64,000 nt of DNA from NCBI GenBank assembly GCA_947172415.1, contig OX359201.1, positions 1,984,001 through 2,048,000 on the forward strand, read 5' to 3'. Under the pieces are notes generated by a model. The model ran no database searches. It was not told the origin of the DNA and was given only the letters and a program-made list of their open reading frames with translations. The translations under genes and the position numbers were made by a program. Position 1 is the stretch's first letter. The number at the start of each line of letters is the position of its first letter. Shown here one piece after another: positions 1 through 64,000 of this stretch. The DNA comes from Chondrosia reniformis (Eukaryota; Porifera; Demospongiae; Chondrillida; Chondrillidae).

Positions 1-3000
1 ACTAGAAAGTGCATCTTTTGACGGACTACTGTTATTTTCCTCGGCCGGAGAATCTGGAACTGAGGTTTCACTAGTGAGCTGATGCACTATTGGCTCTAGA
101 GTAGCGTGCTTATTGTTGTTACTGTTCATATTACCAGTAATGCTAGCAGGTTGATGAGTTGGAGTGACACTTGTTAGTGCTTGTAGAGCTGTGTCTGTGT
201 CATTGCTGGTTTCTTTGTTGAGTATTTCTGCATCTACTTGCTGTGATTGAACTATTTCCAACTCATTTGATTTTGAATCCATGATAGTTTCTCCCTCTTC
301 AGGACTAACTTTTATCTGGCTTTCAAAAGTATCAAGTTTATGAAGAGGAACAATTTGTGGAGGAGTGGAATCAGTGACAGTAGTAACAGAATCGATAGGC
401 CTTGAAATTGTGACATCTGAAGTAAAATAGAATAAACTATATGTGACACAAAGATGGCAGATTGAAATGCAAATGGTTAATTTTGGGAGTAGCTTCTCAA
501 CATAGGGTTAGTACACATGTCAAACATAATGACAACTGCTTATTACTGACTTACACCATGCAGCCAGCAGACTAAGTGTTACATATACGTACACTAAACT
601 GAGCACCAATTAGGGGAGAACGGCTGTCAGTTTTTAGATGGCTAGGAGATAATTAATTGTTGCAAGGAAGGTAGTTCCCTCCATAACTTCTTTTGTCTGT
701 CACATCCATTCTGTAGTTGTGTGTTGGTCAGCAAACAATTACCTACCTTGTTTTGGTTCAGCTTTGAGTGGTGATGATGCCTTTAAAGAGTTTCTCCTCC
801 TCCAAGCAGGCACAGAGGACTGTAGGACACCAGAGGACTTAAGCAAATCAAAAGAGTATATGGAGCAGGAAATCTTACAGCATCTGATATATCTTTTGGA
901 TGGTTCATCTTTCAGCACTTTGAGAGTCTAAATATGCAGTTCAGTAAATTTTTTGTCCGATGTTTCAACCCCAAGGTCCCTTCTTCTGTGACCGTCTTTA
1001 GGTGCTCAAAGAGTTGAAAGATGAACCATTCAAAAGATTAGTTCAACGCAGTCAGAAGGAATCCATATTCTATTAACATCTAACGCATACAGTGTAACTA
1101 TCAAGGAGGAATGCATCAATCCAGGTCTACTCAAAATACTTCATGTGCACATATACGTAGTACTTACATAATCAGAATAGAGTTCTGCTTCCAAGAAAGG
1201 TTTCCACTCAACCTCTGGTTTATTAAATTCAGCTAAATACAAGTATTAATGGTATAAGTATACAGAATAAGGAGCTTTAAAGGCAAGATGTGCGTAAAGA
1301 AACAATCAATCAGCAATCAATATAATAATCAGACCACAACTGTTTACTAATTATAGAGGAAAAGTAAAAAGAGAAACAATCAGTGAAAATCAAACCTAGG
1401 GTAGCTGGTCACAGTCATGAATACTCTGCCATTGATGTAAAATTACCATAGCTATACTCCATCTGTTTCCCACTATACTAATACTTGTCCAAAAATATTA
1501 AATCCACTTACATTCTTTTAACTTCTCTAACACTTGTTTTCTTGCAGAACGTGCAGCCTTCATTATTTGGACTTCCTCAGCTCTCTTCTTGTCCTCCATT
1601 GATACCTAATGTTTTATTACACCTTTGTATGAATGTAAGTACTAAAATATCTGTACATCAATTGCACACTATTACGTATAATGAGATGGAGTTGGGTATA
1701 ATGGACAATCCATGTGGGTCACTGTAGAGTGGTTATAATTTAAGAGCGAAACTACTACAGCTCTGTCTGTAAAGTAAATAAGCCCGTGTTTGACATATCG
1801 AATAATACATTCCAGGACAAAACTGTAACGGCCATTTTAAAGTGTGTACGTACGTAGATGTAAGCTCTTCAAATGGCTGTAACCTTATTACAGGTTACTG
1901 TAAATTTTATTGGCAATATAACTACAAATTTTCACAATACCAACACATACCTTTGATAAATAAGGACTATCACATTCCTCTGATTCTGTAATTGGATGTG
2001 GAGAAGGGGTTTTCCTCATTTTTAATGCTGCCATAGCAACCTTGTCCATGGCATCATTCACAACGCTTGTTGCATAAGATTCCTGCCTCTTAAGTGATCC
2101 TCTCCTCCTTTTTACTGTTTCTTTGGGCTGAGGAAGCTCAATTTGCATTGACCAAATCTTATTGTCCACAATGCTACAATATTTAGAAAGAAATACAATA
2201 TGTTTATATATGAAAAGTAAACCATCCACAGAATCTCTCCTCCAGTGAGGCCTAAGTCCAGCTAATCTAAATATGTACTGTACCTAGTGCTGTAAATTGG
2301 TTACAATTTGAGCATCAGCAACACTTATTATTAATCAATTTATTAGGACTTTTCGACCCGTAGGTCTTAACCAACTCATTATGAACACAACAAGTACCCC
2401 TTATTACTTCACCTGGTGCGGTATACACTCACTAACTGATGCGTTATTGCTTATCTCTCTACATTGTTCATATACTGTACATGTTTGGAGGCTAGAGAGA
2501 TACATGTTAAGTATGGAAAGCCAACACAAGTCATTTGGCCTCTCTAAACACATTGTAGATTAGTGCCTTATTGGTCAGGCTTGTTTCACTTGCTAACAGT
2601 GATGGGATTGAGATAGAGTTTAGTGTACCACTTACCCCAAGTGCTTGAGGATGGTTCTGAGCGGTAGAGCTAAACTCTTGCCAATGGGAGCCACAATCAC
2701 ATCTTCAATCTACGTATGTACAAGAATCACATCACCATATAGTACAGATGTACAGAGCCAAGCACATAGGCAATCATATGTGTATACATGTAATACACAG
2801 ATTGGAAAATTACAAAAGGTTATGTACTATCTATGTATTCAGATAGCTAATACCATAGATATGTATGTATATACGTGTACATACATATATGTACACGTAT
2901 ATACATCTTTCGACTCTTAAAACATAGTTTGGATTTATAAATCTTTTGGTCGAACGCTTTGACCCTGAGGGTCTTCATCAGTCGATAAGTTTGATGCAGT

Positions 3001-6000
3001 TAGAAGAAATCCTTATTCTATTACATATATACGTACATACCTATGTGAACTGTTAATTATACCAAACTATACACTTAACTAGTTATAGATTAGTATGTAC
3101 CATTATGTAGGTATATACAGAGATGGGATAGGTCATTATACACTCTAACACTTATTACGTCCCGCATGAATATTGTAAATGTTGATTTCGATAAAATGGC
3201 TAGCTACGTAGTCTCATCTAGTAAACTTGGTGATTTTCTGTAACTATCTAATGATCATTTATAATTGACACAACTAATACGTACGTACGTACACACGTAC
3301 CTCTATCCAGCCACTCAAGACAAGAAACCTTTTACAGTTCTCCAGCTGCCAAACCTTTTCAAAGAAGCTGCTACTGGAGACCCTTACTCTTCTGTAAGTG
3401 TCCTCCTCAGGATGTTCTTCAACATTTCTAAGTAGATTTGGGGATACATATTTCAAAGGATTCAACTAGGCATCTAAATACAAATCTTGTAAAGTATTTC
3501 TGCTAGTACTTTAGGGATAATATCTGCCTATATACGTATGTGTAAGGTTAAATATGTAATAACCATAAATCCATCTGTATACTGTACCACCTTACCAAGT
3601 ATGCTACAGAAGGCAATTGGCCTATGTTCAAAAGAAATAACGAAACTAAGCAGGAGAGATGTCTTCTTGTATGTATTCCATCAGACTAAGTAACTGTATG
3701 TATGTACATAAGGTAAATGTATAAAATGAAATCAGGTGAAATCAGGCCTGATTTTCAGGGAAATATTGCTACCTTATTAGAGGGTATAGCTGGGTTTTGG
3801 GTGCTTCTTGAGACATCGGACATCCTTCACAGTCTTGACTTAAAACATCCAGTTAATTAGCTAAAGCTCTCCAGCAACCAATACTACCCTGTTAAACCCA
3901 AGGAAGGCTTCCTAAACAATACTCCTACATAAGCAGGCATGCTGAGGACTCATAAAAGGTCAACAAGACAAAAATTCTCAGGATCGCTTTCTCCGAAACA
4001 GCTGTCTGGCCAAGTGGAGAATAACAAAAGAGGAAGGAGAAAACTCTTGTATCCTCATCCAAAGCTCTGACTAGGTTTATTTTCCTATAGGCTTTTACTC
4101 TAAAGTTGATGTAGCATATTAAATGGTGTGTCAGATTAGTCATGTACACTAACTTGGTAATGGTTTTTAGAATCTCCAATGCTGTCTTTGCTTCAATGAT
4201 GTCACAACTCTTTCTTAATTTGTCCAAACAAGAATTCAGAGATGCAATATATTTAGCCAACCAAAGTGGCTCTGGAGACTTTGCAGCACCTCCTTCAGTA
4301 TTCTGTAGAGACACACAACAGACTTCAAAATACATCATACACACATACATACATATATGTTAAAGGTGAGATTAGTGAGCTTTCCGTAGCCAATCGAAAC
4401 AATCAAATATTTCAGGACATTTCGGTCTGTAGACCTTCTTCAGCTGATAAAAGCACTAAAATATTACATCCTAAATAAACAATCTGATTGGTGGGGTTAA
4501 AAAATATGATGTAAAATGACGTCATGAATAACAATTAGTGAGGGGGTTAATAGTAAATATGCATATGTAATGGCAGTTAATTAGTACGGTGGCTATTGTT
4601 GTCGCTGTTGGTACCTTGTTTCGATCGGCTACGGAAAGCTGACTAATCTCACTTGTCATAGATCCAACGTAGCAATGAATCTGTATTCTATCACATACAT
4701 ATATGTTAAAGGTAGACAGTTTTGAGAACACTGTCCATAGAAACGTGCGGCAACATGAGCATAGGCATAATGGTGAATGACAATCTCATTGAGGGTCCAT
4801 ACAGGACTCCACAATTTAAATGAAGAAACATCAAATGCTCACTAAAACTTACATTCACAGCTGCATTGGTTACTGTACTCCCCTTGACATCCTCAGAATC
4901 CCTAGCAAAATACATAGTATGTATGTAAGCATTACATACACATCAGGAATTGAATGCGTGCATCTAAAGAATGTGAGATTGTGAGTTTTGCCCACATTCG
5001 AAATCTTTTGATGTGCATTGATTTGGTACTCTAGTAATTCCGTATACTAGTCCATATATGTACCTTAAGCTTCATCTACATCGCAATCTATTACCCTAGC
5101 ATTCTTTCCCGACATATGGTATGTATACATACATGTTATGTAGTATTGCATACACTTGTAGTCAAATGTAAGCTCCAAAGGGACACTATAGGATATATTA
5201 TAGTGTTTACTTTATTGTTCTGTTGGATAGACTCCTGGATGGTGCTGTAGGCTACAGAAAGAGTGCAAATATAAATTAGCAATATACAACCACACCAGAT
5301 TCAGTGTAGTCTACTTATACATACCTCAATTTCTGGAATGTCATCGAGTGCCCAAGTTTTTGGTCTTGTTTTTCTCTTTTCACTACTTCGTTGGGTTGCC
5401 ATGTTGGTTGCCATGGTTACTGTGTCTTTTTCTGAGTCTTCTATTGTAGCCGAATATTCTTTTGAAGTAGATTTTTCCAATGCTGATGTACTTTCTTTTG
5501 AAGTTGCTTCTTCTCTAGGAGCTGATGTACTGTCCTTTGAAGTTATTGATCCTTCTATTGAAGGAGATGTACCCTCTTTTGAAGTGAAGCTACTTGAGTT
5601 GGAGGTGCTTCTAAAAGAATCATTTGATGAATAAGAAAGATCATACATGGACTGAGTTTTGCGAAATGAAGATTGTTCATTGCCTACAGCGGAAAAATCC
5701 ACATTTTCTTTAGCAGATTTCTTGGATTTCTTGTGGTGCCGTTTGGGGCTCTTCCTACTCTTAGGCGAAGATGTAGCTTGCTTGGATGTAGCTTGCTTGG
5801 ATGGGGACTCATTAGTTCCTTTTAATTTGGTTCCCGATGACATGTTCTCGTAAAAACTAATGGCACTACCAACGTTCATAGCTTGCATTGACTGTGTACG
5901 TCTCACTGTTCCAATTTGAGGAGATGCTTCATATTCACACACCTGAAAATGACCTGCTGTCTTGGTCATCTCCTGACCTTTCTCTTCATTGTAAGATTTC

Positions 6001-6799
6001 CCACGCCTGAAAAAACCTGATGATTTTGACTTTTTTGATTTGCCTTCGGATTGTTTACTTTTTGCAGAAGATGGTCTACTTTTGGCTGTTTTAGGTGAAC
6101 CAGTTAGCTGGCTCTCGGGCACCTTTTTGGTTGATACTTCTGTATGTTTAGGGCTGGCTGGTCTCTTTTTAGGGCTGGCCGGTCTCTTTTTGGGACTGGC
6201 CGGTCTCTTTTTGGGACTGGAGGGCCTTAATAAACTGCTGAAGAGAGAAAAGCCTTTTTTACTCTTGGGCTGAGATGGTTTTTCTTCAGAAGTGTTGTCA
6301 GAATTGGGTACCATTTCATTTTCAGGCTTAGTCATAGTTGGTTTGTCCTTCTGATTTGAGATTTCCTTTGGCTTCTGCTTGGGACTTCCCTGAAACCACT
6401 TGGGAGAGTTTGACGACTTAACTTCAGTCTCCTTGCCAACCTGAGGAGACGGATGAGGTGACCTATGACCTGTCTGTGGCTTTTCTGCTTCTGTTTTTGC
6501 CTTATCATCTGCTTTAGTTTGGTTATCAGAACCGGAACTATATGGCTTTCCAGTAATCTTCCAATTCTTCAGATCTTCTAAATTCATTTTATCACTTGTA
6601 TCAGAGTCTCTAGATGACTTTAGACCTGAAATGGTGCTATACCTTTTCCTGGATACTGGAGCATCTGTAAACATTGTAGTAAATAACTACATATGTATAT
6701 GTATAGGTTGGCATAATAAAAGACATCTAGTAAAATCTCACTAGGTGTATGCTTATGTGTCGAAGTGTAATACCAGCCTCCATTAATATTCGTTCCCAT
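1..6799 (-). CDS. PUB-like domain protein with long Ser/Lys-rich region (3' end beyond window)
   Basis: I do not recognise an orthologue. Exons joined by splice sites and phase: 6742-6799, 5325-6664, 5211-5251, 4853-4901, 4150-4302, 3301-3465, 2636-2709, 1951-2173, 1512-1605, 1168-1232, 747-837 and 1-416, still open at the edge. The 1340-base exon is disordered, with tandem SPKKRPA-type repeats and many SP/KS motifs. Exons 4150-4302, 3301-3465 and 2636-2709 together read like a PUB domain: an ALEIL helix, then LLRNVEEHPEEDTYRRVRVS, then KVWQLENCKRFLVLSGW and a VAPIGK strand. In known families (NGLY1, UBXN6, HOIP) PUB domains bind p97 tails or similar peptides. Exon 1512-1605 encodes a charged helix (KKRAEEVQIMKAARSARKQ). 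The proposed start at 6799 has an ACCATGG context, but a splice from the upstream MICAL-type exon 7506-7842 is equally in phase. The gene model is firm, the PUB call fairly firm, the function unknown. Confidence 0.72.
2957..2981 (-). ncRNA. Hammerhead-like core, Penelope type
   Basis: Minus strand CTGATGA with a perfect GACCC/GGGTC stem, followed by AAAGC instead of GAAAC. Next to the CAGTTAGAAGAAATCCTTAT word at 2999-3018. Probably decayed. In an intron of the PUB-like gene. Confidence 0.4.
4366..4652. mobile_element. 287-bp element with 37-bp inverted ends and an internal hammerhead-like core
   Basis: Left end GTGAGATTAGTGAGCTTTCC (4366-) continuing through CGTAGCCAATCGAAACAA matches the complement of 4616-4652 at all but two positions. 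Inside, on the minus strand, CTGAAGA, a GGTC/GACC stem and GAAA occupy 4420-4443. The stem is the reverse of the usual GACC/GGTC, a compensated change. Both sides carry ACATATATGTTAAAGGT (about 4351-4367 and 4697-4713). In an intron of the PUB-like gene. Confidence 0.65.
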
Positions 6800-6955
6800 G
6801 GTGATTTGTTGAGTCAAGTGGAAGAAGAGCTCTGGTAAAAATGTCTCTGAAACCGACAAACTCGCTTAATGTTAGGTCCTCAGGTTTGTGTATTACGCCA
6901 GTGCGTACTCATAAAGAAGTGTGGAAGTGTAATACCAGCCTCCATTAATATAATT
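6761..6955. repeat. Direct repeat of about 28 bp around the first exon of the PUB-like gene
   Basis: The word beginning GAAGTGTAATACCAGCCTCC occurs at about 6762-6789 and again at about 6928-6955. The first copy lies in the candidate first exon (6742-6799). The second has no ATG. It could be a duplicated exon start or a simple repeat, which weakens the case for this being the only first exon. Confidence 0.6.
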
Positions 6956-7497
6956 ATATTGAACCTTGATCAGGGAATGTTCTCAACAGTATAGCACTCT
7001 CTCTTTTACACTTATGAAATGACACATAATGTTACCATAGTAACCAAAGATTGGCCATTGTAAATAGTAGACGTACTTATACATATGTATATCATATTTA
7101 ACAAGCTGCTGTTGTATCTACATACATACCAATGACATCATAGTGAAATATTTTAGTGAACTTTGTACTGATATACGTATGATTTAATGAGCATCAGCAA
7201 CATAAATTCAGTAGGTTTGGTTAGGTTTTGATCACATGACTCGCAGTGAATGACTGTAATTTTTTAGCACTAAATTTAATTTTCAAGTTTTATTTAAGCA
7301 GAAGATCCTGATGGCATTGAATTCAAAGCAGTGTGGAAGAAACATAAAGTTTTAAATATATAGTCCAGCTATGCATACATATGTAACATGTAGGTGTGCT
7401 ATATTCAGTATTGTTTCTGAGTTATGGGCATATTCAAAGTTAAAGGCATCCTTTGGTCCTATACTGCCCAAGTAAGAGACGCACTTTGAAATAAATT

Positions 7498-10400
7498 TTA
7501 CTCACTTTTCTTTTGAGACTTTTTAGGAGTACTTTTTATTCCACTCCTAATGACCTCTGTAGGGAGCTGTGGTCCCTGTCCGACGTCATGCAGGTGTGAG
7601 ACATCGTTCAGAGGAACAAGGTCCTTGATATCCAGATAGCGTGTGGAGGGATCTATTGTGTACTTCTCAAAGTTGCAGTTCACTCTGTTGGGAGTGGTTT
7701 GAGAGAGGAGCTGTAGGATGGACTCCCTTTCTTCTATGAGTTCCATCGGAGGTCTTCCCTCACCAAACCCCTTCATCATCCAAGCAGCATCAAACACTCC
7801 TAGGTAGCCCCTTGCAAGGCCAGACCCTGTTGGCCAAAATGGCTGCAACAAATTAAATAAGTTCAAAGATGTCTTTTTTCAAATTATGTGTGAATATTTT
7901 TATTTTACGTGTTTAATATACACTTTCACATATTCTTTCAATTAATATAATCATCTATCTTCCACTATGAAGGTCCCTGGATTGGGTTGAAAAGTTGGGA
8001 ATTTGTTCCTCAGTTTGGCTAATGTGGTTACCTGATCAATCTAGCATGCAAGAACCTAGCCGTATATAAAAGTTCTCCATGTGTACGTACATGCTGTACC
8101 TATCATATGTAGATGTACATATAGATATATATAATTGGAGATGTACACATGGTTGCATGTGCATGATTGCACAAAAGATCAAGATCAAGAAAAGACAATG
8201 ATTCCCAGGGTCACTGATGAAGGGTGGAATTCCCAGAAACAGCTGTCTGGCCCATGCAGTGGAGCAGAAAGAGAAAGAAAAGAAAAGACTCCTGTATCTT
8301 CATCCAAAGCTCTCTCCAGGTTTAGTTCCCTATAGGCTTTTTTACAGAGTAGGCATGGCATGTAGGAAAATGTTGTATTAAATATTTCATGTGCACAATT
8401 TTAGGTTAAGCTAGTAAACTCACTTCAATGAGACTGTCTCCGACAAGACACATCAGAACACGTTTATTTTTCCTTTCCACAATTCGAGCAGAATTCTCAG
8501 CAGCAAACAGAGAAGTAAAGTCAAACAGTGCCACATCATCTCTTCCCCTGTAGTCCTTCTGGAACGTTAGCTCCTCAACTTTGAAGCCTCCTTTGGTAGA
8601 AAAGGAAGCTACATCTTTGGCATACTCCTTCAGAGCACTTTGACACACATTACCAGAACTGAGCAGCTGGGAAGCATCGGGAAAGTCCTGCAAAGGAAGA
8701 GGAAAATCCTTACTCATGCCAGTTAACGTTGCTGTTAACCCACACCTCTTTATTACAGCTGATGAAGATATAAGAAGTTCTCAAATCATTCTTTTCGAAT
8801 ACAATATTAAAGTTTAAACAAGTGTATATGTACATTGTTCATGGAAGGAATACAACATGAACATGAGTATACAAATGTATATCATATGTAATCCATTGAA
8901 AGCATACATTGCTATAATATAAATGCACACAACATCAACATAAATATAAATAATCCCAAAGCTAAGCCACAGCAACTACAGATCTAAGCCACAATTTTTG
9001 CTTATTTGCTGATGAAGACCTACGGGACGAAACGTTCTACTAAAGAATTCATTGCTGTTGACGCTCAATAACTGTCTAACTCTCAAAGACATCCATGGTC
9101 ACTAAGAACTGTTACCAGAAACAACTGTCTGGCTTAGTGAAACAGAAGAATAAAGAGAAGACTCTTGTATCCTCATCCAAAGCACTTAGTTCCCTATAGG
9201 TCTTTCACTGTATAACATAGGAAAATGTTTTACATCACTGATGTACTTGAATAGTCTGACTAGGGCATATTTATTTGTTTATTTATTATCATATTTATTT
9301 ATTATAAATGGTCAAAGTACTCAAACATACTGTGAGACCATGTGTACCCAGGCTGTTAACCCTGGTTATATAATAATCAGATCTTTCTGATAAGGATCAG
9401 AGGTGACACAGAGAGTTTGTAGTGCGCTCTCCTGGGTGGTTCCCAGGGGTGGCTAAAGAAACTTACACCTCAGGCACTAACCACAATCAATACTTTAGGA
9501 GATTAAGGTAAGGAATTTACATAACTTAGATAGCAGAGCTTGTATTGGGGCTATGAATATCATTATGGAGGAATGTGACTTGTATAGTAGTGTAATTTTA
9601 CTGGAGTTGAAAACATTCCTAACAACAGCTGAGGAAAGCACATTTAATCATGATAGCAGGGGTTTGAACAACAACATACTACAGATCTACTAGTATATGT
9701 ACAGTCTGTGTAGTCTTGCCTTATAATAGGCGAAACCTTACATTCCTGTATTGTGAAGATTTCCATAGCTATATATATATATCTACGTATCTAGACTAAC
9801 CTAAGCTATGGGTAAACTGATACAATACACATGATACAGGATAAACTATTCCAACCAAATTACCAAACTACTAGACATGTGCTTGTCATGAGGCATTAAT
9901 GTGCAGAATGTGAAGATCAAAATCAGCTGTCCTGGGTTCTATTGCAGGATCTACTTTAATCATGTTCTTCCTATTCACAATTGACTAATTGTGGTTGACA
10001 TTATCATTTTAATTACTCGTAAATACACTACATACATTTAATATATGTACATATGTACATATACGTATACATATTCCATACCTGTTTGAGCACTCCTCTC
10101 TTCAAGAGACTCTGTTTCTTGGCAGTCATCACGAAATAATGTGTCTCGTCTTTGTAGTAGACAACATTCTCCAACTCAATTCCATGCTTATCTCTCATTT
10201 CGTTGAAGAAAGCTTGATGGTACACGTAGGCAATTCCACTTATTTCACTAATTTGGGCTTCCTTCTGTGTCCCTTGGTTAACAAAATTGGCTGTAATAGC
10301 GATGGCCAGTCTAGGTCTGAACTCCTTTGTCCTAAAGCCTGGTAAAACATATTTCTTCCCGTCAGCCCCGATCATGATATCGTAACAAGAGTTAGTGACT

Positions 10401-11574
10401 GGACAGCTGTTTGGCTTGACCTCTGCCCTCCAGCCACGCCCACTGCTTGGCTCCACCACTTTGAGGAACTCCACCGCTGGGTGAACTTTGACCCCCAGCA
10501 GTAATGCAGTCTTCAGCAGGACATACTGAAGCATGCGTATACCTAATGTAGACAGTGAAATAAAGAAAGACAAGATTAGATGGTTGCCAACGTCTCCATT
10601 ATCAAATTTGAATAGGAAAGGAATATAGTTATATATACGTATATACTGATTATACACCAAATCAAAGAAAGCATCATCCAATGGTGGATTAGGTGGGAAA
10701 TCTCTGGGCACTGAAGCACCTCCACTAGATCTGTGTTTTATAATAGCCATTACCATTTTGGGGAGCTTACTCCTAATTTTATCTTTTTGAATACACATCT
10801 TATACGCATACAACGCCCCTCTACGAATTTCTATATCTGTCCCTGTTAAGTTAAAATTATAAGGTCTTCAAGTACTAATCAAGTATTATAGATGAACCAT
10901 ATTTCGAGTACTAGTGGTCATATAGATTAAGTATCACCAATAACACCACATGAATGGTAACATTTGGCCTTAAAAGATGAAAAAACATGTTTTGTGGTTA
11001 ACTTGTAAATTTTAATATATAGATAATGAGTTATATAGACTACTTGCAGAATATTAATATCGAAAATAAGGAGGATGAGTGCGCATAGCTACGTATACGT
11101 ACTAATATGATCAAGGTCACTTGAACAAAATCGCCCATAAAACTTTTTTGCTCCCAAATTCCTCAAATCAGTTATCAAGAAAGGCCACAGATGGAGGACG
11201 TTATTCCGGGAGAAGCTCTCCCTCTTTTCCACCACATCCACCTGGGCTCCCAACAGGGCCGCTTCGATAGCTGCTCTAAGACCTACGGGACCAGCACCGA
11301 TAACGAGACACTTCATTCCTCTGCACGAAGTCTGCTGTTTATACTCCTCCTGACTAGCTCGCTTGTCGAATAGCTTCCACAGCTCCTTCCATCTCCAGGT
11401 CGTCAGCTTCTCTTTCAAGTCCTTGTAAAGGCCCTCGTATTGGTTAAAGTCCACTCCAAGTTGACTACACATATCTCGCACCAAATCTATTATTTCAAGA
11501 AAGGATTTCGAGTCGCTGAGCTTCTGGAAATAGCGTTCTCCAATGTTTGAGTTGTCCAACTCCGCCGTAGCCAT
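7498..11574 (-). CDS. MICAL: MICAL-type flavin monooxygenase, copy A
   Basis: Exons 11103-11574, 10082-10542, 8424-8687 and 7506-7842, all with GT-AG borders and matching phases, give about 511 residues covering a whole MICAL FMO domain. Visible: Rossmann motif CLVIGAGPVGLRAAIEAALL near residue 85, the NNVLHLWPFL segment, a GADGKK flavin motif, THYFVMTAKKQSLL, and the LVGDSLIEPFWPTG GD motif near the end. MICAL enzymes use FAD and NADPH to oxidise actin methionines and disassemble filaments. No CH, LIM or bMERB domain is seen. The ORF meets TAA at 7498, but AAAA|GTGAGT at 7506 is a strong phase-1 donor matching the used donor of copy B, so the mRNA probably continues, perhaps into the exon ending at 6664. 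The start chosen is the ATG at 11574. Confidence 0.88.
8060..8370 (+). mobile_element. Short interspersed element, family B (TATA box, hammerhead-like core, tail)
   Basis: Contains a TATA-like GTATATAAAAG at about 8061, an AAGATCAAGATCAAG tract, the hammerhead-like core at 8208-8253, and the conserved tail reading AAAGCTCTC..CAGGTTTAGTTCC..TATAGG, followed by a GTAGGAAAATG.TGTATTA end. Related copies of varying decay on the plus strand lie near 3994-4101, 9095-9225, 24960-25040, 45795-45925, 48955-49105, 51300-51430, 57120-57215 and 61225-61445; minus-strand copies lie near 50040-50165 and 56290-56440. At 60373-61445 and 48745-49105 the same tail follows a reverse-transcriptase fragment, so these look like solo ends of that retroelement. 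Confidence 0.6.
8208..8253 (+). ncRNA. Hammerhead-ribozyme-like motif (family B, best copy)
   Basis: CTGATGA at 8214-8220, then GGG 8222-8224 pairing with CCC 8232-8234 (stem II, A.A mismatch at its base), then GAAAC 8236-8240, loop AGCT 8241-8244 and GTC 8245-8247. A15.1-U16.1 and C15.2-G16.2 would make a two-base-pair stem III, with cleavage after C8247. GGGTCA 8208-8213 pairs with TGGCCC 8248-8253 as stem I (one G-U). A very short stem III is the form described for Penelope-like elements. Activity is not shown. It lies in an intron of MICAL copy A, antisense to that gene. Confidence 0.55.
9009..9033 (+). ncRNA. Hammerhead-like core, family A
   Basis: CTGATGA at 9009-9015, a GACC/GGAC stem with one mismatch, and GAAAC at 9029-9033. 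It is followed by the family's usual tail with a TTGCTGTTG..GCTCAATAA segment. No proper stem III or cleavage triplet (GUH) is visible, so it is probably inactive. Confidence 0.4.
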
Positions 11575-11835
11575 CCTACTATATACTGGTGATATTACAA
11601 ATGTCTTATTCAAGCCACCGGCCAAGTTGTGTTTACATTATCAGAATACCTATGTACGACCTCGTTGACACCTCGCTGTTACTACTATTACAACGCACAA
11701 TAACTGTATTAATAATTCAATGTAGCATTATATACGTAATAAAAATATAAGTATGTGATTATGCAGCAAAACGTGTTTTATAAGTCTTTTGGTGTTCAGT
11801 TCCAAGTTATTAGGAGTTATGATTACCCAACAACT

Positions 11836-14800
11836 CTACGTATCTTGCAAGTGCAGCAGCACCTTCTGTGACAGCATGTGAAGTGTTGGAGTACCAGCTT
11901 CATCAGCACAAGTCTTAGCTTCAGAGGAGATCTCTAAATTGGACATCCTCTGGCTTGTCTCAAGGCTTGGTGTTATTGACAGATCACTGACTGACTCGTC
12001 TTGGCTATTTTCATCAAGTTGTTCATGTGCAGGAACTGCAGGTACAGAGTTGCTAAACACTGCAGGAGCTACATGGGAAATTAACAACAGTCCATTAGTA
12101 CGAATAACAATTGAGTATTTAAACATCTAAAGATTATCCTATAGTTTTGAATGTCATTTAATTCACCTCTCCCCTTTCTTTTGAGAATGTAAGTGAGCAA
12201 ATGGGTGGAAACCAAAACTACTAATTGAAATCAAAATCTCTCCTTTTCCACTAGGCAAGGTGTATGCTGTCATTTAAAGATTATTACGATCAGCCTTATA
12301 TTTTAAATGTCATTTCAGTGCAATCATCAGCCATACTTTGATGATACACTCACAATATCACAATACACCCCACACTAATGGCAGTTCAGATCTTTGGCTG
12401 AACTATCTTTTTGAGTGGTAAAAAGGCAAGACTCTGGTATCCATCAAGCAGACTCTGGTCCCATCCATTAGTTTATTGCTCTTTGGAAAATCTGAGCATA
12501 CTGGGTAAATATCATAGTCAAACGATCTCTGATACAGAATTAGTACTTCAACCATTAAAATGTTGAACATTGCATGCGAGATTCAAAATGTACAGACAAA
12601 GCATAATGGAACTACTGAGGTGTCAAATCAATGTACATCAAAAGATTAAGTATGCAGGTAAAACTCGTCTTGAGACATACGCATTCAATTCCTGATATAT
12701 ACATATACAGTAAATAGCTTAATTAAGTTCATAATAAGCCTATTATTTGTAAATATATGCCCATCACTACAAAGCAACAAACCCCTGACACCTACTTTTA
12801 GCTTTCTGGATGGCTTTCAATCCGCTACAGAAGACCTGTGTGGGGGGCAGTGGTTCATCTTCTTTGTTGAAAAGATGGGATAGATCACGTTGCTGAGTTG
12901 TTCCCTTGACATTAAAATACCGGGAAGAAGGATTGATTGAATACTTGTTAATATCCCTCTTAAAGATAAAGGCAGACTGAGAGAGAATTTCCCATGTGGA
13001 CTCCCTTTCTTCTATGAGTTCCATCGGAGGTCTTCCCTCTCCAAATCCCTTCATCATCCAAGCAGCATCATATACACCAAAGAACCCTCGCACTAAGCCA
13101 GTCCCGGTTGGCCAAAACGGCTAAAAGAGAAATAAAGAAGTTTGATGTCTTGGCTTGGCAGAACCAGAAACATACAAGAAGTGCAATTAGATGCTCAAAA
13201 AGTTGAAAGTTTAACCATTCAAAAGAAAAGTCCAACACAGTCTTATTTACAAGAGCATTTTTCAAATGTAACACATTTAAACTTCTATACATTATACATA
13301 AAAGTAACATTTATAAAATACCTGTAACACAAATTATGGCAGGTCTCAACTTCTGCAGTGACAATCCATCAAAAGTAAAAAGGTACGATTTCATTTTCAT
13401 ACTATCATGTTAGGGAACTCACTTCAATGAGACTGTCTCCAACAAGACACATCAGAACACGTTTATTTTTCCTTTCCACAATTCGAGCAGAATTCTCAGC
13501 AGCAAACAGAGAAGTAAAGTCAAACAGTGCCACATCATCTCTTCCCCTGTAGTCCTTCTGGAACGTTAGCTCCTCAACTTTGAAGCCTCCTTTGGTAGAA
13601 AAGGAAGCTACATCTTTGGCATACTCCTTCAGAGCACTTTGACACACATTACCAGAACTGAGCAGCTGGGAAGCATCTGGAAAGTCCTGCAAAGGAAGAA
13701 GAGAGACTTGAAATAAAGAATTAATTTATCAATGCATATGGAATGCACAGGAAAGACTTTACATGAATATTATATTACCTCCTTTAGTACTCCTCTCTTC
13801 AAGAGACTCTGTTTCTTGGCAGTCATCACAAAATAGTGAGACTCGTCCTTAAAGTAGACAACATTCTCCAACTCAATTCCATGCTTCTCCTTCATTTCCT
13901 TGAAGAAGGCTTGATGGAAAACATAGCCAATGCCATTAATTTCTTTAATTAGCTTTTCCTTACTTGTACCATGATTTACAAAATTAGCAGTAATGGCTAT
14001 TGCAAGTGTTGGTCTAAATTCCTTCACTACAAAGCCTGGCAGTAAATATTTCTTCCCGTCAGCCCCTATCATGACATCATAGGATTTCTCTGAAACTGGA
14101 CAACTGGTCGGGTTGACCTCTGCTCTCCAGCCATGGTCACCAGTAGGCTCCACCACCTTGAGAAACTCCACTGACGGGTGCACTTTGACCCCCAACAGCA
14201 AGGCTACCTTAAGCAGAATACATTGGCTGGTACGTATACCTAAAGGGAACAGTGCAGGTAAGACTTTATATCCTCATCATTCGACTCTGAATTTTTGCAA
14301 TGGTTAAGTTTTTTATTCTATTTTTTAATCTATTCTAATTTTTATTCTATATACGTAGTCTGTACAATTATACTATCAGAACCTCTTACAGCACATTACA
14401 TACCTCTATACATTATTAATTTATTGAACATTTAATTATAGTGCAAGTTTACTTACTAATATGATCAAGGTCACTGGTACAGAATTTTGCATAAAACTTT
14501 TTTGCTCCCAAATTCCTCAAATCAGTAATCAAGAAAGGCCACAGATGGAGCACGTTATTCCGGGAGAAGCTCTCCCTCTTTTCCACCACATCCACCTGGG
14601 CTCCCAACAGGGCCGCTTCGATAGCTGCTCTAAGACCTACGGGACCAGCACCGATAACGAGACACTTCATTCCTCTGCACGAAGTCTGCTGCTTATACTC
14701 CTCCTGACTAGCTCGCTTGTCGAACAGCTGCCACAGCTCCCTCCATCTCCAGGTCGTCAGCTTCTCCTTCAAGTCCTTGTAAAGGCCCTCGTATTGGTTA

Positions 14801-14925
14801 AAGTCCACTCCAAGTTGACTACACATATCTCGCACCAAATCTATTATTTCAAGAAAGGATTCACATTTGCTTAACTTCTGGAAATATCGGTCCCAGTCCG
14901 TATTGTTGCATTTAGCTTCATTCAT
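11836..14925 (-). CDS. MICAL: MICAL-type flavin monooxygenase, copy B, with short Ser-rich tail
   Basis: Exons 14457-14925, 13779-14239, 13423-13686, 12796-13120 and 11836-12068 sum to 1752 bases (583 residues plus stop). The FMO domain (residues 1 to about 507) has the GAGPVG Rossmann motif, the GADGKK motif and the LVGDSLIEPFWPTG motif, so FAD and NADPH binding looks intact. The final exon adds 76 polar residues (VPAVPAHEQLDENSQDESVS...) and stops, with no CH, LIM or bMERB domain, whereas typical MICALs are about 1000 residues or longer. Exon sizes match copy A (461 and 264 bases identical in length). Exon 3 differs from copy A at only about two bases while exons 2 and 4 differ widely. Actin oxidation is inferred from the family. 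The start is the ATG at 14925; the in-frame upstream codons are non-ATG. Confidence 0.88.
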
Positions 14926-15490
14926 CCCTCCTCGAGCTCTAGAGTGCTGTAGCTTGGAAACTAATGCTTTTGGCAATATTCCCAATCATTTTATACAACT
15001 GCCTTAGACAAGCATCATCATCTACCATTACCTTATTCGGGAATTTCGATAGCTCTTTAATCATCATTAACCCTTTTTTTTTAAATTAGAAAATCCAAAT
15101 ATAGGAATTTAAACACTTGCATGACTCATCTCCTATATCTCTAGGTCACGAATGAAATGACGAAATAACTGTTAATCTTGCGCAATGTGTAGTTGCTAAC
15201 CATAAATCCAAAATGTACGATTGGATTCTTGGATCTAGTTGACTAATACATTTCTTCTAGAAAACCCTTAAAGTTAGAATTAAAATTCCTAGAATAATTA
15301 CCCATTAATTACTCATTGATGATAATATTATCCATTTATCATTGTAATTGGAATTACCCATTTCTATTTCTTCTATTTGCAAGTATGTATAAAAACTACA
15401 GATATAGATACTTAATAAAAATACACTCGAAACACATGTATCAAAAATCCATGGGTTAAAAAGTAACTGAAATAAGAGTACATATTCGAT
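14926..15490. other. Intergenic, AT-rich, no feature seen
   Basis: The space between the start of MICAL copy B and the stop of the TRIM45-like gene. Homopolymer T/A tracts and repeated ATTACCCATT words; no ORF or known repeat recognised. It must hold the promoter of copy B. Confidence 0.5.
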
Positions 15491-17101
15491 TCACTTCCTG
15501 GAGCTTACACAAGCACAATCCTTCTTAATGGACCCGCAACAAGACCAATGCCAACACCCAGGGTGACTGGGGTGCCCATGTCCACATCCACTGTAGCCGC
15601 CTGGCATCACGCCCCCACACCCACAAGCCACATTCTTCTTTCCACTTGAGGAGCAAAAGGTACAACAGTGGTAGGTGCCCCAGTGCTCACTGCTAGTGCC
15701 ATCAACAATACTGACCACAAACGGACTCCTTTTGATGTCCTGCCCATTGACAGAAACTGATATATTGTGCTCTCCTTTCACCTTTGGAGTAAACTGCACT
15801 GCATAGGTACCATTCTTATCATCTCTCATAGAAACCTCAACTCGGCAGCCATTGGGGTCAAGGACTCGGACCTCCACCATATCTCCACCAAGTGATCGGA
15901 CTTGCCCATGACAGTCACATACTTTGATTACAAACTGGCTCAAACTATCGATGGTACCACAGTCCAGTCCCGAACCAAATGCAGTACTTTGCAAGCCAGA
16001 GGGACCAACGGTATCGATTCTTCCTGTCACTGGAACGTTATGGCAGTGCCCGGCTGGGTGCTGAGGGAAAAAGTGGAGATAGTCATTTTCCACAGGATGG
16101 AAATTTGATGTAGAAGTAATGCAGTCCTCTAATGATCTCAGGGCTTGAGGCTGCTTAGACACTTGTTGATTCTCAACTCTAAGGTCCGACACTGCTTCAT
16201 AAGATGCCACTAGTCCACTCAAGGTTTTCTGTAGGTCACACATTTGAGTGTGGATGGCGAGTTCTTTCTCATCACAAGCTATCTCAATCTGCTGTAAGAG
16301 GTTTCGCTTATGCTCTTGCAAGGCACGCATCTGAACATCTACACTCTCACAGACTTCTGCTGCTACTTTGGCACTTTGTATGTGCAATGAACGGACAGTG
16401 AAATGAAGGTTCTTTATTGCCTCTGTGAGGTCATCAACTGAGGATTTCGCTTGACGAAGTAAGTGGAACCCAACTATACTATTTGCCAGTCTAGAACCTT
16501 CAATTTTGACACAAGTATGTTTCTTGTGTGTAGACTTGATACAGCCATCACAGAGTGACAACTGGCAGGATTCACAGTAATGGCTGGCTGTAACTACTCT
16601 GTGATGATAACAAAAGAGATCTGGTTGCTTGCTGGAAAGAAGGCTCTGGGCCTTGATCTTTGGCTGAGTTAGATGCTGAGTATCCCTCTGATGGCTAAAG
16701 TCACATGACGGACACATGTCATACTGACACACTGAACAGTGAGATATTGAAATAATATCATCAGTTTGACATATATCACATCTCATCGCAGATTCTTCAA
16801 GACTTCCTCTGCTAACTCTTTCCCGGTGTTGCTTTTGAAAACTTAAATCAAAGACTCCATTTTTAATCGAAAGGTCCAACATACCCTGAAGATATATGTT
16901 TGGTGGCAGCCCGTTCACTCCATTTGAGGGTAGGGGGTGTTCCTCTACACACTCCGGACAACAAATCAGACTGGCGCCATCTTCTCCTTCATGTTGAATC
17001 TCTTCAAGACAAACTTTACAGTACGTGTGGAGACAAGGAAGAATTCGAGGCGATTTATACTTCTGTAAACAAAGAGAACAATTTAACTGATTCGAATCCA
17101 T
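15491..17101 (-). CDS. TRIM45: TRIM45-like RING/B-box/coiled-coil/filamin protein
   Basis: Single exon, 536 residues, ATG at 17101. Order: C3HC4 RING from residue 9 (CSLCLQKYKSPRILPCLHTY..CCPEC); B-box 1 near residue 107 (CDICQTDD..CPSCDF); B-box 2 near residue 162 (CYHHRVVTASHYCESC..CDGC); coiled-coil to about residue 300; one filamin/ABP280 repeat at about 372-470 (DPNGCRVEVSMRDDKNGTY, SPFVVSIVDG); and a Cys/His-rich tail (YHCCTFCSSSG, CGCGGVMPGGY, HWSCCGS). RING, two B-boxes, filamin and this particular Cys-rich tail are the TRIM45 signature. TRIM proteins are RING E3 ubiquitin ligases; TRIM45 is reported to dampen MAPK and NF-kB signalling in vertebrates. It is divergent from NOM1 with 852 bases between start codons. 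The lack of introns is unusual among its neighbours. Confidence 0.9.
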   Translation of the reverse strand: MDSNQLNCSLCLQKYKSPRILPCLHTYCKVCLEEIQHEGEDGASLICCPECVEEHPLPSNGVNGLPPNIYLQGMLDLSIKNGVFDLSFQKQHRERVSRGSLEESAMRCDICQTDDIISISHCSVCQYDMCPSCDFSHQRDTQHLTQPKIKAQSLLSSKQPDLFCYHHRVVTASHYCESCQLSLCDGCIKSTHKKHTCVKIEGSRLANSIVGFHLLRQAKSSVDDLTEAIKNLHFTVRSLHIQSAKVAAEVCESVDVQMRALQEHKRNLLQQIEIACDEKELAIHTQMCDLQKTLSGLVASYEAVSDLRVENQQVSKQPQALRSLEDCITSTSNFHPVENDYLHFFPQHPAGHCHNVPVTGRIDTVGPSGLQSTAFGSGLDCGTIDSLSQFVIKVCDCHGQVRSLGGDMVEVRVLDPNGCRVEVSMRDDKNGTYAVQFTPKVKGEHNISVSVNGQDIKRSPFVVSIVDGTSSEHWGTYHCCTFCSSSGKKNVACGCGGVMPGGYSGCGHGHPSHPGCWHWSCCGSIKKDCACVSSRK

Positions 17102-17953
17102 TTCGATATCAGAAGAACTAGGCTAGACCTTCTCTTTCTCAACAGGTATAGCGAAGTGGACCATTTGTAAACAGAAACTACATAGGTAGGGATTCTTAAA
17201 ACCACCGATGCGATACCGGATACCCGTATACAGAGCTCGTACTGTTGGCAGCCATTTTAATTCTAATTAAGTAAGGGAACGACCGTTCTTTAGCGCTTCT
17301 AGCCGCACCAGCAAGCCGGTATAGTCTATATGTCTATTAGACCCCTGAAAAAAGGCCATTAGTTCTTGTTATTAGCTGAGACCCCTTTAAGACTGCAACT
17401 TTTGTTGATATATGGCATCCAGATGCATCATCTTTAGTCTAAAGTGTGAATTGGTAGGCCATGTGTTCTACCTTATATGATCTGTATAAATTACCACTCT
17501 CAATGCAGTAGTTGAGGATTTCAAAGCCTGCAGCAGTGTGACTAATTATAAAATCTTTTACTGTTTTAAATTATAAATATACTTATCCTAGGAGTCACTT
17601 GCATCTCTTTAAATTTGTAACTTGCACTGTGTAGTACTTGATTGTAATTATACATGTACAGATAAAAAACGAAAGTAAATGTACTATATTAAAAACTCAT
17701 AGGATATACAATATAATTAGGCCTAGGAGGTTCATCTTTCGTGTATTATAATTCTTACACGGTGGTTGTTGTTAGCAGATCTTTAATTATTTACTAACGA
17801 TGTCATGAGTGATGACGAAATCGTCAGCTAGTGGAGAAAAATCAAAATTTACACTGTATATGTTAACTATTAAAAATGATCATACTTTTGTGGTGTGTTA
17901 AGGAAAAATGGCTGATTATTGCAGAAGTAGTACTAGTTGGTGATAGTGAAATA
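17102..17953. promoter_or_regulatory. Shared upstream region of TRIM45 and NOM1
   Basis: The two start codons face away from each other across this stretch. The sequence at about 17240-17253 reads GGCAGCCATTTTAA, whose reverse complement contains AAAATGGCTGCC, a YY1-like site common in housekeeping promoters. No TATA box stands out near either start. The shared promoter is inference. Confidence 0.4.
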
Positions 17954-20900
17954 ATGGGTAAAGGTAGAAGCGGAAGTGGAAGATTTCGCCCAAATGCGTA
18001 TAAAGGTAAAAAGGATTCCAATGTGCGTAGATTCGGGAGAGCCATTGGCAAGTTTGTACAGTCCAATAATGGTACGTTGCTAGATTAAAGATTTGTGGTC
18101 CATGAGTATACTGTAGAACAGAAATATTACGTTTTGCATGCTATGTAATAGGTAGTTATCCATTCGACCTGCGAGGACGTGCTGCAAGGATAAGATTACT
18201 GTTAATCCACTTTACACATCTGAAGTATCATTTCAGTGGCACCATATAGAATAATGGTAGGGGTTATTACATAAAACCAGGAAAGATAGCCCAACCACAA
18301 GGGTTTATAAGTCACACTAAAACATCAGCAACTGGGGGAAAGTGAATTATATATGCATTTATAAAACTGCATGTTAAATAAAATATATATAAAGTATATG
18401 GTGGTACATCTTTTACACTTTGGCTACTATATGGAGCTTTGCACTGGCAAGATGTACGTAATTGCTATAACGAGACTAATCTAAGATGTAGGTCCTAATT
18501 TTATATTTATACATTAATGGTTGCCTTACATGTCACCCATTTAACAACATGTTGGAATGTTATGTATCCATTAGATGATGGACACCATACTATGTTTACC
18601 AAAAAGAAGAGTATTACACGTAAGGAAAAAAGAAGGTTAGCTCGACTTGAGAAGAAAGCTAGGAAGACGAAAGGTTTAGAATCACTGCAAGGCAATAATG
18701 TTGCTGAGAAGAAACCTAAGAAGCTAGTAAAGCTAGTAAAGGAAGATGTGGATGGTAGAGATGAGAAGCAGCAAAAACTTGAGAGAAGAAGGGAAAAGGT
18801 ACTTCATTGTGACATTGTTACAATGATAAGTGGGATTGTGAATCAACCCCAGGTCAGACCTGATATGTGTAGGCTATAGCCCCAAATCAGGGATTTTAAA
18901 GGCGATGAGGCTAGCTTGGGGCTTTAACTGACTGATATATACTATGGTATAGAAAGGTAGTTATAATAGCACTGAGCTGTACAAAAGATGTAGTATGATG
19001 GAAGTATAATCACTGAGATGATACTCCTGACCAATGGAGCAAGGTCTTGTCTTGGTTGGAAGACTGAAATCCTATTAATGGCAACCAGTGATGGCCTCCA
19101 AATCATCCAAAATAACCAAAAAAGCTTCAAAAGAACCACAGACAGCTGTTTTGCCTGGGAGGTGATCACTGGTAGCCATTCATAGGACTTTTACTGGGAG
19201 GTGATCACTGGTTGCCATTCATAGGACTTTGACTGGGAGGTGATCACTGGTTGCCATTCATAGGACTTTGACTGGGAGGTATCTTGGTTGAAAGATCAAA
19301 GTCCTATTAATGGTAACCAGGATCTGTCACTTGGCTGGTCAGGTGTGCTATCTCTCAGTGACTATACTTGCATCATACTATGTATATACACACCACACTA
19401 TACTATCAGTACAGTTTAATGTGCTGGCAGACTTGAATACTCAATAGAGTTCAAATCTGATGTATTGCTTTGCTTTAGAGTGTAAGTAATAACCTGATAG
19501 CAGGTGTCAATTACATTATAGTAAATGTACCTCATTAACACCTCAAGACATTCTGTTGTTGCAGTTACATCATTCATTAAATAGGGGTCTACCTATTCTT
19601 CTACTGTATATATATGTATGTCCTGTCATTAATCTCAAATTAGCTCCCATGATCGAATCACATTACTTGTTAATTTTTAATAATATAACAATATTTGTGT
19701 AGCCATTTTAGGTTATAGTATGTCACAGAAATGTGACTACCCACTCAGTGAGGGTGTCTGCTTTATTTGATTGTTCAAAGTACATACATAAGTATGGAAC
19801 AGAGACAGTTGGCTATTGAACCATTCCATAAACCTGTTGATTATGTCAATTGAGTCTATCCACTGTTGATTATATATTACTTGAAACCTTGTTACATTCT
19901 AATGTGGTAAGTGCTGATAGATATGTTTCCTCTGTCTTAAACCACAGCTAATATTTGCCATAGGTAGTGTATGTGACATACGTACATCTATATATCTTTT
20001 TATTATTGCTGATGAAGACCTTAGGGTCGAAATGTTTAATTCTAACTGTTGCTGTAGCTCAATAATCATCAACTAACATATACGAACCTTACTATACACA
20101 CATGGTAGCATTTCTAATTTGTTTATCCATAAAGTCCTACACCTTTGATGGGTCATGCACTTACATATTTTGGGACTCCAAGCCGCCATATTTCTACATC
20201 TATTATGCATCAGATTCATATTTATTATTTATTTATTATATTATATATACATAGCAATAAGCAATATAACAAATTACTAAACAAAATACTATAGTCTAAG
20301 TAAATTTCCGACAAAGTTTCTCTCCATGGAAGGCCTCAACAACTATATAGGAGAGTAATGTTACAGTTGTAAGAACCACGAGGATCCATAGGTTCACATC
20401 AACTGGCATAGTACTGGCTATGAAAAAGTTGACAGAGCCTCCAAATGCTACACCAGTCCAAAAGAGGCTGAATGATTCAGTGGCCACTTTCTCCTTGTTT
20501 CCAGTGATACCTAGATAGACTAAAGATTGAGAGAGAGAGAGAGTAAACAAGTATTTCCTACAGATTAGGGATAGCATGCAGGATAATGGTGTATTATACA
20601 TACAATACATACACATGTGTATGGTAAGGTATGCAGGAAATTTTCTGGTTATACAGTACTGTATGTTATTATGTTCATAAATCTGGTTAACTCTTTTATT
20701 GACCGGGCAACAACATGAAAATCAGTACATTCCACTGATAGCCCAAGTAGAAGAAATAACCAGACGCATGTGATTGTACGTATATACAAGGTGATAATAC
20801 AAACTTGCCAATGTATATTGCCAAGTAATATACATAATCTGTGAAGTAATGGAGCTACTTGAAGTAATCCAGTACAATGATAAATAAATGAATAATACCT

Positions 20901-23900
20901 TCCAGGAGATACTCACTTTTTCACAGTATGTAACATGGCACAAACCAGATTACCAAGATACAGTCCTACGTTAGGCTAGGTGGAAGGAATTTATATATGT
21001 ACTGTCTGTACGTATGTATCTTTCCATGCATACAAGCCTGTTAAAGCTTTATTAGCAGTAAACATGAAACTTCATTTTGAATTAAAAGTGGCAACCTCGC
21101 CCTAAACATTTACTAGTACCATAATGATGAAGCCCCAAAGAGTGGAGCAGAAATCTGTATGCTGTGATATTAACTAGATAACTACATATTACGGATACTC
21201 ATAGGCATATACAGGACTTACTAAGGGTCAGGTTCAGCTATAATTAAAGATTATGTATGTACTATGCTGGAGGTTAAAGGTCTATTACTATAGGCAGGTC
21301 ATGCGATAATATGACTCTCTAACAAACATTGCTGCCACATTTGACTTAGTTTATATATATAGGTCTAATTCTGTATATGGTATTCTACGTATCTATATAA
21401 GTAAGAGTCTTTTAAAGTTGTAATGGAATAGTGAAAGTTATTTGCATCATGACTTTATCTCATTAAATATTGATCATCTATGTATACCTAAAGTGTTGAG
21501 ATGTACTAAGTTGAACTCACTTAAAGGTGCCAACATCCAAAAGGAGTCTGCTACTCCAAATGAAGCTGTGGCTATAAACACTACCACAAAGCTAGGCTGT
21601 CTCTTCCAGAACACCAGAAACAGACACATTGTGATGTAAATTAGTGATACCAACAGCGCTGGAGCTGTCCTGGATATGAAAGGAGTTATCTGGCCCAATA
21701 CAATGTTATTTGTGAAGCTAAATATTGACCAGACAATCACTGTTATCCCAACATAGCCAATTCCAATGCACTCTGACACAAAATTCTGCATAATAAGAGA
21801 ATAATGTAAAGGGAGTTCAATGCATAGGCTATGCATAATAACCTCCAATAATTTACCATGTTACTGTAACCATTATTAGTAAACATGGAGTGATTTACAC
21901 TATTTAATGGCACTACTCACAAATAGAAATATAGCATGTCACAATGTGTCTGTTAACAATTCAGTGATTTCAGTGTACACAGGGTATATTGAGACTGTAC
22001 AGAACTAATTCCAGACATCTCTATTTTCCTGCTGTCTTTATACAAATGCTAAATACTGCTTAGCTCACTTTACCTTAGTTATTTAACTTATTAGAAAGGC
22101 AACACAAAAGATACAACTATCTGGAATTAGGTACAGTCTAATTGTACGCCCTTTAGCCTCATATTATTACTGCACAGTTTAATAGTCATATTCTAAAGAT
22201 TCTAAAAGGATGTATATGTATGTACATACTGTAAATATTATCCTAAAAGGATGTACATACTGTAAATATTATCCTAAAGGTTCTAAAAGGATGTATACGT
22301 ATGTATATATAATGTTATCCTAAATATACATATATGTATGTAAATATTAGGAGTTACTGTATAACAATTCAGAATGAAATACCTTAGAAAATGATCCAAG
22401 GAAAAACCCACTGCTTAGTCCTGATAGTAAGCCTCCAGTAAGAGGCAAGAGGTATTTCACTTGCCTCATCAATCTTAACATAACTTTGACTTGGTTTTTC
22501 AAATTAGACATTACTTTTCTTTTAGACTTCCATAATCCAACATTGAAATCATTAGGTAGGAAGAAAGATGTTATTAATAGAATCACACCTAATACTGTTG
22601 CCACTCCTATGACTTTGTAGTATGTTTCTTGCGACACAGCAACCATGGAAACTTTTAAGTTACAAATAGTAGTTGCATTAACTTCGACTGTTGCGTTTTG
22701 GAACTTTGTATCCATAAGTAAAAGGATTGAAGACATTGTATTTCCAATCGCAGCTCCGAATCTAATCGAAAACAACATGGTCCCTTGAAAGATTGATATG
22801 TATTTCCTAATTTTTTTGTCCACGTCCCCAGACTTGCTGCAACCCACTGTCGTAGCGTTCTCATTCGAATAAGTAGTTATTCCCACAAATAACAAGGCAG
22901 TGGTAACACCGGCTAGGAAATTAGTCGGTAGAAGCGTATACCAAGTAGGATAGAAATTGGCTAGCACGTAAAGAAGAAAGATAACGCTCCCCAGTATGCT
23001 AGATACCTTTAGACCAATTAAGTCAAATATAAATGGAGCCAGAAGGTTAAATACAGCCCAAGTCACCCACTGGACGCCAAGTGATACGGACCCGAGTAGG
23101 CCGTGAAACGACGTTTGAACAGCTGCTAATAGAAAGAAGCTGCCATTCTCGGCAAACATTAGAACATTCGCGAGAAAGAAATTAAAGTACGCTCGCTTGA
23201 TAGGCATAGTTCTTCGGATTGATGTAGTAGTCGACGTTTCTTCGGTCTTAAGTCCTGCTTCACCGTTACTCTTAGTATCTTCTGGTTGTTCTTCACTATC
23301 AAGAAATGCGTTTTTAGGTTGTTCAGAAATGCTACCAGATTCACAACCTAACTCCCTGACATTACTGACAGCGAAAATGACGTTTTTCTCTGGGGCCAAC
23401 ATGACTCCCTATAACTAGGCTTCGTATTTAATGGAATTTGGCTTTTCGTTTAGGCAAACTGTATGGACAGTTCACAGAGAGACTCAGGTGGTAATCCTGA
23501 GTAAGACTACAGGAGAAACGTTCGCCAGTAATATTCTTTAGTACTTCGCTCACGCTGTTGCGTTATCAATTATTGTCAAGTGTAGTCTGGTAACTACCGG
23601 TTTGACTTGAAATATGCTATCGCGGGTCAATCAAACCGGTTTCATCTGTCCAGCCCTATCGCTGCGATACGTTTCCTAAGAAATCGATTCTTTGACTTGG
23701 TAGGGCGATAACAAGTCTTATTACTTAATTGATACAATAATATGCATTGACTAAGAGAATGGTGAAGAACTTTTATATAGGCATAAAACCTTTTAATTCT
23801 TATAAAATGCCACTATCGACTTGAACCAATACAAATGAATGAATCAACAGTATTTCACTGTATGTGTATCCTAGTAGTAAGATATTTAAACATAGGATAC

Positions 23901-26900
23901 ATTATCTTTGAGATGGTTCATCTTTTAGTATTTTGAGTGTCTAGAGATGCAGTTGGTTCTTTAGATTTGGATGTTTCCATCCTGGGGGTCTTCAGTGATT
24001 CTCAAAAGACTAAAAGATGAACCATCTCAAAGATAAGTTTGGTACAGCTAGAAGAAATCCCTATCGATACATTATGCTACAGTAACTATAAATCGTCCTA
24101 TAAGATATTCTATACTACATATATAGCATCCTAACCAGGATAGAATTAGCAATGGGATCAAACATTAATTCAAGTTCAGTTTATCCATGTAAAATACTCC
24201 TATACACAATGTGTATAATGTAAATGTCTACCCTATTTTATGTATTTCCCTCACTCCGTTTATAAATGCTTTGAATATTCTAAAAATTCCGGGGAGACAT
24301 GCATGGAATATTTGGAAAGCAGTGAAAGATTACCTATATGAAAGAATTTTGTATGTAAAATAAGTTTTAAATAATAGAATTACTTTAAGACCGTAGACGT
24401 TTTTGTTAAGGACTTGTCACCAACGTCTGAGTTCTCCAGTTGCAGATGTTGATACCACGTGCACAAAAGGAGTCAATCTTCAGGCACACTCAGGGCTTCG
24501 TGAAAAAAATTGCTAAAATCGCCACTTGAGGGGCATTTGTGAAATATACGTCCCGCGAAAATTTGTATGCATACGGTATAATTCTGAAGGTAAAGTACCC
24601 TGCATTTCTCTTTTGGCATGAAAAGGAGCCTTTTGTGGTTTTTGAACATTGGAGAGGGTTGTTAAATTTATGAAAGGTATTAAATTCCTTGTGTTTATAC
24701 CAGCTTTTTGGTACCATTCTAAAAGTATCGTAATATATATATTGGTGTGAAGAATATTTGGCGATTTTTGACTGATTTAAATATTGGCAGTTTTAATTTT
24801 GGTGGTTACCCACATTACAGTGGATTATGTCACTATGATGCAATAATATTGGCGAATCATAATTTGGTGATTCGTGTGAAAATCACCAATTCACCAAAAT
24901 AAATTCCCTGGCAATATTTCCGGCTATACGGTATATGTCCAAAAAGCTACTTCAGTTCCACTCTCAAAGCTCTCATAGGTTTAGTTCCTTATAGGCCATT
25001 TACTCTAAAATAGATGTAGCATTTTGAAAAAATGATGCTTTAGATTATTCACACAACTGTAATCTTACAACTCCATGAATATTATAGTGCAATGCATGTT
25101 CTTTTGCTTTAGGAAAGTGCTGATTTGCAAGATGATAGTGTAATCAAAAAGTATGCCGTACTCTTGGGTTTAAACAAACGAAAAAACAAGAAATCAATTC
25201 CGGCATCTTTTGTTAGTGAAGGTCTTGATTGTATCCTCTTTGGAGTAATAGGATATTAGTATGTGTATCTCTTCACTTGAAGGAAATTCTCTATAAATTT
25301 ACAGTACTTGAGATCAAATATTTTGTCCTTTCTCCCCCCTCCCTTTAAACCTAGTCAAATTGCCAATTTTGATCTTTAATTGCTAGCAAATATTGAAGGT
25401 GTCCCCATCCCCTTGTAATCTTTCTAAATAGACACTGCCCTGCTTTTTGATTAGTTTTATCCAATTATTTAGTTTCCTTGTCATATAGCCCTTGACCAAT
25501 CAGAAAGTGGTATGTGTAAGTGGTACTTCTAAATTTTAGGCATAGGTCAATTATGCTTGTGGTTTGAGCAGTGCTATCTGATTCATCCTATTATGCTTAG
25601 AAATACACTTTTTATGCTCACATTTTAGACTTAGCTATACTTTATTCAAATTAATGATTTAACCCCTTACAAGCTAATAGTCACTCTTGTAGCTTAAATT
25701 ATTTTGCCTATTAATAGCCACAAAGTTACACAATTGTCCAATCGTTTTGAAAATGTTGTATGAATCGTTAAACTTTCAATAAGGAAAGAATGGATTACAC
25801 AAGTGTAACCAATTGACTAGGATTACTTTCATTATTCTAGTAAACTATCCGATTATTCCCATATTACGCTAGTAATTTGTGTAATAATTTTGGTTTTAGC
25901 TTATATATCCTTAACTCTAAGCTGCTAGACCTCTTGGAGGTTACTGATCCAGACAAATCCAACACTTGGAGTGATGACGAAGATGAGGAATGGTTACATG
26001 CAAAAAGATTGAAGTCAGAGCGTAGACCTTTTGGTTATCATGAAGCATTAACTAGCAGTAGTTCTGAAGCAAGTGTTGGGTGTGAAGACAATGTTGAATG
26101 GCAAGACTTTGAGGATGGAAGCGATGGTTATTTAGAATCTGGTAACAGTGACGATAATAGCAATGCAGATGCAGATATTTCTGAAGCTTTATCTGATAAA
26201 CACAAGAGAGCAGACAGGGTACCTGAGGCTGTTTCATCTGATGAAGAAAACGATGGGGAAGCAAAGGATGCAACAAGAGCACTTGGCCTATTGAAACAGA
26301 AACGTTCTTCTGCAAGGAAAGGAAACATCAGTACAACTTCTTCTAAAGTAGGGGCAAGTACCAGAACGTCAGTGGTTAGTGGTTCCTCTTACAACAGTCA
26401 CGATCATGTGATTTCCAAATATGTGTCACCACACTTGAGAGGTGCTTTTGACCAGCGAAATGAAAGAGGATTACTGAAAAGGAAAAGACACTTGAAAGGA
26501 CTCTTAAACCGGTATATACGTATGCTGTGCATAAACACTTTATATATGCATATAATATATATTTAAGGTTAAATGGGATAAATTAAATGACAGGATATCT
26601 TGGAATCCAAAGCTTTTCTTCTAACAGTAAGACAGGCACTATTGGTGTATCCTATTTAAAGGCAAGCAAGTGTTCTTTCTGAAATATGCTACCTATGCCT
26701 CTGGGTTTAGCTATAGGTCTAGTTAATAATGGTCGGTTCCAATAACCCTGCATTCCAGATAACCCTGCTTTACCTTACACATTTGCTGTCTCTATGTAAA
26801 GTGATTAGGTTTTAGCATCAGCAATAATGGTTACTATTAACTAGGATCAATGAACAAGCTAAAGCATCTTCGTCAGATATATACATATGATAGGGTGTTA

Positions 26901-29900
26901 CTGATGGTTGGCTGTATTCGCTGGACTGGACTACTTGACTCATGTGTAATTTGATCAGTTTTACAATGCGGGTGGAAACATTTCAAATTAACCTCCAGGC
27001 TGTCATGCAGTATCTTAGATAGATCTTAGACTCACAATGTAAAAGAAATGTAATGAGGTTAATTACCATATTACATTTCTAAATGCATTTATTTAGGTTG
27101 TCTGAAGGTAACATGGCTTCCATTTTGTGTCAAATTGAACAAATGTATAGAGAAAACAGTAGAAATGGTTAGTTTGTATTCCTGTGTTTAATTATTAAAT
27201 TTATAGTCTCTTTTATAATGTTCTGTGATGTGTTCATATTACACATGCTATATTTACCAGTCCGGTTTACTCACACTTTAAATTACACAATACTGGATAT
27301 ATAGCAGTGTCAACTTATGCACATGTATGCTATTGTAGATATGAATGAATCCTTAGCTGTGACTATAGAGGAGTCTTGTATCTCTGACGTAATGTTACCC
27401 TCAAAATTTGCACTTGAATACATGGAATTGATTGCAGGATTGAGTGTCAGAGTTGGTAATGAAGTAGGTCAGTTTCACACAAATAAGCATTAATTGATTA
27501 AAACCTGCTGATTGTGCATATACTGGATTCTCTCCTAAAGAACTCCCCAAAATTACAGACACTTTCCTACTATGCATACAGCAGGAAATGTCTGCCAAGT
27601 AGAAAAGTAAGGCAGTCACTTCTACGTACCTTGCTATTGAATTTAAATCTTAAGATGCTTTATGCCCAAACTGCCCTATTACATAAGCTGTACACTCTTT
27701 CAAATTCCAGAGTCTTAAGGCATTTAACACTATGTACGTAATATACGTACGTATTGTCTGTTTAGAAATGACTTCATATTCCCAGGAATGAAAATTGTAG
27801 AGGTTTATCACTATTTCTTATGTACATATGTATGTGTACGTACTATTGTACCAAGAAGACATCTTATTTAATGTCGCTGTCTTTTAGGCTTACTTTAGTC
27901 TCCTACGTATATTTATAATTAATGTACATATGGTTCGTAGGAGAACTGTCTACTAACTATAATCTAATTAATGTTTTTGTGGTTTAAACAATCACCTTCA
28001 TGAGAATGTGTGTACAGTTGTTCTGCAATAGCGAAATTTCCTTGCGTAGAATTAAGATTGGAGTTAAGTATATCTTACGTTGTCCCCTATTATTTCATTA
28101 TAGCATAGAAATTGTTTATAATTGACTCAAAACATAAAATTAGTACTTGTATGTATTTATACTGTATACGTATATCCACTTTGATACTGATAGGATATGT
28201 ATATCACTTTACGCTTTGTCTTGGTATTTGCACCTAGGGGCCTTTATCTTACAAGAGCTAGTGCAGAAATTCCATAAATTGTTACAGAAAGATGGAGATT
28301 TTAGAGGAGGAAAGGAAATCGATAACACTCTGCAGCTTATTTCTCACCTTTACAATTTTAAGGTACAGCTTGCTTATTTGATATTCACACTTACATAATG
28401 TGTCCTCACTCCTCCCACTCTGGATTTGACCCCACCCACTCATGTCTCCTGAGGAGCACAATGCACTATGGGTGGAAACCAAGTTCACTTAATGGGAACC
28501 AGAGGATATCAAAGCTTTAAGATTGATATCAGATCTTAATGACCCCTATATATGCATCCATAATGTACATTATTTACACATTCTTGCAGAAACACTTGTA
28601 CATACGTACATTTATACTTTCTTATCACATTTGGTTAGTATCTGGTAGATTACATTTGACTTCTGGATATTAATACTAACAGTAATCATAAAACCACATC
28701 TGTATAATCAATATAGAGGAAAATGGAAGATATAATAGCTTGGTATTCAAATGTATGTAGGTCCACCAGTGAAACACAACAATAGTCTCTCCAAATTTCT
28801 CTCTTTCTAAAGAGTAATTTTATTTCTATTTACTTGATTCAATTTGTAATGCTTATTAACACGCTAACTGTACTCCTTTCCTGTTGGAGGGACTATATAT
28901 GTATGTGAACATATGGAGGTATACCAGGTATCAATTTTGACTGTCCCCTTAAAAGCTCAGGAAAAGAGCCTTTGCTTGTAGCAGCAATATAACTATCATG
29001 TGTCGACCAGCAATGTGCATACCAAAGTTATTCTGGATAATTTTATTCTTTTAAGAGGAGAATAGGACTACTTTGGTTAACCACGGAATTACATATCCAC
29101 TAGTTTTGATGTTCATCCTTAAAAGAGAACTTATAGTCCATTCCTGATATATATTGCTGATGAATCTCCAGGATTATTATTTTCAAAATTTAAAAAATGT
29201 TTAAACAATCAATGTTTCATGTTTAAGAAATCTATTCACCATACCACCTTCTGTTGCATTCTGTAGGTCACTCACTGCTGTTTGATTTATGACATCATTC
29301 GCAAACTCATTGGGTCCTTTTCTGAAAAGGATATAGAGCTCTTGCTAATGCTACTGAAAAGTAAGCTAACCTGTCTGTAGTGCAAAGTTCTGTGAGATTA
29401 GGATTAAACTATTTCTAATTGTTAATCCATAACTTTAAACAGAACAGACTTGCAGTGAAATATAATTTCTTACGTTTAGCAGTTGCAAAAGTATTCTCTA
29501 CACTAAATGACTCTATATGGTAATGTTGACCTGACTGTTCTCTATGATTCTGTCTGCAGACCAGTTCCAGTAAAACATCTGCACACAGTAGTTAGCTAAT
29601 AGCAGCCCTTCTCTCACAATATTTCTTTAAGAGTAACATCTACATACATGTACGTATATACTATTCTGTGAAGTGATAGGGCTTATTTGTGGCGATCATG
29701 ATGAGATATGATATTGCTGATGAAGACCTATGGGTTGAAATATTCTATTCCAAGATTTAATGTTGCTGTTGCTCAATAAACTTCATATCTCATACTATTC
29801 TGTGTACATGTTTATATATCCATATCAATGGGGTAATGTATGCTACACAGAACAGGCGAAGTGTCAGTCTACATAGCTAGTGTAGGAGCTAAAAATTCTT

Positions 29901-32900
29901 TAATAAGGTGAAAATGATCACTAGAAAACACATTTGGGCAAAGGATGATTTTAAGTGTTACTAGTTCTGTTGATGAATTGGAAGAGGTACATATACGTAC
30001 ATGTATCTAAGTTAGTAGTGGTTTCTTTTAATTATCCTAAAACATATATTTATGTTTCAGTACAGATCAAGTAGGGTATTAGTATGTTATTGTACTTATG
30101 TAGACAGCTAGGTTAGTGTACTACTATATGATTGTACTTACGTATATGTAGACAGCTAGGTTAGTGTACTACTATATGATTGTACTTACGTATATGTAGA
30201 CAGCTAGGTTAGTGTACTACTATATGATTGTACTTACGTATATGTAGACAGCTAGGTTAGTGTACTACTATATGATTGTACTTATGTATATGTAGACAGC
30301 TAGGTTAGGGTATTACTATATGATTGTACTTACGTATATGTAGACAGCTTGGTTAATGTACTACTATATGATTGTACTTACGTATATGTAGACAGCTAGG
30401 TTAGTGTACTACTATATGATTGTACTTACGTATATGTAGACAGCTTGGTTAGGGTATTACTATATGATTGTACTTATATGTAGACAGCTATAGGTTAGTG
30501 TATTAGTATATGATTGTACTTATATGTAGACAGCTAGGTTAGGGTATTACTACGTATATGATTGTTACCTCAATTTTGTGTAGATGTTGGCATGGCTATT
30601 CGTAAAGATGACCCATCATCCTTAAAAGTGAGCTATAATAAAATAAGGCATTTTACTTTATAACGCACACAGAATCGTGCGTATATTAAACACAGATCGC
30701 TCTGTAATCAAACATATGTGTATCTATCCAGAACCTAACCTTGAACATGGATAATTGTTATAATGCCTGCCATGATGAAACTCATTCTTAAAGGGAATAT
30801 AATGCATTTCAGATATGATTGTCTTTGTACGTAGGACATTATTCTGCAAATCCAACAGAAATCAAAGGCTGCTACTATGGAATCGTAAGAACACATATCA
30901 TTATGCACTCAAAATTATGATGTAAAGTACTGAAAATAAAGTTTGGAATGAAAGCATTTGAGCATGCTGTAACTAATAGTATCGAGTTAGAGATTTTAGA
31001 ATGAATACTGTTAAAAGGTCATGCACCAGAATTCAGTGGAAGGCGCTTTAGTTCAAGTGTTTTTTTGACATTTTTACTCTATCTAGTGTATATTTATGCA
31101 AGTGTTTTATACTGTTACTGCAATCTCATAACAGACCACGAATGGGGTTTATGCTGGAGACTATAAATGCCTTGAGAACAAACAACCCTAAAAAGATTCC
31201 TAATTATGATCCGTCACTAGTTGAACGTGCAACTAAACAGCTGAAGTTTCTTTTACCATCAGGTCTGTTTTCATGTGTTCCCTATACGTATGTGATGCTT
31301 TGATGCAACAATTAAAATTAAATTGAACATGTACTCTTATATATGTATATAATATATGTATAGATATACAATTTTTAATGATTTCACGAGCTGCACATGT
31401 TTATGTAAGACATATGAATACGTACGTATATGTGAATGTATCTTTAGCATGTATTATATTCTACTGGTATATATGTATTAGGATCACTGTCAGAAGCTAG
31501 ACTGAAGATTTCATATGATGACCTAGTCAATACAGATAAACAAGGTTAGTATTTTCAAGAAATGGATGTACATACGTACATGCATACTGTGTGTATAGAT
31601 GCAGTTGATCAGAAAGGTTACAGTTGTGATTGAAAGTACCCATATGCCCATAGTTTGCACATTCATAATAGAATAACCTGTACAAGTGAAATCTATATAA
31701 TATTTTTATAGGACTCTAGAACCTCTAAAGCTGAATTAAAATATTTTCTATTCATTCACAAAGTGTACAATGTGGTATATACTTTTAATTGCCACTATAC
31801 ATGAAATTATATCATGCATTCATAAACACATACGGTAGGGGTCAAAAAAGTATCCATCCGATTTCATTTACACATAGTTTTGTTCCTATGAAAACGGTGC
31901 GAGGACAAATGCGAAAAACGATTGCCTGTTACTAAGAAACGATCATCTGTGACAGGAATATAGTACGTGAGAACGCTTCGTGTTAATTATAGGGACGATC
32001 TGAAACACCCACGAAACGTTATGGGATGAATTGAAGACGAAGACGAAACGAAACGGTATGTAATTCCTGTATCCCAGTAAATTCTATCCCCCCCCCCCCT
32101 AAATTTTATCCCTCCCAGTTAAATTTTCCTAGGAAAATTTATCCTACCCCAGGAAATTATATCCTACTCTAGGATAGTATATCCTAGGATATGATGAAAT
32201 ATACTAGGATAATTTATCCTAATTATTCAGTATATGAATGTTTATTGATAAGAAAAAATGAAATAAGTACTAAATACTTGTCATGTCATGAAATTACAAA
32301 AATTAAAATATATAATCTGTTATGTCAAATGCATGAGATGTCAACTACACTGGTAGCAACCCCATGAAATATCCTTCTCAGAGAATATCCTGTCAGGAAT
32401 GGTCTCACAAGATTTATGAAACCATCCCTGATAATTGCCACATAAGGCCATCTCCTCATCATCTTCAGGTTAAGGCCATCTCCTCATCATCTTCAGGTAA
32501 AAGGCCATCTCCTTATCATCTTCAGGTAAAAGGCCATCTCCTCATCATCTTCAGGTAAAAGGCCATCTCCTCATCATCTTCAGGTAAAAGGCCATCTCCT
32601 CATTATCTTCAGGTAAAAGGCCATCTCCGCAATGGCCGTACAAACTGACACACTCTTTTCCTTGATGGAGATACGTAACTGTGGTGTGCAGTCATGGCAA
32701 GGTGTACTGGACATTGGGCCATCTTTTTTTACAAGAGTGCTAGACTGTAGACTCTTGGAGGTAGGACTCACATTAATGGGTGTAGGGCAATCCTCTTCAT
32801 TCTCTTTCGTGGCTGTAGGGCAATCTGTTTCAAAATAATCCTTCAGTAGGGCACTATTATATAATTTCTTCAAAATGCCTCCTTTCAGGGATTTCAGCCG

Positions 32901-35900
32901 GGAGCGTCCCCTTGTCAACTTCTCCACAATCTCGTAAGGCCCATCCCATTTTTCATCAAGTTTTCCACCCATTCTGTGATTGTTTTTCATGACCTTTACC
33001 AATACCTTAGAACCGACTGAAAATTCCTTTAAAAATGAACAAGAATTATATAATGCTTAATGCAATGTTATATGATTTGGACAGTATATATGAAAGCATA
33101 TATATACTTACATGATTAGAGTGTTTTACATCATAATACTTCTTTTGCCTTGCTTGTGCCTTAAGGATGTTTTCTGTGACCTCTGCTTTATTGTGCTCCC
33201 TCAGTTCAATCAATTGCTTCACGAAAGTGTCCTTTCTGTCTTCATCATCAATGGGTGAGGCTGGGTCAATTGAAGAGTTTGCCAACCCATGATCAATGGC
33301 CTCTCTTGGATGTCGATTGTACATTAAGAAATAAGGAGAGAACTTGGAAGAATCCTGCTTTGAAATCCTGTGTGATACTCCTTCCAAATGAAGGTCCCAA
33401 TTTTCCTGATGGTCCTGTGTGAGCTTAATGAGGGTTCTGACAAGGGTCTGATTCATCCTTTCGTCCAAGCCATTGGTTTGGGGATGATAAACACTGCTGA
33501 TTCTATGCTCCACCCCTGTGTGTTGGAAGAGGCTTTTAGTAACATTGTTCACGAACTTGCGACCTTGATCTGATTGGACAATTTGAGGCCATCCATGGCG
33601 GAAATATACGGACATTAAAAATTCGGCAGCACCTACTGCAGTTTTGTCTTGTTATGAAGCTGCTTCGGGCCACTTGGAAAAATAATCCGTTAAAGTGATA
33701 ATGTATCGTTTGCCACGCGGTGTCAATGGAAGTGGGCAAACGAAATCAATCCCCACTCTGTGCCACACATCTGTGACAGGAATGGGATGTAGTTCAGGCA
33801 TGTTCTTAGCCAGTTTGCTGTTAACTCTCTGGCAAGTGTCACAGTACCTGCAGAAATCAAGAACATCCTTTGTTAGTGACTTCCAATAGAAGGACTGTGC
33901 TATCTATTGATGGAAAAAGATATATATTGATTATTACTGTTGTAAAATTAATACAATGTACATGCTTCCTATGCCTATATAGAGATAAATAAGTATAACT
34001 ATATATGCTATGAAGTATGTACACCCTTGCTGTAGGTCTTGTCTCGTCCAAAATGGGAGCTATCAATACCACTGTGGCAAGCTGTCAAAATTCGTTGCTT
34101 TTTTATTGGCTTGTGATCACTCGCTGCATCGCCACCTCTCACGTCTCATTCTTCACGGTTTTTCGAAATAGAACTCTGTTTCGTTCATCAAATGTCTCTG
34201 CCTGCTGTCTCAATGCTCTCTTATCGTTAGCTGTGAATCCGTGAATCCGTTTTTATAGACATTTTGGGCGCTTTTTTATTTTGTTACTTTCCTATTGGCT
34301 AAAAATCCTAAATCGTATCCCCTTTTCAGCCCAAGTTGCTTACTTATATATATAAAGCATTTCGTGGATGATACGCTTAAAACGTAGAGAATAGGATAAA
34401 ATTTCCTAGTTTCCGGTAGTCCACCAGGATAGTTTATACTATCTGGGCGGATAAAATACACGGGGATAAAATATCCTGTGACATTTTATCTGTATATATT
34501 CCAATCCCTCTAAAAGAGAGACCGGGAGCATTTGTGCCTCATTTTTCGCATGCACTATATCTATAGGTCGCTGGTGGATTGTGGGCTCAGCTTGGACTGC
34601 GAGAACAGAGACTTCACAAGGTCAGTAAATGGTGAATACAAGTTTGTCTTTAGCTAGTATTCTAACAGCCAGAAGCTGTAGTATACAATACCTACATACT
34701 TAAACATGTATAAATTACATTTTCTTTGTCTATATCTATAATTGGGTCTTATATTATGACAAATTCAGTCAGTTTATAAGTATGCTTCCATATTGCCTAT
34801 CAACCATATCTGTTCTATGGTTTATCTTTCTTGTTATGACGCATATAAGGTGTAGGTTTTGACATTTAATCCTCTTTGTTAGATGTGAGATCCACCCAGT
34901 CTGTGGACTCTTGGGTTCTTGAATTGGCAAGAAAGCAGAAAATGAACACTGATGTTAGGAAAAATGTGTTTGCTGTCATCATAACAAGTGAAGTGGGTAT
35001 ATACGTATATAACTTAATGTATGCGTATACATTTGATGCATTATGTATATATGTTTTGTATAGTAAAAATAAATTTATTGCAGATTTTCTAAATCTAAGA
35101 CTTTTGATTTGATTATCAATCTTTCTAAATCAGCATTTAAGTCATATTTTAGACTATATTTCCACTGATAATGCTATAAGTGTGCATCTAAAAATTGGTT
35201 GGTAAATTGTGAATATTAAAGACCTTCAAAGGTTGTTTCTGTTGGCATTTACGTATGTCCATTCATTAATAGGACTTCAATGACGCTTTTGAGAAGCTAT
35301 TAAAGTTAAATCTGAAGGAAGTACAAGAACGAGAAATTGTTCATGTCTTGGTTGACTGCTGTCTAAGGGTAGGCAAAGATGAGTTCCTTAATAATAGTTT
35401 GTGTGTAACATTACAACCGCTTTAAATTTCATGCATACAATACCTGAATGTGTAATATTAGATGTATGTACGTATGTATGTATGTATGGATGTATGTATG
35501 TATGTACATCGGAAAGGGAGTTAATGCACTGAGCTACTCAAAGGTTATTCTATGATAGTAATGACTGGTTGCCATTAATAGGACTAGCCTTTCAACTTAG
35601 ATAAGACTTCGGTCACTGGCTTAGTCAGGTATAATAATCTCCCAGTGATTATAATATATTCTATAGCCGTGCACGTATAACATGTAGTAGTTATAACCCA
35701 CTTCCGAGGGCTGCAGGCAAAATACAATACGAGGCCGAGGCGAAGCCGAGGCCGAGTAATTGTATTTTGCCGAAAGCCCGAGGTAGCGGGTTATAACTAA
35801 TTTGTACCCCTTTGCCATGGCAGCAGGACACCTTGCGTTATAATTTTATTCAGCGGGAAAATGGACAAGGAGAATAGCGAACCAAGAAGGAAGCGTTTGA

Positions 35901-38900
35901 AGCTCGTTAAGAACCCAGCTATTACGTATAGATACTTACCATCAGCAACTGCGGCCGTATCCCCTAGCAAGCGTTTCGGGCACGCATCCGCGGAAGACTT
36001 ATCCTACCTAGCTGAGAAGCAGAACAACAAACTGCTGTTTTCACTATTTGAATGACCTTTTTCCTTGCTGTACTAGTGTATTTCTATTATGCAGTGTTGT
36101 GTTCTAATTGAAAGCCACAACTTCCTGTTGATATTACTCTCCTTGCATGGGATTTATTACCCCTACTGATACTGTCCGTTGCCATGGTAATGGGGTACAA
36201 ATGTATTTGCATATTAAGATCACCATAAAACCTTTGATAATACGAAGTTGGGACAAGGTTACATACTGATTGCATGCAAGTTATACTGTTTGTCTACTTT
36301 CGCAGGAGAAGGTTTTCAATCCTTTTTATGTTCATTTGAGTCAGCGGTTATGTGAATATAAGAAGGCTAACCAGGTACGTATGCGCATGCACATGTACTT
36401 TTAAGTGTGTGAAAGCTTTTGTGTGTACAGTAAAACCTCTCTTATCCGGGCACTGTGTGGAACCAAAGGATGCCCGTAACTCTGAATTTGCCCTTAACTC
36501 AGAAACAGTACTGAATTCGATGCCATCCGGATCTTCTGCTTTACTGAAATTAATAATTTTAAATCTAGTGCTAAAAATACAGCGTTTCACAGCGGGTAAT
36601 GTGGTAAACATGGCCGCTCGTTCGGAATACAAATGACCGGTATATGGAGGTGCCTGTAACTTAGATGACTGGATAATTGAGGTTTGACCATATTCTATAA
36701 ATAGTTCAAGACAAGCCTTTCTTGCTGTTTGATTATATATTTAGGTCACTTTTCAGTATACTTTATGGGACAAACTGAAGTCAATGAACTCTCTACCAAA
36801 AATGAGTTTTGCTAACCTGTGGAAACTCATCTCACACTTGATAGCTAATAGAGCTGTTTCGTTGGGTGTACTTAGGGTAAGTGTTTAAGACAGCTAGGCA
36901 TTAAGCATGAACACACCATCCTGTGAAGTGTACTTAATGTTGTAAACTGAGTTTGCTTATTTTAGCTATTAATTATCCTTTAGATGGTGTCTCTTTGAGT
37001 GTCTAAAAACGCAGTTTTTGGTTTAAAATCTTCCTGTCGAAATGTTTAGACCCTGAGGGTCTTCATCAGTGACTGATGGATGGAAACTTTATTGGTCTTT
37101 CTATAGACATTTCCCCCGTCCCTTTAGTGCCTGTCACCAGATCCACATTTCCTATCACATGATCTCCAACCGGAACAGAAGAAGAGGAAGTGTAAAAACG
37201 TTTCCAGGAATGCTGTAGAATGATTCCTTGGTCGAGGTTCATTCTTACCTGACATTGCTGGGTTCTTAATGCCTCCTTGACCCTCCTCCCGTGCCAGTTT
37301 GTTTCCCTGTCAGCCATGTGGCGTGGTCCCAAGCAATAGCTTGGCCCATCTGGAGAGAGTGATCAGTGCATGAGACCGTTGTTAACTCCTCCAGCTGGTC
37401 ATGCCCACGATAAAAGATGTCATCAGCAAATCTGAGCCATAATTTTGGGTTTGACGTCAGCCTGGTGGAGGGCTTCTAATTCAAACTCTTCCATAAAGAT
37501 GTTAACCACCACTGGAGAGAGGGGGAAACCCATGACCATGCCACTTCTATCTGTTCATAGATATCCTCATTGTACAGGAAGTAGGTTGTCCTGAGACAGA
37601 GTTTAATCAGCGGAATAGGAACTGAGGGTTCCAGGGTCGTCTGCTGTGCTGGGGTGTGATCCTGGTACAGTCTTCTTTAGCCGATCTGTAGGGAAACATC
37701 AATGGGTAACTTTTGTGAACAAGCTCTTGACATCAAAGCTAATTAACTTATCTTGGTCGTTCACATGCAGGCATTCCTCTAATCTTCTTCACAAAATCTT
37801 CCGAGTTCTTGACAAACTATTGGGTGTTACCCCAACCATGCACCATCTAAAAGATAACTTTAATGCAGTTAGAAGAAATCCTTATTCTATTAGTTATTGT
37901 AATACTTACTTCACTAATTGTAAATATTTGTAGAGCCTAATAGAATAAGGATTCCTTATAACTGCGTCGAACTTATCTTTGGGATGGTACATCCTTCGAC
38001 TTTTGAGCATTTAAAAACGCAGTTTGTTTCCGTTTCTTCGTCAAATGTTTCAACCCTGGGGGTCTTCTTCAGTGACTGATGGTTGAGTGGAAGATTTGCC
38101 TCTATTTATAGAGGATTTTTCCTGCCATTTCCATTTCCTGTCATGTGACCCTCAGCAGGATGAGAAAAACAGGAAGTATGAATATTAAATCGTCTCCAGG
38201 CTTGATGTAACACAATGCCGCCTTGATCTAAATTCATCCTCACCTGACTTTTCTGGATCCTGATGGCTTCTTTTACCCTTCTCCTTTGCCAGTGGATTTC
38301 CCTGTCTGTAATCTTGGCCTTGTCCCAAGCAATTGAGTGGCCAGTCTTGAGGGAGTGAACAGCTATACCGTTGTTCACATCCCCCATCCTGACTGCTCGC
38401 TTGTGTTCATCCAATCTCACTTTCAGGGTCCTTCCAGTTTCACCAATGTACTCAAATACCAATGTATTTGTAGAGCCTGTTTGGTTGGATACCTTTCAAT
38501 CCAATAGTACCTGCATGTGCATATTGGAGTTGTGACTCTTATTTATTGTGTTTGCTATGTTTTTCACCTGGTTTAATGAGTAAATAGTAAAATTTTGTGT
38601 TGAAATGCCTGTAGTTGTTTTTTTTCAGCAGGCTCCAGAGTTCATCTTAAGTATGTACTGCATATTCCATATATTTATTGCTTTGTATTGCATTTTATGA
38701 ACTACGTACTATGTACGTACATATATACGTACTTATATCTTCTCTAATGTTTATCAATTTTTTTTTCCATAGATTATAGAATTTTCAAATATGGATAAAG
38801 TTTGTATGAATTTTCTCAGCTGTCTTCTAAGGTCACTGCTTTGTGACTATTCTGAGGATGTATGCAGGTTCGTAAACATGATTTTACTGCTTGCTTATCA

Positions 38901-39238
38901 CCAATATTAGTGTTCACTCATGTATCATCGCACACTTATTGTCTAGCTATCTATTATTCCTAGCTTACTAGGTCTCAACTAAACATGTATACTATATGTT
39001 TCCCTTATGTGTTTGTATCTTGTTTAGATCCATATTCATGAGAATAGCTCCTTTACCTAACTTGAAGGGACTCCGAGAGGCACTTATTTTATTTATGCAT
39101 CATTTTCTCAAAGATTCTGATTCTCTGAAAGGCACTCAACAAGCGCCTGTCGCAGTAAAGTTGAAAAAGAGAACTCATGAGGAGCTATTGAACATGAGAA
39201 TTCAAATAGCTGCAGATTCACTTAAGACTACTTTGTAA
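17954..39238 (+). CDS. NOM1: Nucleolar MIF4G domain-containing protein 1 (NOM1/Sgd1)
   Basis: Nineteen exons: 17954-18071, 18575-18798, 25113-25244, 25922-26511, 27097-27167, 27339-27467, 28238-28362, 29267-29360, 30584-30627, 30835-30884, 31135-31262, 31482-31544, 34567-34620, 34883-34992, 35273-35368, 36306-36374, 36745-36876, 38773-38867, 39028-39238. They total 2535 bases (844 residues; human NOM1 is about 860). The N-terminus is Lys/Arg-rich, then comes LLGLNKRKNKKSIPASF, an acidic Ser-rich stretch, ISKYVSPHLR, a MIF4G domain starting near KGLLNRLSEGNMASIL, GRWWIVGSAW, and an MA3 domain (VIITSE|DFNDAFEKLL..HVLVDCCLR). NOM1 acts in the nucleolus in 18S rRNA maturation and recruits PP1 and the helicase eIF4A3 in other animals. 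Intron 2 (18799-25112) contains an antisense gene. Confidence 0.93.
18935..19340. mobile_element. Interspersed repeat with inverted sub-repeats (MITE-like)
   Basis: A block beginning near CACTGAGCTGTACAAAAG and ending near TCAGTGACTATACTTGCATC, with CCTATTAATGGCAACCAGTG in one orientation and its complement in the other. Related blocks sit at 35515-35675 and 39270-39420 (starting CACTGAGCTA..CAAAGG). No coding capacity. The class is uncertain; symmetry suggests a small DNA-transposon derivative. Confidence 0.4.
19155..19280. repeat. Tandem 39-bp repeat, about 3.3 copies
   Basis: Units start at 19155, 19194, 19233 and 19272 with CTGGGAGGTGATCACTGGTT and run through CCATTCATAGGACTTT. The unit is itself a piece of an interspersed repeat, with the words ATTAATAGGACT and GGTTGCCATT, also seen near 19070 and 19300 (inverted), 35560 and 39390. 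It lies in NOM1 intron 2. Confidence 0.8.
20009..20033 (+). ncRNA. Hammerhead-like core, family A (best stem II)
   Basis: CTGATGA 20009-20015, perfect GACC/GGTC stem closed by TTAG, then GAAA 20029-20032. The downstream tail ends GCTGTAGCTCAATAA. Stem III and the cleavage site are not convincing. It sits in NOM1 intron 2, upstream of the 3' end of the UNC93-like gene. Confidence 0.45.
20296..23402 (-). CDS. UNC93-like major facilitator family membrane protein
   Basis: Exons 22383-23402, 21521-21785 and 20296-20519 sum to 1509 bases (502 residues). An acidic cytosolic N-terminus of about 65 residues precedes roughly a dozen hydrophobic segments. Family marks: the first helix (FNFFLANVLMFAENGSFFLL), the loop and helix with ANFYPTWYTLLPTNFLAGV (the YP.WYTL.P signature of UNC93 proteins), and an NAT/NST-rich extracellular loop (ENATTVG, NATVEVNATT). 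UNC93 proteins are solute-carrier-like; UNC93A is poorly understood and UNC93B1 traffics Toll-like receptors. Which member this is cannot be settled. The whole gene lies inside intron 2 of NOM1 on the opposite strand. The start ATG at 23402 is the first in frame. Confidence 0.82.
22195..22330. repeat. Local tandem duplications with GTAAATATTATCCTAAA words
   Basis: About 2.5 imperfect copies of a unit containing AAAGGATGTACATACTGTAA and ATTATCCTAAA, followed by palindromic TATGTATATA words, in the first intron of the UNC93-like gene. Confidence 0.6.
23880..24080 (-). mobile_element. Penelope-like terminal fragment (decayed)
   Basis: Contains inverted copies of a GATGGTTCATCTTTTAG word (near 23913 and complementary near 24010), a decayed hammerhead-like core on the minus strand near 23968-23995, and CAGCTAGAAGAAATCCCTAT. 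The same words occur at 955-1075, 2940-3025, 13185-13225 and 37830-37995. Confidence 0.45.
24720..24940. mobile_element. MITE-like fragment
   Basis: AATCATAATTTGGTGATTCG and its near complement AATCACCAATTCACCAAAAT face each other, and the end carries CCGGCTATACGGTATATG, resembling another copy near 24570 (GCATACGGTATAATTC). Non-coding and in NOM1 intron 2. The superfamily is not determined. Confidence 0.35.
29717..29740 (+). ncRNA. Hammerhead-like core, family A
   Basis: CTGATGA 29717-29723, GACC/GGTT stem (one G-U) with TATG loop, GAAA 29737-29740, followed by the TTGCTGTTGCTCAATAAAC tail. In an intron of NOM1, sense to the gene. Stem III is not evident. Confidence 0.4.
30065..30560 (+). 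repeat. 48-bp minisatellite, about 10 copies
   Basis: Unit begins GACAGCTAGGTTAGTGTACT and ends ATGATTGTACTTACGTATATGTA. Interior units are near identical; the last ones lose 8-10 bases. It sits in the NOM1 intron between exons 29267-29360 and 30584-30627, ending 24 bases before the exon. Confidence 0.92.
32443..32630. repeat. 28-29 bp tandem repeat at the 3' end of the integrase ORF
   Basis: About 6.5 units of AAGGCCATCTCCTCATCATC plus TTCAGGTAA. The minus-strand integrase reading frame runs into the last unit and stops at 32580. Confidence 0.9.
32580..34250 (-). pseudogene. Integrase of Ty3/Ginger type (broken)
   Basis: Minus-strand fragments in order: an N-terminal segment (ANDKRALRQQAETFDERN) near 34200; a zinc-finger part with CRYCDTCQRVN near 33850; the DDE core with GIDFVCPLPLTPRGKRYI, DYFSKWPEAAS, VQSDQGRKFVNNV and YHPQTNGLDERMNQ; then, after a likely intron at 33026-33111, a GPY/F-type module (DEKWDGPYEIVEKLTRG) and LKKLYNSALLKDYF. 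TAA at 33652-33654 interrupts the core in frame, and at least one more stop lies near 34130. No gag, protease or reverse transcriptase is nearby, and the flanks carry inverted TATCCC-rich ends, so an integrase-type DNA transposon (Ginger-like) fits better than an LTR element. It is inserted in NOM1 intron 31545-34566. Confidence 0.8.
35690..36200 (+). mobile_element. Small element with nested inverted repeats and a 64-codon ORF
   Basis: An inverted repeat (GTTATAACCCACTTCCGAGG near 35690, its complement near 35775-35797) surrounds a palindromic GAGGCCGAGG..CCGAGGCCGAG core. A second pair, GTACCCCTTTGCCATGG (35804-35820) and CCATGGTAATGGGGTAC (36182-36198), brackets an ORF at 35861-36055 starting MDKENSEPRRKRLKLVKNPA and containing RFGHASAEDLSYLAEKQ. 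That segment faintly resembles the N-terminal part of KIAA1958/QRICH1-type recombinase-like proteins. It lies wholly inside a NOM1 intron. Likely a non-autonomous transposon. Confidence 0.45.
36428..36690. mobile_element. TA-flanked MITE (pogo/Tc1-mariner-like)
   Basis: Left end CAGTAAAACCTCTCTTATCC at 36428; the complement of the right end reads TGGTCAAACCTCAATTATCC at 36690. TA dinucleotides flank both sides (36426-36427, 36691-36692). 263 bases with no transposase. The AAACCTC..TTATCC ends resemble Tigger/pogo-type elements. In a NOM1 intron. Confidence 0.75.
37044..37069 (-). ncRNA. Hammerhead-like core downstream of Penelope GIY-YIG (copy 1)
   Basis: Minus strand: CTGATGA (complement of 37063-37069), a five-base GACCC/GGGTC stem with TCA loop, then TAAAC where GAAAC is expected. 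The G12 change should kill catalysis. Confidence 0.4.
37834..37990. repeat. Inverted repeat of Penelope terminal sequence
   Basis: CACCATCTAAAAGATAACTT ... CAGTTAGAAGAAATCCTTAT ... TCTATTAG at about 37834-37890 faces its diverged complement at 37938-37990, with about 47 bases between. The same words recur in single orientation at 1021-1075 and 2985-3025. Confidence 0.65.
38047..38072 (-). ncRNA. Hammerhead-like core downstream of Penelope GIY-YIG (copy 2)
   Basis: Minus strand: CTGAAGA (one change from CTGATGA), GACCCCCAGGGTT stem-loop, GAAAC, then ATTTGAC. Preserved stem II and GAAA but altered core, so probably inactive. Confidence 0.4.
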
Positions 39239-40109
39239 TCTTACTATTATAGTCACTCTGCTGTATACAAGGGAGTTAATTGCACTGAGCTATGCAAAGG
39301 CTATACATATATGGTGATATGCAAATAATCACTGTAAACAAATCAGGCCAAACCAGCCAGGTGACTACAGTCTAATCTGGGGGACCAAAGTCCTATTCAA
39401 CCAGTGATTGCCCACCATGGCCAGTCATGATCAACCAAATGCAAGATGGAAAAATTCTTCAAATACCCACAAACAGCTGTTTCCAAGATGTCTGTGGTTC
39501 TTAGATGACTTTTTTATTTTTTTCCGGACTAGAAGAATTTGTCCTATATACATAATACACGTATACATTCTCATTGGTCCCATCCTGTTAGGTTCCAGGG
39601 GCAATTTTCTCTCCATCTTCGGATGTGACCAGGCTTTAGTAGGCATGCAGCATAAGTGACTGTACCTCATTTTCCAGAGTGGCTCAAATTATTGTGCACT
39701 ATATATTCATCGGTGCAGCTAAAGCCCATTTATATAATAGATTAGCCTAAATATATACCATCAGCTAAAGCCCATTTATATAATAGATTAGCCTAAATAT
39801 ATATATATATAATGTAATTCTGACTTCTTAAATGATCCAAGTACTATAGTCACCGTATCGTATTATTTGTCACTCAGGGCTTTATGCATATATCTAGATC
39901 TGGTATTATGGTATCCTAATGATTGGCTTGAGAAGGCTGGGCTTTATTTCAGTTTATATAATTACTTAATGTCTGTGCCTGCATCTATATATAAAACGTA
40001 AATTGTATTTTGGAGATTGCCCTACTCCCCCTCCTTAATTTAAATAAATAGGGTGTCTATATATATATATTCTTCCACCTGCTTACAGTATAATATACAC
40101 AATTGTAAT
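39239..40109. other. Intergenic downstream of NOM1, repeats only
   Basis: A CACTGAGCTATGCAAAGG-type interspersed repeat at about 39270-39420, a 48-base tandem duplication (AAAGCCCATTTATATAATAG) at 39715-39805, and AT microsatellites. No coding signal supported. Confidence 0.5.
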
Positions 40110-41725
40110 TTGTATTCGTCTTTACGTATGTGTAAAGATAACGTAAAGGTACTGTAAAGACATCTTTACGTCACCTTTAAGTTGACGCTTAGAGGTGTAA
40201 CATCTTTAATCTTTAAGTCAACTTTACGTTATACAGTAAAGAGCTTAAAGCACCACTTTACGAAGCCCGTTAAGGTGTCATTAAAGACCATAAAGATGAT
40301 CGACATCTTTACGCCTAGTAAAGGTGTCTTTAATCCGTTTGTAAAGTTATTAAATTTCGACTTCAGTTTTTTAAATAAAACTTAAATTTCTTTACAATAA
40401 AAACAATTAAAAACAAGTAAAAACGTTCAGTTAGTAAAAAAAATCGTTAGTTTTCGTTCCCTTTTGAGCTGTTTTTCTAAAGAAGAAAGAAATAATCGTG
40501 AACAAGGTATTTTATCTAGGACATAAAAACACTTACCATGATATTTCGAATGTTTTGAGTACCTGCACGCAAAGAATTAAACAAAATGACATGCGCTACA
40601 AAGGTAGGCTAAACAGTGATAGATTACGTAGCAATATGACAGTTTAAACTTACTTTAAATTCCTTTGAAGCTGTTAAACCTGCATATGTTGAAAAAACAT
40701 TTAGACAGTAAAGCTGAATCTTACAAATAATAACTAAACATGATCATAAAGGCTTACTTCTTTCAGAGATGGTCTGTGTACGAATACCTGCAGTTGGAAG
40801 GGATCACAGTGGGATGCGAAATGAATTAAGTCAACTTGAAGCATAAATAACTTACCTTTCTTAGATAACTAACTTCTCCCCGCGCTTTATTCAAAAACTA
40901 AAAATTGCGCAATATATTGGTCACATGTGTCAAAAACAATGGCCGCCTTGTGTAAATGGTAATTTAAAGGACATTGCAGCATTTTAACCAAATTGCAATG
41001 GCTGAAAACTTCAATAAGCCTAATTCTTCCATAGGAATTCCTCTTGGAAGAAAATATTGCATTTAGTTTAACATTGCATACTATATTTAAACCTGAGTTT
41101 AATTGTTTTATGTATGTATGCAGCCATGCCTATATGTATTATAATAATTAATCATTGACATGTGTGATGCATGTATATATATATAAGTAGCATGCTTAGC
41201 CCTGACCCTGTGTGCACCAGTGATTGTTGTCTTTAATTTTTTAAATTAAGAAGTGTATATAAAAGCACTGCATATATAATTAAAAAGTATATACCGGGAG
41301 AAATTGTGTACTGGTACCTGAATGACTATGACCATGAATACATGCATCATGCAACACTGTGTGCATGTATACAGCTGCTATTAATTGTTGGAAATATAAC
41401 CACAATTAGCCTGTTCAAAAAATGGCTTCAGATAAAATGGGTCCAGCTATATAGCCTATATTAAAATGGCAAAATGTCAGCTTAAAGTCATCTTGATCAT
41501 CTTTACCTTGAACTTAAAGATATATGGAGAGCTTAAAGACATCTTTATCATCTTTACACTGAATGTAAAGGTATTAAAGACATCTTGATCATCTTTTATT
41601 TAAACTTAAAGATGGTGGAAAGCTTAAAGACATCTTGATCATCTTTAAACATGACTTAAAGATGGACCTGTACATCTTTAAGCTCATCTTTACTATCTTT
41701 ACAGAATGTAAAGATAATTCCTTTT
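40110..41725. mobile_element. Possible DNA transposon with clustered AAAGATG/TCTTTA subterminal words
   Basis: Two clusters, 40115-40345 and 41470-41715, each pack a dozen or more TCTTTA/TAAAGA words in both orientations (for example CTTAAAGACATCTTGATCAT several times at 41470-41650). The right cluster ends TCCTTTTTACAGTGCAATTG, whose complement starts CACTGTAAAAAGG, a style common for transposon ends. The 1.1 kb between them has no long ORF. A matching left terminus was not identified. Confidence 0.4.
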
Positions 41726-41772
41726 TACAGTGCAATTGAAAGTTAATTAAGGTTTACTAAGTCTTTCTCAAG

Positions 41773-41895
41773 ATGGCGGATTGTCGTTGTTTTGATTTCG
41801 GGGCGCGCTCCTCTACGAGATGGTCCAAAGTGCTGGGAGCGTTTGATCACGATACGGCTGCGGGCGTGGGAGGAATTCACGAACATACGTTTTGA
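41773..41895 (+). CDS. Short GC-rich ORF, possible first exon
   Basis: ATG in the context CAAGATGGCGG opens a 40-codon frame starting MADCRCFDFGARSSTRWSKV in a GC-rich island unlike its surroundings. It could be a first coding exon or merely a YY1-type promoter site (AAGATGGCGG). No downstream exon was found. Confidence 0.2.
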   Translation: MADCRCFDFGARSSTRWSKVLGAFDHDTAAGVGGIHEHTF

Positions 41896-42399
41896 ATTTC
41901 TCTTTAAAATTATAGCCTAATAAATTTGGCAATACAATTACGTACCTATATATACGTAAATAAACTGTGAATAAAAATTGCTCAATAAAAGGTGTTAATG
42001 TAGAAGATTGAAATTGCATGGAGAGCGAGTAATGTAACATTTGTGAAAATTCTCCTTTTAATTAAGAATTCTTTGCTTTTTGTAATTTGTTCATGATTAC
42101 CATAATAATTTGTATAATATTAAGGTATTAACTGGTTGCCACGGTTATAAGAATTTAAAACCTTTGATTATAATTATACATTTTGCAATTGATTATTCAC
42201 ATTCAGTATATGTGAACTACTTTATAATTATTATTATACATTTGATTTTGATTATTTATGTTTGTGAACTAATTTACTAACATCAAATTATTTAATAAGT
42301 ATACTATTTCTAAAGTGTTTCAATAACTCTAGATCTATCAGTGTCATTATACTTTGACATTAATTCATTGTTGCACTACGTTTTGGTCTTAGCAATCTC

Positions 42400-43762
42400 C
42401 TACAAAGTAACCATCCTGTTGACATACTGGAGATGTCTAAGCAGCAAGATCATGGTATTATCCACTGGAAGTCGATAATTGTACTGGACAAAAGGTTGTC
42501 CATTTACCAAGACCTGAAAGCAATTCATTTGATACATATAAGCTATAGTAAAGTGCTCGGATGGTTGCAGAGGAATATATCCTGATCTCTCTGCTTTTCC
42601 CCAGCCTTTTCCAACTATGAAGGTATTGCGAACAACATCATTTTCAGTAAATCGAGGATTAAAGTGGAAAACAATATCTTTTTCAGAAGTCGATGAAAGT
42701 TGTTTTTCATCCAGGTTGAACAAGTTGAGGTCAATTCGGCCAGAAGGTGGACTTCTCCCTTCAACAAACACCACTCTACCAGACTGGCAATCAGTTATTT
42801 TCTATACAAAGATAGATATGAGCTATATACGTAGACCATATATGCATAGTCATGGCAATAAGGCTGATAATCGGGGGTGGGAATTATCTACGGTAACCAT
42901 GCATAAACAGTGTGATCATTTGCTAATTAATAGGATAGGTATATGCTATGAAATTAAAGCAGTGAAAAAAAAACAAATGCACTAAGCCAGTGCAAAGGCT
43001 ATGATAGATATTACAGATTTACTTCCTGCTATATTAAATTTAAACAAGTCTTAGAAGTAAATCTCTTTTCAATGTGTATGTAATTTAGTCATGATCTCTG
43101 TCAGTGAGTAAATTTAGGTATTCCTTCATTTTTTAGCCATTCCAACCCCCAGCCTGCTCAAAGGCCATGACAATGCATAGGGTCTATTATACCCCATCAA
43201 CTCAGACTTCTACTGAAATATAATTACTTGGCCTCAGCTCCACCTTGCATGGTCTTGCATATATTATATTTCGGCTATATAGTCCTTGTTTGTGTCTGGT
43301 CTATAACTATACATTGCAATTATAATAATATCCTAAATTAAAACCAGATCTTTATGCAGGCTTCACTAATTATAGTGTCTATACCTTTCCAATTGTGACT
43401 TCACTTTCTGATGTGTAGATGCCAGTTATTTCTGAAAGAGGCAAACGATACTCATATCCAGAGCCAATTTTAGCTCCATTAGCACATATCACAAAGGCAG
43501 AGTCAGTAGCTGTTACAGTTATGCAGGTCTTGGCACCTGGAGTGATTGGAAAACCCGCTGGTTTCTCCGCTGGTCCCCACTTACCGTCTATTAAAGTATT
43601 AAGCACAAGACAATTCTGGTCATATCTGGGATTTACATGGAGGACGATGTCCCCATTCGTAGCAGTGAAGTTCAGATACACCCTTCCAGAGTAAGGTGCA
43701 ATATATTCCAAATACACGACTGTTCCAACAGAAAAGTCTACTATGCCACTCATAGTCTTCAT
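42400..43762 (-). CDS. Tandem-repeat galectin
   Basis: Exons 43385-43762 and 42400-42801 join in phase for 259 residues with two galectin carbohydrate domains, one per exon. CRD1: VYLNFTATNGDIVLHVNPRY, then VLNTL and KWGPAEK. CRD2: IVFHFNPRF, VVRNTF and GWGKAERSG, then PFVQYNYRLP. The H.NPR and N residues and the tryptophan are kept in both. Galectins bind beta-galactosides outside or inside cells and lack signal peptides, as here. In both domains the residue three after the tryptophan (normally Glu) is Ala, with Glu one place later. The start is uncertain: an acceptor-like CATTCTGACAG lies just upstream, so 43762 may not be the first codon. Confidence 0.85.
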
Positions 43763-43914
43763 TGCGAAATTTTCTGTCAGAATGTAAACGTTATATAAAC
43801 GATGGTCCAATATACTCTGCAGCTGTATACTTTCACCAACGCTCTTGTCGCCTTTTATACAGAGCGTCCTTGGGCAAACCCTAGGCTTAGTGACAACCAA
43901 AAACGGCTTCTGTC

Positions 43915-43942
43915 CATATCTATCTATCTATCTATCTATATT
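43915..43942. repeat. (ATCT)n microsatellite
   Basis: Seven ATCT-type units just upstream of the galectin. Confidence 0.85.
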
Positions 43943-44093
43943 ATGCGAAAGTGAAAACGCGAATAACAAAAGGTTAATATCGTAGAGCCGTAATCCTTTG
44001 TTCGATAACTCCTCCTGCAGCTTGCGTATGACCGAACCGAAACGCAGAACTATTACGGGGCGCCGCATGGGGAGTGTCCTAACAACGATTCAC

Positions 44094-45008
44094 CTAGTCT
44101 GATGAAATCAGACCCAAAACTTACGCAATACTTGCTCCAGTAAGGGTCTGACAACTTACGGCCGGTTTGCTGTTGCACGGTCGCAATTAACACCGACCAT
44201 TCTGTGGTCAAACACCTTCCATATTTGGTAACTGGAATGTAAACATTGCCGTCCTTATTAATAATTAACAAATGTGCAAAGTACAAGACTAAATGGCAGT
44301 CCACTCAAGTTATATATAGAAGAAATCCACGCAGCAAAATCCTTTCTGTTGTGGCTTCAATGGATGGTTTGTCCTTCCACTATCACTGAAGAGATCTGCT
44401 TGACTTAGCAGCTGTGAAGCTTTTCGAATGTCTGGAGACAAATCAGGCGACTTGTGTGTTCCAGGGCTATAGTGGTCATCAAAACTGCTGCAAATCGACT
44501 TGAGAATATCCAGAATACGCCCAGTCCGCAAGATGGTGTTTTCTGTCAAGTTTGAACCAGCCTCTGATAGGTATTTCTTCAAATCTCTGTATATTAACTT
44601 AAGTCGATTTGCAGCAGTTTTGATGACCACTATAGCCCTGGAACACACAAGTCGCCTGACTTGTCTCCAGACATTCGAAAAGCTTCACAGCTGCTAAGTC
44701 AAGCAGATCTCTTCAGTGATAGTGGAAGGACAAACCATCCATTGAAGCCACAACAGAAAGGATTTTGCTGCGCGGATTTTCTTCTATAACTTCCAGTGGA
44801 CTGCCATTTTTAGTCTTGTACTTTGCACACTTGTTAATTATTAATAAGGACGGCAATGTTTACATTCCAGTTACCAAATATGGAAGGTGTTTGACCACAG
44901 AATGGTCGGTGTTAATTGCGACCGTGCAACAGCAAACCGGCCGTAAGTTGTCAGACCCTTACTGGAGCAAGTATTGCGCAAGTTTTGGGTCTGATTTCAT
45001 CAGACTAG
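44094..45008. repeat. Near-perfect palindrome, arms about 410 bp, spacer 94 bp
   Basis: 44094-44503 is the reverse complement of 44598-45008 with only about ten differences and small indels. Similarity stops abruptly at CAGACTAG on both sides. Each arm encodes, reading outward, a frame with VLYFAHLLIINKDGNVYIPV and TTEWSVLIATVQQQTGRKLS that I do not recognise. On the minus strand 44310-44648 an ORF crosses the spacer (KLIYRDLKKYLSEAGSNLTE, RTGRILDILKSICSSF). The flanks differ. It could be a foldback transposon or a recent inverted duplication of an unknown gene segment. Confidence 0.9.
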
Positions 45009-47299
45009 ATTCACCTGATCCGAGAGGAACGCCGCAAGGCGGCCATCTTTTCGAGTGGGTGGCCTCGAAAATGCTGACGTCAGAATTTCTATCTTTAGGC
45101 AGCACCGAACTCGCCTAAAGATTAGTCAGAATCTCTGTCGTGGGGAAGTGCACCAAGCCACATGAATATGGTGGCACTAGGACTCAATGTGGTCCAATGT
45201 ACATTACACACAGAAAACAAAAAAGAAATATAAATCAGTTGATGAGTACACTAGCTAGGATGTCTGTGCAGTATGAAGATCAATAACAGAATGACTATAA
45301 ATGGAGGTAAGTGAGATGATGACAACCTGCATTCCTATATAGCTAACTAAGACTTGCCAAAGCCCTCAAAGGCGCTCAAGAATGTGCTAACAGATTAATT
45401 TCATTGGTTTCAAGTTTTAACAGTCCCCTTTCCAAGTTTTATATGTACTAGTTGTATTATGTCCTTTTCGAGATTAATATATTATGTATGTAAGAAACTT
45501 TTTGAGTTTGGCATAAAGTACAACTTCATACATGTAAATATATATACAATCACCCCTATACATGAGTTAAATAAACCTTTAAATGATGAGGTTAATTACA
45601 TACATACAATTAGGATTATAGTGTCTCCAACAGTGCATGTAAATGCATGCGTAATCACCCCTAGCTACACATACTGCTGGTAATTTTGAAGGTTAGAATA
45701 TTTAACGAATTAATCAACTTAAGGACTTGGCCAACGGTTTTTTAATCTTGTCTTTTTATATACGTAGCTGTCACATTATATATACAGTAATAAGATAGCC
45801 GAGAAGAGAATGGAAGAAAAGAAGACAGAAAAGAAAATACTCCTGTATCTTTACTATCCAAAGCTCTCTCCCAGTTTATAGTTCCTTATAGGCTTTTTAA
45901 GGCATGCATAACATGTAAATGGTGTATTAGATTTTTCATGTGATCACACAGGATCAAATTTCAGGTTTCACATGCATGAAATCTATTTGAAACTTCGTAA
46001 ACAGCTAGGTTTCAAAGGGTGCCCAAGAATGGGCTAACAGATTATATATAATTAATTTCACTGGTTTCAAGTTTTAACAGTTCCCTTTCCAAGTTTTATA
46101 CATATACCTTTTGAAACCTCGAGTTTCAAATAGGTTTCATGCCTTCTGAAACCTGGGATTTGATCATGTGATCATGCACATATATAATATTATATTTAAT
46201 AGTTATATATTATACATATACACCCATGTTTCCGATAATGTCAGTATATATACATAACAAATATAATAATAGTTGTTCTTTCTAAGTACAGTTCAGCAGC
46301 TCTTCATAAAATAGTGTATCACTATACAGACATAATGAAATAAGGAATAATTAGTGGATTATTTTACCGAAGTGTTTCTTTGGCAATCTTTTGGCTAAAT
46401 GACTGTTGATGGCTTGCGAGCCATTATTAGTTATTATACAGCTAGAATAAATTGCAATTACTTGTATTTGAACCAGATGAAATATAATACAGCAAATTAT
46501 GGGAAACACTGTTGTTAACTTGTTATTGTGTGCATGAATGTTGCAGGGATTCCACTAAACACTCATATGGTATAATTATATAGACTGCATCACCTAAAGC
46601 TTCACATATATATAGCTATAGGTTTTCCTAAGTAATTATACACCTATTATATATATCTTCACAATCACCCAAAGCATCATAGGTTTCCCAAAGTAATTAA
46701 GTCTACAGGTAAACTGTCTAATTAAGTAATCTTCCTTACAACCTAATGCTTACTGTCAACCCTTTGTTTATATAGCATAACGGCTGTGGTGCATGTTTAA
46801 GATATTATATATATGTGCATATTTATGTATATATATCCATAAGGCTGAAGATTCCTGGTATATATACCAGAAACATTAAACATTTTCTATGGCACCAAAA
46901 GCACAGAAACAAGAAAGGGATGTTACACAGTGAAGCATTAGCTGTGCATGAATCATACAACAAGGGAGTTGCAACATGTCCCTATATACATCTATAATAA
47001 TACAATAATCCCGGCATGTATGGATTTAATGTAGTATACTGGTCACAATATAGAGAAGCTCAGCAGCAAGCACATATGTAGACCAGCATGCTATAAACAT
47101 GAAGTCAAAATTCCATTGGTTGCATTGGTTTGTTTAGCAATGAAGAAGCTGGCAACGATTGTCATTATATATCTGTGCAATCTTAACTTACTACAATCAA
47201 CACATTTTGTACCCTCTATCCTCCTAGGGACCAATCGATTATTATTAATATTTAATTATTATGTACGCATTTCCTTTCCTTTACATTATACATGCAGAT
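45009..47299. other. Intergenic region with scattered repeats
   Basis: Holds a family B element at 45795-45925, the inverted-repeat element at 45937-46176, a related single copy of its core at 45358-45445 (GGTTTCAAGTTTTAACAGT), and AT microsatellites. No ORF that looks like protein. Confidence 0.5.
45937..46176. mobile_element. 240-bp element with about 60-bp inverted ends
   Basis: CATGTGATCACACAGGATCA ... AAATCTATTTGAAACTTCG at the left faces a complementary right end (GAAACCTCGAGTTTCAAATA ... GATTTGATCATGTGATCATG). Its interior GGTTTCAAGTTTTAACAGT block is also found at 45405-45425. MITE-like, no ORF. Confidence 0.6.
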
Positions 47300-50603
<3,304 letters not shown>

Positions 50604-50841
50604 TTTGTTGGTATCTAGGCAACGTTGCACAATGTGAGCCATTTGCATCCGGAGTTTTCCTATTCCTGCGTAGCCAGCCTTTACACTTATTATCGCCATT
50701 TTCGATTTTCCGGCTAGGAAGTGAAATAGGGTAAAGGGCTGGCCAACGTGATTATAAATAAGTACATGTAACATGTTTAAGACTAGGTAGCGTTGTTAGC
50801 CGGTAGATCGGTTGTTGGAAATTGGCCCTCCAGTTGTCAAT
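50604..50841. promoter_or_regulatory. Divergent promoter region of MORN5 and the p67phox-like gene
   Basis: Only 238 bases separate the two start codons. No TATA box is evident. A bidirectional promoter is inferred from spacing alone. Confidence 0.5.
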
Positions 50842-52138
50842 ATGAGTCTAAAGCAGGATATTGAGAAATGGAGCGAAGGGGTCGTATTGGCCGAAAATCA
50901 AGATTTTTCAAATGCCGAAAAGACATTGCTAGAAATTTCAGAGTCGTCTGCCAGGATATGTTTCTGCCTAGCATCTTGTGCTCTCAAGCAAGGGAAAATG
51001 TATCTAGTCGGACGGGTGAGATCACTAAAACTTGCTGTTGATTATTCACTGAGTGTAAGCCTTGGCCGAAGAGAGATGCGAGAGAGATGTTAATTTGTGT
51101 TGATGTAAAATGTCGTTTCCATTGATTAGTCATATTACCATACGGCGTGCATATCTGACAGTATCATTGGTAGTTTGTTTCTCTTGTTATTTGCTATATG
51201 GTACGCCTCTGGCTTCTCTGTCCAGTGATTAGTGGTCATTGTACGCGTATATATGTGTGTGTCAATCTTAGTTAAAAAGAATCTAAGGCAATTCTAGAAA
51301 GAATTTTAAGGTCACTGATGAAGGGTACAGAAAAAGAAAGAGAAGATTCAGTATCCTCAACCAAATCTCTTTAGTTCCCTATATTCCTTTTACTATAAAT
51401 AGATGTAGCATGTAGGCAAATGGTGTTTAGATCCGTCTTGTGTTCTTATAGCACTTGGATGAAGCAGTAAAGAAGGATCCGTATATGGCAATTGCTTATT
51501 ACCAAAGAGGTTGCTATTACATTCATGAAAAGAAGTTTGTTGTGTGTTCTTATAGTATGACATTCAATTCAATTGTGTTTATTAGCAATATAGAAACTTT
51601 GTTACTTTATATACTGTACAATACTTTTATGGCATCTCGAGGTTGTTCTACCATTTTATTAGTAGTCATACACCTGCTTTACCTCAATGAAGCTCACTTT
51701 GTGTGAAAGGATGTGGGTCCGTACTGTGTGTGTCATCTTGAACATTTCATAGTTTCATAGTGGACCTCATTTGTTTAGATTTATATACATAATCAGAAGG
51801 ACCTCATTTGTTTAGATTTATATACATAATCAGAAGGACCTCATTTGTTTAGTATAGATTTTTAGTAATGGCTGTTTGTACAAGATCTTTTCTGATCAGT
51901 GTGCCAACAAAGCATTATTGTTTTCTGCTTGGTTTTATCAACATAAGAGTGGTATATATAAGAAAAATGGCAGTATACGTGTATGTACAAACAATTTGCT
52001 CACTTACCCAAACTTATACATATACTGAACCACAATATTAAATATTAAACAATAAATTCTTATATAAACTTTCAATTCTAAATGTACTAATTTAATGTTT
52101 CTGAGAGGTAAATCAAATAATTGACCAAAAATAAGCAT

Positions 52139-52181
<43 letters not shown>

Positions 52182-55100
52182 TACATAATTTGTACATACA
52201 AGTGTGTACTTATGTATGTACATATTATGTAGTAAATATTTTGTGTAAACTGACCAAATTTTGCTTAACAAGTAAAAGCATTTAGATGCTTATGACCAAC
52301 TTCATACGTATGTATGTACGTATGTATGTATGTATGTATGTATGTATGTATGTATGTATGTATGTATGTATGTATGTATGTATGTATGTACGTATGTCCC
52401 TGATAACATACCTTGGACTCCAATTTCACATTGAGAGGTGTGTATATACCCATGTATATACCTGATTATGCTTATCTTTGAGGTTTCATGGCATGTTTAA
52501 ATCATTTGAGCTTTTGAATTAGTTATGCATTATCTTCACAGACACCTCCTGTATTCTGAACCTTTTCACTTGTTTGAGTTCCTTCTCCCTGAATAGAAAT
52601 GCACAAGCAGTGGAAGACTTTGAGAAGGCATTGACACAAATGAGAGGTAACCTGCTTATTGACTACAAGCAACTTGGTTTAATGTACAAACTTTATTCAG
52701 TTGAGGTGAGTGGGAGGTTAGGAAGCCCTTCTATAATCTTTTATTGTGTGGTTGAACTATTGTGGTACGTATGTTTCATGTATATCCTTACTTATACGTT
52801 ATAAAGGATATCAAGTTAGTATCTTATTTAGACTGGGGAGGCCTTTAGCCAATGGCTACTATACTAGGCACCCAGTATTAAAGGTGGGGGATGACAAAAA
52901 TAGGGTAAGATGGGAATAAGAACATGAGGGGGGGAAAGCTGGTCAAAAAGTAAAGTCCATTATTGTCATATACAAGAAATAACTAGGGTGATATAATACA
53001 GGAAATAATAAATATCAAATTTACAGGAAATGGGAGTGGGTATAATACATAAATAATATAATACATAAAAATAAATAATAATTAAGTCAAATTAAGTTCA
53101 ATAATAATAGTAAATATGTATATTGTTAACTGTTTAACAAGTTACCAGCAAGTACTGAGAATGTGACCGGGGTTGAGGCTCTCTTGGCATCAGCCAGGAG
53201 GTGATCTCCAGATGGAGGTGGTAGATGTGAAAGGATATAATGTCTGTACACTTCTCCTACAACACAACATATATAGTTGCATAATAATGTAGGCATTTTT
53301 CATAATAGTTACTACTTACAGCCACTGTGTGTAATGATGATTAATTAGGGCAATCTGATTGCAGATTATCTTGAATTTATGTTGAGCATTTCCTAAGATA
53401 CCCTATAAGGTACATGTACCTACGTACACTGTGATTACAGTGTGTAGGTATGTTGTTAAACTTTGAAATGTTAAGCAAAAGGGATGCTTGCTTTATCATT
53501 CTACACTTTTATAGGGTATATACCTGTGTGTGTGTGTTATCTCTGATGTAATCAAAAATAGATACATTAATGTGTACATGTTTGGAATTGCAACTCTTAA
53601 TTTTTTTGGAATTTATTATTTGGAGCATCTAAAGGTACATTTGGCTATATAAACTTTGTATCCCAATGTTTCAGCCTAGTTAATCTTCATCATGAAATAT
53701 TGGGAACCTAAGTAGCTAAGGTGTAATTCAGCTTCAATATTTTATTACTTTTTAACAATTGTATTGTACAAGTTTTAGAAAGTAATAAGATATCCTCCGT
53801 AGCTAAGGTGTAATTCAGCTTCAATATTTTATTACTTTTTAACAATTGTATTGTAAAAGTTTTAGAAAGTAATAAGATATCCTCCAATTGTATCCATTCT
53901 TTAGAATTTTGTCTGTAAACAGAACTGATTAAAAACCTAGGATCCCAGTAATTCATGATGTATACAATATATGTATGTACGTATATACCCGCGCATGTAC
54001 ATACGTAGGTATTACACAATCTTGGCTACGCCTTGCTACAAGTAGGCAGGGAGAAGGAAGCATATGGTAGGCTACAGGAGGCCTACAAAGGGTCCTTGGA
54101 GAGTGGAGAAAGTAGGCATCAAGTTGTTAAGACCTCTCTTGATGCAGCCACTGTGAGTGAATGCAGATACATACATATGTTCCTAAATGTAATTTGTTTT
54201 TATGTCTGTATGAATATGAATACTTAGTATTGGTCACATAGGAAGCAATAATATGCAGTCGTAATAATGGAAGTGGTTAATAGAGATAATTAAAAGTAAA
54301 TTCAAAAAGAAAACCTAACTTTGCCACTTTACTGTAGTTACTGAATACTGTAGTTTACTTTTCCAATAAATAAATTTCTGCTGTTTGTCTTATCGTGCAA
54401 GTGTTCATTCCTGTTCTTTGGTTTTTGTATATACATATCATTGATTATGTATATCTTTAGAGCGGCAGGTCATTCCAGCCATTTAAGCTTCCCTCTTCTG
54501 GACTCTTCTTTAAACCTCCAAGGACCAAAACTGAAAATCTTGAAGCTAAAAATTTTTTGGGTAAAGCTAAAGTTGTAGCCTCAGCTCAAGATAAAGATGA
54601 CTTCACTGGGTTCTTGGGAGCTCAGGTCAGACATCTCTACATTATACATTCTTATGTTGTATGTTGGTACTGTACTAGTGTATTTTAGTACTATCTATAC
54701 TGTAAGTGTAAATGTTTTTGTACGTATGTACCCTTTCTCATTTATCATGTGGAATGTATTAATTACATCTTGTATCCTGTAGAATATTAAGCGTTCTCCT
54801 TCACCAAATATACTGGCTGAATCCACTCCAACTGAAAAAAAGAATTCGCCTTCCAAACCCACTGGTCCTCCTCCCATGCCACCCAGCAAGGCTAAATCTA
54901 ACACAGGCGATGGCTTGCCCAAGAAACCTTCCATGGCCCCTCCACCACGCCCCAATATAAGGCCCCCTCCCCCCTCTCATAGACCTTCCTCACAGTCTGA
55001 AGAGGTCAGACAGGTTTCATCTGTTTTGTGCACATAAATATGAATTTCAGTATGATTTAAAGATATTTTAAGTGTCACCATGCATCACCTATGACATCAT

Positions 55101-58100
55101 GTCACCTGCAACTATGTTAAGTTTATTACTCATCATTCATTTCTGTTAAACCACACTAGATCAAAATGTTCTACCCTACAAAAAGTAAAAGCTTACTTAT
55201 AATTACTTTAAAACATCATGATTGCAACAAATTCCCTGGATTATTATATGTACATATATTCATAGAAGATTTGAAGTTAAGAGGGGGAACTTGAGTCACT
55301 GACATGACATGGTGAAATATTATAATAGAAAGTTTATTTAATGTATGGCATAAACTTAAAGGTAGTATAGGAGAGAATGTACATATGTATCTGACAGCAA
55401 ATTTTAAAGTTGACATAAATGCGTTCTGCTGTATTGTGGGAACAATTAACTTCACTGGGAGAAGCAAAAATTAGGGAATCAAATCTAAGGGGAATGCCCA
55501 GTTTTTCCTAGGACAGTATATAAATCCTTGTAGTAAATAAACCCTGTATATATATGTACACTTACAGATGCCATTGATGTTGATCTGATGTCCATTTATT
55601 CTAGGATGATGAAATTGTAGTGAAGGTGCACTATACCATAACCAGAGCAATAGTAATTGACAGAAAATGTACACTTAAGGATCTGCAACATCAAGTGTGT
55701 AAAAAGTTTGAAAGACCAATGGGATCAATCAACCTCTGGTTAGTAAGATTGTTGATTAAATGTGTTCATTGCAGGGAGTCTCCCCCGTAGTGTAGCTCTT
55801 GTTATAGCATTTCATTATTGAGTTGCAGATGTTGAAAGCTAATAGCCTTTACTAATAGATACAGTGGAATGCACCTTAAATAGGATGCTTGAGGAAGTGA
55901 TATGTTCAGCTGCAGGTGTTCAACACATATCACAATAATACTCTGTAACTTACATATGTTTGATTTAGCATACAGTGAATAAGGTCACCATGCTCTCCTA
56001 TATACTACATGTTGTAACCATAATATGCATAGCACAAAATATGAATATATATTATAGATTTTTTGCAAGATTGCTAGTTTATTCTAATGTCTCTCTCCTA
56101 TAACTGCTACTGCCTTATCCAGTGTGCCAATATCAGAGTTTCTTTCAGGGGGGACAGAGGGGGAAAATTTGTGCCCCCTTGCTAAATACTCTGAAGTTTA
56201 AGAAACACTGAATATGAATAATCTGAAACAACTTAATCTGAAAGCTATAGTTATCATGCCTATAAAGCTAAGGAAACACAGTTTTCTTAGAATAGTGACT
56301 TAGGGCAAACCTATAGAGCTTTGGATAAGGATACAGTTTAGCTTCTTTTGTTCCTTTCTCTTTTGGGTTAAATAGCCTTTTGCTTTTTCTGGAAATTCCA
56401 CCCTTCATCAGTTACCCTGTGAGTCTTTCTTTCTTCTTTGTCTTTCTGAGTCCGACCAATATATGTACGTATGTACTTCCCATACAAAATCCTTAAAGAG
56501 ACTTGTTATAGGCACATACGTGCATGCATACATATTGGTAAGTAGTATTTCCCATTGCGTTCTTGATTATTATTGCTGATGAAGACCTACGGGTTGAAAC
56601 ATCCAATCCTTTGAATTTTTGTTGCATATAGTTCAAATAAACAATCAACTTAAACATACATTTATACAGTGTATAGGAATAGGACTTCAAATGGAAATGC
56701 TTTTATATTTTTTATTATTTCATTGTACATGAATCAATATGTGAAGTGTAGTTTAAATATTTGTGTCACTTCTGTTAGGTACAAGTATAAGGAAGAGTTG
56801 GCAGAAGTGACTACTGAGCAAATTTGGAGGAGGGCACTATCAGTTGCTGTTGATGGAGACAGAATGGTTTTGTGGGCGTATGACGTAGTACGTTTGTATG
56901 TATGCATTTGGATTGTCTTATAAACACAATTCTATAAATGTCACCTATGTATGTAGTACATATCGTAATTTTGTTGTTAAAATATTTTCATGGTTGGGTT
57001 AAGCCATGAAATTTTCCTTCACAAATGTTTTTCAACAACAAATAAATATTTATGCAATTAACTCAAATTGCTTTTTTACAGTCAATCATTTCTGCTTAGC
57101 AGATTTCATGATGTACATACTATGTATCTTCATCCAAAGCTCTCTTCAGGTTTAGTTCCCCTATAGGCTCTTTTACAGAATAGGCATAGCATGTAGGAAA
57201 ATGGTATCTTAGATTTTTCATACATAAGAGCCGCCTTGCCTCACAAATGCACCAAGTCCTTTCATAAGCCTCCATGTTTTCTGAACCAACGTGTATAAAG
57301 TTTTTATATAGTTGGTTCAGAACATGAAAACTTTCTGCAGAGAATTTATTATATAAATTGCTCAAATTACTGTAGTTATGTATGTACGTACTAAGTGGAT
57401 TCATAAAGAATGTTCATATATAGATACTGAGCCTGCGTCCACTTAATATGCTGTTCATTGTAATATGCATAGTAAATGCATATCTACAGAGACAGCACTG
57501 CCATTATTCCACACAAGAGAAGTATTTTTGTACTACAACGTACACATTTACGTATGTAGAAGTTTATAAACTGAATAGTTACCTTATATATAGGGATTAA
57601 GGATTAATGATCAATGTATGTTTGTTACATTTTGGGAACATTTTATTCAATTACTAGGACGTTACAACTCTTCATTAGCTAATTACATACATACCTAGTT
57701 TGTTAATAATTTATAATAAAGGAAGTGTGATTGTCCAAGATTTTGAAAATGAATGAACGAGGTCCTGAGACTTGAAAAGGTTTGAAAAGGGAAAGTAGCT
57801 TTCTACTGATATAAAAGTTGATTAGAAGTTCCATTGCAGTTGCAGCTTGTTAACATGATATTTAAGAGGTTACTATTTTGAAAGTATTTCATGTTAACAT
57901 TAAATAAGTAAACCATATGAATACTGAATTCAAAAAATTATGAATTTTTTTGTTGAGTTATAGTGTATTATTTTAGGTTTACTGAGTAGTATTATTTGAA
58001 TACAGTGTTGCTGAAGCTTAATATAGTACATATATATACATAGAGGCATACGTATATGTTGTCTCTTGAACCTGTTGTGGTTGGTATCCTGATTAAACAA

Positions 58101-59362
58101 CAGTTACGAGTTTGTGAAAAGTACAGATCCAGGTCCCAGCTGAATTGTATACCAAGTCTACATACGTACATAGGTGTTGACACAAGGTAAAGCAAGAGTG
58201 CATGGTACTGTATATACTTGTCTTTATTGGTAACCTTCACTGTCTAAGACACACAGTTTTCCTGACCTTTGGTAAAAAAGACATTACCATGCATACATCT
58301 CTACAAATTCATTTATTTGCTAATTTATACTGTAGAACCTAGCTTATCTGAAAGTCATTTATGTGTGTATTTAATTTTTGAACAATAATTCTACATGCCT
58401 ACCATTTTGGTATTGCAGCATCATAACAGCTCACATATTTGAGTATTGGTTGTAACTACAGCCAAAAATACGTAGGATGTCTACATATACTTTGAGAGTT
58501 ACATTACTTTAATGCTATTGTTATACGTACGTATGAACATTTCAACTATCAAAATATTTTGTGAAGCCTTGTGAACAAAGGGTATATACGTACTATGAAG
58601 TACGAACTGTAACCAATCACACTAGCTATTGTGGTGATGTTTTTCACGGTATCTAATTAAGATGTGCTATTGAGGTGTTCTCAATCGTCAAATATGTCAG
58701 TCTTATTATTTTTGTATGTTTCATATATATAGACTACCAACAATGGCAACTCTAATGAAAAGTATGTCGAAGCATTGTATGACTATGATTCAAGACATAG
58801 CGGAGATCTCTCATTTAAGGAAGGAGAAAAAATTTTACTTGTTAAAGAATGTAAGTTTATTTCATGATGCAGCCACAATAAGTACAGACATTTGTATGTG
58901 TTTGTAACAGTATAGATTGTATTCCAAATTAGTCTTGATTTGATATTATGTTTCACTGCCAAACCAAAGGAGAGACTTTTTAGTTGCAAAAATGCTTATG
59001 CTGCATAAGTGGTATTATGTGTATACGTATTTTGTAACTTTATCCTTACATGATTTTGTAGTCTGATGGAACAATTTCAGTATACAGTAATTAAAACATT
59101 ATTTGTTTATCTGAAAATGAAGGATACATACATAAATCAGGTGGTCTGTACATGATTGCTGAATTTGGTACATACATATATACATAAATACAGTTAGTAT
59201 ATGTATGTGAATTATAGTTAATTCCTCATTAATAACTGATGTACAGAAATACATAAGTTGAAGTTGGTGTCTCCTTCTGTAGTGGATGCTGATTGGTTGG
59301 TAGGTTCATTACATGGGAATACTGGCATCTTTCCGAAATCCTACGTCACAGAAATCAAATAA
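50842..59362 (+). CDS. NCF2: NADPH oxidase activator, p67phox/NOXA1-like
   Basis: Ten exons: 50842-51015, 51452-51534, 52597-52705, 54009-54152, 54461-54625, 54783-55004, 55605-55738, 56779-56884, 58733-58850, 59283-59362; 1335 bases, 444 residues. N-terminal TPRs start MSLKQDIEKWSEGVVLAENQ, with ARICFCLASCALKQGK, the Rac-binding region ALTQMRGNLLIDYKQLGLMY, and VLHNLGYALL. An activation-domain-like segment follows (NFLGKAKVVASAQDKDDFTG), then a Pro-rich linker (TGPPPMPPSK), a PB1 domain (VVKVHYTITRAIVIDRKCTL) and a C-terminal SH3 (YVEALYDYDS, GDLSFKEGEKILLV, ADWLVGSLHGNTGIFPKSYV). The protein would bind GTP-Rac, activate a NOX flavocytochrome and dock to p47phox-type and p40phox-type partners. 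The central SH3 of vertebrate p67phox is absent, as in NOXA1. The Arg equivalent needed for Rac binding appears present in QMRGN. Confidence 0.9.
51762..51855. repeat. 37-bp tandem repeat, about 2.5 copies
   Basis: Units GGACCTCATTTGTTTAGATT + TATATACATAATCAGAA start at 51762, 51799 and 51836, in an intron of the p67phox-like gene. Confidence 0.85.
52139..52398. repeat. Two microsatellites: (TTTA)n and (GTAT)n
   Basis: About ten TTTA units at 52139-52182 and about 23 TATG/TACG units at 52302-52398, in the same intron. Confidence 0.9.
53712..53885. repeat. 87-bp tandem duplication
   Basis: Two almost identical copies starting GTAGCTAAGGTGTAATTCAG at 53712 and 53799, in an intron of the p67phox-like gene. 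Confidence 0.9.
56576..56600 (+). ncRNA. Hammerhead-like core, family A
   Basis: CTGATGA 56576-56582, GACC/GGTT stem with TACG loop, GAAAC 56596-56600, then the usual AT-rich tail ending in CAAATAAAC. In an intron of the p67phox-like gene; no clear stem III. Confidence 0.4.
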
Positions 59363-60372
59363 TTCCAGAGAGCTATTTTTGTACAGCTCCCAGATTGACT
59401 AATTGTATTACAAGTGTAACTTATTAATTAATTAATGTAGTTATGTAATTACTTGTGGTGTCCATATTTAATTATAACAGATAAGCTGCTGTCAACTGTG
59501 GCAATCTCTAATCTTTATTTTGTACAAAACCTTCTATTGCAATTCTATATACAATTCCACTATATGTCTATTTGAAGCCTCGTATAACGATAGCAGTTTT
59601 TCCTAACTTGAGGAGAGTACACAATATGTAGATTGAATAGTTGAAACAATAGAATAATAACTACATCTTCACTAACTTACACACACTACAGCCATTTTAA
59701 TCAGCAACATATGGATTATGTCTAAAGAAACTTTAAAACCGACGTGATACTCATACATATACAAGTAAATAAAAAACATTTACAAAAATGATGTTAGAAG
59801 TAGGAATGGCAGTGTTCACTAATACATCTGCAAAAAGTATCGAAACAAGACAGTGATTATATGATAAGGCTAATCATACAGAAGTTGCATGTATACTGAA
59901 ATTTAAGTAACTTAACCATACACTTCTGTGTTTGGGCGCACTAACCTTAACTGGTGCGCCCAAACACAGAAGCGAAAATCTCGAAATAATGTCTCAGACA
60001 AGAAAGAAATGTGCCAAAAACCATGATCTCTTATCTAAAAATGGCGGCCGAGAAGACCACAATTTTCGCTTTTCATAATTAACCTGTTTCCTGTAGAGCG
60101 CATTCGGACTTAGGGCTGTCTATTCCCTAGTTCGGAAACATTTATAACGATTTATAACTTGTACGTGCCCGCATAAGTTCGCATATTAGCGCTAGTCCAT
60201 TTGACAAAAGAAGAAAAAATGAATTTCGGGAATGGGCCTATTCCTGGTTAACCGCTTTTCGAATGCTGTAGAGCGTCGAAAGACGTTTTGGCATTTAGAA
60301 AAGAGTACATGAATGGCTGCAAAAAACGAATATAACCGAAAATCGCTTTGTTGGCGATTTATGAGGTGTTAA
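59363..60372. other. Intergenic, contains a strong hairpin
   Basis: 3' flank of the p67phox-like gene, then the 59923-59972 hairpin, then a GC-richer stretch with AAAATGGCGGCCGAG near 60038 (YY1-like). No supported gene. Confidence 0.45.
59923..59972. repeat. Perfect 19-bp hairpin with 12-base loop
   Basis: CTTCTGTGTTTGGGCGCAC at 59923-59941 and its exact complement at 59954-59972. Likely the joined ends of a small transposon or a structured RNA element. Confidence 0.85.
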
Positions 60373-61080
60373 TTGGTAATACATGCCCTTGTAGTTGCTA
60401 ACCTTTTCCTGTTTGCTTATGAGTATGAGTTTATGAAAGGACTACTTAAGGATAACATCACCCTAGCTATTAAATTTTCCAATACTTATAGGTATATTGA
60501 TGACCTTTTATGTATTAACAACAAGGATTTTGAACTGTCAATTAGTGACATTTACCCCAAAGAACTTATTCTTAAAAAGACAAATACCAGCCCTAGGAAA
60601 TCCCCCTTTTTAGACTTAGATATAACCATTACTAGTAATCAATTTATCACTAAAGTATATGATAAGCGAGAGGACTTTAACTTTGATATAGTAAATTTCC
60701 CCCATTTATTAGATAGTAATATTCCTAATACCCCAGCCTATATGGTGTCTTTATTTCACAACTAATTATATAGGTATTCCAGAATATGTAGTGACTTCTC
60801 CAGTTTTCAGGCTAAAAGTTTGCAGTTATGCAGTAGGCTTATTAAGCAGGGTTACAAATATATACTTTAAGCTAAAATCAACCTTTAAAACCTTCCTATC
60901 CCGGCAGCCTCTAGTTAGAATCAAGTATAAGCAAAAAGTAGCTAGTATGCTTAAGACTGTCTTGTGTTACCCCACCTCCAAAGAAATGTTATATACTACT
61001 AGAAGACCTAAGGGTAGACTTATGTAAAATGTCCTACTTGTGTCTATAGTTATGCTGAGTCTGTTTTACCTATATATACA
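60373..61080 (+). pseudogene. Penelope-like reverse transcriptase fragment
   Basis: Begins inside the RT domain: VVANLFLFAYEYEFMKGLLK, then the catalytic YRYIDDLLCINN, IYPKELILKKTN, FLDLDITIT and VYDKREDFNFDIVNFP. The frame breaks near 60765 and continues in other frames (YSRICSDFSSFQAKS, LIKQGYKY, PTCVYSYAES), so it is a 5'-truncated, frameshifted copy. The YIDD box and FLDL block fit Penelope-like or related RTs. It is followed directly by the TATA-containing family B tail. Confidence 0.7.
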
Positions 61081-61189
61081 AGCAAGATTACTAATAGATT
61101 TAATTCATAAAAGTTAATTGGACCTCCATTCCTTTCATAAAATTAAATTTCATCATGTGTTGTAGTTAACGCCTTATTTAACTTTTGGC

Positions 61190-61445
61190 GCCAAAAGTGT
61201 GTATATAAGGCCCCTAGATTTAGCATAGAGAGCCAAGGATTCACAGAAGATCAAGATAAAGAAAAAGACAAAGACTCCCAGTATCACTGATGAAGGGTGG
61301 AATTCCCAGAAACGGCTCTCTGACCCAGTGGAGAAGAAGATGAAAGAAGGAAGAAAAGACTCCTGTATCTTCATCAAAGCTCTCTTCAGGTTTAGTTCCC
61401 CTATAGGCTCTTTTACAGAATATATAGGCATATAGCATGTAGGAT
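61190..61445 (+). mobile_element. Family B terminal region following the RT, with TATA box and hammerhead-like core
   Basis: GTGTATATAAGGC near 61198 looks like a promoter TATA box. AGATCAAGATAAAG then precedes the CTGATGA core at 61287-61293, with GGG/CCC stem, GAAAC at about 61309-61313 and GGCTCTCTGACCCAG. GTC of the 8208 copy is CTC here, so stem III and cleavage would be impaired. The common tail CAGGTTTAGTTCCCCTATAG ends it. Confidence 0.55.
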
Positions 61446-61571
61446 ACAGTTTGTATATTTTAACTACATAATATAGTTGGCATTTATATAAATTATATAT
61501 ACCCTGATTGATTATATATATCCAATATCAACTAAACATACATATATAATTGTAAATGTAATTCAACTTAC

Positions 61572-61659
61572 CAGCTTGTTTTGTGGTTATAGTAATTGAA
61601 TTGAATGGACCAGTTGTGGCCCTATAGCTAGTAGCTGTAGCAGCCCACACTTTGCCTGA
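61572..61659 (-). CDS. Possible exon encoding the end of a fibronectin type III domain
   Basis: Flanked by AG and GTAAGT, this 88-base minus-strand stretch reads KVWAATATSYRATTGPFNSI then TITTKQA, the shape of an FN3 G strand (YxVxAAT..G.GPFS..I.. TT). No neighbouring FN3 exon was found, so it may be a pseudo-exon. Confidence 0.3.
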
Positions 61660-62453
61660 CTAATAGCCAGAACTATCTCCCAGATGTTCTTGGAGTATCG
61701 TTAAGTGGATTCCTCAGTTATCAAGGGAACAGACTGTATAAGATGTTGTCAGCAGAAATGGCCACTTCTCTTGGCCCATGGGACAGCTAGCCTTCTGCAT
61801 GCAGTTCTTAACACACACTTCATGCAGTTCCTTCCAAAAAGGATAAATGTCTTGCTCTGCATGGGCTCTATTGTGAAAAAGCAGGGAGGAAGCTGATCCA
61901 CCTCCACCACCACGGCAGCCTACCATACTGGGGCTCAGACCTTCCAAACGCATCCACCTGATGGCTACATCTCCTGTCTCTTTAAAATTGGAGGAGGGGG
62001 ACTTCAAGGGAGCAGTCAGGTAATGTATATAGCATCATTTCCCAGGTCACAGCTCTTATATATGACATCTGTAAGTTGAATTCAGGCTCATGAGGAGAGC
62101 TGTAGTATCATGAGGACAAATCAGTTGTGTGTATATAGGTATATGTATATATGAAATCGATGAATGTGTGCATGCATGCATTTTTAATTAATTGCTAAAT
62201 CATGTTCACAAAGTGAGAATTAGAAACGATTGTAGTACATATATATCAGCGTGCACCCACGTGCTCGCATGCAAGTGGATCCGGAAGCCTTATAAGTTGT
62301 TTACTTACAATAACTATTGTGCTGGTTGTATCCATAGACTATAGCTAACCACTACATAGTAGTGGTTAGTCTATGTTGTATCGCGCGAAACTACATATAT
62401 TCAAGAAAGTATATGAGTGCCATATCACCTTCTATATATTATAATAACAGTAC

Positions 62454-63425
62454 TTGTTTTGTCTGTTGTCTGTTCTGAAGATCCATCATTCTCCTCTAGC
62501 TGGTTTCAAATTTCAAGTGGACACCTGGGCGACTGGACAGGCTTCAGCGTCTTTGAATGATGGTGCAATAACAACAAACACTTTGAGGGCAGTGACTTCT
62601 AGGCCAATGAATACAACTTTGGCTAAGCCTAGGTCATGGTCTGAGAATGATACTTTGCCAGCGACTTCAAGGTCAGTGAATTATAATTTTACAACAGCTT
62701 TAGAATCAAGAATTCGATATTCCACTTTTATATGGCAACTATAGATGTAATAAATAGTACACTGATGGTAACTTCAGATGCAATAAATCGTACAATGATG
62801 TCAACTTCAGATGTAATAAATAGTACATTGATGTCAACTACAGATGTAATTAATAGTACATTGATGGCAACTTCAGATGTAATAAATAGCACATTGATGG
62901 CAACTTCAGATGTAATAAATCGTACAACTTCCGAATCACTTTATACTACTTATGTGAACATTTCAGATGCAAATTCTTCAACTGTAATGACAGCATTAAC
63001 CAGTGTTGTAGAACCAGAAAGTACTTTAAATGACTAATATGGAATTAATAAATACTATACATTGATAACAACTGGAGATCTAGAGTTGACAGTGGATTCA
63101 AAAGCAGTAAACAATACAACGGAAACTTCACAATTGCCTAATCCCACATACATAACTACTTCTGGATTGATGAGTACCAAATTTATGACAGTGTTCATTA
63201 CAACTAGAGCCCTTTTATCCACCTGGATAATACCAACCACGATCACAGCTTCCTCAAGCATTGAACATGGTGAAGATGCTAAGTTTGGGATGGGCCAAAG
63301 TCCATAACTTGCTATTGGGCTATATCTGTAGGTGTAACATTACCAGTGTTGATTATAGTAGTTGCAGTTGTTAGCATTGTCATAGTACTAGCCTGTCACA
63401 GAATAAGAAAGCATAGAAATATGTA
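62454..63425 (+). pseudogene. Ser/Thr/Asn-rich repeat protein with transmembrane end (frames broken)
   Basis: Three frames in sequence. 62454-62744 is Ser/Thr-rich. 62732-63037 has six 11-residue repeats of the form MATSDVINSTL, each with one NST or NRT glycosylation sequon. After TAA the same frame continues (63062-63307) with further Thr-rich sequence. Then, in a third frame from about 63301, comes a hydrophobic span VGVTLPVLIIVVAVVSIVIV and HRIRKHRNM with stop at 63423-63425. This is the layout of a mucin-like type I membrane protein, interrupted by two frame changes and one stop. It may be a pseudogene, or unrecognised introns may restore it. No signal peptide is obvious. Confidence 0.5.
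62732..62929 (+). repeat. 33-bp coding tandem repeat, six units
   Basis: Units of the form ATGGCAACTTCAGATGTAAT + AAATAGTACATTG; variation is mostly single bases, and the N-X-S/T codons are kept in all six. Confidence 0.9.
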
Positions 63426-64000
63426 GAGATATATAACCAGGAGTATCTGCCATTGTTGTGAATAGGACGAATCTCATGACCAGTTGCTTGCATTTGCAAA
63501 TAAACAGAGAGTAATCAATTGCAAATGTAAATAGATGCAATTATATTCCTCATAATGTTTAATAAAAACATTAATACTTTGATGGACAATTTTAAGGGAT
63601 GTCTGTACTATGCAATACACATACACGTATGTATATATATATATATATAGTTATATATACGTAGCTACGTACGTACATACATAAATTTCATGACAATATA
63701 TGTATATGTATACATTGAGCTACGTATATATATATATACATCATATATATATATGATTGTATGTCACACTAAGACTGCATGATTTCAACTCCATTGACAA
63801 CGATATAGTGGTTGTATTTTTCAAATTCAGTTATATTCCAATAGTGCATAACTGAATACATGCATATATTTTTACATATATGTGTCTTGTTTTTAAACAA
63901 AATCTATTGTTGATAATTGAAAATTGTCTAATTTATTAGCTAATATATTATTGTTGACATAATCTTTGTACTTTGATATAACCTTCAATATTTGTGGTCA
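63426..64000. other. AT-rich flank with TA/TACGTA microsatellites
   Basis: A poly-A signal-like AATAAA near 63560, then (TA)n and GTACGTACATAC blocks at 63630-63760. No gene seen. Confidence 0.5.

Follow-up and report, generated by a model that had tools for sequence, protein, structure and literature searches.

Copy A of a MICAL-type FMO and the PUB-like gene downstream of it are best read as a single 16-exon gene (probability about 0.87), predicted to encode an FMO, a Lys/Ser-rich linker, a PUB domain and a tail, and belonging to a sponge subfamily that stands apart from the canonical MICALs. The window (the whole stretch of DNA analysed, 64,000 nucleotides of contig OX359201.1 from the demosponge Chondrosia reniformis, positions 1,984,001 to 2,048,000) had been proposed in an initial annotation, as one of two possibilities, to carry FMO, Lys/Ser linker and PUB in one gene. 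This proposal is supported by an in-frame gene model and by the same domain order in one predicted protein of the glass sponge Oopsacas minuta.

Exon structure and domain content

The four FMO exons of copy A were joined in frame with 6664-5325 and 11 further exons, giving a model of 16 exons and 1,540 aa. Phases were consistent throughout and a single open frame was obtained; the modelled gene extends beyond the window edge to C13:1983293. A separate Ensembl annotation of the assembly (GCA_947172415.1) was built chiefly on alignments of transcriptomic data (PMC12181767, excerpt). Features are listed in window coordinates unless given as C13 positions.

11836..14925 (-): copy B; FMO exons 14925-14457, 14239-13779, 13686-13423 and 13120-12796, plus a stop-containing terminal exon of its own, 12068-11836
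11103..11574 (-): first exon of copy A; carries the start codon, GAGPVG (which we take to be the dinucleotide-binding motif) and HLWPF; donor GTACGT, phase 1
10082..10542 (-): second exon of copy A, FMO; the Rossman_Mical match starts here; entry phase 1, exit phase 0
8424..8687 (-): third exon of copy A, FMO; shares 262 of its 264 bases with exon 3 of copy B
7506..7842 (-): fourth exon of copy A and the last to encode FMO; ends at the phase-1 donor GTGAGT
6665..7505 (-): FMO-to-linker intron; contains dispersed repeats (approximately 7482-7226 and 6925-6785)
6742..6799 (-): alternative first exon put forward in the initial annotation; probably spurious, its start codon falling within a dispersed repeat
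5325..6664 (-): exon 5, Lys/Ser/Pro-rich linker of about 446 codons; disorder judged from composition only
5211..5251 (-): exon 6, linker; placed by splice signals and phase, with a donor of only 0.97 bits
4853..4901 (-): exon 7, linker; placed by splice signals and phase, with an acceptor of only 0.71 bits
4154..4302 (-): exon 8, PUB domain begins
3301..3427 (-): exon 9, PUB core; independent six-frame search match, 37.2 bits against a cut-off of 34.3
2636..2709 (-): exon 10, within the stretch that aligns with the PUB of Oopsacas
1951..2173 (-): exon 11
1512..1605 (-): exon 12, charged segment; weak acceptor, -4.98 bits
1168..1232 (-): exon 13; weak acceptor, -0.16 bits
747..819 (-): exon 14; alternative start 837 also in frame
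1..416 (-): exon 15; runs outside the window to C13:1983781
C13:1983293-1983510 (-): exon 16, with stop; outside the window

The layout of the model was, in approximate residues, MICAL-type FMO 1-490, Lys/Ser-rich linker 490-990 and PUB 1000-1110, followed by a low-complexity tail. Rossman_Mical was matched at E 1.9e-54, identifying the FMO as MICAL-type, and PUB was matched by Pfam at E 9.3e-12 (45.1 bits, cut-off 34.3). The FMO aligned over 477 residues with the structures of both MICAL3 (6ici, E 1.7e-161, 541.7 bits) and MICAL1 (2bry, E 1.6e-156), and the EPFWP region was present. The PUB core exon 3427-3301 lies downstream of the interval covered by the initial annotation (5325..7842), in the same modelled gene.

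Canonical MICAL1-3 are FMO-CH-LIM-bMERB proteins, and according to the abstract of PMC4792234 the monooxygenase domain is one that CH "always follows" in MICAL. The window protein shares the FMO and EPFWP region with them, but carries a PUB domain, and in its 1,540-aa model CH, LIM and bMERB gave no match at E<=1. A nearby CH exon for copy A was not found either in the model or among the CH matches listed for the genome (at least 57), none of which lay on C13. Three bMERB matches were recorded in the genome, the sole one on C13 being at 5.9 Mb. The genome also carries an FMO-CH gene, on C3.

The predicted junction between FMO and linker

The 3' end of copy A exon 4 (7842-7506) reads AAGAAAA followed by GTGAGT, in phase 1. 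As the initial annotation had described, this is a strong donor: it scored 9.59 bits, second best of the 298 GT sites in 11500-6600, with a matrix derived from the modelled introns other than the 7506 intron (18 of 19). From the acceptor at 6664 the frame is open in the needed phase on the same strand, and the resulting intron has 841 bases, also as first described, although the site is weak (2.88 bits, rank 5 of the 47 AGs in 7480-6600). Acceptors at 6655, 6625 and 6607 would join in the same frame. The phase match between 7506 and 6664 has a chance expectation of 1/3, and the weight of the fusion case is therefore carried by the relatives; the 7506-6664 junction itself is inferred. The weakness of the 6664 acceptor and of several splice sites downstream counts against fusion.

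Reading through past the 7506 donor meets an immediate stop (SE*), and poly(A)-type hexamers occur within the 7505-6665 intron (AATAAA at 7294, ATTAAA at 7280 and 7188). An ATG-initiated frame is present at 6799, and copy B does finish in a short terminal exon of its own. Such features would be expected of two adjacent genes, with copy A FMO-only (ending at an intronic poly(A) site or in a short last exon) and the PUB gene under its own promoter. We consider this arrangement very unlikely, as all earlier phase-1 acceptors between 7505 and 6664 hit a stop within 81 codons, the putative first exon begins in a dispersed repeat, and FMO is followed by PUB in the predicted glass-sponge protein.

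The intronic hexamers would allow a short FMO-only form of copy A, whereas AGTAAA was the only hexamer within 700 bases past the modelled stop; both points count against fusion. Production of both the full FMO-PUB protein and a PUB-only or FMO-only form, via alternative promoters or poly(A) sites, is compatible with the one-gene reading; together with the ATG frame at 6799, the hexamers are in its favour, and several isoforms are described from MICAL genes elsewhere (PMC9982024, excerpt). We regard it as rather unlikely, because the alternative first exon 6742-6799 scores poorly. That exon, offered initially as another way to begin the PUB-like gene, is unlikely: its ATG and the preceding sequence fall within the repeat at 6925-6785, and its donor scores 3.58 bits only.

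Copy B had been said to need its next exon in phase 1. The phase was correct, but the exon is not missing: 12068-11836 supplies it, with a stop that precedes the start of copy A, giving an FMO-only product of 583 aa. The acceptor of this terminal exon (9.83 bits) is better than that at 6664, and splicing of copy B past copy A to 6664 is unneeded. Copy B is a tandem duplicate with the FMO alone.

Relatives in Oopsacas minuta and Geodia barretti

FMO and a PUB-like domain were found together in one predicted protein, Oopsacas P0121; in Geodia barretti P0001, the only demosponge protein compared from outside this genome, PUB was not recognised. With FMO exon 4 plus the PUB region as query, P0121 was the top match (146 bits; the next of 31 matches scored 101 bits). 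In this predicted protein the order is FMO, linker, PUB-like domain and low-complexity tail, without CH, as in the window protein; it differs in its shorter linker (about 223 aa) and in a PUB that is under the Pfam cut-off (17.5 bits, E 0.0039, cut-off 34.3). The two PUB regions aligned over 108 aa ungapped at 25% identity (E 7e-15), with an alignment score of 142 against 26 (sd 4.3) for shuffles, none of 500 being as high. Oopsacas genes were predicted using mapped transcriptome reads (PMC10280926, excerpt). Comparative support for the FMO-PUB order comes from this one predicted protein.

Geodia P0001 has the FMO and a Lys/Ser-rich tail like the window protein, and CH, LIM, bMERB and PUB gave no match in it at E<=1. 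The PUB was either lost or left out of the gene model. In the FMO tree (18 rows, unrooted), copies A and B, Geodia and Oopsacas formed one clade (100/99) apart from the canonical MICALs, including the C3 FMO-CH gene, all four CH-less sponge rows (4/4) lying on the same side of the branch.

Linker similarity was weak between window and Oopsacas (as high in 6/500 global and 10/500 local shuffles) and between window and Geodia (20/500 global, 44/500 local), and was not seen between Oopsacas and Geodia (274/500 global, 185/500 local). For the C-terminus of the window protein against Oopsacas, 2/500 global and 11/500 local shuffles were as high. The whole window tail against the Geodia tail gave 1/300 global shuffles as high, a similarity that was not relied on because of the counts for the linker alone. 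The Geodia model without PUB and the weak linker similarity among sponges count against fusion. A search with the PUB region found none of 3,727 candidates at E<=1; as P0121, whose length was in range, was missed by the same search, this negative says little. NCBIfam profiles against P0121 and P0001 returned weak flavoprotein matches only, far under their cut-offs.

The PUB pocket and a possible role

PUB domains that bind PIM peptides have a YxxN(x)9Y pocket and a K/RxxN motif binding the C-terminal carboxylate (PMC6995525, excerpt). The window PUB reads IxxN(x)9Y, the first Tyr being replaced by Ile, as in Oopsacas; both also have Ser in place of the carboxylate-binding Asn (RxxS in the window, PxxS in Oopsacas, where Pro also takes the K/R position). 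The closest PUBs of known structure were those of UBXD1 (E 0.0062) and PNGase (E 0.13), which bind p97 and have a complete pocket motif (same excerpt). The p97-type adaptor domain of the initial annotation was therefore upheld in part: a PUB domain is present by Pfam, but p97 binding is doubtful, because the first Tyr and the carboxylate-binding Asn are replaced in both sponges.

A standard p97 adaptor, docking the oxidase on p97 via its C-terminal PIM peptide, would agree with the p97-binding nearest neighbours (UBXD1/UBXN6 and PNGase) and with the residues kept in the window PUB, namely two of three in YxxN(x)9Y (Asn and the second Tyr) and, in K/RxxN, the K/R residue. Against it stand these shared replacements, the Oopsacas Pro, and the C9 PUB of the same genome, in which both motifs are intact as read by eye; we judge it unlikely. 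In the SPATA2 PUB, too, the first tyrosine of the pocket is missing (PMC6995525, excerpt), with Val where the window has Ile; as none of the 7 PDB matches obtained at E<=10 was a SPATA2 chain, this likeness is an analogy only. Because the PIM pocket is altered, a non-PIM partner (compare SPATA2 and CYLD) would be more likely than the p97 C-terminus.

MICAL family members oxidise methionines 44 and 47 of F-actin. By analogy with other MICAL FMO domains, the FMO of the one-gene model would oxidise actin methionines with FAD and NADPH, and the PUB, in place of CH, LIM and bMERB, may recruit or localise the oxidase through a protein partner. A wider reading, tentative and put at slightly under even odds, is that a second type of actin oxidase, with PUB for CH/LIM/bMERB, persists in sponges from before the split of glass sponges and demosponges; its PUB pocket would have diverged from the p97 peptide, so that the oxidase is steered to a new partner, which may belong to the ubiquitin system. 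If so, actin oxidation and protein quality control would be linked within one polypeptide. FMO-PUB makes a connection of actin oxidation with the ubiquitin/p97 machinery open to testing. Were the PUB form conserved in sponges, it would mean that a very different module can target the oxidase, and would place an early split in the MICAL family. In open-licence texts and abstract openings on MICAL, PUB domains and sponges, a MICAL/PUB fusion was not named. The database names of the two relatives are "MICAL3-like" (Oopsacas P0121) and "mical1" (Geodia P0001), yet in the tree neither groups with the canonical MICALs.

Predicted splicing of copy A into the PUB exons

Copy A, one of two tandem minus-strand copies (A and B) of a MICAL-type FMO gene, was modelled with four FMO exons:

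11574-11103, minus strand: copy A FMO exon 1
10542-10082, minus strand: copy A FMO exon 2
8687-8424, minus strand: copy A FMO exon 3
7842-7506, minus strand: copy A FMO exon 4, the last, with a phase-1 GTGAGT donor

The GTGAGT donor which the initial annotation had placed at the end of exon 4 was confirmed, ranking second: only one of the 298 GT sites there scored higher. The proposed acceptor of the required phase at 6664 was also recovered, with a long frame opening there; it scored 2.88 bits (rank 5 of 47), and the same frame was kept by three other acceptors nearby. Joined by splice sites and phase to the downstream exons, copy A gave 16 exons and 1,540 codons in an unbroken frame ending beyond the window, which spans C13:1984001-2048000 on chromosome 13; the exons downstream of the FMO were picked by hand, and a number of them have low-scoring splice sites. 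In Pfam, the predicted 1,540-aa protein matched Rossman_Mical (E 1.9e-54); its PUB match, at E 9.3e-12, exceeds the cut-off, and CH, LIM and bMERB were all absent at E<=1. The PUB exon alone was recovered (37.2 bits) by a six-frame search of 117,379,552 bases in 15 contigs; the odChoReni1 assembly is reported as 117.37 Mb, in 14 chromosomes and a mitochondrion (PMC12181767).

Copy A may alternatively yield an FMO-only short form, as the intron between FMO and linker contains AATAAA and ATTAAA, whereas AGTAAA was the only such signal found within 700 bases past the modelled stop of the fusion gene. Dispersed repeats were also noted in this intron, at 7482-7226 (34 of 47 matches elsewhere in the genome) and 6925-6785 (9 of 47).

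Copy B and an ordinary-looking MICAL

Copy B had been predicted to need a next exon in the same phase, correctly, and this exon was located:

12068-11836, minus strand: copy B terminal exon, its stop just ahead of the copy A start

It encodes a 77-aa tail, giving a predicted FMO-only product of 583 aa. FMO identity between the copies was 82%. Exon 3 (8687-8424 in copy A, 13686-13423 in copy B) was identical at 262 of 264 bases, vs. 431/469 for exon 1, 357/461 for exon 2 and 222/325 for exon 4, and its aligned 60-base flanks matched at 36/54 (before) and 35/49 (after). Recent gene conversion looks like the simplest reading of the near-identical exon 3.

An unrooted FMO tree of 18 rows was built from 13 of 15 proteins fetched out of 151 protein ids, Geodia barretti (demosponge) P0001, Oopsacas minuta (glass sponge) P0121, both copies and a third FMO from chromosome 3 (C3). 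A branch with support 100/99 separates the two copies, Geodia and Oopsacas from the remaining rows, where the C3 FMO falls together with the 13 other MICALs.

C3:7265902-7268473: third FMO

A CH match lies downstream on the same strand (C3:7264399), and same-strand frames downstream of this FMO resemble LIM and a coiled coil by eye (C3:7268473-7261000). Because the C3 FMO is accompanied by CH and LIM-like frames, the genome also holds an ordinary-looking MICAL, and the chromosome 13 genes are something else.

Relatives in other sponges

The PUB region alone as query returned no relatives; this search was insensitive, since it also missed P0121, found later. With the FMO as query, Geodia P0001 was top, and by the precomputed Pfam column the sole CH-less entry, among the best 120 of 7,098 matches. 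P0001 carries an FMO and a long Lys/Ser-rich tail, and PUB was absent at E<=1 in a domain scan of the model. When FMO exon 4 and the PUB region were combined as query, 31 of 2,243 candidates matched, with P0121 first (146 bits; second, 101 bits). The precomputed column recorded CH for 26 of the 31 and PUB for none; P0121 was the one rescanned here.

The FMO-plus-PUB combination that the initial annotation suggested seeking in related genomes has a counterpart in one predicted protein, P0121, ordered FMO, linker, PUB-like domain. The latter scored below the Pfam PUB cut-off (17.5 bits, E 0.0039), and aligned to the window PUB without gaps over 108 residues (E 7e-15), a score that none of 500 shuffles came near. 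Gene prediction in Oopsacas used BRAKER and Augustus once transcriptome reads had been mapped (PMC10280926), and P0121 as a single gene may therefore be backed by RNA. Linker comparisons were equalled by local shuffles in 10/500 (window vs. Oopsacas), 44/500 (window vs. Geodia) and 185/500 (Oopsacas vs. Geodia) cases, and the linkers are not clearly homologous.

The FMO-PUB architecture was unnamed in the literature excerpts retrieved for MICAL with PUB, sponges or Oopsacas, for MICAL1 with p97, and for PUB with monooxygenase. A LIM-protein study of basal animals reports Mical and Mical-like in each animal examined, apart from Trichoplax, which has just Mical, and neither of them in the non-animal genomes it covered; its excerpted text mentions no CH-less Mical form (PMC3305314).

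Probable function, the PUB pocket and other frames

The window FMO aligned with the MICAL3 and MICAL1 structures over 477 residues, and is therefore likely to oxidise actin. The MICAL FMO can by itself oxidise F-actin in vitro, and the CH domain has a part in localisation (PMC4792234). PUB may replace CH in targeting the oxidase.

PUB domains that bind p97 carry YxxN(x)9Y in UBXD1 and PNGase, with a variant in HOIP, and a second motif, K/RxxN (PMC6995525). Unlike UBXD1 and PNGase, the window and Oopsacas PUB domains have I in place of the first Y; both also have S for the last N, and Oopsacas P for K/R. Of the p97-type adaptor originally proposed, the PUB domain stands, above the Pfam cut-off, but two residues of the motifs for binding PIM, the C-terminal peptide of p97, are replaced in both proteins. 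A PUB match at C9:322914-322991 (28 bits, below the Pfam cut-off) is UBXD1-like and keeps both motifs by eye, so PUB domains of this genome do not all carry the replacements. As the window and Oopsacas share the changes and the C9 domain keeps the motifs, the partner of the window PUB is more likely a non-PIM protein than p97, judging from sequence. Another PUB match, at C8:5666883-5667038, keeps N(x)9Y and RxxN by eye.

Elsewhere in the window, frames resembling other domains were noted by eye: RING/B-box (TRIM-like) with a filamin-type repeat in a large frame (15491-17122), galectin-like carbohydrate-binding domains (42400-43927), and fragments of retroelement integrase and reverse transcriptase (33046-33651 and 60373-60765).
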